DNA from: Pachyseris speciosa | Lineage: Eukaryota > Cnidaria > Anthozoa > Scleractinia > Pachyseridae | Direction of reading: 5' to 3' | NCBI GenBank assembly: GCA_016490735.1 | Contig: JAEMWC010001380.1 | Coordinates: forward strand, 1 to 64,000 | DNA length: 64,000 nucleotides | Shown: one piece after another, positions 1 through 64,000 of the stretch | Numbering within the stretch: the stretch's first letter is position 1 | Layout: every line of letters begins with the position of its first letter | Translations under genes and position numbers: made by a program | The notes under the pieces: model-generated | Told to the model about the DNA's origin: nothing | Databases searched by the model: none | What the model saw: only the letters and a program-made list of their open reading frames with translations

Positions 1-2350
1 TTTTTTAGCTTATTTTTCGATGATTGCTCATCATTATCATCATAACTAACATTGACATTGAGACAGAAAAAACAATTCTTTTGAGGATACCCCTTTAGAC
101 CCTGGCACTAGCTTTTAACGGTTTATTGCCAATTTTTGTGGGAGAATTTATGCAAACGCCGCTCTATTTCGTATGGTTGATAGGGTTTACAGAAAAAAAG
201 CTTGAATAATCAATCGCGCACACGAACGCTATTTAGCTGGGAGGTAACTAACCGCGATGAGGAGCACTACGTTTCTCCGAATAACATATTTAAGGTACCC
301 ATCACGTTAGTATTTTTGAGGTACCTTTACTTGTCTTTGTTGATATTTTGGCCTGAATGGAAGGAGGAATGGAAGTTGGAATGGAGGAAGTTTAAAGGTG
401 GAGACTCGTACAGAGGGAAGGGGATGTGTTAATTTTGTACAGTTCTTTTCCTTGTTTTGTTTTCACGTGGAAAGAGCTTGTAATAAAATGAGTGTCTGAA
501 ATTCTTGTTTCAATAGTTTTATTTGTTGGTTCTTGCACTTTCTCTTGTTATAATAACTCTTAGCCTTTGTTTGCTTGGCCACCTGTAAACAAAGCAGATT
601 GAGAATCGTTATTTGCTACAAACATAGCATAAAATGTTTCTTGTGTGCATGTGTGTGTGCTTTTTTTGGGGGGGGGAGGGGATGAGTGTGCCGGGAGGGG
701 ATATGGGGATATCTCAGATGTTATCTTACTAGTATCAGTGTCCAAAATACTTTAGCAGCTGTGAAAAGGATGACCATAGTAATTGATTGCATGTGAGTGT
801 GTCTCTCTTGCACCTGGATTTTTTACATGATCTGTTGTGTTAATGAACGTCCTAGTTTGATTGTAACGTTGGGTTAAAAAGTGGAAATGTTATTTCCACT
901 TTTAATGTTGTCCCATCTAACAAATAAGAAAAATATACCAATCTTAGAGTGAACCAAGAAACAGGTGAATTTGGGATGTTAAAGAACCCACACACTGTTC
1001 GAAAAGAGTGTATGTGGTATATATCTGCCAGCATGTTGTCGGCATGGCTGTATTAGTTTGAAGGCTTCTGAGCGACTGAGACCACATTAAATATACAGCC
1101 AGAAGTCAGGCTATTTGCCAGTTGCTGGAACTTCCCTTCAATCCTTCCTTTAGTTAATATTCAAGCTGCCAAGGGAACCAGCGCAGGAAATCCCAAATTC
1201 TTTAAGGCCTGGCTACTTATTATGTGACATAAGTGACTGATAATATGAGTGACTATAGGATGTTAATCTTCAAATAAGAAACAGGTGAATTCCATTCAGT
1301 TAATAATGTATATTACAAGTTAATGAATAGTTTTCATTGTTTTATCTAGGTTTATAATAAGGCAAAGGGTGAAAAATTTGCATAATTTACATATTTTTAA
1401 TCTGCATGTTATGAAAATGTAAAATTTCTCACTGTAAAGGGTGAAACTCTAAATAGTATGTTTTCTGGGTCAAATAGTGCAATAGCTGTAAGAACTTGGC
1501 TGTCAGGAAATTTTTCTTGGCTCTTGAGGTGGATAACCATACCAGTGGCTTAACCATACCACTGACCGTATGATCATACAAAAAAAATTGAGCGAGAAAA
1601 AACACAGGGCACTCAGCATAACGAAAGGGCAGGCAAGAAAATGGCAGAGTGGGGTGCCCTTTCATTTCCGCCTAGCTAGAACTTTGTTATTATCCATATT
1701 ATCTTAACTCGGGCTTGGCTACAGGTTGCTTACTGTAATATGATTAGTTATGTATATCTTCATTTTGCTTACCAGCAAGTGAGTCAGGAAATGATTGTTT
1801 CTCTGATAACTGGAGTCCTGTAAGAAAAAAAGGGGAAAGGGAAGTATACGACCCAGATGAGGCCTAGCTGTGTACCAGCATGGAAAAATACACAGCTAGG
1901 CCTAACCTGGGCAGCATACCTCCCTCATCCTATTCTAATGAGCAAAAAAACATGAACCCACTCGATCCTTGTCGTTGCGATAGCACCCGGATGTTGAGTA
2001 TAAATCCAAACCACATTATTAAGTTAGAATAATTACTGTTAGTATTAATACTTGTCATTATTAGCTGTCAGTGATATATGTGGTGTCAAATTCACCTCAA
2101 CATCCTGTACTAATGCAAGTAATGCATTAAATCAACATTGATTTTTTTTTTCATTTTTCAATCAAGAATTTTTATTCATACAACGTTTTGGTCAATGAAT
2201 TTCCAATAGGTATTACATGTCAAAAGTCACTGTCTGGTCTATCAAACGTTTCTCTTAATAGTTGGTAACTTAAAAGTTGGTCTCTTTAAAGTTTGTTGCA
2301 CAAAAGTTGTTCACCGAATAGTCCTGTCTCTATGAGCAAACTGTTATGTT
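1..2350. other. No gene seen; AT-rich host DNA
   Basis: I find no coding stretch with recognisable protein character on either strand. Reading frames are short and of random composition. A poly-G run near 668-676 is the only low-complexity feature of note. Confidence 0.5.
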
Positions 2351-2979
2351 CTTAAGAGCCTGGAGGCAACGATCCTCGCTCATGAAGGGCGTGGACACAA
2401 TGGACCTGGCTCGATTAAGAATGCTGTCAACTAGGGTTACATTCTTAAGAGCCTGGAGGCAACGATCCTCGCTCATGAAGGGCGTGGACACAATGGACCT
2501 GGCTCGATTAAGAATGCTGTCAACTAGGGTTACATTCTTAAGAGCCTGGAGGCAACGATCCTCGCTCATGAAGGGCGTGGACACAATGGACCTGGCTCGA
2601 TTAAGAATGCTGTCAACTAGGGTTACATTCTTAAGAGCCTGGAGGCAAGGATCCTCACTCATGAAGGGCGTGGACACAATGACCTGGCTCAATTAAGAAT
2701 GCTGTCAACTAGGGTTACATTCTTAAGAGCCTGGAGGCAACGATCCTCACTCATGAAGAGCGTGGACACAATGGACCTGGCTCGATTAAGAATGCTGTCA
2801 ACTAGGGTTACATTCTTAAGAGCCTGGAGGCAACGATCCTCGCTCATTAAGAGCGTGGACACATAGGACCTGGCTCAATTAAGAATGCTGTCAACTAGGG
2901 TTACATTCTTAAGAGCCTGGAGGCAACGATCCTCGCTCATTAAGAGCGTGGACACATAGGACCTGGCTCAATTAAGAAT
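2351..2979. repeat. 93-bp tandem repeat, about 6.8 copies
   Basis: Copies begin at 2351, 2444, 2537, 2630, 2722, 2815 and 2908, each starting CTTAAGAGCCTGGAGGC. The first four are nearly identical. A one-base deletion near 2682 shortens the fourth to 92 bp, and the last two carry shared substitutions. Because 93 is divisible by 3, the array stays open on both strands (31-residue repeats). The two opposite open frames and the later frame loss argue that this is a minisatellite and not a gene. Confidence 0.93.
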
Positions 2980-5900
2980 TATGGTACAGTAAATAATGGC
3001 CCAGTCATACTTCAGGTAATCTTAAAGGGGTACTGTCATTGCAATTTGTCATAAAGTTTGTTCAAATTGTTAAGAAGTACATTTTCTATTACATTTTACA
3101 TGGGCTGTAACACAAAGAGTAGATTTAATATTTTTCTTAAAAGAAAAGGAAACTAGTATTATTTTATGGTGATTATCCAAGCCACAACGACAAAACTTGA
3201 AGAACTTAACCTTACTTTATTGACTGGAATTGCAATCCATTATTTCCCTGTCATCGATTGTCATTGCTGAGTATAATTCTGAGAGTACTGCTAATTATGC
3301 AATGTTTGTCATTGTGTTTGTTAGTTTTCAAGGGCAAGTTTTATTCTCTGTGGTGATATTAATATACCATGTGACCTCTTAAACAATGACTGATAATTGT
3401 TTAAGGTTAATTTCTATTTTTACGGTTATTATTATGTTTCCAGTGAACTTACACATCTTGCACCTTTTTTTCCTTTTATTTACTGGTGATTTTCTTAGAC
3501 AAGTAAAAATGAGTAAGGTTACATCGTTTATGGTTAAAAAGGCTACAGTTAAAGCTGTCAGTTTTTAAGTATGTTATCCTAAAATGATATTCCCCTTCTG
3601 TAGTTATTCTTGTTTCCATCCTGGACATTTCCATGAGCTTCTTGTTCTTGGTGGATGTCATTGTTGTAACCTCCAGCATTGTGGTTTGAAGATATTTACC
3701 AGTGATACTGTGAGGCAAATGTACTTACTATGCTTGACCTTCACTGTATGGTTATCTGGGCATTTAGCACTAGTGTTTAGACCTTTAAAACTTTACATTG
3801 CAATGGTTATGTTTATTCTTTATGTTTACTTTTCTACATTTTAGGTGTCACGGATGTGCTCTAGTAGTGCCCGTTCTCCCTGTAAAACTCACTTTTGAAT
3901 TTTTGCGAGAAGGAAATCTTAGTTTTGGCACAAAATTTAATGCTGGGCACACTAATTTTCAAAGCTTCAAAGTTTTGAGCTCCTTAAAATTTTTTTTTGA
4001 TGAAAGCCTTGGTCACATTTATTCATGTTATGTTGGGGATTGAAGCATTCTTTTTATAAATTGGTTAATTTTTTTAAATTCTAAGTTATGATATCAGACT
4101 ATTTCATCATTACAACCAGTCCTTGTAAAACAACCTAAAATGATACATTGCAAAAGTCTCTGGTGGCCACATCTACATCATAAAGTAACTTAAGAGACAT
4201 GTTGATTTTTCCATCTTCTAAATGTCACACTTGATCTTCACCAATTGAACATCTTGAGACTTTCTTCTCTCATCCCACTTCCTTTTTACCTCTTGGAAAA
4301 CTAAAATAAACTTCACAAACGGGTGGACATCCTTGAAAATCCTCCATTGTTAAGTTTTCTCCACGGCAAATTAATATGTTGAATGTAGACAGCCATTGAT
4401 ACTGTGAGTCAATCCCAGTCCTCCACTGTTAATTATTCACCACGGTAAATTGTCATACTGAATGTGGATAGCCATACCAAGATATATACCAGTGATAGTG
4501 TAGACAACCCCAGATGTACTTGACCTCCTACGCAGACGTTCTTTTGGCTCACGCAATCTTTCCTCCAGTACTGTGTGTTATTCAAAATTTCATGACAACT
4601 GAAAACTGGACTAACACGTTTACTACACTGCATGATCATCCAGACATTTAGTGCCAGTGTTTTAACCTTAAAATCTTTAAATTGCAATGGTTATCATGTA
4701 TGGGTATCTTTCTACATTTTAGGTATGTATAATCATGTTGCTTCATTGGGTGAAGCAGTTATTTTAAAAGCGAAAATTAGTACACTGTACATTGTAACTT
4801 ACAATATTGGGCTATCATAAAAAAACAATAGCAATACACTGCCAATGTCTCAGGTGGCCAAGTTTACAACAATAAAGGAATTCAGAGAGATGTTTCAAGT
4901 AATTTTATATGATATATGATGTGTTGCCTTCATCAAAAGTGACAACTGTGGTTATGTTTAGCACTGTGACCTTTTCCTTTTATTTTATTCCATACTTCAC
5001 CTAACTAAAGTATTTTATAAGGAATTCTATCCTTAGCAACCTTGGTAAGTTTGACCAGTCAGAAAATTCAAGTGTTCATTAATTGTTATACTTAATACAT
5101 TTTAGTATACCTTTGTGTTATACCTAGAACATGGCTGTAACATGAAAAATACTCCCCTTACCTTTCAACCAAGTAATAAGTGGATTTTCCCTCTACCTGA
5201 AAGAAAGAATGTATTTGATAGTTACATGTATGTATTCATGTACTGCACATATCACAGTCTCATGGCAGTGTACTATTCTTCTGTGGGGTGATCACAAGAC
5301 CACACGTGTAGTGCCAATGGCAGCTGCTATCAGTCCATAGAGATTGATCATGACACCGGGGACTGAATTCCCTAATCCTTTTTTAACACCGTGTGGGTTC
5401 TCCAGTGTCCCACAGATGAGTATGAGGTTGCATGGTCATGTACAAACTTTTGGCAGACCAAGAGAAATAAATGTTATTTTCTCACTTGCATGTTTGTTTG
5501 AGTCTGTTGCATTGTTGCATGACCAATAATTTTCCCATGGAGTCAGCTTAACAGTATATTTTTTCGTTTCACAAACAAGTTCACTTACTATATGAGAATA
5601 AATATATGAAAATCGTATATTTGAACCGCAGAATAAAGAATGAATTGCACAGTTATCGCAGAGGTCAGCAGTGTTTATAACTGCGATGATCATTAATTCA
5701 CACATTCAGTTTGCTTGCTGTTGTGCTGGACCATCAAAAGTATTTACCAATTTCGAAAGAAACTGTATTCTCAGCTTTTGCCCATGATTACAATTATTAA
5801 AACAAACACTGCCTAAGTTTTGGCTTCTTTTACATGTCATGGACTCCAGATATTCATTTACAGATAACTGTACATTCTGTAAGCCTAAAAAATGTAGACT

Positions 5901-7637
5901 TCTTAAGACAACGCGTTATGTGAGAAATGCTGCGCATGTCAATCCATGACAGTGTCCCCACTGACTCGCCCCCTAAGTCTGCGCGGCTACAGTACATTCG
6001 TACAAATACAACTTCAATCCTAACGAAACGATGTGAAGAATGTACAAGAGCATACAATATAGAAAGTAAAAGTTTCATAAACCAAAAAAAAAGGATGTGT
6101 CATCTGTATACGCGAAACTGCTATTTAAGCTTGCTTAAATCGTTTTTAGTCGGAATATTATATGAACTTAATTAACGCAAGATTCTGAAGTATGGACATG
6201 CATAGCCAAGACTAGTTTATGAGGTACACTAATTATATTCAATTGAACTATATAACAGACACAAATACGCTAACGGAACGTCTACTATCTGCAATTTCAA
6301 GCGCATGTTACTAAATGACCAGGGAGCCTGGATAAGCTGATTCGAGAGTGCTTCGACTTAGCTTAAAAGCCAGGGAATAAACATTGAAATATTTCATTAT
6401 TTACCAGCTGTAGCTAGCTTCATAGCCACGTGGCTCCAGCCTCGATACTTTGGAAATACTTTCTCTCTTGATAAGTTAAAATGATCATCGAAAATTTGCG
6501 TATATTTCAAGGTAAAACTCTCCTTCCATCCTACAGCATGTATTTTAACAGCGGCGTGGCGTGTAATTTGAGAGAGGGACGCTGTTTTGCGGTCATGCGC
6601 ATAGGCATACCTCCCAAATATGGCGGGAAAACAGTGGGTGATCGTCTCGTTTTAAGGTAATTCCCCCGAAAAGGATGTACTTCAGACTTGGCACAATTGA
6701 CAGTCATGCATAGGACATTAAAAAAATGCAATAAAAAGATGGGGTCACCGTGCTTGTTTTCGCCCTGCATACTCGTTGTTCTAAGTGTTTTTACGGAGTT
6801 GTGCGAGAAATGTTCGAAGCATGAAAAACTGAAGAAAGCTGTTATTACGTAGCAAAAACTATGAATAGTAGTGAAAACTAGAGCCTAATTGTTTTTCTGG
6901 GCTATAGTCTTTTAGTATTGTGATTTCAAATTGCCCGATCTTGCAAATATTGTGAGGAAATTGGACCACTTCGTCATCATCTCAAACTCCTTCCAGGCTC
7001 CAAACATAGAGTTTCACCCCATTTATATATAAATAATCCAACTTGTACTATTAACCTTTTTTTCTCCTTAAATATGTTTTTCGTGTGCCTATTACAAGTA
7101 CATTACACTTATAAAAAAAGGGGGGTCACCGTGCTCTTTCTTTACAACACGACGACAAAGGGAAAATTTCAACTGAAAAAAGCTCAATCTCAAGGCAAAT
7201 TCGCAATGTTTTTAGTGTACGCGCGCACGAGCGCGCCTCTTTTACTTTTTCCAAACACCCCGAAACAAAATTAAATAGCAGTAGATATCATTGAATTAGC
7301 CAAAATAATTTATGCTGGCGCGCGAAAATCCATTGAAAGCTCCCGTTCGGGACTATTGTGTGGGATACAGTAATTGTGTATTATCTCTATGATGCTGAAA
7401 TGTTGAAATTATTTTGTATGTCGTTGCCAGATTCGAGTGGATTTGAACTTCCAGGGTCTTGTGCACATTTGCCTGCGTAATCAGCGGCAGCCTCTACCCT
7501 CCTTTCCCCAAGGGGCTCATCTCTCTGACAATGCTACCCTCCAATCATGGACCATTCCGAGACAATTAGCTGTTCAGTGTATGACTGATCAAAAACGCCT
7601 CGTCATTGACAACACTGTTAAGTAGTCGTTACTAGGA
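2980..7637. other. No gene seen; old duplication and non-coding DNA
   Basis: No convincing coding region. The stretch holds a diverged direct duplication (listed separately). A short direct repeat, GGGGTCACCGTGCT, occurs near 6743 and again near 7124 after A-rich tracts, which suggests remains of a dispersed repeat. Reading frames here do not resemble any family I know. Confidence 0.5.
3640..4724. repeat. Diverged direct duplication
   Basis: The block at about 3,640-3,846 recurs in degraded form at about 4,480-4,724. Both contain CATTTAG(C/T)(A/G)C(T/C)AGTGTTT, then AAATTGCAATGGTTAT or a close variant, and both end CTACATTTTAGGT. A further pair of roughly 60-bp imperfect copies lies at 4,340-4,400 and 4,419-4,480 (TCCTCCA(T/C)TGTTAA followed by CCACGG(C/T)AAATT). 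This looks like an old segmental or element duplication, not coding DNA. Confidence 0.6.
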
Positions 7638-9854
7638 ATGGATCTGCAATATTTTATGGAGCTTAAGCGGGCTTCGACTGATAGACAAGTGCGCTGGTTG
7701 CAAGGACGCTCTCTTCTTGCGAATCCCCTTCATTGCGGCGGATGCAATTCGGACATGACTCTTGTTGCCAGGTCAGGCACCCACGTGGATGGCTATCAAT
7801 GGTATGAATCTTATTCTACTTTTATAAGTTTATAGTATCATCTTACTCAACAACGAGAACAAGCCAAAAAAAAAAAGAAGAAATTTAAGTATTCAAGTTG
7901 ACTCGAACTGATAGGTACTGCGATTGGAAAGCAACCTAGAAAGCGCGCTCTGGCGGCAACGTTAATTTAGAAATTTAGGACTGATCGCTAGCTTGTGTTT
8001 ATAAATTAAGTGTAATGACCACACTTCGCATAAATTAAGGACTGATCGCTAGCTTGTGTTTATAAATTAAGTGTAATGACCACACTTCGCATAAATTAAC
8101 AAAAAGTATCAACTTCAGGATACGCTCTCTTTTAATATATATATATATATATATACATCAACAAAACTCGGCGTAGCCATTCGGCAATCGAACATTATGG
8201 TAACTCACCCTGCCAGACGTCTTGTCAATCAAACACAATCGAACGTGCGAGAATCAGACGCTTCTTTGATCGAACATTATCGAACTCTTACCAGATAGAG
8301 CATTGTTCCGCGGTCTGTCATTCCAACCCGTTTCATTTGGTATGAAAACGTGTTTTGTGGTCAAATACATTGTAAGCTATGTGTAGGTTTCAATTTCAAC
8401 CACGTACACCCGGCTCACATAGTAATAGGAAAATTTCTCCGCTTTATAATTATGTTCTATTATTAATACTACAGTGGTTTTTTAAGCCAAACTAGTCGCC
8501 GCAAACTGAACTTGCATAATGACAAGTGTCCTCGTAAGTACACGCAAGTCGCAGACATTTCGTTGGTTAATAGGTTGCTATGACAATGAATGGACGTCAT
8601 TTGACTTGCGTTGACTTGGGTTGGGTGGCCAAACGGTGAAATACGTTCGTGGACTTGCGTAAAAATTTGATCTCGACCAAAGTGAGCGGGAGTCATCGCA
8701 AGTGCTGGCCAAACGGAGTCGCAAGTAGACCCAAGTTTTCAAATTGCGTCTACTCGCGAGTCCTTTTGGCCGGTGCTTGCAGTGTTTTACTACATTTTTT
8801 TCAGGAGATGTTCAGTATGCCAGAAAAAGAAGAGTCTGCGCACTAACAGCTTCTTTGAAAAGTTTCCAAAAATACCCCTTGGCGACTTAATACTGATGAT
8901 TTACTTCTGGACTCAAGATGAACCTCGCAGAAGGGCTGCAAGGATGTTATCGCTAAACGAAAACCTAGTTTGCAGGGTTTTTAGGAGCTTAGAGGACGTC
9001 TGCTCGACAGATATACAACGGAATCTTTTTATACCGTTTCCAGGGACAGCTGTAGTCAAATGTGACGAGAGCAAATTTAACCACAAGGCAAAGGTGAGAT
9101 AATTTCCTCTATAACAATAGGCGGTTCGCTTTGTTACCTAGCCAATGAGTGGTTGAATTTTAGGGTTCCGTTGTTTCAAAGACCGTTTGCTCTAGCCGAT
9201 AAGGCGGCAAAAGACAAGGAGATGAGACACCTACCGAGCCTATAAATTGGGTTTCGTAAAACCGTCGTCAACTGCATGTCGTTTTATTGGTGTTTAATTT
9301 TACTTCAACCAAAATTAAAAGGAACGTATTCCCGTTCCAAGGCAAACAGAGCTCTGTGCTAATTGAAATAAACTTAAATATTATTCCCATGATAGTACGG
9401 TAGAGGACGTCGAGCAGCCGAGGTGTGGGTCTTTGGTGTCTTGTCAACTATGACTCGACCAGCGAGAGGGTATTATCAAGTGGTGGAAAGGAGAGACAGA
9501 ACCACCCTTCTTCCAATATTAGCAAAATGTCTTCAGCCGGGAAGCGAAGTTTACACAGATGACTGGGGGGCTTATCAGGGCTTAGAACGGCATCTTCCCA
9601 ATCATGTTTCGCGTCATCGCGTCGTAGTTCACTCTGATAACTTCGTGGATCCTACTAACGGGGTTCACACTCAAGAGGCCGAGTCTGCATGGAACAACTT
9701 GAAACTCGGGGTCAAGAACCGTCGTGGAATAAGCACTGACGATTTGCAAGCATACTTGAACGACAGAATGTGGAGACAGTGGAGAGGAGGAGAAAGAGTT
9801 ATAACAAATTTTTTACCCGTGTTGGCCTCGCAATTTAATGATTATGTGATTTAA
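7638..9854 (+). CDS. Merlin/IS1595-like DDE transposase, three exons
   Basis: Three exons join in frame to about 303 residues: 7638-7801, 8805-9093 and 9396-9854. Each junction has a GT donor and an AG acceptor. Exon 1 supplies a CGGC zinc knuckle and exon 2 begins WRCSVC, completing a four-cysteine finger as in the IS1595/ISXO2 family. The catalytic core follows: DESKF at the end of exon 2, YTDDWGAY, and GVHTQEAESAWNNLK in exon 3, giving the expected D, D and terminal acidic positions. In this family the protein cuts and pastes a short TIR transposon. No frameshift or stop is visible. I did not find flanking TIRs, so it may be a full element with unseen ends or a retained, possibly domesticated, gene. 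Intron 1 holds a 61-bp duplication and an (AT)n run. Confidence 0.85.
7977..8098. repeat. 61-bp tandem duplication in intron 1
   Basis: Two essentially identical copies, 7977-8037 and 8038-8098, each starting AGGACTGATCGCTAGC. They lie inside the first intron of the Merlin-like transposase. An (AT)n run follows at about 8,135-8,155. Confidence 0.95.
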
Positions 9855-10074
9855 ATTTCCAAACCAAATTTCTCTTATTAAGCCTGCCTATGAGTCAATT
9901 CACGAGCCAAATTTGGGGAGTGGGTGTTTCATTTTCAAGCTTCAAGTCTCTGACTTTTGAGGGACAATTCCACTGAAATTTGACAGAGATTTTGGTGGAT
10001 GATGGAATTACACCATGATTGTCGTTTCACAGGTGGTGATATTTTATATTTTTTGTGCCGAGTTTTCTGATTGA
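9855..10074. other. Non-coding spacer after transposase
   Basis: AT-rich sequence between the transposase stop codon and the next inverted-repeat element. I see no gene and no clear matching TIR for the transposase. Confidence 0.5.
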
Positions 10075-10560
10075 GGGCCTCTTTATATGAGCCGGTTAGC
10101 GAGATCTCGTCTTACCACTAAATACTTTGTGACTAATTCCGATATATTCATATGAAAGGGCGGGCTGGCCAAGGTTGCTGAGATCTCTGGTTCTTAGAGA
10201 GAGATATCGGTAACCGGGTTGGAATTTGTGCCATATGGACAGTCTATCCCCGGTTACAGGAATAAAAATGATGCAATGCATTTTCGTCAATAGAACATTT
10301 TCACGACTTCTTTTTACTTCTATTTTAAATTGGGAATAATGCATTTTGACAGTTAAAACAAAGAAAAGGATTTTGATGTTTCTAGAACCGTTAAAAGCGA
10401 AAAATTAACCCCAGACTTGTTCGTTAGATTTCACGCCGGAGTGGTCACGTGACCACTTTTTATCTCGGTAACCAAGCTGTAATGTCCCATACGAAAAGAT
10501 GAAAAAATTCATCCCGCTAACCAAGCCAGTCCAGTTGTCGTGCTCATATGAAGAGGCCCT
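10075..10560. mobile_element. Short TIR element (MITE-like), 486 bp
   Basis: The ends are inverted copies: GGGCCTCTTTATATGAGC at 10075 and, read on the minus strand from 10560, GGGCCTCTTCATATGAGC, with one mismatch in 18. TGA flanks both sides, giving a candidate 3-bp target duplication. There is no coding capacity. A 3-bp duplication is compatible with PIF/Harbinger-type mobilisation, but family assignment is not possible from the ends alone. Confidence 0.7.
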
Positions 10561-10674
10561 GAGAAGAATGGTTTTATTACTACAACCTATTCTGTGATGT
10601 TGCAGAAGCAGATGTCTCATTTTCAAGACTCGTTGAAAATTATTGCCTTTAATAGGAGTAAAACCGCTATTTAA

Positions 10675-11328
10675 GGGGGGACTAACTTAAATACAGACTT
10701 AGCGTTGTTGCCAAGGGATTTTTGCGGACTGTATTTGTAAAACACAGTTTTTCGGTGTTTTTGCGACTGTATTGGTGAAACGTGCGAAGAGGTGAACATT
10801 GAAAATTAATAAATTGCTATTGTGCATGCGTAACTTGGCCCAGGCCCCAACCGCGCCTTAGAGAGAAAAATCCCTAAAACTTGGAGAAAATTATGTGAAG
10901 TTCCGATTTTTTTTGCCAATCGGAGATATTCCAGCCTTCTTTACAAGCCTACGTAATTGTTGTTAACGTACATGACTGCAATGATAATGACGAAATGGTA
11001 CGAATTTGCGTGCTTATGACGTCATAAATCTCAGAAAAATGCGAATTTCCAAAAATCGATACGTAGAGTTTTGCACCTTGGCGATTGTAAACCATTGGCA
11101 CCATTTTCGATATCCAGAAGTGTACGCCACTCGAGTTTTAGGCCTTTTTCTGTTCTGGTCACGTGACTTACCAAATATGGTTGTGACTCGAAAATCTTGT
11201 AAACCTTTTTGATTGTAAAAACATAGCCAGACAGCTTGTCTGTGCAAGTTAGGGTTTCCAAGATATGAGCGTTGAGAACTTTCCATAGCAACAATGTTAG
11301 CTCATTTTGTAGTTAAGTTAGTCCCCCC
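10675..11328. mobile_element. TTAA-flanked TIR element, 654 bp
   Basis: Inverted ends begin GGGGGGACTAACTTAA on each side. TTAA is duplicated at 10671-10674 and 11329-11332. TTAA target duplications are the hallmark of piggyBac-type transposition, so this is likely a non-autonomous piggyBac-like MITE. Frames inside (for example 11006-11212 +) show no transposase motifs. Confidence 0.8.
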
Positions 11329-13177
11329 TTAACTTAGACTTTGCAGCGTCTGAAATTCTTCGTGAAGTTTATTTTTGCAATTTTGCTCCTATCACAGTAT
11401 AGCATAGTACAGGCTATAGCTATAAGGCTACTTTGTTTGCTAATTGTCTATCAAGCGCTGTAATCATTACCTTCAGGCTTTCTAGTTCGTTATCTTCGCC
11501 TTGTTTGTCCTTGTTTGTTTATTAATCTCGGCGTCACTCCTGTGAAGTGTTGAATTAAGCGGACTCGTAATTCCAATAACGTCCAGATAATTCCCTTCTC
11601 TGGACACCACTGTTTCCAAACAGACAGCTAAAATACAGAGCTTTTCGCAGCCGTTTCTCCTTTTTAGAGCTGTTTTGCAGCTTCTCTGCTGTTATTGCGG
11701 TTACGAAGAAAGAAAACCTGCTCAGAAAGCCAGCCATTGTTTTCGCTCGCAGAGTCGCTTGCAGCTTTGCGCCATTCAAAGGTTGCGTTTGATTGGCTCA
11801 ATTTCAGTTCCTTTGTCAATGAACCAATCAGAATCGTCTGTTGTTTACCTCTTTTTTGCACTGAATTACCTTTTTTCTGCACTGAATTACCTTTTTTCTG
11901 CATCGTATTTCCTAAAAACTGCATTTCTCTTAGCCAATCAGAATCGAGAAATTTTTTCATGTATATTATTAAATTTGTTTCTGCACTTCGCGTGGTCTTC
12001 ACCCTGCGAGCTGTGGCCCTTCGATTTTCCTAGTCTGGATGGCCATCTCTTTTTTTTGGGTGGGGGGGGGGATTTTTTTAAATCGTGATTTAATGCCGTA
12101 CATTTTCTCATTTGGGTTACTTCACTTGTTTGAAAGTTATCAGAGATCGCATTAAGTGCCAGTATACGGATTTGTAGCGCAGAGTTAGTACCATAGACTG
12201 TTACCAAAAAAAAAAACTTAAGTACGATTTATATTAAATTGTAGTATAAGGAGTGCAGTGTTTTTCTTTTTTCCGAACACCATCGACCCCGGTCGAATTG
12301 CAATTTTTTAGCGGTGCATACTTAAGTAATAGCTGTACGTGTTTTCGTTTTCATTAACTAACTAATAATATTAGGCTGATTTACTTAAAGAATCAAGTCA
12401 TCGACTCATGTATGTATGACGCCTTTCAATGAGGGAATCGTTGTCATTTATAGCGTTGTTCTTTGGTCTGTCAATTCACTCAGGTCGGAGAAAGATAATA
12501 TTTCTTCGAATGTAACTAGGCCAAGTTATCGTATTAACTCAGTTGCCATTGAAACACCACCACTTGTTGCATTAGACTCTAACACCGCTTTGTTTAGAAA
12601 ACCAGTCTCGTTTCAATGTGGAAACAGACGTGCTACTTGATTTAGTAGAAGAAAATATAAAAAGAAAACATATTCTACCTAAATAGTTTCAATAGCCGAG
12701 ACGGAAAATAAGTGTTTTGTTGACAAAACGTACGCCACATCGCGGTCGTTGTTAATGTCTTTGTTGTTGTTTTCAGCATGTTTTGGAACTGTTTTCTCGC
12801 GTTAATATGACAGCAGCTTACTTTTTTGTCATGACGGTCCGGGAAATTAGTAAGACTAGGCAATAAAGATTCTCAATTTCTCTTCACTTTTGGCGGCATA
12901 AAAAAATACTTCGTTACAAAAACAATATGTTCAATTTGATCTGTTTGGTTGCTAGGATTTTGTATGCTGTAATTGAAGTAATTTTCAGACGACCAGTTTT
13001 AATATGATAATAATAATAATGATTTTATAATGGAAAAACACTTTATGAGAAGATGATCAACTCTTAACAAAATCTTACGCACTCTTAAATTTTATGTCCA
13101 CTTTCAGCAAAAATAAAATTTTCGTATTCAATTTCTTGCGTTAAAAGGCTTAAAAACATGCTTAACGTGAAGCTTCA

Positions 13178-13254
13178 ATAATAATAATAATTAATAATAA
13201 CAATGATGATGATGATGATGACGACGACGACAACCAAGATGATGATGATGATGG
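13178..13254. repeat. AAT/GAT/GAC trinucleotide microsatellite
   Basis: ATAATAATAATAATTAATAA grades into runs of GATGATGAT and GACGACGAC and back to GAT. It is not in a recognisable gene. Confidence 0.9.
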
Positions 13255-13379
13255 TAATTTCAATTTGGCGTAGAACAGCAGGAAATCAGGCAAACGGTGT
13301 TAACGTCAAATGGACAGAAGCTAGGAAAGGAAATGTGCGGTGACTAAAATATCCAGGGCCCGCGAAGCAAGTTTGCAAT

Positions 13380-13467
13380 CAGGGGGAGGGGGAGGGGGGA
13401 GGGGGGTTGCTCACTTCGAACGCGCTTTAGCGTGAGTCAACAAGGAGGGGGGGAGAGGGGGGGACCT
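13380..13467 (+). repeat. G-rich tracts with quadruplex potential
   Basis: Two clusters of G5-G7 runs separated by single A residues, at about 13,381-13,407 and 13,443-13,465. Each has at least four G-runs, meeting the simple pattern for a G-quadruplex. About 330 bp further on a C-rich tract (13,786-13,809) puts similar runs on the other strand. Confidence 0.6.
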
Positions 13468-14876
13468 CTGAAATGACTAAAGATAAAGATAAAGATAAAA
13501 AAAATAGATAATAACTTTTTTTTATCACGCTAGCCTATTCAACAATGTAAAAAGAAAAAAAACCATAGCTGGTTTCCAGTAGGGGCGTCAGCCAAGTATT
13601 AAATTAAAAAATATCCTAAATATACTAACAACCGTGCTTAAAACTATTCGTGCATTTAATATAACCCTAAGTATAATTATAAGTATAACCCTAAGTACCC
13701 TAAGTATCAGTTTTCGGTAAAAAGTTCAATACAGAATTAACTTCGATTTTTTTATTACTACTTGCTTTTCACTGTTGAAAAGCACCCCCCCCCCCAGCCC
13801 CTCCCCCTGCGCGGTCCCTGATATCCACAACTGTTCACAACTATTCACCTTTACTTCGATGAATAATTGTTAAATCTAACCAATGCAAGTGGAAGACAAC
13901 ATAACAAATTTTGTAAAGTTACACTATAAATCTTAACTATTTATTTAATGAACAATAACACGGGAATTCTGATTCATTCAAAGAAGACCTCATTAACACT
14001 TTACTAAGTAACCGATGCAAGTCTACGGGCCAGGGGTGCGTGCGTACTACACCTGGTTTTAGATCCGTATTCAAGCTAACAGTCTCAAAAAATGAAGAAT
14101 GGTCTTACTTTTTTTTTCCATGTATTTGATTTTATATGGACAAAAAAATCCTTTATGTTTTCAATTTCTTTCTCGCTAAACATAAACTCATTGTCAATAT
14201 GAAAAAACTGTGCAGCCCTTCCTTGATTCACATGACTCACAGATTATTTGTAAGTGTGCCTGTAGATTAGAATAGTTATTTTAATCAGTAAATTTTCTTC
14301 TCTTGTAAAGTGACCAAAGTCCACTTTGGTCCCAGTCATCTGGCCATTTTCCAGGGATGTGGGTTTGCGAGTAGTGAAAATTTTCACATTCCCATCCTTT
14401 AACAACGCGAATCTGGAAAAAATAATTTAAATAGGTTACTTCAAATACTTCAAACGGTAGCCTGGGTAGCTGACACTGGGATATTATAGATTACGGAGAT
14501 TTGATATGAACTCGCGAGGGAGCGGTATTACAAACGTTCTCATGTTTCTAAAGGACCAGGTACACAAACTACATAAAAGGGGAGGGCTATAGTCCGACTG
14601 AATTTAGTGGAACGCTTTCTTATTAACAGCCCTTACTTCCGCTATCATGCACATTGTGAGTTACATTCAGTGTGTTTTGTGCTTTAATTGAAATATTAGT
14701 TATTGCCTTACATTAAAGGCCTTGTGTAAATTGAGTATTGTGTGATGGAGTCCTGCATGGACATGACAGAAACACTTTTTCTATGTAACTCTATGAAAAT
14801 GGGAGATGGAGAGGAAATGGGATAAAGAAGATATCTTGTTAATCCTGCCTATAACGCATGAATCCTCGTGGCTTAC

Positions 14877-17564
14877 CTGGCTTGAAGTGTGATTGGACTC
14901 TCCCAAAAACCCTCTGAATAAATAACCTATCGTTAGGGGCAGTCCTAGTCCACAGGCACTTGAACATATATCGAGAAAATCCGAAGAGAGGACTGGCTAT
15001 ATCCGCTGATGAGTCCATAAATGATGTGGCTTTCACAGTCCATTTGAAACATCGTCTTCTCAATAACGTCCTTCTCACTGCTACCGCGTCAGACTAAAAA
15101 AAAAGGAATAAGCTAAATTTAGCGCGAACTGGACGAGTCACCCTCGCCCTTAGTTGATCTCTCTTTATAAAAGAAATTAGTGTTATTGCCGCCTGGTTTG
15201 TCCATGTTCCGGACATTACAGGAACTCAGTTTAACCCTTTTCCTCTCTAAGGGTGGCTTATCAAGTTTACTTTGTCTAACGCCAGAATTTTACTCGTGAA
15301 AGAGAAACCTGTTCGGCGTAAGGGTTAATGAGGCTGGCAACAGCTTTTTGTTTTTTTGTTTTTTTTTTTGGCTTGTAAAACTCGCAGACAAAAGTGCGCG
15401 AATGAACAAAACCAAAATTTATTTGCAACTAGCCTCTGACTTAGTTTTTTTTTCCTAGTTTGGCCTACAAGCTTTGGAACTTGAGTATGGGGAGCAAGGT
15501 TGGCGTATAGTGGTCAGGCCACGCGCGTTTCACTAATGTGGCCCGTGTTCGATTACCAGACTCGGCGTCATATGTGGGTTGAGTTTGTTGTTGGGTCTCT
15601 ACTCTACTTCGAGAGGTTTTTGGGTACTCCGGTTTTCTGCTCTCCTCGAAACCCAACATTCAAAATTCAAATTCGATCCGGATGAAGAACCTGTCTAAAA
15701 ACCACTTCGGTGAGTGGAGCTTCCTGAGTAAAGATCATTTATTTATTATATATTAGTTAGTAAGTAGTTTACACAAGTTTCGGTATGAAGTGTTCGTTAC
15801 TCGTACTTATTTATTCCAAACCACAATCGAAATCATGTGATTACCTATACAAATTATAATAAACATTTCATGGCGCAGACGACTGCAAAGTTGATCATTT
15901 GGGCATCAAGCGCCAAACCACTTCTTTGTTTACCAGCTAGCCTTACTCCGTTTGGTTTTCTGTTTTAACCTTCTTATACTCTTTAGTACTTTCGCAATTT
16001 AGTTTAGGAGTTTAGGTTTACCAGGTTTACCCAGATATATCGCATTTATTCTTGCTGGAGGACTCTTTTCGTCAAATTTTATGATATTAAGTCACTTTTT
16101 GCTTTCAAGGTCAAATCGAACAGTGATTCTTAAATTAAATAAAATCTGTCTGAGCTTTTCTTCGTCCTTTTCCTCATAGTCGAAAGTATAAAAGGGCTAC
16201 ATTTTTTAGAAATACCTCACCCTTTCGAATAAGGCGCAACGAAGTCTTTCAACTTCCCTCTCAAGCAGCTCCTGGTGTCTCTGCTGGTGCTGTTGGCTGT
16301 GAACGGGCTCCATGCAATTTTTGTAGAAAGAGTTGCAGCCATCGACCCTGCATTTGACAACCCTTTGTGGGCAACCTTGAAGGTGAAGATGGACGTGCGA
16401 TCTGCAATAAATGAAAAGTTATGACTTGTTATTACTCAGCGGAAATCTTTTCAAGTTATTAGCCGATCGTTCGATTCAACAATTAGATTATGAGCTCTCG
16501 ATTTCTATCGCGTGATAGCTGATTAGGGCCCAGCCCGAATCAGCTATCACGCATAGAAATCGAGAGCGAGTAATCTAATTGTTTTAGTAGAAATTTACTA
16601 ATCCTTGAAAATTAAACAAGTAAATGATCTCGATCCTCTTCACAGACACTTCGAAAACGCAAAGAAGCAGTTGCCATTCTACTTTCAATCGCCACTCACT
16701 ATCTATCACAGAATGGATAGCGAGTAGCGTAGCCAATCAGAGAACGGCATTCATGATAGAAGGCCGGTAGATTTATACTAAAAAGGGATCAAAAATTTCT
16801 TCTTGTTCTTATAGTGGCTTAGTTGTTTGAGATATGAAAATTGAAAACGATCACAACTATGTTCAGAGCTTGGGATAGCAATAACCAGACTCAATGTTAA
16901 ATTAAATGCATCTCAGTCACTAACATCATTGACACCCTGACCATCGCAAACTGCTATTTTCTAACACACTGTAGCAAAGATGCTTTAAAAGAGAAGCGTT
17001 TCGTATAAAACAATGTATTGTCATAAATGTTTGTCAGAAATTGTCAGAAATGTTTTCGTTGTCTTTATTAACACTATTTGCAATTCACTTGTCACTGACC
17101 TTCTAAACGTTTCACCGCAGCCTAGTGGGCAATCCTGAGGCCTTTGGATGCAGCGTTCTTCGTGAGTCCGCATTACATATCTTGGGGTCGTATCAAGGCA
17201 GTGTTGGCATGTGACTCGCTCAAACGGACAGTCCCGAAGATGTTCCTCGAGAGACTGGACGAAGAAAGTTCCATCACAACCGTGTGGGCAACTTCTCTCG
17301 AGAAACTGGCAACTGTCTTGGTGTGCGTCCTTCTCGTGATGCGCCCCGATCCACGTACAGCCATGATTAGTGCAGCGAATATCCAGTTTGGAAATGATGG
17401 CATTGAGTGGGACGTTTATTTTGAAAGAAATGTCAGCAATAACCGCTCGGCATAGAGGACAGGTCTTCGGTCGACCACCTTGGCGCTTGACCATGGTATG
17501 CATGCATTCTTTACACGCACTGTGCCCACAGATAAGGGATACGGGCTGGTTCATCAGCTCCTGG
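14877..17564 (-). CDS. RING/TRAF-type zinc-finger protein (partial gene model)
   Basis: Minus-strand exons at 17564-17100, 16401-16221 and 15093-14877 join with GT-AG sites and consistent phase. The first encodes most of a RING finger (CGHSACKECM, later CPLC; its first cysteine pair must be in an unseen upstream exon), then TRAF-type zinc fingers (CTNHGCTWIG, CPHGCDGTF, CQHC, CPLGCGETF). The second adds a last finger (CRVDGCNSFYKNCMEPVH) and a Glu/Arg-rich coiled-coil start. The third begins SDAVAVRRTLLRRRCFKWTV and might be a divergent TRAF-C/MATH segment, but I am not sure. TRAF proteins are ubiquitin ligase adaptors below immune and TNF-type receptors. A further exon-like block at 14412-14281 ends in a stop but is out of phase with the third exon, so an exon may be missing between them. 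Confidence 0.7.
15489..15690 (+). mobile_element. tRNA-derived SINE
   Basis: An RNA polymerase III A-box-like TGGCGTATAGTGG sits near 15,501 and a B-box-like GTGTTCGATTACC at 15,545-15,557, at the spacing expected of a tRNA head. A non-tRNA body follows (GGGTACTCCGGTTTTCTGCT near 15,622). It lies between the second and third exons of the TRAF-type gene, in antisense orientation. Confidence 0.75.
16480..16581. repeat. Near-perfect 44-bp inverted repeat (hairpin)
   Basis: The left arm 16480-16524 and the right arm 16538-16581 are reverse complements apart from a few bases, around a 13-base GC-rich loop. Arms contain CAATTAGATTA and CTCGATTTCTAT. It lies in the intron between the first two TRAF-type exons. 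A foldback MITE is the likely origin. Confidence 0.85.
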
Positions 17565-18742
17565 CTGAAAAGGATAAAATACGTAATTTGACTATCACAG
17601 GTCCATGTTTACGAGTTTCTAAATCTGCATATATCTTAAGGCTGACAGATTTATTTTAAAGGCGGATTTTAAGATTTGTTCGTAATCAGGCCCTTGAGAT
17701 GCCGGCGTGAGAACGGAGGGAGGGAAAAGAACGCGTGCTTGACGCTATCGTTCGACCTGATTAGACTCTAACCTTAAAACCACGATTAATTTAAGTTACA
17801 TAGAGCAGGTTTAAACTTGGTGTCGTAAAACCAAAACCAAAACCAAACGAATTACTTTAGCCAATCACAATAGACGAAACAGTGCAATGAGCCAATCAAA
17901 ATGCGAAGCGAAGCGCGGAAAAAGGCGCGCGTATAAGTCACTGGCGTGCCATTCACGGAGCGGGGCAATGTAAAACTAAAATAAACGCTCGATGCTCAAT
18001 TGAAACGCTATCTATGTCTTAATCACTGACTTGATACCTTGTTCCAATTGGTTGAAATCAACCAAGTACACATTCTCAAATATGGCGGTAAATGCAAGAT
18101 GGGTGTCGAGTTTGTTTTACAGGAATTAATTTAAGAATTAGAAAATGAAGCCTTAAATTGAAAGAACAACAGAAGCAAATCAGCAGTACTGGCGGTTTTG
18201 TTGACTGGTTTTGGAAAAAGCATAAATTGTGAAAAATTATTGCCTTCCAAAGGCTTGTTTTACTCGCTATTCCGCTTGAGCCTCTCAGCTTCGAACACGG
18301 GCAAAATGTACTTATATCGTGCACATACTTCTTAGTACGTGACCTCTTAATGCGTTAATTTTGCTACTTTATTGCCGTATTCAGCTTTCAAACTCGTTTG
18401 ACAAACTCGAAACACGCCGTGAGTTTGTTTTTCCTTCTTCGGAATTAGGCTTAAGAATTATTCCTTCTTCGGAATTAGGCTTAAGAATTTTTTTTTCTGA
18501 AAACTAAAAAAAAAAAAAAAAAAAAAGGCGGGAAAGATCGTAATTTGTTTCGCGCTCAGATTATTCCACGAAGGTTCTTAATTGGATGTTATTTGACAAG
18601 CAAAAGAAAAATTGGGCGTTAGATCTTTTTCGTTCCTCCTCACGCGCCATTCGCCTTCTCACTCGCCCGTATTTCCCTTCCCCTTCGAAAGCCTGCACCA
18701 AAGGTTATAACATCGGATGTAAATGACTGTGAGTGTATCATT
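17565..18742. other. No gene seen; possible upstream region of TRAF-type gene
   Basis: The missing 5' exon of the RING/TRAF gene should lie upstream of 17,564, but I could not identify it. CCAATCA boxes occur at about 17,861 and 17,891 with a nearby GC-rich stretch, which would suit a promoter, though such boxes also occur in repeats here. A 32-bp tandem duplication (TTCCTTCTTCGGAATTAGGC) lies at about 18,430-18,490, followed by a poly-A run. Confidence 0.4.
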
Positions 18743-19422
18743 GGCCGTTTTTATGCTACAGACATTAAAGTCGTCCAGACGCATTTAACGTCTGAGACGT
18801 TTTAAAGCCGTCTGGTATAAAAACGGGACGCATAAAAGTAAACGATCTAACAGAAAGAAACAAGATTTTTCTAAAAATTAGACTGGGTTCTATTCTCGGA
18901 CTGGATGATAGGCACGAGTGAAACTCGGCGCCAAATAAACTTCAAACGTGCGAATGTAAGAACAAATAAACATGGCGGAATTGCAGACTCTGAAATCTAA
19001 TTGTCGACGTAGTCAAGAACGACAAGAAATGGAGATGCAAATGTTTTTGACAAAGAAAATCATTCGAGGAAGGGTTTTTAAGGCGATGGACGAGGAAAGA
19101 GATATGGCCGAAGCATTTGGCTTGTCTGCCGTGGCGACCAAGAGAGCAAGAACAAGAGAGCAAAGAACGAAGTGCTGATTAACAAAGGAATTCAGGGTTA
19201 AATACGTCCCAGTTAGGTTGTCCCGTTTTCATACTAGACGCATTTAACGTCTGAGATGTTAAAGTCGTCTGATAAGTGCGTCTAAACGACGCACTTAAAT
19301 CAAGACGTTAAAGTCGTCAGACGTTAAATACGTCTGTCTTATTTAGCGTTTTTCTGATAAAGTCGTCTCGAGACGACTTTAAAGTCTCAGACGACTTTAA
19401 CGTCTCTAGCATAAGAACGGCC
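18743..19422. mobile_element. TIR element rich in internal GACGTTAAAGTC palindromes, 680 bp
   Basis: The ends match as inverted repeats over about 33 bp, starting GGCCGTT(T/C)TTATGCTA on each side. ATT flanks both ends (18740-18742 and 19423-19425), a 3-bp target duplication as in PIF/Harbinger. Both subterminal regions are packed with short palindromes of the type GACTTTAAAGTC and ACGTCTGAGACGT, probable transposase-binding sites. An internal plus-strand frame (18972-19178, 68 residues, starting MAELQTLKSNC) is of unknown meaning. It has no DDE motif. Confidence 0.78.
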
Positions 19423-19425
19423 ATT

Positions 19426-20230
19426 ATTGGAAAAAAAAACCCTGTTATTATTGTGATCAGTCGATTGGAAATCAACTTATCAAGTGAAGAAATTAACTTC
19501 ATGAGTCTCTGAAAGGAATAAATTTTGGTTTTTCTTGTAATTAACTACGATTAAGTGAACCATTGTGAGTATCCCAACTAATTATCAGCAGTTATATCAC
19601 ATATATGATTAATTTCATGATGATTGCGATAAATTCCTGGAGGCTCATGAGAAAGCCTCTGTAATCCACACCGGTTCGTTCCTGGCTTTCCGGCGTTAGC
19701 TACCCTACGTCTCCCTATTGTTGTGGAAGTAAGAACTAGCGTTGAAATTTTGACGTCGTCTCATTCTTTAGAGCCAACTAGATTATACAGCCAGGATGCC
19801 TATTACTGGTAATATGCGAAGTGGAGAATTTATTCTGCCCAGAGTTCATGTTCGGTTTGACACGTGATTATCTACGCAGTATTTGGAAACTGTTACAGTC
19901 ACCAAAAGGTTCTTTTCTGTCATAGTCAACTCTGTAAAAGTTGTGTTCTTTTTAGTATGGTAGAGACTTTTTCTCTCAAGTACGACCTCAACACTTACTG
20001 TCAAGGTTACGTCTCAGAGACCAGACACCAGTTGAACTCGCCTAACTATAATTTAACTAAGAAACTAAAAGAAACCTTACCATATGGGACACAACAAGCT
20101 AGGATCCACGTTATCCGGGTTAAGGATTACACAGTTAAAAGAGCTCAATCCTGACATGATGGCATGTGAGTTTGACTCGACCCTAGCTGAATGACTGAAT
20201 GTGTCCAATTTCCGTATGGCCCACTTTGGT
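19426..20230. other. No gene seen
   Basis: AT-rich intergenic DNA. The open frame at 19864-20154 (+) has no recognisable features. Confidence 0.45.
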
Positions 20231-20712
20231 GTGCTATTTAATCCCTTGAGAGTTGTTAAGGGAAATTATTTTTTCTAGCGGAAGTTTTTATTTTATCACA
20301 CATTAACTTTGCACGTTAAGGTAACTACCCGATTTGGTTTTTCAGGAAGAGAGAGTTTACCGTGGGAATCAGTATAAATAATTTTTAAGCCTAGATAAGC
20401 GTAAACATTTTTTGATTGGGGGATCTTTTTACTGAATTTGCTTCTCATATGCACTGTTGTTGCACTTCTGGCCCTCTTTGTTGTGCTATTTAATCCCTTG
20501 AGAGTTGTTAAGGGAAATTATTTTTCTAGCGGAAGTTTTCTTTTTTATCACACATTAACTTTGCACGTTAAGGTAACTACCCGATTTGGTTTTTCAGGAA
20601 GAGAGAGTTTACCGTGGGAATCAGTATTTTAAGCCTATATAGGCGTAAACATTTTTTGATCGGGGGATCTTTTCACTGAATTTGCTTCTCATATGCACCG
20701 TTGTTGCACTTT
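20231..20712. repeat. 252-bp direct tandem duplication
   Basis: Copy 1 starts at 20231 and copy 2 at 20483, both with GTGCTATTTAATCCCTTGAG. They stay over 90 percent alike through AACTACCCGATTTGG and a shared GGGGGATCTTTT. Copy differences are small indels in T-runs. No gene is apparent. Confidence 0.9.
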
Positions 20713-20894
20713 GTCATACAACATAGCCAGCGATTTCTCACACCTCATTTTGCTATCAAGTGAAATACGCCTCCCTGACACTTCGATAGGTCACTCATTC
20801 AATGGTGCATTGTCTCTTTGTTTCATACCGCCCGCGTGAAATTGGATGAAGTGACGCTTAGATATCCATAACCACCTCGGCAATCACAGCAGAA

Positions 20895-21172
20895 ATGTCA
20901 GCGAGCCCTAGCTCAGGCAGCGATAGCGAATCGCAACAATCTTCATTACCTACAGGACGAACAATCACCAGGCTATTTGTTTGGTTGCAGGAAAGAACGA
21001 AATCAACTCCATGCGGAACTTCATGGGATAAATTAAACCGTGATGGCAGGGTCAAGGAGATAGCATTCAGTCGCAACACCTCGCAGAAAGCGATGCAATC
21101 CTTGGTCAGGAAGAGCTTCACTGGTTTAGAAGGGGCAGACCTTACCAGGTACGTCAAGCGGTATAATCTAAG
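20895..21172 (+). CDS. Possible first exon of an unidentified host gene
   Basis: An ATG opens a Ser-rich N-terminus (MSASPSSGSDSESQQSS) followed by a well-composed segment containing LFVWLQERTK and TSWDKLNRDGRVKEI. The frame runs into a plausible donor, CTAAG|GTAATA, at 21172 (another candidate donor, CCAG|GTACGT, lies about 25 bases earlier). The composition is unlike the flanking non-coding DNA. I do not recognise the family and found no second exon before the TIR elements downstream, so this is a tentative call. Confidence 0.35.
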
Positions 21173-21609
21173 GTAATAATTCCATTCCATCGGAATTTGC
21201 GACAGTTTGATGCATTGTGGACTGAAAGTAATAAACTAGAATCGGAGAAATTTCCCATACCCGTGGGTAAGGCACGTACGCTTTAGGATAGCGTTTTTGC
21301 ATTTACAAAGTTTGTGACCAAGACTTTGTTTAGTGTTTAAGCACGGTTTATGCATATACTACAGTGAAATCAAAGGCAAATCGCTCGCCTTACAACGAGA
21401 ATAACCCTGTTACTGAAGATAATGGGCCTAAAAGTGACAAAAGAATTAAGCGCAAATCAATGCGTTTTGGTAAATTGAAGCCATTCAAATAGGGCACTAT
21501 TGTTTATTTTAAACGGAGCTTGTACGTGTTCTGAGCAGCAAGGAAACCCTTAATTTTTTTTAACGGAATCTTCGGACAGTTCTAAACAAGTACCATTTCT
21601 ATGAGTATT

Positions 21610-21939
21610 ATGCACATGTCATCGGCTTTCCCGTGGGGTCGACCCCCGGGTTAACCAGGGGATTGTAATAGCAGTCAAGCAAACTTGAGGAAATTCGGGG
21701 GGGGGGGGGGGAGTCTCTCAAGACAAAGTCCCGGGGTGAGGTGTCTCTCAGCTGAAAATCCCTGTCACATCTTTTTCAAACTTGTGAATTCCTCCACCCC
21801 TAATCTTTGATCGTAAACCAATGTCAAGAATTTCCCTTACCCTCAGGCAAAGTATCCCATCCATCTCCTTGTATTACCCCACATATCTCCCTGGTAGGCC
21901 CGGGGGTCGACCCCACGGGGAAGCCGATGCCATGTGCAT
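21610..21939. mobile_element. Foldback/TIR element with 41-bp GC-rich arms
   Basis: The left arm 21610-21650 and right arm 21899-21939 are nearly perfect reverse complements (ATGCACATG, ATCGGCTT and GTGGGGTCGACCCCCGGG are shared). The 250-bp interior includes a 13-G run at about 21,698 and no coding capacity. Target duplications are not clear. Confidence 0.75.
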
Positions 21940-22504
21940 TATATTTACCTGTCTATCTGAACAATAAATACTGTTAACGTGTAGCAAAGAAAGATCAATG
22001 TAGCCTGTAAACAAAGCTGCCTTTTATCAATTGGGCAAAACGGCCTTAGAAGTCGGGAGCGATGACAGGGCACCCAGACAATCCGTTTGTGTAACCCTTT
22101 GCTATTTTATAGGAAATGTATGGGATTTACCGTATTTTTCATGATCTGGTGACGAATTGCTGTAAAAAGATGTATTGCACAATGCTAAATAAAAGGTAAA
22201 TTCTTGTTTTGCAACCACATGACAGGCCGGCCATGTTGGAGCTCTAAACAATAGAAATTGTTTTCGAAGAATTTACATAAAAATAGAATTTAGTTCCCAG
22301 CGGAGAGAAAGGCCATTGTTCTTGACCTCCAACATCGCTGCCGTGACGTCACTTGCAAACCAGCAATTGCATTACCTGTGGTTTACTGTCGTCCTTTTTC
22401 CTCAGTAGTAATATTAATGATTTTGTCTGGTTTTGACTTTGCCACCGACTGACAAATCCACTTAAATATCACTTAGTGAGGCAAGGACGACAGTACACCA
22501 TAGG
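21940..22504. other. No gene seen
   Basis: AT-rich spacer between two inverted-repeat elements. I see no coding or RNA features. Confidence 0.5.
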
Positions 22505-23417
22505 TAGGGGACAGACCATTATTTTTCTGGAGGGGGAGGGGGGGGGGGGTATGGAAAATATCGAAAAAACATCGTTTGCAGGGCCTAAAAAGACAAAATA
22601 AATTACTTGCAAACATGATATGTATAAAAAAAGTTTGCATAGAGGTGAGAGAAACTTGTAACCTACTTAAGACTAAAAGTATGTAGTTGTTTGTAGACAG
22701 GATACAGGGTTCCATTTAAGTCGACAATTTATTTGACAACATTGGAACACCAAATATTGCATTAAATAAGAAATTGAAATAAACATTTTTTTAAACAATT
22801 TTTTAAATACTAAACTAGTGAGCAGCACTTCTACCAAGTGTAGTTGGAAAACTTGCAGTTTATTCTCCAATATGTTTTGTCTAACTAGCGTAGCCTTCTT
22901 CAGGGAGTTTAACTAGCTTACACTAAATGCCTGTATATATATGTGTACTGTGTTAGCAACTATATCGCAGGGAACACAACCCACAAACCGTGGGTCCCCA
23001 AAACTATTTCACGCCTTTCGTAAATAACACAACGTCGCCTGTTCCCTTTCGTAAATCCAGTGACACCTTTGCGGCTTGTGTTCCCTGAGAAATAGTTGCT
23101 TACATGTCACACATATATATAAGGTTCATAAGGTTCATAAAGGTTTATTTAAAAAAGTGAATAGAGATATTACAATTTAGACTGACCTGCAGGTAGCTTA
23201 GCTAATCGTGGCAGGCCAGTCTATTGAAACAGAGGCAATTATATTACAGTACAGGATTAAAAAAGAGAAAAAAAAAGATAAGTGTATTTGTGCGAGATTG
23301 AACAAACAAACAAAAACAAAAAAACAACAACAACAACAAAATTAAAAAAAAAAAAAAAGAGAGAGAGGGAGAGCTTGAGATATTAAGATAATAAAAGTAC
23401 TTTCACTTGTGTCTTCT

Positions 23418-26400
23418 CTAATGATTCTTTAGATCAAATATTATTTTATCGATTTCAATGTAGCTATCTTCGGTTTTCAAAATGTCAAATAGTATTCTTT
23501 TCATTTCTTTCTTAAAACTATTTTTTGGCAACTTTTTTATTTTTGCAGGTATCCCATTCCACACTTTTGCTCCAACACGTGAAAAAGAGTATTTTTGTCG
23601 GTCGATTCTAGAATTTTTAATATAAAAGTTCTGAGAGGTTGACGAGCGGGTAGCATATTTGTGTATGCTAGAAGTTCTACAGAAAAGATTTAGAATATTT
23701 GGCGGTGCTTGTTTTGCATTTATATCATACATTAAGTTTGAGACCGCTTGGACATAAAGAAAACTTAAAGGTAAAACGCTAGTTTTGACAAATAAAGGGA
23801 TAGCGTGCTCATTTCTGTCTGCAAAGTGAATTAAGCGTAGTGCGCGCTTCTGTAGAATAGTGAGTTTATTTAGATGTGTTTTAGAGGCGTGGCCCCATGT
23901 AATAAGTCCATAGGAGAGATAAGGTGTTATAAGAGCATTATAGATGTTTATAAGAATACAAAATGGTATATAATGTCTTAGTTTACTTAACATTCCAACA
24001 GTTTTGCTTATTTTGGTTATAACAGAATCGATATGGTTCTTCCAGGAAAGGTTTTCATCGATAAGAACGGCTAAATACTTAATACAGTCTTTGTATTCAA
24101 GGTTTACATTTTTGTTTGAATCATGATCAAATATACAAATTTGAGGAATATTTTGGATTTTCTTTTGGTAGGGTCGGAAGATAACATAGTTAGATTTCTT
24201 AGTATTCAATGTTAATTTATTAGAAGTTAGCCAATCGTTAAGTTTTTCAATCTCGTTGTTTACAGTCACTTCTAATTTTTTCAGGTCTTTATCAGCAAAT
24301 ATAATACTGGTGTCATCGGCAAAAAGAAAGAACTTCAATTTGCTAGAACAATTATGGATATCATTTACATAAAGTAGAAAAAGAAGGGGCCCTAATACTG
24401 AGCCTTGTGGTACGCCGCATGTGCATGTGCACTTATCCGAGATGTGGGAGTCTGTCTGGGTTGTTTGGGTGCGATCAGTCAAATAGGATTTAAGCCAGTC
24501 ATTGATAATTCCTCGAAAACCGTAATGATTAAGTTTGTCAAGTAGAATTTTATGATTAACAGTATCAAAAGCTTTCTTTAGGTCAATAAAGATCCCACAG
24601 GTAAACAAGCGTCGATTCATATTTGACTGAATAGCTTCAACTATATCGATGATAGCATGATTGGTAGAGTGCCCCTGGCGAAAGCCATACTGCGACGAAT
24701 ATAGGATGGAATGCTGTTCAATGAAACTGACCATCCGATTGTACATTATTTTCTCGAAAACTTTATTAAAGTTAGAAAGTAATGATATAGGTCTATAGTT
24801 TAAAGCATCCGTCTCATCGTCGCATTTGAATATCGCAGTTATCTTTGATATTTTAAGTTTTGAGGGATAAGCCCCTGATGAGATGGAGATGTTGAAGATT
24901 TCCGCTAAGACGGGAGAGATGATATCGCATGCACATTTCAAGAGCTGCGCGGGGCATGAGTAAAGTCCGTGCGATTTATTATTAGAAAGCGATAAAATTT
25001 CAAATTTAACCTCTTCTGGTGAGACGGGCTGAAAAAGAAAGGAAGAGTCAGGTGATTTGGATTTAGCCAGATAGTCCTTATAATTACTGCGTGGGGATAA
25101 TTTCATAGCTAATTTGTTACCAATAGTTGCAAAGTGTTCGTTCAAGATGTTAGGTATTCTTGAGGGATTATGTGTGACAAGGTTATTATCACGTGGGTCT
25201 TTCAGTGCTGTTATAGAGTGAGACTTTCTCTTGCGGTTTGTGAGAAGTGTATTTATTGCTTGCCACGTTTTCTTCATGTTGTTAATATTTGCAAGGAAGT
25301 AATTAGCATAATATTTTTGTTTACTAAGGCGTGTAAGGGTGGTTAACCTATTTCTGTAGTATGTATATTTAACGTAGTCGCCCAGTACGTATAGTTTGTT
25401 TTTTACCTTAATTGAGGTTCTGAGTCCCTTTGTAATCCAAGGCTTAGCAAGTTGCTTAATTTTACGTTTTGATAGATTTTTAATAGGAGCATGTTTGTTA
25501 ACAATGTTATTAACACATTTAAAGAAGGTTGAAAATAGATCATCAATATTGTTAGATTTTGTTAAAAGTATGTTTTCCCAGTCGACTGCAGAAAGGTCAC
25601 TATTAAAGCTTTCTGCAGAGAAATGTGAGAAGTCACGTTTATCACGAATTATTTTCTTTATATTGGAGTTCTCTTTTACAGAAGACAAAATGCAAAATTG
25701 TGAAAAGTGATCAGAAACGTCAGTAATAATATTTCCGCTCAGTAAAACCTGCTCAGGATTGTTGACAAAAATATTGTCAATTAGCGTTGCCGTTGTTCTA
25801 TGAACACGGGTTGGCTTATCAATAGTTGGAATGAGATAATTGCCTTGAAGGATTGTTAGAAAATCGTGACTATGATGCGACGTTGGTGTTTTAAGAAGAC
25901 ACAAGTTAAAGTCACCTAAAAGGCAAACTCGCTTTCCTGTTGAGTTAAGTCTTTCTAAAGTATCAGTTAAATAATTAAGGAAAAGATCAGGCGAGTTATG
26001 TTGGCGATAAATAATGCCGCAAATAATGTTTTTTTGTTTAAGGAATGAAAATTCAACCCACAGTGCCTGGAAAGCTTCAGTTGACGTTTTTTCGAGCACG
26101 GTGTAAGTTAGCGTGTTATCAATGAAAAGACCTACTCCCCCGGAGACCAGGGGTGTAGGCACTTGTTCAAAATTGTAACCTGGGATTTGGTAATTACACA
26201 AGTGCTCATTTGACTTTGTAATTTTGGTCTCCGTTACACCAATAACATTGAAATGAAAATCTAATTCATCTAAGTAATGGGCTACTAAATTATCGAGATT
26301 TTTATTTAGACTTACAATATTATTATGGAAAAATGAAAGACTTGATTCTTTTTGACTTGAAGAAAAACTAGAACCATACTCTTTAAAACTATGTGGGGAA

Positions 26401-26681
26401 AAGTATCGGCATTGGACACGCGGAAATTCTAGGTTACCATCCGGGTTTAAGTTCTCATCAAGAGTTGAATTCATACTAAATAAATCGAGATCGTATAGAC
26501 AGGGTAAACATTCAAGATTTCTTTTTGTAGGTAGCTCACTTGCAAGCGAGTTGTTAAATTGACCATGATAGAGGGGCAAATTGCCCCTTAAGTTGAAGTA
26601 CGGTAGCTCTTTTAACAATGATCTAGTATATTTCTGTTCTTGTTTAGACTGTCTACTACGTAAACCTTGAGTTCTCATCAA
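23418..26681 (-). CDS. LINE ORF2: endonuclease-reverse transcriptase, 1087 aa
   Basis: The protein nicks target DNA and copies its RNA into the genome (target-primed reverse transcription). An apurinic-type endonuclease spans roughly residues 115-330 (VTETKI near 149, GDFN at 256-259, SDH at 323-325). The reverse transcriptase spans about 600-870, with NYRPISLLS (628-636), FIDLKKAFDTVNH (698-710), GVPQGSVLGP (756-765) and the catalytic FADD (787-790). No stop or frameshift interrupts it. There is no RNase H or other C-terminal domain that I can recognise, in keeping with L2/CR1-type elements. It follows ORF1 by 56 bp on the same strand. Confidence 0.93.
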   Translation of the reverse strand: MMRTQGLRSRQSKQEQKYTRSLLKELPYFNLRGNLPLYHGQFNNSLASELPTKRNLECLPCLYDLDLFSMNSTLDENLNPDGNLEFPRVQCRYFSPHSFKEYGSSFSSSQKESSLSFFHNNIVSLNKNLDNLVAHYLDELDFHFNVIGVTETKITKSNEHLCNYQIPGYNFEQVPTPLVSGGVGLFIDNTLTYTVLEKTSTEAFQALWVEFSFLKQKNIICGIIYRQHNSPDLFLNYLTDTLERLNSTGKRVCLLGDFNLCLLKTPTSHHSHDFLTILQGNYLIPTIDKPTRVHRTTATLIDNIFVNNPEQVLLSGNIITDVSDHFSQFCILSSVKENSNIKKIIRDKRDFSHFSAESFNSDLSAVDWENILLTKSNNIDDLFSTFFKCVNNIVNKHAPIKNLSKRKIKQLAKPWITKGLRTSIKVKNKLYVLGDYVKYTYYRNRLTTLTRLSKQKYYANYFLANINNMKKTWQAINTLLTNRKRKSHSITALKDPRDNNLVTHNPSRIPNILNEHFATIGNKLAMKLSPRSNYKDYLAKSKSPDSSFLFQPVSPEEVKFEILSLSNNKSHGLYSCPAQLLKCACDIISPVLAEIFNISISSGAYPSKLKISKITAIFKCDDETDALNYRPISLLSNFNKVFEKIMYNRMVSFIEQHSILYSSQYGFRQGHSTNHAIIDIVEAIQSNMNRRLFTCGIFIDLKKAFDTVNHKILLDKLNHYGFRGIINDWLKSYLTDRTQTTQTDSHISDKCTCTCGVPQGSVLGPLLFLLYVNDIHNCSSKLKFFLFADDTSIIFADKDLKKLEVTVNNEIEKLNDWLTSNKLTLNTKKSNYVIFRPYQKKIQNIPQICIFDHDSNKNVNLEYKDCIKYLAVLIDENLSWKNHIDSVITKISKTVGMLSKLRHYIPFCILINIYNALITPYLSYGLITWGHASKTHLNKLTILQKRALRLIHFADRNEHAIPLFVKTSVLPLSFLYVQAVSNLMYDINAKQAPPNILNLFCRTSSIHKYATRSSTSQNFYIKNSRIDRQKYSFSRVGAKVWNGIPAKIKKLPKNSFKKEMKRILFDILKTEDSYIEIDKIIFDLKNH

Positions 26682-26737
26682 AGTATGTTGATATATAAAT
26701 CAATTAAGGTAGGAAATACAAGGGAGTGAACTTATCT

Positions 26738-27232
26738 CTAGCCTCGCGAACTTGCTCCTACTATCCCATCACGTACAAGCGCGTGGAGGTCATCGATACG
26801 GGCGAGCTTGATAGCGTTTGAGGAATCCGTCTTGCGTAGGAATACAGAGCCTCCCCTAGCCCAGCAAAACTTGTAGCCTTTCTCATTCTTGAACTTTCTG
26901 GCTTCGTATAGCAGTGTCTGGAGTCGCGGCGAGAGATGGTCAAACAGCGCTATGTCCTCTACTAGCACGTCTCCCTCAAAACCCAGATCTTTGGCCTGAA
27001 ACGAGGAATTTCTGCGTCTTGCAGCCATTACTTTATCTTTGGCCAAGCGCCGTGTAAATTTGCACACAATGGCGTTGGGCTTGTTCGATGCTCGCCTAGC
27101 GGGAACACGGTGAGCAGTATCGATGTCTAATATCGAGATATCTTTGACTCCCAGGGCAGAGAAAAGGCGTAGGCACAGTAGGGCTGTCTGCTCAGCAGTT
27201 TCTCTTTCGGCAAGAACCGGTACTCCCACTAT
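26738..27232 (-). CDS. LINE ORF1, N-terminally truncated
   Basis: Residues resemble the RNA-binding ORF1 proteins of invertebrate LINEs: DIDTAHRVPARR, VCKFTRRLAKDKVMAARR, LLYEARKFKNEKGYKFCW and VFLRKTDSS appear in the usual order. The frame has no ATG at its upstream end; it runs into the element's 5' truncation point near 27,232, so the N-terminal coiled-coil part is missing. It probably coated the LINE RNA when full length. Confidence 0.8.
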   Translation of the reverse strand: MVGVPVLAERETAEQTALLCLRLFSALGVKDISILDIDTAHRVPARRASNKPNAIVCKFTRRLAKDKVMAARRRNSSFQAKDLGFEGDVLVEDIALFDHLSPRLQTLLYEARKFKNEKGYKFCWARGGSVFLRKTDSSNAIKLARIDDLHALVRDGIVGASSRG

Positions 27233-27514
27233 TTTATATATGTACAGGCGTTTAGTGTAAGTTTGTAAAATCCCATGAAGAAGTCTACACTAGTTAGACG
27301 AAACACGTCGGAGAATAAACTGCAAGTTTTACAACTACAGTTCGCAGAAGTGTTGCTTACTAAAAAATTGCTAAAAAAATATTAAATTAAAACAACAAAA
27401 AGGGAACCTCCTTTTTTGTCAGAGCATAGTTAAAAAAGATCGGAAAAAAATTGTTTGCAAAGGGAAATTTTTCAACCCCCCTCTCCCCTCCAGAAAAATA
27501 ATGGTCAATCCCTA

Positions 27515-27930
27515 AGGCAATTTAACTTTTAGTTAGCATTGTTCAATACATATATTTAGTGATTTGTCGCTAGATCACGGAAAATATGGCAAATCCTATA
27601 CATAACGACGGGTTACACAAACAGATTTATTGGGCTCTCTACAGTGGGAGTGATGGGGAGCGGCTGTGTTCGCAAGCTATGAGCACTGCTTCTTGAATTT
27701 TAATGATCCTCAGTAATACAATAACGGTCACAATGCTGATTACTGATGATGATGTTGACGATCATGAAGGTGGTCTACAATGTTCCATAATTTACATTAA
27801 CACTGACAGAATGAAAACCATCACATGCTTAGTAGAACCCCTTCATCTCTTTAAGCCACATAAATTTCCTTTAGCTGTATGATGTGGGTTAACATTCATC
27901 ATCTATCTATTATAGAATTCGCCTATACAG
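27515..27930. other. No gene seen; upstream of multi-exon gene
   Basis: AT-rich DNA between the TIR element and the first supported exon at 27,931. The gene's true start and promoter were not identified and may lie here or further left. Confidence 0.4.
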
Positions 27931-30900
27931 GTCAGTCAATCGTGGCAGCAGTTTAGAGAGGGTTGGAGACAATATTCCTGATGGGAAGGAATTGCTGCAC
28001 TTGTTTGGCCAAAGTGCCTCTAAAAGAGTTTACATGTTACTAAGGAGTCAACATTCAGGTATATCAAATATATATGAGCATACAAGTAATCAACAATTAT
28101 TGTTCTGCAAGGCATATCCTGGTGTCCATGTGTTTGAATGGGGGGATGGGGGTGGGGTGGGTGTATGGGGTTCGGTAAGAGGTGCATTTAACAGTGGGTT
28201 TCTCTGCAACAGTGTGAGCTCTCAGTGGAAATCAAATCGTACAACTTTCAACAATCTTCAATGTGAATTTTATTGATTATCAGTAGACAACAGAGACCCA
28301 AATGCACTCAACTTGGCAAACTGCATGTAAAATATTGATATCATGGTGTCAATAGAGATGTTGAATATGTCCACTCAAGGATATAAGATTTATCCTATCT
28401 ATTTTGAATATTTACAGTCACAACATCAGCAGCAACTACAACAACAAGCACAGGTATTGAAACACAACACATTAAGTACTTAAGATAGCTGTTTCAAGGG
28501 AGTTAATAAACCCCGAAATCAAAAATCAGCTACATTTTTAAAAAGCTATTTGTAGGTGTTCCAAAATTCCCACCGTGGCCTGAAATTTGAGACAATTTGT
28601 ACACGACCAAAACATCTCTGTGATGTCATGCATGTGTTGAGGAATCGCATCGACAATACTCATTCATTTAAAATGTTCTACAGGAGAAAGATTTGCAGTT
28701 AACACTTTAGGGCGTTTTAGAAAACTACCAGTATCAGACAGGCTTTGGTTCACATCAGTTGGAGGGAAATCTTCTTGATTGAAACCTTCAACTGACCATA
28801 CCTATTTTGCTTGTTTACAGTTGCAACCTCACCAGCAACACATACCACAACAACACACATATCAGCAAGCACAGGTACATCACAACATTGATCTTCACTC
28901 TAACTTGTCTCAAACAACTTACGTTTAACTTCATGTATAAGTCCACAAACCCTTAGTGCAAAAAACTGTTTGTTGAAGGGAACATCCACTCTTACAACAG
29001 ATTGGTGCTAAACTGTAGGAAATAGTCACTAGATTTCAATTTTTATTTTTGTTTAAAGCCTGTATGAAACATTTAAGTGTATAAGAAAATCAATATCATA
29101 GCCTATTTTTGCTTTTAAATTTCACAAGCATGGCCCATTTGGATTCGATGACGTGTAATGGTTGACCTATTGTTTAACACAAAGGATTTCCTACTTCATA
29201 ATTTGCTTCCTGACAAAAAGCTGCAACCATCACACTTCATCAAATCCAAAATGGCCACACCCAAAAAATTTCAAAGGGAAAATAGGCGGTGATGACATTG
29301 ATTTTTTTGTACACTTAAATGTAATATCCACGTTTCAAAACAAAATTTTGAGTATAATAAATATTTCCAACAATTTAGCTTGAATTTTCTGTAAGAGTTG
29401 AGGTTCCCTTTAAATTGCCCCATCAAATACAAGCCCCAGGAGGCTTATACTTGGAAATTGCCCTCAAATACAATATAAAACAAAGTAGAAATGGTACAGT
29501 AACACATAAATTTTCTTCCCACTCTAAGGTAGCCCAATTGATTTTGTAACACAAATATAAGCCCCTCTGGATACAAGCCTTTCAAAAAATAAGCCCCTCC
29601 AAAATGCCCTTTGAAAAATATAAGCCCTCACAGGCACCACGAAGGGAAGGGATACTAAAAAAACCCAAGTTACTAATTTCTATTTAACGTTTGACCAAAA
29701 ACTGATTATTCTTGTTTTGAAACACCTCTATTTTGTTGCTGAAAGTATATATTAATTTCAGCACACCATGTCACATTTTAAGGGCATTTCCAGCCACTTC
29801 ATTTCCCAGTTGACTCACACTGACACGTTTGAAATTGCAAACTTGCTGCACGGGTCCCACCTCAGGGGCTTACTTTTGGAATTTTACCATTATCTGGCCC
29901 AATCAGGTGGCTTAAACAAATCACATCCTATTCTTGTAACACTTCATCTAGACCTCATTAAAAAAAACTAACTAGACAAATATATCAGCTATAAATAATG
30001 TGGAAATGTTGGCTGTGGTTGACATTTTTTTTGGTTGAAATGTATGTTGAATCCTTTCGATTGGACCCTTTAATTTACCACATGTTTTGCTTGCTTACAG
30101 TTGCAACCTCAGCAACAACACAGACATCAAGCATAGGTAACAAAACCCTAGCATTTTTCTTGAAATAAAATAGAATTGGCTTTGGCTTACATTATTACAC
30201 TTGAATGGAGATGATGAGTTTTTTTTTAAAACAACAACTGGTTTTGTTTGCAGTTGCAACCTCTACAGTAACAGCAACAATAAGCACAGGTAAAACAACA
30301 TTTATTTAGCATTAATCAGCATAACTTAATTGTTTACCAAACAACATTGATTTACACATGTAACATGTTTTGCTTGCTTACAGTTGCAACCTCGGAAACA
30401 ACACAGACATCAAGCACAGGTAACAAAACTCTAGCATTGATCTTGAAATAAAATAGAATTGGCTTTGGCTTACATTATTACACTTGAATGGAGATGCTGA
30501 ATTTTATTTTGAAAACAACAACTGATTTTGTTTGCAGTTGCAACCTCTACAGCAAGACTAACAGCAACAACAAGCACAGGTAAAACAACATTTATTTAGC
30601 ATTAACCAGCATGACTAGATTGTTTACCAAACAACATTGATTTACAAGGGACATATTTGCAATTGCTCTTTAGTTTCTACCCACAAGTAGAGAAGGCGGA
30701 AAGCAACATAAATTTTCTAAATAAAAACAAGAGGCTACAATTAGCCAAATTAACTTGGGCTTGCAAAAAATAGTATTGTATCCCTAATTTAGCACTAATA
30801 GAGGGAAGTCTGTCTTTCCTACATCGGACGCATTGCGCTTAGCTTTTGTTGGAGTCTATTTCTTTGCAGTGTATATCTGTAGACCCCTATCAGATCAACA

Positions 30901-33900
30901 TATAACCCCTTAAAATTACAAAATTGCTTGACAGCTCAACCATTGAGAACAATAATGATAACACTCAGTTTTAAGAGGCCTTCAAAGGGGTGGTCGGGTG
31001 TTGCCTTGTTGCTCATTCATGACTCTGTCTCTTGCATGTTTTGTTGGGGACAAATGTTGCTGTCACACAAAAAAAACAAAGAGGATTGGAGAGTCAATTG
31101 TTGTGGTTGCAAACAGTCGCACGTTTTCTGCCAATTTCTGTTGTCAGTCTTTTGGGAGTACATTGTTGCCTGCCGCCTGCTGCTTCTACCCCTTGGAAGG
31201 CCTCTTTTAAGGGAGATGTTGAATCTTTTGTTAGCCTTTGATTTACCATTACCTGTTTTACTTGGTCACAGATGCAACCTTAGTGTCAACAGCAACAATG
31301 AGCTCAGGTAAAACAGCACAAGCACTATAACATAAAATTATCAGCTTGAATTTTTCTAAACAACAAACAGTAATTAAAATTCATCAAATGAATATGAACT
31401 GAATTTACTCGTACCAGACAGGTAGAAAAGGAAGTTGTTTTTAAATGAAGGAATTGTGTACACAATACAACGCTGGTACACTTCCTCTAGACCTCTTTAC
31501 ATCAGGGGAAACTGGTATTCAAAAAAGTTACTGTGTTTGGTCGCTTTGAATCACATGTTTGTATGAACATGTTGAATCCTTTGATCACAACCTAAAATTA
31601 AATTAATCTACCATATGGATTTTGTTTGCTTATAGCTGCTTTTGGTTTGACATAAACAGCTTTGTAGGTTTGGCTTGCATTATTTGAATGGAGAAGTTGA
31701 AGATTTAATTCCTTTTAATTCCAGTTTACAGTTGCAAACTTGCCTGTACCACAGCAAACATCAAGCACAGGTAATTTCCTTTGTAGCTTCGAAAGTACCA
31801 ATTAAAAAAAAAGGTTCGGTGGAATGATGCCTTAGTATTAATACACTTACTAGGGAAAATTGAAAAGGTTATAATCAATCTGACTCTAATGCTAGTCACT
31901 CACTAATTTGCTTGTTAAAAGTGCACACACGGACATCATGGTCATACTTTGAGCATTCTTGGTGATCACAGTTGTAAACAGTTCTGCAGATGAATCTGGG
32001 GGTATATCAACAATTAAAACAGCCATTAATTAAAATTATACAGTTATCCGAATTAAATACAAGAAAGGGGAATATCAAATAAATACTGTACATATGTAAA
32101 CTGCCATTAAATTTGTATATCAACTGCACCACCAATAATGAAAGACACACTTTGTTGTTATACTTAACATATATCCCATAAACTCATGTTAGTGCCTAAT
32201 TTGTCACTGTTCACTTCCTAGCTGTTTCCTAATGCTTGTTTCCCTGTTTCTCGCCTCTTTCCATTGTGGTTGTGGTCTTGATAATATAAAGACAAAAATT
32301 CATTTCTCTCCAAACATGTCAAAATTACGCAGCCCTTAAACCTGATTGGCTCACTGCTACTACTCATATCACTTCTGATAAATGGTTTGAAACTGAGGAT
32401 GACTACATTGATTGGGGAAGTATCCCAAATTATTCAAAGCAAACTTAAAGTTTAAATATTAACAACATATCACCACTTACCAATCTTACAATACAATAGT
32501 TACTGTATATTTAAGGCTAGACATAATCTCATATAAAAGAGTGTAACTTTTTTAACTGACAACATAGGGTTCATGGTTCAAGACAATGATGACGATGATG
32601 ACCTGTTGATACCTGCCTTTTATGAAGACTCTACAAACGGTCCAGGTGCGTCATAACTTATTCACAAGACATACTTAGCATAGATAGGGAGAACATACAA
32701 TGAGTGTGGAGACCATTATAAAGTGGTAGGGCTAAAACATCTGGTCAGATTCAAGTGGCAAAATCAATTCAATATGGTAGCCCCTCACATGTGCAGTCCT
32801 GAAATACCAGTATTTAATTATACATCATTATAACAATTCCTGTCACTGTACTTAACTTTATCTCCATTTTCACCAGCAAGTTCAAGTTTGATCTTACCAG
32901 TATGCTCCTTTAAATATCAGCTTTAAATTAGAACTTCTGATCTAGGTAACCCTCCAAAAAACAAGACTGTATTTAAAGGTAACAATTATGACACTAATTT
33001 GACTTTGTCTTTTTTTACCCATTTTAGCCAGCTCTTTTTCTTGTGATGTTGGTAAGCTGAATTTTGTTGTGTCTCTGCAGCCAGTAAAGTGTATGCAGTA
33101 TTCCTGGGATGTGTGGGGTGGGTGCATTGGGGGCTGTCCACATCATTTTTGTTCAAAGACCCAATATCAATCCACATACATAATTATTCTCCTCATCATT
33201 CCTTGCAAGATAGCAGTAAATTGGCAGAATGTATTCAAAGAAAACAACAATTTTTTCTCACGAAATGCAAATCTGATTGCTTGTCACCAATGCAGCTTAA
33301 AGCATTATAAGGTTACATTAGACAACCTAAATTACAAAGACCAAAGATCTCATTAAAAAGTGCTGCCTTATATATTGCATTTTATTAACACATACAACCC
33401 ATACAGAAACCTAGCTAGAAAATGAAAAAAAAAATAAATAAATAAAACAGCCATTACCATGCATACCCTTGCAACAAGGTTACAGACGAAGTACTGTAAT
33501 AATATAAGCATGTAACAAACACTATGTTATGAAAGCTACTAATCAATACATGTTATTTTTCAGCTGGGACAATTTTGGAAGATCTTAACCCAGTGGGAGT
33601 CTTCAGCAAAGCTTGCAAAGGTATATGTGTTACATGTATGTCAGAGATTAACACATGGAAGGAAACATTAACAAACTAGCTTTTTATTATGTATTGAATT
33701 AATCACCATTCTTCATAATTATGACAAAAAGTGTGTTGAAAAAAGCTTGAAAAAGAGTCAGTTAACTTGCCCTAACCCATACCATGCTTGTGATTTCCAA
33801 CTGAGGCATCAATTCATTTAATATTTGCTATTATATAGTTCCATACGACCAACTGGACAGAGAACATGAGGTGGCATGGTGTGAGAACATGTTGCTCAAG

Positions 33901-36900
33901 GAGGGGCAAGGCCCTGAAAACAACACAAGTCTCCCACTATTTTTAAATTTGACATATAGTGAGGTTAGTGGTGAATAAAATATCAGTGTACCATAAAAGA
34001 GTTTAGTATAACAAACAAAAAGTTTGTAGGTTCCTAACTTTGAAACCTTAATTTAATACTACATTTTAAATGCCTTGAATAAACTGATGCATGTATGTTA
34101 ATTATTTTGCAAAACAAATCCAATTCATCAGAGAAATCAATTATATCTGTAGCAAACAAAAACAAAACCAGCAAATTGATGATAAATTTATGATTAAATT
34201 TCTTTAATTGGGATAACGAAATTAACATCATTGAAACTTTTCTACTAGATGTGCCACCAGGCCAATGGAGACAAGTGCCTGATGATGCTGCTTGTGTTGA
34301 AGGAAGGTGACAACCTTCAACATGTCAAAAGGTAACTGAGGAAATAATATGTTAATGCTATATCTACATGGACACTTGATAGACTGTCTGAATGCCCACC
34401 AAACTGAAATGCTGATGTCAAACAGTGACTTTGAACTTTGTAATATAAAAATGCTCAAAATGGCTAGTCATACCAATGTAACCTCTGACTGTGAAATGTT
34501 GGAGTGACACATCACTTCTACGCCCCTTCCCTACACCCCACCCCCTCCCAAACCTGTTTGTGAAAGGTTATATTTATTACAAGAAATTTTCTCTTGAAAT
34601 CAAAAGATTCCTATATATTTTTTTTGTTTCTCTCTTTCTTTTTACTTTTGTTTCACAGACTGCTCACCTTAGTTAAAAATCAGCCAAATGTGTATTACTG
34701 GTTGGCTGAATCAGGCAGCCACGATGGGAAAAGAGGTAAGTCTATTAGATTCTGACAAACAAATTCCAAACATGCCCATGCTGAGTTGCATAATGTCTGG
34801 CGGAAAATAATAAACAACACCGACTAATCAACTGTAACATTAAATAGTAAATCGTTTTAACCCGGGACTCATATCAAAACTAAGTCAAGCATGATTGTCC
34901 AGGCAAGTGTAGTCCTGAGAAGGACTGTTTGTGATGACACTGACTGAAATTTCAACAACCTGAGTGGAAGTCATCATCAGAGTCAAGTGATTTGCATCAA
35001 TCATCATTTACTTCACTTTTAGCCCGTACTGATTATAACATGATGACTTATGGTGCCAGGTTCGCCACCTCCACCCCTGAACTTTGGATTAAGCTACCTG
35101 ATGACATTAAAGCTATTGACAACTTAACAACTTTTAAATCAAAGCTTATCACCTATTTTTAATATTTATTTCAAAAATTAATTTCAATCTCAATTTTATT
35201 TCTTAATTTTGTTTACTATCATGTGTATATTATGTAAAGCGCATAGAGCTGCTGTACATGCCCTATATAAAAATGTTTGTTATTAATATGTTATGTCAGG
35301 AGATGGTATAAGTATTCTGGTCGTTGATCTGATTGGTCAACAAAGTCGTGATGCTATTGGTAGTCTGTCAGATAAGCTGTGGTGTTATTGGCTGTGAAGA
35401 CTGTAAACCATGATTGTTCGATCTGTCTTTTGTTAGTCAAATGTTTGCTGGTGTTTTGTTGGTCGAACAATGGACAATCCGACTTGTAAGTATTCCATAC
35501 CAACAATCAGACTTTTCTAACCCATTGATTCCATATTTTTTTGCCAGTAAAAGATAAATTCGGCAAAGAAATGAAAAGATCAGAGGTGTTCCTCATGGTG
35601 CCCACCAAGGATCAGCCCATTTTGGTGGAACGCTATTGTGGTAAGCCACTGAAAGACTTGATTGTCTATTAATTCAAATAATCAAGTGTTTTGATGAAAA
35701 TATGGCAGCCATGACAAAAGAATGTGCCAGTAGGTCTCACTTCTTACACTTACAGACAGTTCCTTAGATTTAACATTTGCTGTTCATGTAACTCAGATGC
35801 AAGCAACTGAGCACATTAAGTAGCAAGTTCACTTTTGCCTTCTCTATGATACAACAGGGTTTACTTCCCTGACTAACTTGCAATTATAAGATTATCTGCA
35901 TGCATCACAGCATTCAGCATTCAGCTTGCAGCTTGAAAAACATGGAGGAATTGATCAACAATGAACAACTCTATGCTATATTGTATCATGAACAAGTATA
36001 GCAACACAGCGGTTACTGGCCTTCCCATCACCATAAGGAAAAATGATAAAAATAGTACTAATATTAATAAAAATACTACTGCTGCACTGCTACTGCGACA
36101 TTGTACTACTAATGCTAATTAATGTCAACATCAAAATTTACTACTAAAATAACCCCACCACCAGCCAATATCCTTGAAGATGTAACAGCAGACGATTTCC
36201 TGTGCGCTATTGCAAGAGGACAGGAAAGTCTTAGCACTCTGCATTCACAATGGTAAGTTTAAGCAGAAAACCACATAACCAAATCACATGAATACTCGGC
36301 ATTATACAGTACATAGGATTAAATATTACCAAAGACATATTATAAGTAAATAGAGAAAATTTCAAAAACAGAATAATATGCATATGTGTATAATAGAGAC
36401 AGATGCTGATACACACAACACACACCATGCACACACATGATTATATATAGACATTAAACAAAACCAAAGAGTGACATGAGTTATTCGTTAGGGGCATGTC
36501 AGTTCAAATTATATCTTCTTAGTGCACGATTATTTGTTGTTCCATTGGCAGGTGGAAATTCAGTGAAGGAGAAGAAACATCGGTAAGAATAATAATCCAA
36601 ATCTCTGGAAAAATCATGATTTTAAAAGCAGACTTAAAATTATAGGAAAAAATTAAACAACCATGCAAGCCAGGCCAGTTCTGACAATTATTAGGCTGTC
36701 ATTTCTTTGAAAAATAATCATAAAGTAAATAAATAAAAAGATCAGAGGCGTAACAATAGCCATATATCACATTATTATGTGACAACAGAGCTGTAAGCTA
36801 CTTAAATGAAGATTTACTCAGCTAAATTTCAATAAGTATGTCTCTAATGATGGTCGTACCTAATTTTCCCACAGCATGCCGATCAACAACCCACAGTAAA

Positions 36901-39900
36901 TGAAAACATTGAAGAGGTAGGTCCTATGATGATTAATTATGAGCCATGGGAGGGTATACACAGTCCTCACGTTTAAAACTCAAGTAGTTGAAAGTAAGCA
37001 TATATGTAATGGCACAGCTATGCCTTGTTTCATTGACTGTTGAAGTAAATAAGGATATATGTAGTACTTGAATGAACAATTCTCCTTAAAAATTGATTAG
37101 TCTTTTAGTCAAGTTCCTTTCTTTAGTTTGGAAATGTATGAATTAACTTGAATGTGTACCTACTTTCCCCACAGGCTAACAGCGATCAAATGACTGCAGA
37201 GGCATCCAAAACAAATGACCAAAAGGTAGGTGTTTTCAAGTGCATTCCAAGTAACACGCTTATCCTGATTTTAACCATCAACGCCAACACATGAAAGGGT
37301 AACCCCCTTTAAAACACAAGTTGTTGAAAGTAAGCATATATACTCTTTTCGGTTTTGTAAAGACACGCTGACACATGAGAGAAGTCGACCTTTCAAAGCA
37401 CGTGCTTCTCGCCTATGACCTATTTCAGGAATTCAAAATGGCATTGAAAACGTTGTCCGGTCCAAAGGAATTTCTGCAAAGATCCCTTTTGGTATACAGG
37501 ACACCCTAGAAATCACAGGAACACCAAGAGATTAGAAAGCGTAAGAATAATAATCCAAATCTCTGGAAAAATCATGATTTTAAAAGCAGACTTAAAATTA
37601 TAGGAAAAAATTAAACAACCATGCAAGCCAGGCCAGTTCTGACAATTATTAGGCTGTCATTTCTTTGAAAAATAATCATAAAGTAAATAAATAAAAAGAT
37701 CAGAGGCGTAACAATAGCCATATATCACATTATTATGTGACAACAGAGCTGTAAGCTACTTAAATGAAGATTTACTCAGCTAAATTTCAATAAGTATGTC
37801 TCTAATGATGGTCGTAACTAATTTTCCCACAGCATGCCGATCAACAACCCACAGTAAATGAAAACATTGAAGAGGTAGGTCCTATGGTGATTAATTATGA
37901 GCCATGGGAGGGTATACACAGTCCTCACGTTTAAAACTCAAGTAGTTGAAAGTAAGCATATATGTAATGGCACAGCTATGCCTTGTTTCATTGACTGTTG
38001 AAGTAAATAAGGATATATGTAGTACTTGAATGAACAATTCTCCTTAAAAATTGATTAGTCTTTTAGTCAAGTTCCTTTCTTTAGTTTGGAAATGTATGAA
38101 TTAACTTGAATGTGTACCTACTTTCCCCACAGGCTAACAGCGATCAAATGACTGCAGAGGCATCCAAAACAAATGACCAAAAGGTAGGTGTTTTCAAGTG
38201 CATTCCAAGTAACACGCTTATCCTGATTTTAACCATCAACGCCAACACATGAAAGGGTAACCCCCTTTAAAACACAAGTTGTTGAAAGTAAGCATATATA
38301 CTCTTTTCGGTTTTGTAAAGACACGCTGACACATGAGAGAAGTCGACCTTTCAAAGCACGTGCTTCTCACCTATGACTTATTTCAGGAATTCAAAATGGC
38401 ATTGAAAAGGTTGTCCGGTCCAAAGGAATTTCTGCAAAGATCCCTTTTGGTATACAGGACACCCTAGAAATCACAGGAACACCAAGAGATTAGAAAGCGT
38501 AAGAATAATAATCCAAATCTCTGGAAAACTCATGATTTTAAAAGCAGACTTAAATTTATAGGAAAAAATTAAACAACCATGCAAGCCAGGCCAGTTCTGA
38601 CAATTATTAGGCTGTCATTTCTTTGAAAAATAATCATAAAGTAAATAAATAAAAAGATCAGAGGCGTAACAATAGCCATATATCACATTATGTGACAACA
38701 GAGCTGTAAGCTACTTAAATGAAGATTTACTCAGCTAAATTTCAATAAGTATGTCTCTAATGATGGTCGTAACTAATTTTCCCACAGCATGCCGATCAAC
38801 AACCCACAGTAAATGAAAACATTGAAGAGGTAGGTCCTATGATGATTAATTATGAGCCATGGGAGGGTATACACAGTCCTCGCGTTTAAAACTCAAGTAG
38901 TTGAAAGTAAGCATATATGTAATGGCACAGCTATGCCTTGTTTCATTGTTTCATTGACTGTTGAAGTAAATAAGGATATATGTAGTACTTGAGTGAACAA
39001 TTCTCCTTAAAAATTGATTAGTCATTTAGTCAAGTTCCTCTCTTTAGTTTGGAAATGTATGAATTAACTTGAATGTGTACCTACTTTCCCCACAGGCTAA
39101 CAGCGATCAAATGACTGCAGAGGCATCCAAAAAAATGACCAAAAGGTAGGTGTTTTCAAGTGCATTCCAAGTAACACGCTAATCCTGATTTTAACCATCA
39201 ATGCCAACACATAAAAGGGTAATCCCTTTAAAACACAGTTGTTGAAAGTAAGCCTATATACTCTTATCGGTTTTGTAAAGACACGCTGACACATGAGAGA
39301 GAAGTCGACCTTTCAAAGCATGTGCTTCTCGCCTATGTCAACTTGAAATAAGCTTCTAACGTAATAGCCTTTCGCCGCTTTTAAGACCTCCATGTCCTCT
39401 TTTCTGACGTCTGATTCAGTCTCTAACATTCCATGTTTAAACAGGAAACAGCGAAATTAAACCATGAGGCGGGCAGTATTGCACAGGCATTTGACGTATT
39501 TGAGGAATTCAAAATGGCATTGAAAAGGTTGTCCCATCCAAAGGAATTTCTGGAAAGATCCTTTTTGGTATACAGGACACCCTAGAAATCACAGGAACAC
39601 CAAGAGATTAGAAAGCGTTCTCCTTTGTCGAACACAATTAATATTTGCTTTGTTAAATTTCGATATTTATCAAGTGCGTGTTGTATGTAATTTACCCACA
39701 GCATGCTCCTGGTAAACAACCTACCGCTGAATCTGGTGACAGTGACAAAGAGGTAGATACCATGGAGATTAATTGTGTATACACAGAGAATTGGGAGGGC
39801 GACTCTACCTGTCCTCACCTTTAAAACTCAATTGTTAAAAGTAAATGCAAGTAGCTATGCTTCTTAGAATAGTCTTTGTTAGTTAAATTTGTCAACAAAA

Positions 39901-41080
39901 ACAACAAAATAACTACATTGCAAAGCCAATATATTATATTCAGGAAAACATTACTAGTGAAATACATACAGGTCTTTTCTAGATGACATACATAACTTTC
40001 CTTTTTTCTCACAAATAGATTTCATTCAAAGGGGAAAGAATTATTCAAGAGGATCTTTCAACAACTGTTGAAGGTAAGGAGTTATCAATTCTTTCACGTT
40101 TTAAGTGATTGGAGGATATTATTCTTGTGATTAAAGTTCTGGGAAAGGCATTGATGGATTGAAATCATGGTGACACCATAGGCCCTTCCTTATTGATAAC
40201 AAAAAACTAAACACCGTAAACGATAAGTTAATGTCACCCATCAAAAAACACAGTAATTACATGGAAATGTGTTGAAAAGTTTAGTAAAAACAAAACCAAA
40301 ACAAAGCAAAAAAGAAACAGTCAAAACCAGTGAAAGTAACATGTCATTTGCTAAAATCCATTTGAAAACCAGTTATTTTTAAAAATTAAACTGGACCAGT
40401 TAATGTCCCGTTCCATCCATACACAACAGTTTGAAAATTAAAAATTAACTGACTGATGTAAATTGAAAGTCAACTTAGTGAATCCATAAAGAAATACTGT
40501 AGCTAAGGTTGACACAACTATTTCTTTTTTCAACAGATAACCCAACCTCTGGAACTGAAAACCCAGGAGATACAGCACCACAAAGTAATTCTTATTTGGA
40601 AAATAATTGACAAACACACATCTGGAAGTTCCTATTTGATAAAAAACTAAAAGCTTACAAATGAGCCGTATTCAGAGATTATTAAAAGGAGAGAAAAAAC
40701 AAAAAATAAAAATTACTGAAAATTTCATGAATAAGACCCACACATTGAACACCATGATTCTCCATAAAGCACATTGCTGAAATTTTTTCAAAGTTAATGT
40801 TCATCTTCTTTACAAAACTATGATTATTTTTTAAACAGTATTCTCCAATGTTCTTCACTATAAATGAATCATAATATTTGACACTTAAAATGTGAAACAC
40901 GGTGGCTTTATTCACTTATAATAAGCAATTAATATTCATTACTATTGTTTCTTGATAGGTGAGGGAAACAGAGAACATGAAAGCAAGAAGAGGAAAAGAA
41001 AAGAAAAAAGAAGCAGAAAAGATAGAAACGAAAAGAGGAAAAGACAGAAGCAGGAACAAGATCATAGTCAAAAAAATTAA
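27931..41080 (+). CDS. Multi-exon host gene with Ser/Thr-rich mini-exon array and basic tail; function unknown
   Basis: About 24 exons with GT-AG borders join in one frame: 27931-28058, 28418-28453, 28821-28874, 30101-30136, 30254-30289, 30384-30419, 30538-30579, 31272-31307, 31732-31770, 32568-32645, 33564-33620, 33839-33963, 34249-34331, 34659-34735, 35548-35640, 36165-36252, 36552-36582, then repeated small exons to 39567, 39702-39752, 40019-40073, 40537-40584 and 40959-41080 (stop). Exons 2-9 are 36-54 bp, all phase 1-1, and encode Thr/Ser/Ala-rich linker. The centre is globular (VPYDQLDREHEVAWCENM, YYWLAESGSHDGK, FLMVPTKDQPILVERYC). The end is acidic, then Lys/Arg-rich (SKKRKRKEKRSRK), a likely nuclear signal. 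I do not recognise the family. The 5' end is missing, and which repeated exons are used is uncertain. Confidence 0.65.
35025..35290 (+). mobile_element. 3' fragment of an L2/CR1-like LINE
   Basis: The frame ends ELWIKLPDDIKAIDNLTTFK and a few residues to a stop at about 35,161, the typical last residues of L2-like ORF2. A 3' UTR follows with GTAAAGCGCATAGAGC and a TATATAAAAATG tail. It is inserted in an intron of the multi-exon gene. Confidence 0.7.
36583..39336 (+). repeat. 958-bp block in three tandem copies, each with two small exons
   Basis: Units begin at 36583, 37541 and 38499 (GTAAGAATAATAATCC), exactly 958 bp apart. Each holds a 42-bp exon (HADQQPTVNENIEE) and a 51-bp exon (ANSDQMTAEASKTNDQK). 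The first two units end with a truncated 63-bp copy of a third exon (starting EFKMALK). After the third unit the full-length version of that exon is at 39445-39567. Identity is very high. The third copy of the 51-bp exon has lost one base (39096-39145, 50 bp), so including it would shift the frame. Confidence 0.93.
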
Positions 41081-41459
41081 ACAAACCATTTTTTGTAGAG
41101 GGGCGGGGGGGGGGAGGAGGGTTTTTTTTTGTTCATATTAAGGAACACTGTTAAATTTTTGAACAAGTTGTTTAAAAACCAATTTGAATAATTTTGCTAT
41201 GCCTTGTTCTTTTTTTAATACTGATCTACATTATGTAGAACAGCTCTTTGTATCCCAATATTCAAGACATAAGGGTTAATCAAAAACTCAGTCAGTGTCG
41301 TTGAATGTTTCCTCTCTAGATATTAATATATGAGAGGAAGACAGATAGGTGACTTTTTACTTCTCTACATTAATCTTAAAGTCCACAAAATCTCCTGAGC
41401 AATATTATTAACACTTAAGTCTTGAATGAGAGAGTGTTTCAATGAGAGAATTAAGCTTA
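41081..41459. other. 3' flank of multi-exon gene
   Basis: Contains the likely 3' UTR of the preceding gene: a G10 run near 41,104, T-runs and AT-rich DNA. No separate gene is visible. Confidence 0.5.
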
Positions 41460-42232
41460 TTAATAAAATGAGTTTTGTTATTTTTCTAATGAGTACCACT
41501 CTAAAGTTTTGAACTACACAACTCGTGTGCAGCACTCATCAGATAAAATTGCCAAATGCGGATTTACATCATTACACTGATTTGAAATACACATACAACC
41601 ACTGGAAATATGAAAGCTACAATAACTAGACGCCTTTACAAAAGAATGGAAAGAGATTATAAACAGACACCGTTACTATTGCTTGACAGGATAAGCAACA
41701 TGTATAAAGTTAAACATTTTGTAGAAGAAATTTGTCTGCATGAAGTTATCAGTTCAGTCCGTTTGTTCAGATAGGCTAACTCAGGTTTACAAATAATAAC
41801 GTACTTCTCCCAGAGGCATAGATTACATTGAATGACTTATATAGGCCAGCCTGCCTTACAATCCTCCCAAGTGACTTTGAATTTTGAATTGAACTTTGTG
41901 TTAACTTAGCCCGGTGCTCAATCTTTTGCTTGAATGGCAAAATGACATTTTATGGTTTGAGTGTCATTTTCAGTCAGGCCAACATAGGTTTGGGGAGGAT
42001 TGTTGTCTTCTGTTGTGGCAGTCGCTCGGTAGATAACCAATTCCTTAAGGCAATTTCTATCCATAGGGCACTCATCTGGTTTTCTACAGTTGCATGTTTT
42101 AGGCGGCAAGATCTCTTTGTGTAAAATGGATTTATCATTTCCATGGATGTTCTGTTTCACGTTGGAAGTGCAGCTATATATATATATATATATATACTGT
42201 ATATATGCAGCCAATTTAGAAATTTTCATCAC
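41460..42232 (-). mobile_element. Penelope-like element relic with GIY-YIG part
   Basis: The minus-strand frame 42232-41918 contains CNCRKPDECPMDRNCLKE and then VIYRATATT and TYVGLTEND, the cysteine motif and the start of the GIY-YIG endonuclease typical of Penelope-like elements. The frame decays soon after. Further along the same strand, at about 41,542-41,495, CTGATGAG plus a GC-rich stem resembles the hammerhead ribozyme core that such elements carry in their terminal repeats. An (AT)n run interrupts the upstream side near 42,177. Inactive fossil. Confidence 0.7.
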
Positions 42233-42889
42233 TAGTAAGATATTTTATATTAGGAAACAGCAAAAACGTTTAACACTCTACCCGCATACACGGTCTAACA
42301 AGATAATAGTTTAAGTTTAAAGGAACAATGGGATTAATGTCATAGAATTAATCACTGTAGGCGCTGGATGCTAATTGTTCAGTCTCTAACAAAAAAGAAA
42401 GAAAGAAAAGTAGAAACGGTATCAAAAGTATCTTGCGTACTTATAATTTAATAATCGTAGTCTTATAACCATACAATACTCATTGGTAGACTTAAAAACA
42501 AACAACAAATATTTAGGGAATTTCTTACCTGATAATCTTATCTTCTGTTTCACCAAGATGAACTAAAACATTTACTCCATTATTCCTGTAACCATTGTAC
42601 ATTCGCTGAAAAGTGCATAACTCCTAATCATGACACGAACATCAAAGAAAAAAAGAATGGCCAAATGGAAAAAAAAAACTAAAAAGGACTAACGAAAGAT
42701 ATACAAAAGAGAAGGGAATTGCTTTTAACAAACCGGAACTGCTTGCTTACAAACCTAGAGTCTTCACTCTCTTTAGTCAGCAGTCCTGAATAAAGGCGTC
42801 CAAATTCTAGCCCCACTCTCTAACGTCCAAACTCACCACTCGATGAACAGAACTCGATCCAGCCGGAAGGGGGGTCGGGGTGGGGGAAT
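42233..42889. other. No gene seen
   Basis: AT-rich DNA with short A-runs. Nothing recognisable. Confidence 0.5.
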
Positions 42890-43105
42890 CGCAAACGGGA
42901 ATCGAGCGTAGAAAGAGGAATCGATCGGTATCATCGCAGAAAGTGCACTCGATTTCAGTGACTTGGGATCCGAGACTTGATTGTACAAGCGATGCTCAAT
43001 TTTAGAAAAGGGACTCGATTTTACAAACGATACTCGATTCCATAAAAATGACTCGATTGTAGAAACTAGACTCGATCTCAGAAATGAGACTCGATTATAG
43101 CAACG
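42890..43105. repeat. Imperfect roughly 22-bp repeats built on ACTCGAT
   Basis: At least six degenerate units contain (A/G)ACTCGAT(T/C) followed by an A-rich stretch, between about 42,900 and 43,100. A separate 26-bp direct repeat (TCACAC(T/C)GTATACG(C/G)ATCGACT) occurs near 43,209 and 43,330. The second copy lies right beside the Polinton insertion point. Confidence 0.6.
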
Positions 43106-43364
43106 TGTGACGTATTGCGCAAACGTAAAACGAGTGGTAGTAAAATCGTGTCAAGTTTTATCGAGTGCTATAACTTTGGTTTCCCAGAAACGGTGAGTGA
43201 TCCGTATTTTTCACACTGTATACGCATCGACTCGAAATTTTAAGGTCTGTTCAAACTGTTCGGACTGTTAACATGTTTCACCGGCAACAATCACGATAAA
43301 ACACTGGAAATTCCCACCAATAAGATGCATTTCTCACACCGTATACGGATCGACTACAGTAGTA

Positions 43365-43679
43365 TAGTGTTTGGGGGTACGAAATCAATTGATTTCGTTT
43401 TCCCCAAACACTATACTACTCGCCTTCTGGTCTCGTATTCTGAAATATATAGTTATTTAATTTGATGGAATATATAGTTATTTAATTTGATGGAATATAT
43501 AGTTATTTAATTTGATGGAATATATAGTTATTTAATTTGATGGAATCTATAGTTGTTCAATCTGATGGAACCAAGGTCTGCACACTTCATCTATAGTTTA
43601 TAAAAATGCGTGACATTCTCGGAAAAATCACCAAGCGTGACATTCTCGGAAAACAGGGAATGAGTCATCGCCTATAGCT
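43365..43679. repeat. Left terminal inverted repeat of Polinton
   Basis: Matches the right TIR from TAGTGTTTGGGGG to CGCCTATAGCT. It holds an extreme-end palindrome (43365-43413), five 25-bp units starting GAA(T)ATATAGTTATTTAATT from about 43,440, and two direct copies of GCGTGACATTCTCGGAAA. Compared with the right TIR it has two more 25-bp units and one substitution. Confidence 0.95.
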
Positions 43680-44376
43680 GCAGAAAAAAAATTGCAAAAC
43701 TGGTGGCCACCAGAACCTCTCATGAGGGACTTAATTTGGAATTTGAATCACCACCCGTCCCTCATGAGAGGTTTTTTTGTTTTGTTTTTTTTTTGAATTC
43801 CCACCACCACACCACCAGAGCACTATCATTTATGTTCCCACCACCACTCCGCTCTGGCCCTATCAGACCCTCTTGAGGCCAAGTATTTGTTTATTTGTTT
43901 TTTTCACCCTCCGGCTTGAGATTGAACCGGCACTTCTGAGAAGCCCTACCCAACAATCCGACACCATCTCAGGGTGATTTTTCATTTTTTTTTATTTTTT
44001 CAACCCATGGAATAACGGCGGGGGTTTTTCGTTATTCCACGGGGTGGCTTGTATACATTTCGCTAACGAAAGGCCCCCGCTTTTTCCAATCGTTAGATAC
44101 TATGTATACAAGCCACACTTTATCTGTGTGAAACAACCCTTATATTTTCGTTTGTATTTTCATTTTTATGCTTGTGGTACATAAATGAAATTTACAAAGA
44201 TAAAAAATAATACGCATGTGTAAAAAGCGAGAAATCTGACGTAGTTTGATGACTCATTCGAAAGGGAAACCCCCAAAAATGCTAATTCTTCGGGCAAAGG
44301 GTTAGAAAGAGGGCAGTATTTTAAAACTCACAATACTATCCTGAACTAGGCAAATCATATGGCGTGACGTCAACAG
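43680..44376. other. Non-coding left subterminal region with clustered hairpins
   Basis: No gene. Inverted repeats: CCTCTCATGAGGGAC at 43716 pairs with 43757-43771 and is followed by T-runs; TGGAATAACG (44008) pairs with 44030-44039; GCGGGGGTTTTTCGTTA (44018) pairs imperfectly with 44064-44080; GTGGCTTGTATACA (44044) pairs with 44103-44116. The interlocking arms could form alternative structures. Confidence 0.7.
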
Positions 44377-46668
44377 CTAGATTTCATAATGTCCATACGC
44401 ATAGCTTGTCACGCCATTATCATGAATATACCGCTTGTCGTCAAAGCAGCTGAGTGATACTTTATTTATCTCATAACTTCCAAGTTGATGGTTCTGACTT
44501 CTGATTGTTTTTATTCTATGATGCATCTGTTTATTATCAAATAGTGTCTCTTTATAATTTTCATGTTTGATGTTATTCTTAATAATATTCTTACTAATAC
44601 CTTTTGCTGTCTTCCCTCCTTTCTGATCATCTTTAATATAGCTATACATCTTCGATCTCAGTCCTACGAATTCACATATTGGGACTCCAGCAGTCTCATC
44701 TTTCATCTTACCAATTACTTTTTTATTGGTCTTATAGGAGAATGGCGAGCTTTCAGGATAGTCACTGTTATCGAATTTATCTTTATCATTCCAGAAATTC
44801 CTATAGACATCTTGGGTTTCAATTTCATAGGTCAGTGAGTCTGTGTCTGTGAATAATAATTTTGCTTCATCTCCATATTTCTCTTTGATGTAGTTGTAAT
44901 GGAAATCGTACATCAGTGTCTTGCTAAGGTCTAGAATACACATCCCCACGTATGCTGGCCGGTTTAAAGTAAGTGTTTCTTTTATCTTATGAACAGCTAC
45001 TAGATTTTCATCGAAGATTTCACTGCTGACATAAGTGGGTTTACTAGCTAATTTCAAAAGCTTCTTCCCATCAGTCACCAATCTGACGTCTACTCGCTTT
45101 CTGAGGTTTTCCATCGTTTTGCCAAATACACTGTTATTCATCAGTTTGAAAAAGTCTTTCTCAAAGGCATTTCTTGCATCAGTTCTTTTCTGAGTGTTGA
45201 AGTCGATGTACTGTCTGAGCCACGCGGACTGATTGAACTCTAATACTCGATGGACTTTAGTTATTTTCAAACCGAGATCAGTATATAATTGGAGGTTCCT
45301 GTAATGGAGCACGTATTTTTCTTTGTTGCTTAATGTTGGTATTAGTTTATGTACCAGACCAGTTGATATATTGTATTTCTTTGCTATGTTTTTACAATAA
45401 TCTGATAGCATGTCCCCAGTCACTTTGACCTTTTCCGGTCCAAGTGGATAGTCATTGTGAAGATCATGCAACTCCTGGGGGTATTCTAAATCAACTTCAA
45501 GTATCAAACCTTTGTTGCTGTCTTCTTTATACTTAGCCAGGTCTAAATTATTGATCTGTTTTTGTGTCATCCATCTGAATCCGCCTTTTGGTAAATATTG
45601 ACTCATAGCCCAACCATACAAATTATTAGCATCAAGATACATTATGTACTTCGAGGGCGCCTTCTCGTCGTAATCTTTCATGTACTTGTTATTTGCTTTG
45701 CCGTAACGGTTGGCTATATAACTGATACCACCACGTAGGCCCTTTTGAATGAATTGAAACATATCAATGTCTGTCATCAATTCTAATTTTATGTCAGTCA
45801 TTTTAAGCATGGCGTCCCAAGATAAACCGGGAGATGTGAAATAGTGACACGGGTCCAGTTTATAGTACTCAAGGCATGTTTTTCTGAAGTTTTCAAATAC
45901 ATCAGCCAGTAGGAGTACATCTGTTTTAAGGTACAGGTCATGATAATCGCCCATATTTTTGATTGAGAATGTATTCCACACATTTTGAGCATGCGCATAG
46001 TCTTCATCTGATATATGCGTATCACTCAGTATGCTATAGAATTCTTCTTTTGAGGGCAGCTTCTGATTGAATTGATCGAAACTGTCCATGTAGTCGTAAG
46101 GATAAACACCTTTCTGTGCCATCAGATTAAGATCCTTTCCCTTGAACTCTTGTGAGGTGTATTTTAAGGCTTCTCTAGGTAGATTGCCTACAAGTTTTTC
46201 CAAACTGGAGCTCATGAACTGGAAACTATCAATGAAGGTCAAGTGGTTGCCAGGCATGAAAGCCATATACTTCTCCATGTTATTTGGGATAGCATTGATA
46301 TTCATTTGACAGTCTTCACCTTTCTTGTTTTTGTAAGTGTGCTTCTTAACAATGGCTCCAATCTCCTGCATAATAAAATGACTATCATAGCCTCTTAGAT
46401 TGTGAAATATTACTGGTATCTTTATTTCTTCTGGGTTCACTCTAAGTTTCAGATTACAATCTTGGTGAGCAGAACCTCTATACTTGCCGGTAATGTGACA
46501 ATGATCTCGGACTCTAATATCCTTTTCAGTATATTTCTTATCACAGATGTGACACATTTCAGCTTTTCGGAATTTCTCTTCATCATCTTTAGTCATTTTC
46601 AATGGTTTGTTAAAATTTTTTTTCACAACATTCTTGCAATATTTGACCTCCTCCAGCATAGCTTCCAT
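44377..46668 (-). pseudogene. polB: Polinton protein-primed DNA polymerase B, C-terminal fragment (763 aa open frame)
   Basis: Carries the polymerase and most of the 3'-5' exonuclease. An HNH-like cysteine/histidine cluster (CHIC near 39, RDHCHITGKYRG) comes first. Exo II is HNLRGYDSH (about 89-97) and Exo III YLKTDVLLLADVFE (246-259). The polymerase motifs are A, LDANNLYGWAMS (345-356); B, KLMNNSVFGKTMEN (508-521); and C, TDTDS (607-611). All catalytic residues are present. It would replicate the element's linear DNA from a protein primer. The gene is broken upstream: an in-frame stop lies at about 46,676, and a frameshift near 46,805 separates it from the N-terminal part. The conserved frame between the two lesions is still recognisable, so the breaks are recent. 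Confidence 0.93.
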
Positions 46669-46798
46669 AAATTTTTACACAGCCTTTTCACCCCTGTATA
46701 TTGCTGCTGGTTTGCTGTATTTATCATCATAACAACAAACCACTTTATAGCCGTAGCCACAGTCAGTATGCTTCTGATAAGCCTCTGTATATGATTTA

Positions 46799-48168
46799 TC
46801 ACTGGCAACCGTGTATTTTTTCAGTGATGGCCTCAAAATCAGCATAGATCACAAATGGTACCCGCTGTTGTTTATGAAAGTTGTTGAATTTCAGTATGTT
46901 GTTATCTTTGTTTGGCATTTTTATTGCCTGTGTGCCATTTACTTGCATGCAGTTGTCCTTGTGATCATTCAACACCCTTTCAGAGCTGAAGCATTGAAGA
47001 CAGTGCATACAAAAGTGTTTTCTTTCCTTATGCTTTGTTTGATTGTACATGAACTTATTGAAATCTTTGATTAGCACATAATGCTTGTTTTCATTTTCAG
47101 TTATTAGAAGCAGATTCAAGCAGTCTTCATATTTCTCTTTTGAAACAAAAATTGGATATGGCTGTCTATTCTCATAACCGAATACATTGATGTTGATCTC
47201 ATTTTGTTTCTCTATCTTGTTGTAATGCTTGGTTGCAACTGGGAATTCAATCCCTGTATAATCCAATTTTTCAATGTATTGCTTGTCTGATTTTTTAACC
47301 CTCTGTGGGTATTTCTCTTGTGGGTTCAAGTGTCTGATGTGGCACCATCGGAAGCATTCATTATCCTCATTTTTCAAGTTAATTAAACCCTTCGCACTGT
47401 TTCTGAGTTTATTTGGTAGTTTAATGTATGAGGAGCCTCTCATCGGTTGATATTTCACAACATTGAGATAATGACTATCAACTGAATCAACAGTCCAACC
47501 TGAACCTTCAGACACCCAAACTGCAATCTTATTCATTATTTGGTCTTTTGACAACTGTAATGATTCAGTTACTTCCAGATTATTCACAATTGTTTGAGCT
47601 ACACTGTTGAAATATGCGATTTTGTATTCTATTGCTCCGTCAGTCATTTTTGCGAATGTTACCTTTAGCGTTTCAACGAATTTGAGACCTTTAATTTCAT
47701 TCAACAATTTTATAATATTATATGCAACAGCCTTTCTTGTGTTTTGCAGTTGCGAAAGCGGGTCTTTGTTATTTTTTATACTGATTTCAAAAGATTTTGT
47801 GAAACCCTTCAGAGCTTTCTCTGTTTGCTCTATTTTTGTTCTGGGTGTTGGAACCGGCACAGGCTTTTTGGCTCTTGGGGCGGGAATTGGTCTCTTTTTC
47901 AATTGCTCTATTTCTTCCAACCATTCAGCAGGTGGAGCTGGTAATCTTTTCCTCTCAAAATAATCAACCAATTCTTTCACAGTTGGTCTTTTCGTCCTTG
48001 GGGCGGGAATTGGTCTTGTTCTTGGTTTAGGTACAGGTTTTGTGTCATCACTATAATAACTTTAGGCTTTTTCTGCTGCTTCAACAGCAATTCGATTAGC
48101 TTGGATTTGCTCAATTTTTTGAGACTTTTCTTGTCCATATTACTACTAGTTTCGATAATTTTTTCCAT
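46799..48168 (-). pseudogene. polB: Polinton PolB, N-terminal part (two frames)
   Basis: The frame 47980-46799 (393 aa) has a proline-rich basic start (repeats of RPIPAPR type), a C2H2-like finger (FCMHCLQCFSSERVLNDHKD) and, at its very end, the Exo I motif YADFEA. It therefore belongs directly upstream of the 763-aa fragment. The gene's true start is the ATG at 48168 in another frame, whose first residues include KKLSKSKLIELLLKQQKK, a short helical motif. A frameshift near 48,050-48,060 splits the two. The gene thus has at least three lesions. The ATG is preceded by AACTATAGATATATTATAA, an AT-rich element shared with neighbouring early-type genes. Confidence 0.85.
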
Positions 48169-48235
48169 TTATAATATATCTATAGTTATTATTTCTTTAA
48201 AACATTTCCGTCTGCGTTTAAATATGGTTGAGAAT

Positions 48236-48469
48236 TCAATTGATCCAATTACTGGATCCTTTTGAATTGTAATTATTGAGAATATTTTTTTGATGTTTTT
48301 TTGTTTTAATATGACAAGATTTCCCTGCCATTGTGTAGTTACGTCCTGTCTTACATATGTTACAGTACCATTCTTTATTTAGCATATAGGTAGTCTTGTG
48401 TTTTTTTCTTTCCTCATCACTGAGAACTCTAGGCCTTCCCCGACCTCTCTTGACATTTTGATTCTCCAT
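48236..48469 (-). CDS. Small AT-hook and zinc-finger protein
   Basis: The 77-residue protein starts with an AT-hook (KRGRGRPR, residues 7-14) that should bind AT-rich minor groove. One C2H2/U1-type finger follows, with CNIC at about 36-39 and two histidines about 13-20 residues later (CHIKTKKH). A nucleic-acid-binding role, such as regulating the element or packaging its DNA, is inferred. It lies between PolB and the Bro-N gene on the same strand. TAACTATATATT immediately precedes the ATG, resembling the PolB upstream sequence and the TIR repeat. Confidence 0.7.
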   Translation of the reverse strand: MENQNVKRGRGRPRVLSDEERKKHKTTYMLNKEWYCNICKTGRNYTMAGKSCHIKTKKHQKNILNNYNSKGSSNWIN

Positions 48470-48487
48470 AATATATAGTTATATAAA

Positions 48488-49369
48488 TTATTTTTTTAAA
48501 TATCTTTCTCTTCTTGATAAGTATAATTTGCTTTCTTCCATGTGTTTAGTTATTTCATGAATCAAGTCTTCCAAACTATTGCTCATGATGTATTTGCAGT
48601 TGTTTTTCTCATACATTAGCTTCATATCAGACTGTTTGTCTGACACTTTATACACACCTGTTGGGCTTTTAAATTCAAGACAAAGAGCATTGTATTTTCT
48701 AGTGGGATTCATCAGCATTAAATCACACTGTCCAGCCATATATTCTTTCTTATAACTTCTGATTCTCAAGTTTGGGCTTATTTGATTTTCACCTAATCCC
48801 GCCACCATTAATGCACCTTCATATTTCTTTCTGATGAATGAAACAATCTTATAATGCAGATCATCTTCACTTTCAATCATCAGCATGTTATTATTTCTGT
48901 CATTGAACTGATTGTAATACCCCTGTTTTCTGATTGATGGCAACACTTTAGATGTAACCCAATGTTTGAATTTTACAGCTTCTTGTTTTTTAGAGGACAG
49001 TATTAGTGAATAAAATCCTGATTCATTTATAAAAAAACATTTGAAAGTTTTTTCAGTGGTCTCAGCACGAGGTAACGTTTTGTTACATCGTGAATCAGTG
49101 GCCTCAGCACGAGGTAACGTTTTGTTACATCGTGAATCAGTGGCCTCAGCACGAGGGACCGTTTTGTTACATCGTGAATTTATGCTGATTTTGTGGTCTC
49201 TTAAGATTCTATCATCAGATAAAACATGATCCTTGATTGCTTTTTGTGGATTTTCATAGTCAAGAATAGAAGCTATGTCTCTACCTCTGAACCAAATCTC
49301 ATTGTTGTCATCAAGATAACAATCTATTGATACATCCAATTCTTTATTATTGTAGGAATATTTTTGCAT
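48488..49369 (-). CDS. Bro-N domain protein fused to a VRR-NUC/PD-(D/E)XK-like nuclease
   Basis: Residues 1-150 match the Bro-N DNA-binding fold of baculovirus and phage proteins (WFRGRDIASILDYENPQKAI; INESGFYSLILSSKK; FKHWVTSKVLPSIRKQG). Residues 170-270 look like a restriction-type nuclease: AGQCDLMLMN with D216, then LCLEFKSP with E232 and K234, and a later KLMYEKNNCKYIMSN. The metal-binding D and ExK are all present. The frame is complete. Its Bro-N part contains three 14-residue tandem repeats (SRCNKT(L/V)PRAEATD, about 65-106) from a 42-bp DNA repeat, inserted in the loop before FFINES. A role in recombination or DNA processing is an inference. Confidence 0.75.
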   Translation of the reverse strand: MQKYSYNNKELDVSIDCYLDDNNEIWFRGRDIASILDYENPQKAIKDHVLSDDRILRDHKISINSRCNKTVPRAEATDSRCNKTLPRAEATDSRCNKTLPRAETTEKTFKCFFINESGFYSLILSSKKQEAVKFKHWVTSKVLPSIRKQGYYNQFNDRNNNMLMIESEDDLHYKIVSFIRKKYEGALMVAGLGENQISPNLRIRSYKKEYMAGQCDLMLMNPTRKYNALCLEFKSPTGVYKVSDKQSDMKLMYEKNNCKYIMSNSLEDLIHEITKHMEESKLYLSRRERYLKK

Positions 49370-49523
49370 TTGTATATTATAGTAATTTATTTTTTAATTC
49401 ATTTTCGACCTGTGTTTAAATATAGTCAGGAATAATAATATTCTTGGCTACATAATAGCAAATAACAGATATACTGTAGGTCTCCTTCACATATATGTTA
49501 GATAATTTTCTCTTAAAACAATT

Positions 49524-50393
49524 TCATATGTCTTTTAAATCCTTGAACGGTATCCAACTGTTAAATTCGTCACTGTAACCCTTCCACTTCACCAAAGCTT
49601 GTTTCTTCTTGTAATCTCTGCGAATGACTTTATCAATACGGAATACATCCTGTCTGGCTTTCAATAATTCAGCTTCATAAAAACTCCCTTCAATATCTTC
49701 TCCTCTAAGATCTTTTAGTTTGTAAGTGATTGGATTAGTGTATTGGATTTTATCAACTGTAAACACTTCTTCAGTCCAATTTGGTGTATAGCCCTTGTCG
49801 AACACATTCCGTTTATACTTGGATATTCGGACCTTATCACCTATTTTGAATTTCGGTTTCTGTTTTAATGTTTTCATATCACCATACAAATTGAAGTAAA
49901 CAGTTCCTTCATTCCTCTTATCAGATGCTTCAACGGGTGTCATCTTTGTGCTTGAATGTTTGGTATTATTATACTGTTTCACTAATTTTGGTAACATGTC
50001 TAAATACTGTGTATTACCTTGAACAGTGAACTGCTTCCACATTTTGGACTTCATTGTCCTATTCCATCTTTCAACTACTGATGACTTCTCTTCATTCTCA
50101 GTTGCGTACATCTGTACACTATGTTTCTCTAGCAAGTCCTTCAAGTGTTTGTTGTAAAACTCTTTTCCCTTGTCGACCCATAAATACTGTGGTTTTCTGC
50201 CTTCCTTGAATATTGTTTTGAATGCTTCAGTGACAGATTCACCTTTCTTATCCTTCAATGGGACAATCCAACCATATTTGCTGAAGACATCAATAACCAT
50301 AAGAAGATATCGATAACCTTTATTCCATTTACTGAACTGTTGCATTTCAACTAGATCACTTGCCCATATTTCATCAATTTTATTCACAATCAC
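49524..50393 (-). CDS. int: Polinton retroviral-type integrase with chromodomain
   Basis: The catalytic triad is visible as D13 (WASDLVEM), D74 (LWVDKGKEFYN) and E108 (SSVVERWNR), with the usual D,D-35-E spacing close to 34. The C-terminus (about 249-289, starting VFRIDKVIRRDYKK) is a chromodomain with WKGY and SWIP, which may direct insertion to marked chromatin. It would insert the linear element into host DNA with short target duplications. The first codon here is GTG. The same frame stays open upstream to 50519, overlapping the end of the PLA2 gene, and encodes conserved N-terminal residues (ADELHAPIKRNF), but no ATG is present. Either the start was lost or a non-ATG start is used. Confidence 0.92.
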   Translation of the reverse strand: MIVNKIDEIWASDLVEMQQFSKWNKGYRYLLMVIDVFSKYGWIVPLKDKKGESVTEAFKTIFKEGRKPQYLWVDKGKEFYNKHLKDLLEKHSVQMYATENEEKSSVVERWNRTMKSKMWKQFTVQGNTQYLDMLPKLVKQYNNTKHSSTKMTPVEASDKRNEGTVYFNLYGDMKTLKQKPKFKIGDKVRISKYKRNVFDKGYTPNWTEEVFTVDKIQYTNPITYKLKDLRGEDIEGSFYEAELLKARQDVFRIDKVIRRDYKKKQALVKWKGYSDEFNSWIPFKDLKDI

Positions 50394-50440
50394 ACGCCGC
50401 CGAGTGAAATTTCGTTTTATGGGTGCATGTAATTCATCAG

Positions 50441-51282
50441 CTAGTTTTTCTTGCCAGTTTTCTTCACTCGACGGCGTTTTCCGTTTTTTGAAACACCAAG
50501 ACCGAATTTCTGTTTTTTGTCAATTAAGAATCTGGCTGTTTGACCCCATTTTGGCATCTCACCATATGGTATTTGATCAAGTGACTCGACCATTGTTCTA
50601 TCACAATCACCTTTATTTTTTCCCATATCATAACAAATATCATGGTAAGCTGCAATTTCATCTACTTTATTGTAAGGTAGGACATTCCATTTTGTAACCT
50701 CACCTGTATTTTTATCATACTCTAACTGTTTATCGAGGGGATTATAAGGTCCCATGTATTTATACTTTCCGGGTGTCCATCCACTTTTTGGTTTAGGAAG
50801 CTTGCCAATAACCTTATGAATGTCAATACCTTTGCCATAATCCAATCCCTTGATATCTGTTTTATAACGAATGTTTGGTCTCACTTTTGTTGACAGTTGA
50901 TTTAAAGCTTCAGTCCCAACCTTTGTAATTATAGGCTTTGTGAGGGAAAGTCCTTTATCAATCAATTGCTTTTGCAGCTTTGGATTTCTCATTGCTTCAG
51001 AAGCATAATATCTTCCCATCTCTACACCTTTCTTTGCTAAATAAGGGACTCCATGTTCTAAGAATCCTGTTAGTGCCATATCTGCTGCCGAATCTAGTAT
51101 GCCCGCCCCTTCAGACGGGCTAATCAGTTTCCCCGATTTCTGACAAATTTAGTCTTTGTGATTCCACATTCAGCACAAGTACATTTCATCACAGTTCGAC
51201 CATTTTTTGTCTTTTGATATCTTTCACTTCCTGGTACACATTCAGTGACTTTCTTCTGTTTCACACAATATGATTTTACCAT
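50441..51282 (-). pseudogene. Zinc-ribbon plus parvovirus-VP1-like phospholipase A2 virion protein, frameshifted
   Basis: Two frames belong together. The first (51282-51124, 52 aa) has YC near its start and CTCAECG, a small zinc-ribbon-like module. The second (to 50441, 212 aa from its ATG at 51079, open further upstream) has a phospholipase A2-like domain: KYMGPYNPLD as the calcium loop, and AAYHDICYD with the His-Asp catalytic pair. Its C-terminus is Lys/Arg-rich. In parvoviruses this domain opens endosomal membranes during entry; adintoviruses encode comparable proteins, so a virion-associated entry role is likely. A frameshift at a G-run near 51,130 separates the halves. TCTAA lies 12 bases before the ATG and contains the stop of the protease gene. 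Confidence 0.8.
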
Positions 51283-51294
51283 TATACATATAAG

Positions 51295-51708
51295 TTAGAT
51301 ATTTTCGAAGTAGTCTATGATGAATCTGTGATTGACTCTTGTGTCTGTTGGATCAAATTCAGCATTATGTATTGTATTAAGAATGGATCTCCCATTTTGT
51401 CTCTCGAGAAGATAGTACAAACACCAATATCCACACAAGACTGAATCTCTTTCTTGTATCTCATCTCCAGAGTATTCAAGTTGTTTTCCACTTGTAGCCA
51501 TGTATTTCTGTACTTCTGTTGGCATCATTAAACCAAATGAGTCAAAGTATTCACAGTATCTATCACCAATTCGATAACATACCCAGTGAGTACCAGGTCC
51601 AATCTGACTGTCGAGATTGACTATTCCACATTCATTGTTTTTGATTTCTCTAGGAAGATTGTCTCTTGAAAATACTCCTCTGAAATGTTTTATTCCAAGT
51701 TGTTTCAC
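51295..51708 (-). CDS. pro: Adenain-like cysteine protease (maturation protease)
   Basis: The adenovirus-type/Ulp1-like catalytic residues appear in order: His in GTHWVCY (about residue 41), Asp/Glu in EYFDSFG (about 54-56), Gln in EIQERDS, and Cys in LCGYWCLYYLL. The protein would process capsid precursors during virion maturation. The open frame begins at a GTG, and the reading frame continues upstream with protein-like sequence (PLSNFDLINW) into the end of the 80-aa gene without an ATG, so the annotated start is uncertain and the original ATG may be mutated. It ends one TCTAA motif before the next gene. Confidence 0.9.
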   Translation of the reverse strand: MKQLGIKHFRGVFSRDNLPREIKNNECGIVNLDSQIGPGTHWVCYRIGDRYCEYFDSFGLMMPTEVQKYMATSGKQLEYSGDEIQERDSVLCGYWCLYYLLERQNGRSILNTIHNAEFDPTDTRVNHRFIIDYFENI

Positions 51709-51743
51709 CCAATTGATTAAATCAAAGTTGGATAAGGGTTTAT

Positions 51744-51986
51744 TTACAAAATGGTTCCCAGAATTGGGATTGAATTGAATGGACTGTTTTTGCCCAGTAG
51801 AAGTCCTTTTCCTTTGGTTTTTTTTTTTTTTTTCATTCCATAACCGATTGAGTTATCCCATGTACCAAAAACAGGAGGGGATTGCCATGGAATCATAGCA
51901 TGTTTCCCACCACTTTTATTTTTTGCAATGGAATCTGGAACATGAACTGGTAATGACCGTCTTGGACGGCTGCTTTCAACATGCAA
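51744..51986 (-). CDS. Small conserved-looking virion-type protein, unknown
   Basis: Eighty residues: a basic start (SSRPRRSLPVHVPD), a middle with MIPWQSPPVFGTWDNS, a poly-Lys stretch from a T14 run in the DNA, and a hydrophobic end (SPFNSIPILGTIL). It has no ATG; the frame opens just after the stop of the upstream gene. Position between protease and minor virion genes suggests a small capsid or core component. The poly-Lys tract is a hotspot for slippage, so the exact frame is uncertain. I do not recognise a family. Confidence 0.5.
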   Translation of the reverse strand: MHVESSRPRRSLPVHVPDSIAKNKSGGKHAMIPWQSPPVFGTWDNSIGYGMKKKKKTKGKGLLLGKNSPFNSIPILGTIL

Positions 51987-51998
51987 ACCTTTTCCAGT

Positions 51999-52601
51999 TT
52001 ATTTTCTAATTGCTTCTATGGCCAAAGGAATTCCAATACTGGCGAGTATTGTTCCAATACCCTTTCCAGTCTGCGCTTTTGTTGGTTTTATAACAACGTC
52101 TCCACCATACTGCATTTTTTGGATAACATCAGCCATCTGTCTCGTATTCAATAAATTTCCTACATTCAATAATTGGGATAAATTGGCATTAGGAATAAGA
52201 AATCCTCCACTTTGTTTCTTCCCAAATAGTTTATCAACACCGAGACTTGCTAATGAAGACAGAGCACCTGTAGCCAATGCTGGAGCCGCTTTAGCTACTG
52301 CTTTACCTGCATAAGGCAATAGTCTTGTTCCAAGTGAAAAAAGACTGGACCAAAGAGAACCTCCTTCTACAACAGCTTTTCTGATTTGATTTTTTGATAT
52401 CTTGATGTCTGAACCTTTTCCTGATCTACTTGATTTAATCAGTTTGTTGATTTGTCTCTTAGTCAACATTAGTTGATCATGTCCAGACAATTCACTATGT
52501 GTCAACCTGATTGTTACAGGCGAATTTGTTGCATAAGCTTTTGCTAGCTTTTGTTTCTGACCCTGTGAAAGTTTCACTCCATGAGGATGATAAGTAGTCA
52601 T
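51999..52601 (-). CDS. Putative membrane-active minor virion protein
   Basis: The 200-residue protein has a basic N-terminus (about 1-75; QGQKQKLAKAYATN, KRQINKLIKSSRSGKG). Then comes an Ala/Gly/Leu-rich hydrophobic and amphipathic stretch (about 84-125; SLFSLGTRLLPYAG and TGALSSLASLGVDKLFG), and a second short hydrophobic segment at the end (TILASIGIPLAIEAI). This layout is like the membrane-active minor capsid proteins (pVI/pX type) proposed for adintoviruses and adenoviruses. No sequence motif proves that. It sits between the MCP gene and the protease on the same strand. Confidence 0.55.
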   Translation of the reverse strand: MTTYHPHGVKLSQGQKQKLAKAYATNSPVTIRLTHSELSGHDQLMLTKRQINKLIKSSRSGKGSDIKISKNQIRKAVVEGGSLWSSLFSLGTRLLPYAGKAVAKAAPALATGALSSLASLGVDKLFGKKQSGGFLIPNANLSQLLNVGNLLNTRQMADVIQKMQYGGDVVIKPTKAQTGKGIGTILASIGIPLAIEAIRK

Positions 52602-52639
52602 ATAATATATGTTTATACTAAATTGTATTTAATACAAAC

Positions 52640-52718
52640 AATCATTTAATTATTTAATTTATTTAATTATTTATTTAATTAATTTAATTTAATTAATTAT
52701 TTCCAATTAATTATTTAA
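52640..52718. repeat. TTAATTTAATTA low-complexity tract
   Basis: About 80 bp composed almost only of TTAATT/TTATTT units between the MCP gene end and the minor virion gene. Self-complementary and extremely AT-rich. Confidence 0.9.
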
Positions 52719-52719
52719 T

Positions 52720-54008
52720 TTACATTGATCTCAGAATTAATTTTCCATCAGTCTTTCTCATCTCAATATCCTGCTCATAGAGGACCAGTGCATACACACT
52801 GTAATCAGCATTTGTTGCAGCACTCAAAGTGTATTTGAAAGTCAGTTTTGTCATTCCATCTTTGATATCCTGTTTCTGTTTTGTCAGATCGAAATAAACA
52901 AAAGGGAATATTGTACCGAAATTGCCCCTGTTAAGAAGGGTACTTTCACTGAAATCATTTACAGCTTGAACATATTTCAAAACATCTCTAAATACTCTTG
53001 TTGGTTCTGTTGATGGTTTATAATGAACCTCTGGATAATCATTACCATTGCCACCTCAAGATAACAATCAGTCAAAGTTTGGTTATTTGCAACTGAAAAG
53101 GTGTTATAGAGAAATTTATTGGCTGTCTGAGATGCATCACTTGCATCATTGATGATGAATACAAAAACATGCCTGGGTTTGTTTATTCCTGTGGAAATAC
53201 GGAAATTGGCAGTCTGTTGTCTTGTTGAATTGCCTCTCTCAACCATTTCTCTCATGTAAGTCCACTTTCTGTTGTCAAGATACTTGCTCATGTATAAGGA
53301 CTTTCCCGCAGAATTGAAAATAATACGAGGAACAATTAGCTGGAATTTAGTTAGTACCACACGACATTCATCAGTAGCTTGCCAAATCATATTGTCATCA
53401 CTCTCAAGTGTCAGATTCACCTCTATTTTTGAGTTAGGCATAAGTTCATCCCAAAAGCTCTTGAAAAAACCGTATCTGTTCAATGCTATCTCTGCATTTA
53501 CTTTACCAGCTGCACCATCCAACAGTGCTTTGCGAGCTGCGAAACCTTTGTTATAAGAAGCCACCTGAGCAACTCTGTTTTCAGCTTCTCTGTTGTCGTC
53601 AAGATAGAAGAACTCATTGGTCCCCTGACTTACAGCATAACCCTGTGAATACTCAAGCAAAGACTTTATATTTGTGGCTTGGTTGGCATCTCTGCACTCA
53701 TAAACATCAATACCATTCATTTTTACATTAAGAGTGTTTATAAGAGCGTGAACTGAATTAACAATACCATTTCGATCTGCAGCAGCAATGTTGTCTCCAT
53801 CTGCAAGCTTTTTTACAATGAAATCAACATTCAAACGGGCATTGTACCAGTCAAATGGTGTAGTCTCTCCACTGTTATCAACAACGAAACGGTAACCTGT
53901 TTTCCTCTGATGATCATTATTTGCTACTACAGTAATAAGTGCCGTCTCTAGTTCGAACACTACATCTTCATATCTTTCGATATATTTTGAGTCACGATAG
54001 TTTGACAT
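52720..54008 (-). pseudogene. mcp: Double-jelly-roll major capsid protein, one frameshift
   Basis: Two frames, 54008-52977 (343 aa) and 52980-52720 (86 aa), together cover a Polinton/hexon-type capsid protein of about 430 residues. Family landmarks: FDWYNARLNVDF near 52, NRYGFFKSFWDELMPNSKIE near 183, DDNMIWQ, KPRHVFVFI near 291, and in the short frame GTIFPFVYFDLTKQK and NADYSVYALVLYE. The frame breaks at about 53,055, just before a conserved region, and the expected residues continue in the other frame, so this is a single indel. It would form the capsid shell. TCTAA lies 11 bases before the ATG. The assignment rests on family recognition of these segments and the neighbouring minor capsid genes. 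Confidence 0.85.
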
Positions 54009-54030
54009 ATATTATTGTGTTAGATAAAAG

Positions 54031-54261
54031 TTATTTTATTTTACGAGGTCGGCCTCTCTTTCTTTTGATTAAACCACCAGTCTGGCTCACACTCTCAGTT
54101 CCACTCTTTCTCTTTTTCAAAAGTTCTATGATTTTGTCACCAGCTTTTTTGCCAGCATGTTCACCGATTGTTGTTGCTGCTTTTTTTACAGCTGTTTTGG
54201 CAATGTCAGTCACAATACCTTCACCATGTTGTTCATATTTTTTAAACTCAAACCGTTTCAT
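54031..54261 (-). CDS. Small basic AT-hook protein, possible core protein
   Basis: A 76-residue Lys-rich protein: an N-terminal charged helix, an Ala/Lys helix (TAVKKAATTIGEHAGKKAGD), then a basic linker and a C-terminal AT-hook (KRKRGRPRKIK). It probably binds DNA and could condense the genome in the virion, as small basic core proteins do, but this is inferred from composition. It lies between the MCP and a minor capsid gene and is preceded by CCTAATAGTAT rather than the full TCTAA motif. Confidence 0.6.
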   Translation of the reverse strand: MKRFEFKKYEQHGEGIVTDIAKTAVKKAATTIGEHAGKKAGDKIIELLKKRKSGTESVSQTGGLIKRKRGRPRKIK

Positions 54262-54274
54262 ATACTATTAGGTT

Positions 54275-55060
54275 TTATAATTCCACACCTCTCAAGAATA
54301 ACTCAATATACCAATCTATCCCGTTTAAATTGACTGAAGCTCTAGAAGAATCAGTGACATAAAAGCGTATTGAGCTGATTGTATGTGTTGAGATAGGATT
54401 CCATGAAAGAAAACGAGGTTTGTAAGTGAAAGGTAAACTTCTAACGAGATCTGTGACTGGAATAACAGCGATTGTATTTGTGCTATTGCCATCAACAATG
54501 CTATCTGTCACCATATCACAATTGATATAAATTTCATCTACTCCTCTTGTAATATCAGGTAGATTTGTTCCATATTCTGTGGCTGAAACTAATTTTGAAT
54601 CGAAACCGATAAGTTTTCTGAAATCAAGACTTCTCATATCCACTCGATAGTTTTCATCAAGTTCAATCAAAATGCGATATGTTGACAAAACGAAATACAT
54701 GTTAATACCATACAGGAATTTTGATTTGTCTGTTTCAGATGGATTCAGTACATGGTTATTTTTTCTCATATACTCATGAATGTAACTATTGATATCGTCG
54801 TATGAATACATCCCGTTAACGAATGTTATTGTTTCCCAGTTTACACCTTTGTCATAGCTGTATTTCATTTGATTATTTTCAAAAATATCTCTGATATTGT
54901 ACCAACTGTATGTCATATTGATGACATTAACAGCCATTTCATATTTTAAATCATTCGTTAATTTAAGAGGTGTATTGAATCTTTTTTCAAAATCATGACT
55001 CTTACTGACACCAATTTTGTCTCTGTTTTTACTGTTGAATCGTAATGAAATTTCTGTCAT
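54275..55060 (-). CDS. Minor capsid (penton-like) protein, copy 1
   Basis: Intact 261-residue protein beginning MTEISLRFNSKNRDK. Conserved blocks shared with its neighbour include INMTYSWYNIRDI, WETITF, FRKLIGF, NLPDITRGVDEIY and FLSWNPISTHT, ending with a beta-rich IDWYIELFLR. Polinton minor capsid proteins are single-jelly-roll vertex (penton) proteins found beside the MCP. Position and size fit, but the assignment is by context and family resemblance. It is the undamaged copy of a tandem pair with about half its residues shared. TCCAA lies 11 bases before the ATG, a one-base variant of the element's late-type motif. Confidence 0.7.
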   Translation of the reverse strand: MTEISLRFNSKNRDKIGVSKSHDFEKRFNTPLKLTNDLKYEMAVNVINMTYSWYNIRDIFENNQMKYSYDKGVNWETITFVNGMYSYDDINSYIHEYMRKNNHVLNPSETDKSKFLYGINMYFVLSTYRILIELDENYRVDMRSLDFRKLIGFDSKLVSATEYGTNLPDITRGVDEIYINCDMVTDSIVDGNSTNTIAVIPVTDLVRSLPFTYKPRFLSWNPISTHTISSIRFYVTDSSRASVNLNGIDWYIELFLRGVEL

Positions 55061-55093
55061 ATATCATTACATTGGATATTTTTTGACAATGAT

Positions 55094-55815
55094 TCAATTC
55101 CCCGGTTTCTGTTCTCTCACAAACAGATCAATGTACCAATCTATGTTATTCAAATTAACTGCTTCACCTTTTGCATCTGTGATATAGAAACGGATTGAGC
55201 TGTTTGTGTGTGTTGAAATAGGGATCCATGAAAGGAACTGATGTTTATGGACAAAAGGGAAACTCCTGGCCAAGTTAGTCACTGGGATCACATCAATGGT
55301 ATTCGTACTGTTGCCATCGATCACTTTGTCACATTTGTCACAATTGACGTATATCTCATCGACACCTCTTGTTATGTCGGGAAGATTTTCTCCAAATTTT
55401 GTAACAGTTACTATCTCCGCATTGAATCCAATCAGTTTCCTGAAGTCAGTATTTCTCAAATCCACCTGATAGTTTTCATCCAAATTTATCTGGACTCTGT
55501 ATGTCACCAAGGAGAATACCAGGCTTATTCCTTTGGTTGTGCTTTTTATAACATCATCCAAATCATTGTAAGAGTACACGCCATTGGAGAAAGTTATTGT
55601 TTCCCAATTTGCTCCTCCGTCGTGGCTATACTTCATTTTGTTGTTGTTGTAAATGTCTCTGATGTTGTACCAACTGTAGGTCATGTTGATTTCCTTTACA
55701 GCCATTTCATATTGCATGTTACTTTCCAATTTCAAAGGAACTGTGAAGTCATGGCTTTCACTAACACCAGTTTTTCTCTGTTCTTGCTGTTGAATCTCAA
55801 TGAAATTTCTGTCAT
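55094..55815 (-). pseudogene. Minor capsid (penton-like) protein, copy 2, frameshifted near the N-terminus
   Basis: A paralogue of the adjacent gene. The ATG at 55815 opens with the same first 13 residues (MTEISLRFNSKNR), then the frame is lost at an A-run near 55,773 and resumes in the open frame 55735-55094 (213 aa). Shared blocks are INMTYSWYNIRDI, WETITF, FRKLIGF, NLPDITRGVDEIY and ISTHTNSSIRFY. It lacks a roughly 25-residue insertion present in copy 1. TCTAA lies 11 bases before the ATG. Duplication of the vertex protein could allow mixed pentons, but this copy is broken unless the indel is an assembly error. Confidence 0.75.
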
Positions 55816-55821
55816 ATATTA

Positions 55822-56688
55822 TTACATTAGATATTTCATCATTATTTTATTCAACTCACCGGTTTTCAGGATTCCCAGTCTGTTCAATGTATGCAATATT
55901 TTTGTGAATTCATTTTGAACATTTTTGCTGTTGTTGCCGGCTGAAATAGATCCACCAAGTAACTGTAGTCTTGAAAGCATGTCACCCAAAAATGCATCCC
56001 TTGAACCCATTGCACCTCTTCTCCTTCCCATGCCTGAACCAATAGTTGATGCACCTTCCTCAACGGCGCCAATTCTTTTTCGGTACTTTTGCATTAGTTT
56101 GATCCTTTGAGTCAATTCATATATCTTTTCTTTATTTTTATCCCTATTTGTTTTGGTTGTTGATAGATGAGCTTTTTGTCTTCCAAGTTTTTTGGTTATT
56201 TCACCAATATTTCTGTTATACTCATCGATGTCGATTGTACCATCCATTATCCTTTTTAAAATTGTTGTTGGAGGAGACAATTCATATTCCTGTAATACCT
56301 TAACCTCATCAAGTGAGAAACCTTTGTCAAGATTTGACTTATACTTTGGTTCTGTTTCAGTCATCATTTTAGGTTTGTAATCAATTGGTAATGTTGTTTT
56401 CATTGGTACTGATTCAGGTAACGTGTTCAATAGCATAAGATCTTCAAAACCAGATGTCAAGGCTTTTTTATTCTTTTTCAACTGTTCAATAACTTCATCC
56501 TGTTTTTTGTCAACACTTTCTTTCACACTCTTCTGGACATCAATAGAGGGTTTCATCAATTCTGATGTTGTATCATATGCATCCTGTTTTCTGTATTCAT
56601 AAGTCTTGATAACATCACGAACTTCTCTAGTTTTATTTCCAGCTTCAATTCCACTTTTAAGAAGCCTTTTCATTCGTTCTATATCCAT
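55822..56688 (-). CDS. Coiled-coil virion-type protein, unknown function
   Basis: I start it at the ATG at 56688 (MDIERMKRLLKSG), since an upstream in-frame start is a TTG. About 288 residues, highly charged, with long helical segments: roughly 45-80 (SVKESVDKKQDEVIEQLKKN) and 165-210 (LTQRIKLMQKYRKRI). A Gly/Arg patch (SGMGRRRGAMGSRD) and a C-terminal helix follow. The frame is complete. It is divergent from the packaging ATPase gene and shares its 36-bp intergenic promoter region. TCTAA is 11 bases before the ATG. Possibly an internal scaffold or minor capsid component, but this is a guess from context. Confidence 0.7.
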   Translation of the reverse strand: MDIERMKRLLKSGIEAGNKTREVRDVIKTYEYRKQDAYDTTSELMKPSIDVQKSVKESVDKKQDEVIEQLKKNKKALTSGFEDLMLLNTLPESVPMKTTLPIDYKPKMMTETEPKYKSNLDKGFSLDEVKVLQEYELSPPTTILKRIMDGTIDIDEYNRNIGEITKKLGRQKAHLSTTKTNRDKNKEKIYELTQRIKLMQKYRKRIGAVEEGASTIGSGMGRRRGAMGSRDAFLGDMLSRLQLLGGSISAGNNSKNVQNEFTKILHTLNRLGILKTGELNKIMMKYLM

Positions 56689-56724
56689 ATACAATTTTGT
56701 TAGACTAATCTAAACTATTTACAT
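56689..56724. promoter_or_regulatory. Bidirectional late-type promoter with two TCTAA motifs
   Basis: The 36-bp space between two divergent start codons contains TCTAA on the minus strand at 56704-56700 (11 bases before ATG 56688) and on the plus strand at 56709-56713 (11 bases before ATG 56725). The two motifs are nearly back to back, in TTAGACTAATCTAA. This is the clearest example of the TCTAA-N11-ATG arrangement. Confidence 0.7.
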
Positions 56725-57363
56725 ATGGAAATCCCTAATTATGATATTCAGGGTTCAAAGAATTCATTCAGACAGTTGTATCCGTATATGCCAAAAGACA
56801 CTTTCAGGATGCTGCTGGCTGGTAATTCTGGATCTGGAAAGACAATATTGTTCATGCATCTGATTATGGAACCATTGGTTTATTATGATCAGATACATCT
56901 TTATGCAAAAAATTTAGATCAAGACAAGTATCAATATCTACGGAAAGTAATGGATGAAATAAGCAGTCACATTGGATATCCTGCCTTGGTTTGCAGTCAA
57001 GAAGAGATATTACCAGTTGAACAAATAAAAGACACAGATTTGCAGCGATTGGTTGTTTTTGATGATTTTGTGACTGACAAGAAACAAGATCAGATAATCA
57101 GCTATTTCATTCAGGGGAGACACAAGAACTGTTCAGTCATATATCTCACACAATCATTCTATGGCTGTCCAAAATCAATCAGACTCAATTGCAGTCACTT
57201 CTGCATTTATGATTTTCCATCCACAAGAGAAAGGAACTTGATTGCACAAGAACTTGGAATCGACAAGAAGAAATACATTGAAGCAACCAAGAAACCATAT
57301 TCCTTCTATTATGTTGACAAGCCGATGAAGACAATCAAGAGAAATTTTTATGGTGCAGTTTAA
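56725..57363 (+). CDS. FtsK/HerA-type genome packaging ATPase
   Basis: The Walker A motif is AGNSGSGKT (about residues 32-40), Walker B LVVFDDF (about 112-118), and a following TQSFYGCPKSIRLNCSH has the motif III Gln and the downstream conserved residues of A32-like viral ATPases. A C-terminal PFKT-like region ends KTIKRNFYGAV. At 212 residues it is of usual Polinton length and intact. It would pump the element's DNA into capsids. It is the first gene of the plus-strand half, with TCTAA 11 bases before its ATG. Confidence 0.95.
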   Translation: MEIPNYDIQGSKNSFRQLYPYMPKDTFRMLLAGNSGSGKTILFMHLIMEPLVYYDQIHLYAKNLDQDKYQYLRKVMDEISSHIGYPALVCSQEEILPVEQIKDTDLQRLVVFDDFVTDKKQDQIISYFIQGRHKNCSVIYLTQSFYGCPKSIRLNCSHFCIYDFPSTRERNLIAQELGIDKKKYIEATKKPYSFYYVDKPMKTIKRNFYGAV

Positions 57364-57379
57364 TCTAATCTAATATTAT

Positions 57380-57619
57380 ATGGCAATCAACAATTTTCAA
57401 AATCCAGAAAAACAGGAGAATCCCAGAACAGAAAGAATCGAAAAATTGATCAAACCTGACGCTGCTGTTAAAACACCATTTGAAATCGCTGAAAAAATCA
57501 AAATGGAAGTATACAGGAGGACACAAAAAGTATTGAAAAACAATAAGAGACTACCTGTCATCTATGAAACCATACCACCTGAATTCTTGGAAGATGAAAG
57601 CAGTGATGAAGAAGATTAA
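57380..57619 (+). CDS. Small protein with acidic C-terminus, unknown
   Basis: 79 residues. It has a charged N-terminal half (ENPRTERIEKLIKPDAA), a predicted helix (PFEIAEKIKMEVYRRTQKVL) and an acidic tail (EDESSDEED). It starts 17 bp after the ATPase gene and is preceded by two overlapping TCTAA motifs, one exactly 11 bases before the ATG. It is probably co-regulated with the ATPase and fibre genes. I do not recognise a family. Confidence 0.65.
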   Translation: MAINNFQNPEKQENPRTERIEKLIKPDAAVKTPFEIAEKIKMEVYRRTQKVLKNNKRLPVIYETIPPEFLEDESSDEED

Positions 57620-57636
57620 TCTAACAAGATGATATA

Positions 57637-60600
57637 ATGGGAGTTTTTAATTCTCCACTAGATCAAGATGAAACAAAAACTGGTGAAAGAGGCCCGGCTG
57701 GTCCAATTGGTCCCAAAGGTGAAAAAGGTGATAAAGGTGAAAGAGGTCCAAAAGGTGATAAAGGTGATAGAGGTCCATTTGGTTTCAAAGGTAATAAAGG
57801 TGAAACAGGTGATGGATTTAGATTAACACAAGATGGCAATTATGATATTGAAAATAAACGTTTGACAAATGTTGGTGATCCAGTAAATCATTATGATTCT
57901 ACTAACTTGGGATATGTTAATGATGCTGTTTTATCAATTGAAGGAACACGTGTTAATCCATTTAAATTTCTTCTTGAAGATGTATCAAAAACAACTATTC
58001 TTAGAAATGCGAATAATCTACAATTAGAAGTCTATAATAAAAGCCCTTACTCAATGAATAAAAAAGCCTTGTCTTTTGTTATTCCTACTGCTGGTCTTAC
58101 AACTGTTCTTCGTTTTGATTTGTCACAATTGGAAGTTTCAAAGTACACTTAAGTGGTTGAGTTTTATACAGATGGTAACCCAAATAATGCAACAGTCGAT
58201 GACGACAATCTGTCATCAAATTTAATTGAAAGAAAAGATTCGATAAAAAGAGCCTTTCCAAAAACTCATCTTGTTGATGGTTATCTCAAGAGAATATTCT
58301 TCATTGAAAAAACAAGTCATGGTTCCACATCAATGGAGTTATTGTTGATTTCACCATATTTACAAAATAATAAAAAACATTATGTTATAGTTTATGGTGT
58401 TTATGGATTTTCTAATATCATTTTATCACATATTCACGACCCAGCTTTTGAAATAGAAGGAAGAATTGTACTTGATCGTGAGCTTAAAATGAGTTTTCAT
58501 AGAATAGTCAATGTTGGACGCCCTATACTTCCACAAGACTGCGCAACTAGAAAATACGTTGATGATGGTGTAATAGGTAAAGCGGATAAAACATATCTCA
58601 ATAATAACTTTGTGAAAAAAGATGGAAGTGTTGCAATGACTTCTGATTTGAATCTTGGAGGTAACAAATTGACTAATGTAGCAGCGCCTACAGCAAACAA
58701 TGATACAGCCACAAAGGGGTATGTTGATACTGAAATTGCCGGAATTACTGGCATTGATGTTTCTCCATTTCTTAAAAAAGACGGAAGTGTTGCAATGACT
58801 GGTGATCTGGACATGGATGACAATAAAATAACAAATGTTGGGGCTCCAACTGCCTACAAAGATGCTGCCAACAAAAAGTATGTTGATGACCTTGTTTTTT
58901 CAGCATCAGGAGCACAAAAAAATCCATTCGCTTTTCTGTTGAAAGATATTTCCAAGTCAACAGGGATACAAAATGTTAATAGCCTCCAAATTGAAGATTT
59001 TAACAGATCACCATATCATATTAACAAGTCATCATTGTCTTTTTTGATTCCAACAAGTGGCAACTTCACATCCAAGATTCGCTTTAATGTTTCATCATTG
59101 AGTAATGGACGGTACACATTTGTTACTGAGTTTTACTCACCATCAGACCCAAGAAGTGCAACAATCAGTTTAACCCTTCCAACAATTAACATGCGTGACG
59201 CTGGACAGTCATTTCAAAAATCTTTTACTAGAACTCCACACGTTGATGGTTATATTAAAATTCTTTTCCAGATAGAAAAAGAAGTGGTGGGCAAGCGGCA
59301 ATACAGGTGGAACTTTCCAGCACAGCTCCTGCGTCTAACACCAAAACACATATCATCGTTTATGGGGCCTATGGCTATCATACCAATTTGTCTTACTTTC
59401 TCCATGACCCAGCTTATGAAATTGAAAACGGCCATGTTGCGTTTGGTAGTAATATTGACATGAAACTAAACAAAATCCTCAACCTGCAGGATAACCCCTC
59501 AAACCCCCAAGATGCTGTAAACAAAAGTTATGTGGACCAGAGGTTGCAAACCAAACTCGATACGATTGCACAACAAAATCTAAATATGAACAACAATGCC
59601 ATCACTGATCTTGCTCCACCCGTCAACGCAGACGATGCGGTGACGAAACTTTATACTGACGAGTATTTTCTTCGACGAGACGGTTCAACTGAAATGTATG
59701 GCGATTTGTCGATGGGTGGAAATAAAGTGACGAATTTAGCGGATGTGGTGAATGAAACTGATGCAGTGAACTTCAGAGTTTTAAATCGAGCTTCACAAAC
59801 CATCAGAGCAAACACTTTATTATTGAATGGAACAAATGCGATGGCAGCAGACTTAAAACTTGGAGGGCATAAAATCATTAACTTAAAAGAAGGAACAAAT
59901 AAAACCGATGCCGTAAATTTAGATCAATTAGAAAAAAGTCATATTTCGTCTGCTTCTCATCCAAAGAATGCTTTCAAATATTTGATGAATGATATCGATG
60001 AAGTCAGTACTGAATATGGCTTGAAAGTTAATGGATATGTCAATTTACCTCGTTCACCGCATTTGATTTTAAAAAAGGTCATTGATGTAGACTTGAATAA
60101 AGAAGCTAATCATATTTACAGAGCTAGAATTGGATTTAATATGTATACAATAAAAGATGGAAAATACACTTTCATTCTTGAATGGCTATTTCCTGATTAT
60201 GAAGGAATGAATCTTAGTAGTGTAACATTCAGTGCAACTGGTCGAATTACAATTCATAAAACTGTAGGGAGAAAATTTGATAACAGAAATGAAGATCATT
60301 CGAGATATTTATTATGGATTGAAAAACCTTCAGTAAGTTCACCACCTGAATATTTATATTGTACGATTCATATTAATGCTAACCCAACTTATCCAAATAA
60401 GTACAAAGTTCATTGTGTTGCATATGGTATTGATTTTGAAGCTGTAGACGTTCCATCAAGTGTTTACGACTTCGCAGAAGCTTATAAAATCGTGAATGAA
60501 AAAATGCAATTACAAACTGATTTAGATTTGAATGGACATGCCTTGATTAATAATTCATCAAACTTATTTGATGGTGAAAATGGTGAATTGACAATGCTAA

Positions 60601-61159
60601 ATAATATTAATATGAACAGCTTTCTTATAAGTGAGGCTAAACTTGGTGGTGATTTAAATCTGAATGGCTATAGAATTCATAATAATAGTTTGAATCTATT
60701 TCGTTCAAGCGTTACAGGTGTAATTATGGAAACAGCTTTCGATTTGGGTGGATTTGCTCTTTACGGGCCGAAATTAGGAGGTGATCTAAATTTGAATGGG
60801 AATAATATAATTGGTCAAATACAATATTTAAATTGCTTTGTCAAAGCCAATCGAGGACATGATAAGAATGTTTTAAAGCCTGTATTGATAAATGGCTCTG
60901 AATTTTTAGTTATTCACAACAATAACTTTCATATTAAGAATATGTATGTATTACAAGGAACAAAACCCGGAATATTCTACTTCAAGACAAAAGCTGAAGG
61001 TGGTGGGCCTTTGCCATTACCAGCAACTGTTTATGAACACAGACAATCTTCTTTAAGTAGAAACATCACAACGGTCAACATCAACAAATCATTGATTATT
61101 CACATCCTAATACAGGTGCATTTGATACAACATTCACACTTGAAGTGGTCATGAATTAA
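57637..61159 (+). pseudogene. Collagen-stemmed fibre protein 1 (about 1170 aa ancestrally), broken
   Basis: Starts MGVFNSP, then 15 Gly-X-Y triplets (residues 16-60, GPKGEKGDKGERGPKGDKGD), then repeats of the kind KKDGSVAMTSDLNLGGNKLT followed by NVAAPTANNDTATKGYVD. Such DGS-M-DLNLGGNKI-N modules also occur in phage tail fibres. Two larger beta-rich repeats start near FKFLLEDVSK and FAFLLKDISK. A trimeric, receptor-binding spike is the likely role. Lesions: an in-frame TAA at 58150-58152, a frameshift near 59,310-59,330 into the frame ending at 61154, and another near 61,080 after which the conserved-looking end (stop at 61159) continues. TCTAA is 12 bases before the ATG. Confidence 0.8.
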
Positions 61160-61176
61160 TCTAAATTAATATTATA
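61160..61176 (+). promoter_or_regulatory. Late-type TCTAA motif before fibre 2
   Basis: TCTAA at 61160-61164, 12 bases before ATG 61177. The upstream context AATCTAA and the start ATGGGAGTTTT are shared with fibre 1 (TCTAA at 57620-57624). Confidence 0.6.
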
Positions 61177-62178
61177 ATGGGAGTTTTCAATTCTCCACAA
61201 AATCAAGACAATAAAGGTGATAAAGGTGATATAGGTCTAATTGGTCCACAAGGCCCACAGGGTCCACAAGGTGTTTCAGGTTCTGTTGGCCCCAAAGGTG
61301 ATAAAGGTGATGGATTTACATTAACACAAGATGGGCATTTTGATATTGGAGGAAATAAAATAACAAATGTTAATGAAGGAACATCGGATGATGATTGTGT
61401 AACAAAAAAACAACTAGATTTGAAGTTAGATAGAGCAACTTTTGTTATTTCAAATTCACTGCCTGGTATACCTGTTCTTGATGGGATTTCAATTGCTTTG
61501 ATACCATCTCTGTCTGTATTGACAACTGATGCTGATGATAGAGTTTCTAGTTGGCTGGATCCTGTTAATAATGTCACTTTTACACAAACTTCTAATTCGA
61601 AAAAACCATTGTTACTGAGAGATTCAATCAAGAAAAAGTTTTTCATACGTTTTGATGGCAGTGATGACTACTTGGAGAACAGTTCATTTGATGTTTCTAA
61701 AGTTGCTGGACAGAGTGGAAATACTTGTCCTGTTATAATCATTGCAAACACAAAACAAACAAAATATCAATCACAATTTCAATGGGGTAAGGGTGCTATT
61801 AGATTTGGTGTTCATCTGCCTTGGATTAATGGAGCATGTTATATTGATTTCGGTTCTACATTAAATGGAAGACTTGCTGTTTCTTCTTTGGCTAATCTGA
61901 CGGGAAATATTGAAGTTTTTACTGTTCGAGTTGATGGTCATAATATGGAATTTTTCAGAGGTGTTTCATCAATGACACCAGTTGGAACAGGATCAATTTC
62001 AGCAACATTGACTGGTAGTGCACAAGAAATGTTTATTGGTTGTCAAGTTCATACAGATGGTTCTGCAATTAATTTTTGTGAAATGGATCTTTATGCTTTT
62101 GCTGTTTGGCAGAAATCACTAACTAACCAAGAACTGAGAAATATGTATCGTTTCATTGAAGATTATTTTGATCTTTAA
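61177..62178 (+). CDS. Collagen-stemmed fibre protein 2 with lectin-like head
   Basis: Intact 333-residue protein. The N-terminus MGVFNSP is identical to fibre 1, so both probably dock to the same capsid vertex. About 11 Gly-X-Y triplets follow (residues 14-46, GPQGPQGPQG), then one fibre module (DGHFDIGGNKITNVNEG). The C-terminal 230 residues resemble a concanavalin/LamG-type fold: FDGSDDYLENSSF, FTVRVDGHNMEFFRG, QEMFIGCQ and a closing AVWQKSLTNQELRNMYRF, as in many viral and bacterial glycan-binding domains. Likely attaches particles to cell-surface sugars. TCTAA is 12 bases before the ATG. Confidence 0.8.
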   Translation: MGVFNSPQNQDNKGDKGDIGLIGPQGPQGPQGVSGSVGPKGDKGDGFTLTQDGHFDIGGNKITNVNEGTSDDDCVTKKQLDLKLDRATFVISNSLPGIPVLDGISIALIPSLSVLTTDADDRVSSWLDPVNNVTFTQTSNSKKPLLLRDSIKKKFFIRFDGSDDYLENSSFDVSKVAGQSGNTCPVIIIANTKQTKYQSQFQWGKGAIRFGVHLPWINGACYIDFGSTLNGRLAVSSLANLTGNIEVFTVRVDGHNMEFFRGVSSMTPVGTGSISATLTGSAQEMFIGCQVHTDGSAINFCEMDLYAFAVWQKSLTNQELRNMYRFIEDYFDL

Positions 62179-62201
62179 ATTTTTGTCTAAACAACTGATA
62201 T

Positions 62202-62621
62202 ATGAAAGACTTATTGAGATATCTATCTTATGTTTTCAAGATTCACAAAAAAGACTACCCCAATTTAGATGATTCTATATTAAAATCCTGTCTTGCATAC
62301 AAATTTTTATACCACAAGCATTTCGAAGGATATATTACTATAGATGATATCATAAAATCTCACGCAGACATAGGCCTTATTGGTCCCGGAAGCGGTTGTT
62401 TATCAAACTTCTTAGAACATACTCTTGGTTGGATTGATGTATTACAGACTCATGCTATCCTCCATGATGCATATGGAAGATTTTACAATGATTATTCATT
62501 GGGCCGTGGATATAGTTATGCATATCCTGATTGCCTAGCAACAAAAAATAGTAAAAGTTCTCCATTATGCGGCCAGATGTCAGGAATACTGTATTGTATT
62601 TTTAATAGAATTATTGTATAA
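62202..62621 (+). CDS. Unknown protein with GPGSG and HDAYGRF motifs (divergent PLA2-like?)
   Basis: 139 residues, intact. The N-terminal third is helical and basic. The middle has LIGPGSGCLSNFLEH, about 25 residues later THAILHDAYGRFYNDY, then GRGYSYAYPD. A GPG loop followed by a His-Asp-x-Tyr helix is the general layout of secreted and parvovirus-type phospholipases A2, so a second, very divergent lipase-like protein is possible, but the spacing differs and I cannot prove it. TCTAA is 11 bases before the ATG, grouping it with virion genes. It stops directly at the next gene. Confidence 0.55.
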   Translation: MKDLLRYLSYVFKIHKKDYPNLDDSILKSCLAYKFLYHKHFEGYITIDDIIKSHADIGLIGPGSGCLSNFLEHTLGWIDVLQTHAILHDAYGRFYNDYSLGRGYSYAYPDCLATKNSKSSPLCGQMSGILYCIFNRIIV

Positions 62622-63116
62622 ATGATATATATGAAAGAGCGAAAAAGCATATTCAACTGGAATTATATTTCAGATGAATTAACAGAAGATCAGGTAAATG
62701 AATTAAAATCCTATTACCGAACATATCACAGAAAGTGTTGGGCTCATAAACAGGCGGTTAAACGGTTCAAAAAATGGAAATTAGCTGGTAATTCAGCGTC
62801 TATTTTATTTGCAACTGGGGGTCTCGCCACAAGTGTGGCAACAGGTGGTGTTAGTTTGGTAGCCATCAGTACAGCAGCACTTTTGATACAAGGGTGGATG
62901 AAGCATAAAAACCTAGATTTGAAAATCCAAAATTGCGCATATGCTTATCAAAGCTATCAACATCTACTCAATTCAATAAAAGACAAGTTGAGAAGTGGTG
63001 ATTTTGATGCTTCAAGTATACAAATCTCAATGAAGAATATCGATGATTATGTGACTGATAATAGTCCAATTATTGATAAGTACCTACTGAAATATGATGA
63101 AAAATTCACTGCTTGA
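62622..63116 (+). CDS. Membrane protein with hydrophobic hairpin, unknown
   Basis: About 160 residues; a second in-frame ATG at 62631 may be the true start. There is a charged N-terminus with YYRTYHRKCWAHKQAVKRFKK. Residues 55-90 form a Gly/Ala-rich hydrophobic stretch (ASILFATGGLATSVATGG, then VSLVAISTAALLIQGWM) able to span a membrane once or twice. A helical C-terminal part with YQHLLNSIKDKLRSGDFD follows. It starts immediately after the previous stop codon, and its 3' end overlaps the convergent VLTF3-like gene by 11 bp. It has no TCTAA motif of its own. Function not recognised. Confidence 0.65.
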   Translation: MIYMKERKSIFNWNYISDELTEDQVNELKSYYRTYHRKCWAHKQAVKRFKKWKLAGNSASILFATGGLATSVATGGVSLVAISTAALLIQGWMKHKNLDLKIQNCAYAYQSYQHLLNSIKDKLRSGDFDASSIQISMKNIDDYVTDNSPIIDKYLLKYDEKFTA

Positions 63117-63669
63117 TAATACGAATAATCTTATCAAATCTCAACAATAGAATCTCAACCCAATATCGATCATAAAATCCAAGCGTCTTTTTTGATCTAG
63201 TAACTTTTATTTCATCAAATGGAAGATCAAGCATTAAAAATATTTGCTTAAGCATAAATTTCGTACTTATCATCCTTTTACGATTCTTATTCACCAAAGG
63301 AAGGACAGTGTCTATCTCTTCGAATATTTTCAATATTTTACCCTTATCTTTTACAGAAATTTGAAATCTATTCTTGCGACATATACCATTTATCACATTT
63401 TCAATATGGTACTTCCGGTGATATACAGATTTTCGCTTTATTTTATACATATTATTATGAAAGTCAACGTACTCCTTACAATAGTCATAGCCGTGGACTG
63501 AACCACAATTTAGACAAACATTTTCACCATCATCATTAAACATTTTCTGTTTATCACAGCAAGGTGCTTTCACACTTTTAACAACTTTGACCAATAGCTG
63601 ATCACAAAAAGGACATGTGAACTCTCCCATATTCTTTAATTCATTGTGGATTACTGAATTACAACTCAT
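63106..63669 (-). CDS. VLTF3-like late transcription factor with zinc ribbon
   Basis: 187 residues, intact. An N-terminal zinc-binding region has CPFC (19-22), CC (37-38) and CLNC (52-55). From about residue 78 the pattern matches the poxvirus/NCLDV late transcription factor VLTF3 family: KRKSVYHRKYHIENVI, a central KRMISTKFMLKQIFLMLDLP, and SKKTLGFYDRYWVEI. In large DNA viruses this protein, with others, switches on late genes. It is the only gene transcribed inward from the right TIR and is convergent with the plus-strand half. Its upstream region has no TCTAA motif, as expected of a factor made before the genes it controls. Homology is by motif recognition. Confidence 0.75.
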   Translation of the reverse strand: MSCNSVIHNELKNMGEFTCPFCDQLLVKVVKSVKAPCCDKQKMFNDDGENVCLNCGSVHGYDYCKEYVDFHNNMYKIKRKSVYHRKYHIENVINGICRKNRFQISVKDKGKILKIFEEIDTVLPLVNKNRKRMISTKFMLKQIFLMLDLPFDEIKVTRSKKTLGFYDRYWVEILLLRFDKIIRIIKQ

Positions 63670-63735
63670 TCTATAATATTATGTGAGATATTATTTCTTT
63701 ATGCAACTAACACATGACGTCACGTGAGAAATAAT
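63670..63735. other. Short spacer between VLTF3-like gene and right TIR
   Basis: About 66 bp carrying the start-proximal promoter of the VLTF3-like gene (an AAAGAAATAAT stretch also found upstream of PolB). Confidence 0.5.
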
Positions 63736-64000
63736 AGCTATAGGCGATGACTCATTCCCTGTTTTCCGAGAATGTCACGCTTGGTGATTTTTCCGAGAAT
63801 GTCACGCATTTTTATAAACTATAGATGAAGTGTGCAGACCTTGGTTCCATCAGATTGAACAACTATAGATTCCATCAAATTAAATAACTATATATTCCAT
63901 CAAATTAAATAACTATATATTCCAGAATACGAGACCAGAAGGCGAGTAGTATAGTGTTTGGGGAAAACGAAATCAATTGATTTCGTACCCCCAAACACTA
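63736..64000. repeat. Right terminal inverted repeat of Polinton
   Basis: Reverse complement of 43365-43679 with three 25-bp units instead of five, and one substitution near the first unit. It ends, at the window edge, with the same near-perfect palindrome as the left end (63952-64000). Confidence 0.95.

Follow-up and report, generated by a model that had tools for sequence, protein, structure and literature searches.

In this study, we analysed a 64,000-nucleotide stretch of Pachyseris speciosa DNA (the window), in which an element reaching the window end is bounded by two repeat regions.

43365..43679, no strand: left terminal inverted repeat region, inverted arms paired with the right end
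63736..64000, no strand: right terminal inverted repeat region, ending at the window end

An inverted-repeat comparison of the window showed 100% identity for the arms 43491-43679/63736-63924 and 97% for 43365-43520/63845-64000. Pfam identified an integrase (rve, PF00665, plus chromo) and an A32-type packaging ATPase (PF04665), and together with the long terminal inverted repeats these mark a Polinton/Maverick (adintovirus-like) element. The Pfam scan gave no polymerase or capsid match for the putative PolB and the putative double and single jelly-roll capsid ORFs, which we take to be protein-primed PolB and capsid proteins from their naming in the original prediction and from general background on such elements. 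The major capsid protein (MCP) had 1615 relatives, carrying no family name. No RNA polymerase gene was found among the 20 ORFs scanned with Pfam, and an Rfam scan of 43000-64000 gave zero matches at the gathering threshold. Two gene pairs (55060/55815 and 57637/61177) are duplicated, and in the window copy two genes (51282 and 55815) have broken reading frames. Eight gaps measured between neighbouring element genes were 6-36 bases long.

It had been predicted that TCTAA, or once TCCAA, precedes the start codons of ten of these genes by 11 or 12 bases. When rechecked on the sequence, all ten start coordinates were correct and nine starts carried exact TCTAA, at N11 in 54008, 55815 and 56688 (minus strand) and 56725, 57380 and 62202 (plus strand), and at N12 in 51282 (minus) and 57637 and 61177 (plus). 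The tenth, 55060 (minus), carries TCCAA-N11. The ten sites are thus real, but the independent starts number about eight because the two pairs are duplicates. The list had also omitted the gene at 52601, which has TATAA at the equivalent place. The sites below were located by motif search, with Pfam in addition for the ATPase and the fibre genes.

51280..51299, minus: TCTAA-N8-TATAATG, PLA2-type gene (frame interrupted)
52599..52617, minus: variant TATAA-N8-TATATG, 200-aa gene (start 52601), absent from the original prediction
54006..54024, minus: TCTAA-N8-TATATG, major capsid gene
55058..55076, minus: variant TCCAA-N8-TATATG, minor capsid gene
55813..55831, minus: TCTAA-N8-TATATG, second minor-capsid-like gene (frame interrupted)
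56686..56704, minus: TCTAA-N8-TATATG, coiled-coil gene
56709..56727, plus: TCTAA-N8-CATATG, A32-type packaging ATPase
57364..57382, plus: TCTAA-N8-TATATG, small 79-aa gene
57620..57639, plus: TCTAA-N8-TATAATG, collagen-like fibre gene
61160..61179, plus: TCTAA-N8-TATAATG, second collagen-like fibre gene
62186..62204, plus: TCTAA-N8-TATATG, small gene of unknown function

Exact TCTAA at N11/12 was present at 9 of the 17 gene starts judged intact. It preceded 10 of 889 ATGs in the element, the tenth (59596, plus) being no gene start, and 2 of 1590 in the rest of the window. One match outside the element, at 33305 (minus), precedes no listed frame of at least 80 aa and was dismissed as chance. 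The density of TCTAA was similar inside and outside the element (2.37 and 2.33 per kb), indicating that the effect is positional. A look-elsewhere control covered every 5-mer at every offset within 60 bases for 15 starts, with one member of each duplicated pair dropped. The observed value of 8 compared with a maximum of 5 in 1000 dinucleotide shuffles and of 4 in 1000 draws of non-gene ATGs. Window-wide, the bare TCTAA-N11/12-ATG pattern gave 12 matches against 7.0 expected, and at least 12 occurred in 2 of 100 shuffles. The bare pattern is therefore weak, and its strength is the coincidence with gene starts.

The motif was found to be bipartite, TCTAA-N8-TATA(A)TG, its fixed distance running to a TATA that touches the start codon. 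All 8 strict copies in the element lie at gene starts, whereas 200 shuffles gave a mean of 0.01 and a maximum of 1. When TCTAA-to-TATA spacings of 0-30 were counted in the element, 8 fell at spacing 8, 2 at 2, 1 at 3 and 1 at 27, and the rest were zero. Among counted starts in the window and same-genome copies, N11 went with TAT/CAT in 165 of 166 and N12 with TATA/CATA in 36 of 37. This pairing indicates that the anchor is (T/C)ATA. The consensus box is T[CA][TC]AA, A being the less frequent second base and C a rare third one, followed by exactly eight bases and then (T/C)ATA overlapping or abutting the start codon. The coiled-coil and ATPase motifs stand back to back with 4 bases between the two boxes, and the motif of the 57637 fibre gene starts directly after the preceding gene's stop codon. 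The TATA-like words tested occurred 15-45 bases upstream of the box in 0 of the 10 listed putative late genes, so these lack the word at about -30 typical of Pol II TATA promoters. A splice or trans-splice acceptor was rejected, as the spacers, viewed by eye, showed no consistent AG before the ATG.

Retention was examined across the window, a further 29 pieces and another 35 ATPase starts, all from one genome and sharing recent descent. Across this sample, T[CA][TC]AA stood at N11/12 in 203 of the 210 counted virion-gene starts, and exact TCTAA in 191. Major capsid starts had TCTAA in 28 of 30 and CCTAA in 2, ATPase starts had TCTAA in 54 of 61 and TATAA in 6, and all 20 counted starts of the 52601 gene had TATAA in place of TCTAA. 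The motif of the 62202 gene was present in 15 of 20 other copies, the 5 without it being a divergent group. The count omitted 29 rows whose match stopped short of the first four residues, 10 rows with no ATG where the start aligned, and 5 of 40 ATPase loci (L071, L083, L094 and two divergent lineages that lack the motif, L072 and L074). In the copy alignment, mean heterogeneity was 0.068 in the box, 0.165 in the spacer and 0.228 in the 20 bases upstream, and the box was the least variable 5-base window among the 33 bases before TATA. Box and spacing are thus kept in related copies of this genome, but two GC-rich pieces with similar Polinton genes contained no TCTAA-N11/12-ATG in 2 x 8 kb, which indicates that the motif is not common to all Polintons. 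The MCP query matched nothing in phage records or GTDB genomes; MCP, ATPase, PolB and VLTF3 queries against IMG/VR matched one stretch and gave no usable locus.

The genes for Bro-N, AT-hook and VLTF3-like proteins had been said to lack TCTAA, and this was borne out in the window and, for Bro-N and AT-hook, also in the copies. The AT-hook gene, which lies within the virion cluster, was without TCTAA in 27 of 28 counted starts. A word search located a different box upstream of the replication-side small genes.

48218..48224, minus: TATTTAA box preceding the 48168 ORF
48496..48502, minus: TATTTAA word preceding the 48469 ORF, within the Bro-N gene end
49416..49422, minus: TATTTAA box preceding the Bro-N gene

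TATTTAA lay at most 120 bases upstream of 3 of these 3 genes, against 0 of 14 other starts. Other Bro-N copies carried no TCTAA; 8 of 10 had TATTTAA, one more had TATATAAA, and one (L127) had no TATA word of the type searched. The distance of the Bro-N box drifts (about 52-60 bases), whereas the late-motif spacing stays rigid.

VLTF3 is a late factor of poxviruses, and a gene resembling it lies next to the right repeat.

63106..63669, minus: VLTF3-like gene (PF04947) lacking TCTAA, candidate late transcription factor
63715..63726, minus: CACGTGACGTCA upstream of the VLTF3-like gene, from word comparison among starts

The gene passes the curated PF04947 cut-off narrowly (26.4 versus 25 bits), and 23 of 32 family members matched PF04947 at E 0.01. 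With 545 relatives the family is real and widespread; 31 were used in the alignment, from 120 listed. The structure predicted for the window copy was of middling confidence. We take CACGTGACGTCA to be E-box plus CRE-like words. A start was recognised at 12 of 20 VLTF3 loci, the other 8 being cut, ambiguous or of another type, and TGACGTCA was found in 4 of the 5 starts with the N-terminal type of the window gene, the window included.

These sequence patterns suggest that the phased motif is probably a virus-type late core promoter of virion genes within an early/late cascade. This reading fits best because of the virion-side placement, the rigid spacing, the retention in copies, the tight gaps, the VLTF3-like gene and the separate upstream class on the replication side. 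The predicted virus-type late promoter is partly supported: gene class, spacing, retention and the VLTF3-like gene fit it, but its link to CroV and mavirus holds only in part. The motif DNA would be read by a transcription complex. Initiation at TCTAA is one option, and the fixed TATA is as good a start site: transcription may start within TATA (leader of 2-3 nt) or within TCTAA (leader of about 13 nt). The genes without the motif (Bro-N, two small ORFs and VLTF3-like) would be early genes with ordinary host-type promoters, transcribed first by host polymerase II, and the early VLTF3-like protein might then help polymerase reach the late promoters. This link of the VLTF3-like protein to late promoters is plausible at somewhat less than even odds; as the polymerase there, host Pol II is favoured over one supplied by a large DNA virus infecting the same cell. 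More tentatively, this Polinton family could run its own two-step programme with no viral RNA polymerase: a VLTF3-like protein with a zinc ribbon, made early, would divert host polymerase II to the start-codon TCTAA-N8-TATA of virion genes. If true, this would be a minimal late switch resembling that of poxviruses.

It is unlikely that the promoter is instead read by late transcription machinery from a giant virus infecting the same cell, in the way that CroV transcribes mavirus genes. A TCTA motif is reported for CroV late genes and mavirus, in AT-rich context, in passages of PMC5294985 and PMC8547959, TCTA is also reported for the ChlorV late promoter, and a correlation between virophage motifs and the motifs of the associated giant virus is reported. 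Such dependence would not account for element genes with another upstream class, since all mavirus genes carry the late motif according to a passage of PMC6723459, nor for an element that owns a VLTF3-like gene. A Pfam search of the genome for NCLDV capsids gave no match, and control genomes were likewise silent. Slightly less probable again is a host Pol II initiator, TCTAA being YYANW-like with the start on its A and a viral factor unnecessary. CTAA partly fits the metazoan initiator, a 13-nt leader is workable and the early genes look Pol II driven. In a genome of 984 Mb, however, a 5-bp word with a TATA box in 0 of 10 genes would hardly be specific, and this reading would explain neither the gene-class split nor the TATA fixed eight bases further along.

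The tight packing of the tandem plus-strand genes, where the motif nearly fills gaps of 16-23 bases, would suit an RNA signal for translation re-initiation or a short leader in polycistronic messages. We consider this very improbable because 56688 and 56725, the first genes of divergent units, carry the motif in their common 36-base gap with no same-strand upstream gene at hand; the replication-side genes, moreover, are without it. Recent copying and gene duplication could have spread one functionless ancestral sequence, as the two duplicated pairs and many capsid copies of >90% identity would allow. This explanation is the least credible: unrelated genes on both strands have only box, spacing and TATA in common while spacers and flanks differ, and the box is less variable than its flanks.

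The proposed late promoter bears on whether animal Polintons still behave as viruses. A rigid, class-specific promoter that is better conserved than its flanks across many copies speaks for the virion genes having been expressed as a timed set, and it links the regulation of Polintons with that of large DNA viruses. No animal Polinton promoter is described in the titles and abstract openings of the papers listed for Polinton, Maverick and adintovirus promoters. The motif is a short sequence suited to reporter and binding assays.

Adintovirus-like regions of Amoebidium are a close parallel, holding VLTF3, capsid genes and PolB, but in a protist host, and the passages of PMC11244446 describing them mention no promoter motif. 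With CroV, ChlorV and mavirus (EMALE type 4), the element has in common a TCTA word shortly before putative late genes, set in AT-rich sequence as in CroV and mavirus, as far as those promoters are described. Polintons and mavirus are described as related elements. It differs in having TCTAA with exactly N8 to a TATA at the start codon, and the motif precedes 9 of 17 intact starts rather than every gene as in mavirus. The late promoter of African swine fever virus (ASFV), in the passages of PMC7163114 on it, has a TATA initiator, an upstream element a few bases off and AT-rich leaders of median 9 nt. The layout is shared, but the ASFV upstream LPM, compared here by spacing, lies at a variable 4-12 bp rather than a rigid N8, and ASFV has its own RNA polymerase, none being seen among the 20 ORFs scanned. 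Poxvirus late promoters are described in part of PMC5294985 as two-part, the initiator overlapping the initiation site next to the start codon. The element shares this two-part layout and has a VLTF3-like gene, but TATA replaces TAAAT(G), a defined TCTAA box replaces the T-rich core and no viral RNA polymerase was seen. With its initiator-like word at or overlapping the start codon and an element upstream, the second half of the motif looks more like the late promoters of ASFV and poxviruses.

The motif belongs to the following feature:

About 43365 to the window end: Polinton element, with terminal inverted repeats

The original prediction placed a TCTAA box (once TCCAA) 11 or 12 bases (N11 or N12) before ten start codons of virion-type genes, and all ten coordinates were correct when checked against the sequence (51282, 54008, 55060, 55815 and 56688 on the minus strand; 56725, 57380, 57637, 61177 and 62202 on the plus strand). 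Exact TCTAA at this distance preceded 9 of the 17 starts judged intact. It was found before 10/889 ATGs in the element compared with 2/1590 ATGs outside, and TCTAA density was equal inside and outside. The hypergeometric value for TCTAA at gene starts was 2.6e-16, which ignores that the word was chosen post hoc. A look-elsewhere control, which unlike this value allows for word choice after looking, gave 8/15 deduplicated starts; 1000 shuffles reached 5 at best, and 1000 draws of non-gene ATGs reached 4. The two distances resolved to one: exactly eight bases separate TCTAA from a TATA whose last A either belongs to the start codon (TATATG) or directly precedes it (TATAATG). The strict form, TCTAA-N8-TATA(A)TG, occurred eight times in the element, always at a gene start (mean of 200 shuffles, 0.01); across spacings of 0-30, 8 matches fell at spacing 8, 2 at 2, 1 at 3 and 1 at 27. 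The ATPase start in the window is CATATG, and the box position holds TATAA at 52601, TCCAA at 55060 and TAAAA at 54261. These results indicate that the phasing is real and more sharply defined, as eight bases to TATA, than at first stated. Shortly past the integrase stop, TCTAACATATATG at 49487-49502 (-), with TGA directly after ATG, is perhaps a late-gene start remnant.

Pfam matches in the element comprised an rve integrase with chromodomain, a PLA2-like domain, an A32-type ATPase, Bro-N and a VLTF3-like protein. One collagen fibre and one stalk-type fibre were over their cut-offs, and a second collagen-like fibre was under the cut-off. The capsid and PolB ORFs had no Pfam match under those names, which follow the original prediction and are putative. 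By eye, the window copy appeared interrupted at 51282, 55815, the long fibre gene and PolB. Outside the element, a 1093-aa frame at 23418-26699 (-) resembled, by eye, a non-LTR retrotransposon and contained sequence like that of an endonuclease and a reverse transcriptase.

The genome around the window (984 Mb) contains at least 118 scored MCP matches. Other copies were sampled as twenty 9.9-kb pieces, nine 3.2-3.3-kb pieces obtained with a more distant capsid query (among which L029 was clearly more distant) and 40 ATPase upstreams picked by Pfam profile, not by closeness. With the window counted in, exact TCTAA preceded PLA2 in 14/16, MCP in 28/30, minor capsid in 27/30, coiled coil in 21/24, ATPase in 54/61, the small gene in 13/13 and fibres in 34/36 starts, or 191/210 pooled. 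TATAA was its most frequent replacement in ATPase and fibre genes. T[CA][TC]AA was present at N11 or N12 in 203/210 starts. N11 paired with TAT or CAT in 165/166 cases, and 36/37 N12 cases had TATA or CATA; the second anchor is therefore (T/C)ATA, not ATG. The ATPase of copy L085 displayed the N11/N12 shift inside a single gene. Mean heterogeneity was 0.068 in the box, 0.165 in the spacer and 0.228 in the 20 bases upstream (Mann-Whitney 7e-6, a rough value as the copies are related), and among the 33 bases preceding TATA the box was the 5-base window with the least variation. The signal is two-part, rigidly spaced, gene-class-specific and less variable than its flanks. In L010, L013, L018, L021 and L028, the fibre gene has the promoter sequence that other copies have before the small 79-aa gene; gene content varies at the motif.

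The motif before the 62202 gene was kept in 15 of 20 other copies and absent in L109 and in L116-L119, which diverge the most. The 52601 gene had TATAA at the box position in 20/20 starts. The AT-hook gene, predicted to lack TCTAA, lacked it in the window and had TAAAA in 26/28 starts, but L029 carries TCTAA there, suggesting that the box is gained or lost at a constant position. Two GC-rich Polinton pieces, L098 and L099, which carry ATPase, capsid-like and fibre-like ORFs, had no TCTAA-N11/12-ATG; the motif is thus confined, as far as sampled, to one AT-rich lineage.

Bro-N also lacked the motif as predicted, with TCTAA in 0/10 other copies within 100 bases. TATTTAA was present within 120 bases upstream of 48168, 48469 and 49369 compared with 0/14 remaining starts. 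It was found in 8 of the ten other Bro-N copies and TATATAAA in a ninth, the distance to the start being about 52-60 bases; copy L127 had neither. As this distance varies, indels collect there and hardly ever inside the late spacing. Within the Bro-N ORF at 48488-49369 (-), a 16-residue unit with DSRCNKT and PRAEAT is repeated in frame about three times, and open frames in other copies span 272-369 aa, a length that perhaps varies with unit number.

The absence predicted for the VLTF3-like gene was likewise observed, with TCTAA at N11/12 in 0/13 recognised starts (12 fetched and the window). Upstreams of one N-terminal type had TGACGTCA in 4/5, and those of the other had AAGGTCA in 8/8 (read by eye). 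These words look like host factor sites, presumably CRE and nuclear receptor, and serve as leads only. The window protein scored 26.4 bits against a Pfam cut-off of 25, with 545 relatives at E 0.001. In a 32-member family alignment, 23 matched PF04947 (best 2.5e-10) and 2 a TFIIB zinc-binding model; in this genome, 84 of 150 scored candidates were over the VLTF3 cut-off. The predicted model had a mean pLDDT of 71.7. The neighbouring ORF, 62622-63116 (+), had weak SLATT-domain matches below curated cut-offs (Pfam E 5.8e-4, NCBIfam E 2.4e-4). Compared with the Polinton type, loci L038-L041 (G000 contigs C743, C283, C435 and C234) had far stronger VLTF3 matches, with E as low as 3e-20, and the Polinton-type N-terminus was absent in the piece examined; they are perhaps another virus-derived family. 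The excerpt of a 2024 paper describes VLTF3 homologues as undetectable outside Nucleocytoviricota (PMC11253617). The excerpt of PMC11244446 reports adintovirus-like regions of Amoebidium that contain VLTF3, so its presence in elements of this kind is not novel per se. The new part is that a VLTF3-like gene accompanies a set of late-type promoters.

Eight gaps between adjacent genes measured 6 to 36 bases, and the tested TATA-like words were found 15-45 bases before the box in 0/10 listed late genes. The motif could be a translation re-initiation signal in RNA, but the evidence speaks against this, because a single 36-base gap separates the divergently oriented coiled-coil and ATPase genes and holds both boxes back to back. 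The signal, observed to date in one Polinton lineage, is probably a virus-type late promoter. TCTAA-N8-TATA would act as the late core promoter, the VLTF3-like protein may be its late factor, and host Pol II would be the likelier polymerase. It is possible that the late machinery of a co-infecting giant virus reads the promoter; this fits less well, because in mavirus every gene carries the late motif, according to the excerpt of PMC6723459. The restriction of the Polinton signal to one lineage, as sampled, parallels the EMALEs, whose promoter motifs differ between types in the excerpt of PMC8547959. Transcription from this late promoter may start inside TCTAA or at TATA, the latter modelled on ASFV, whose late start is TA(+1)TA in the excerpt of PMC7163114.
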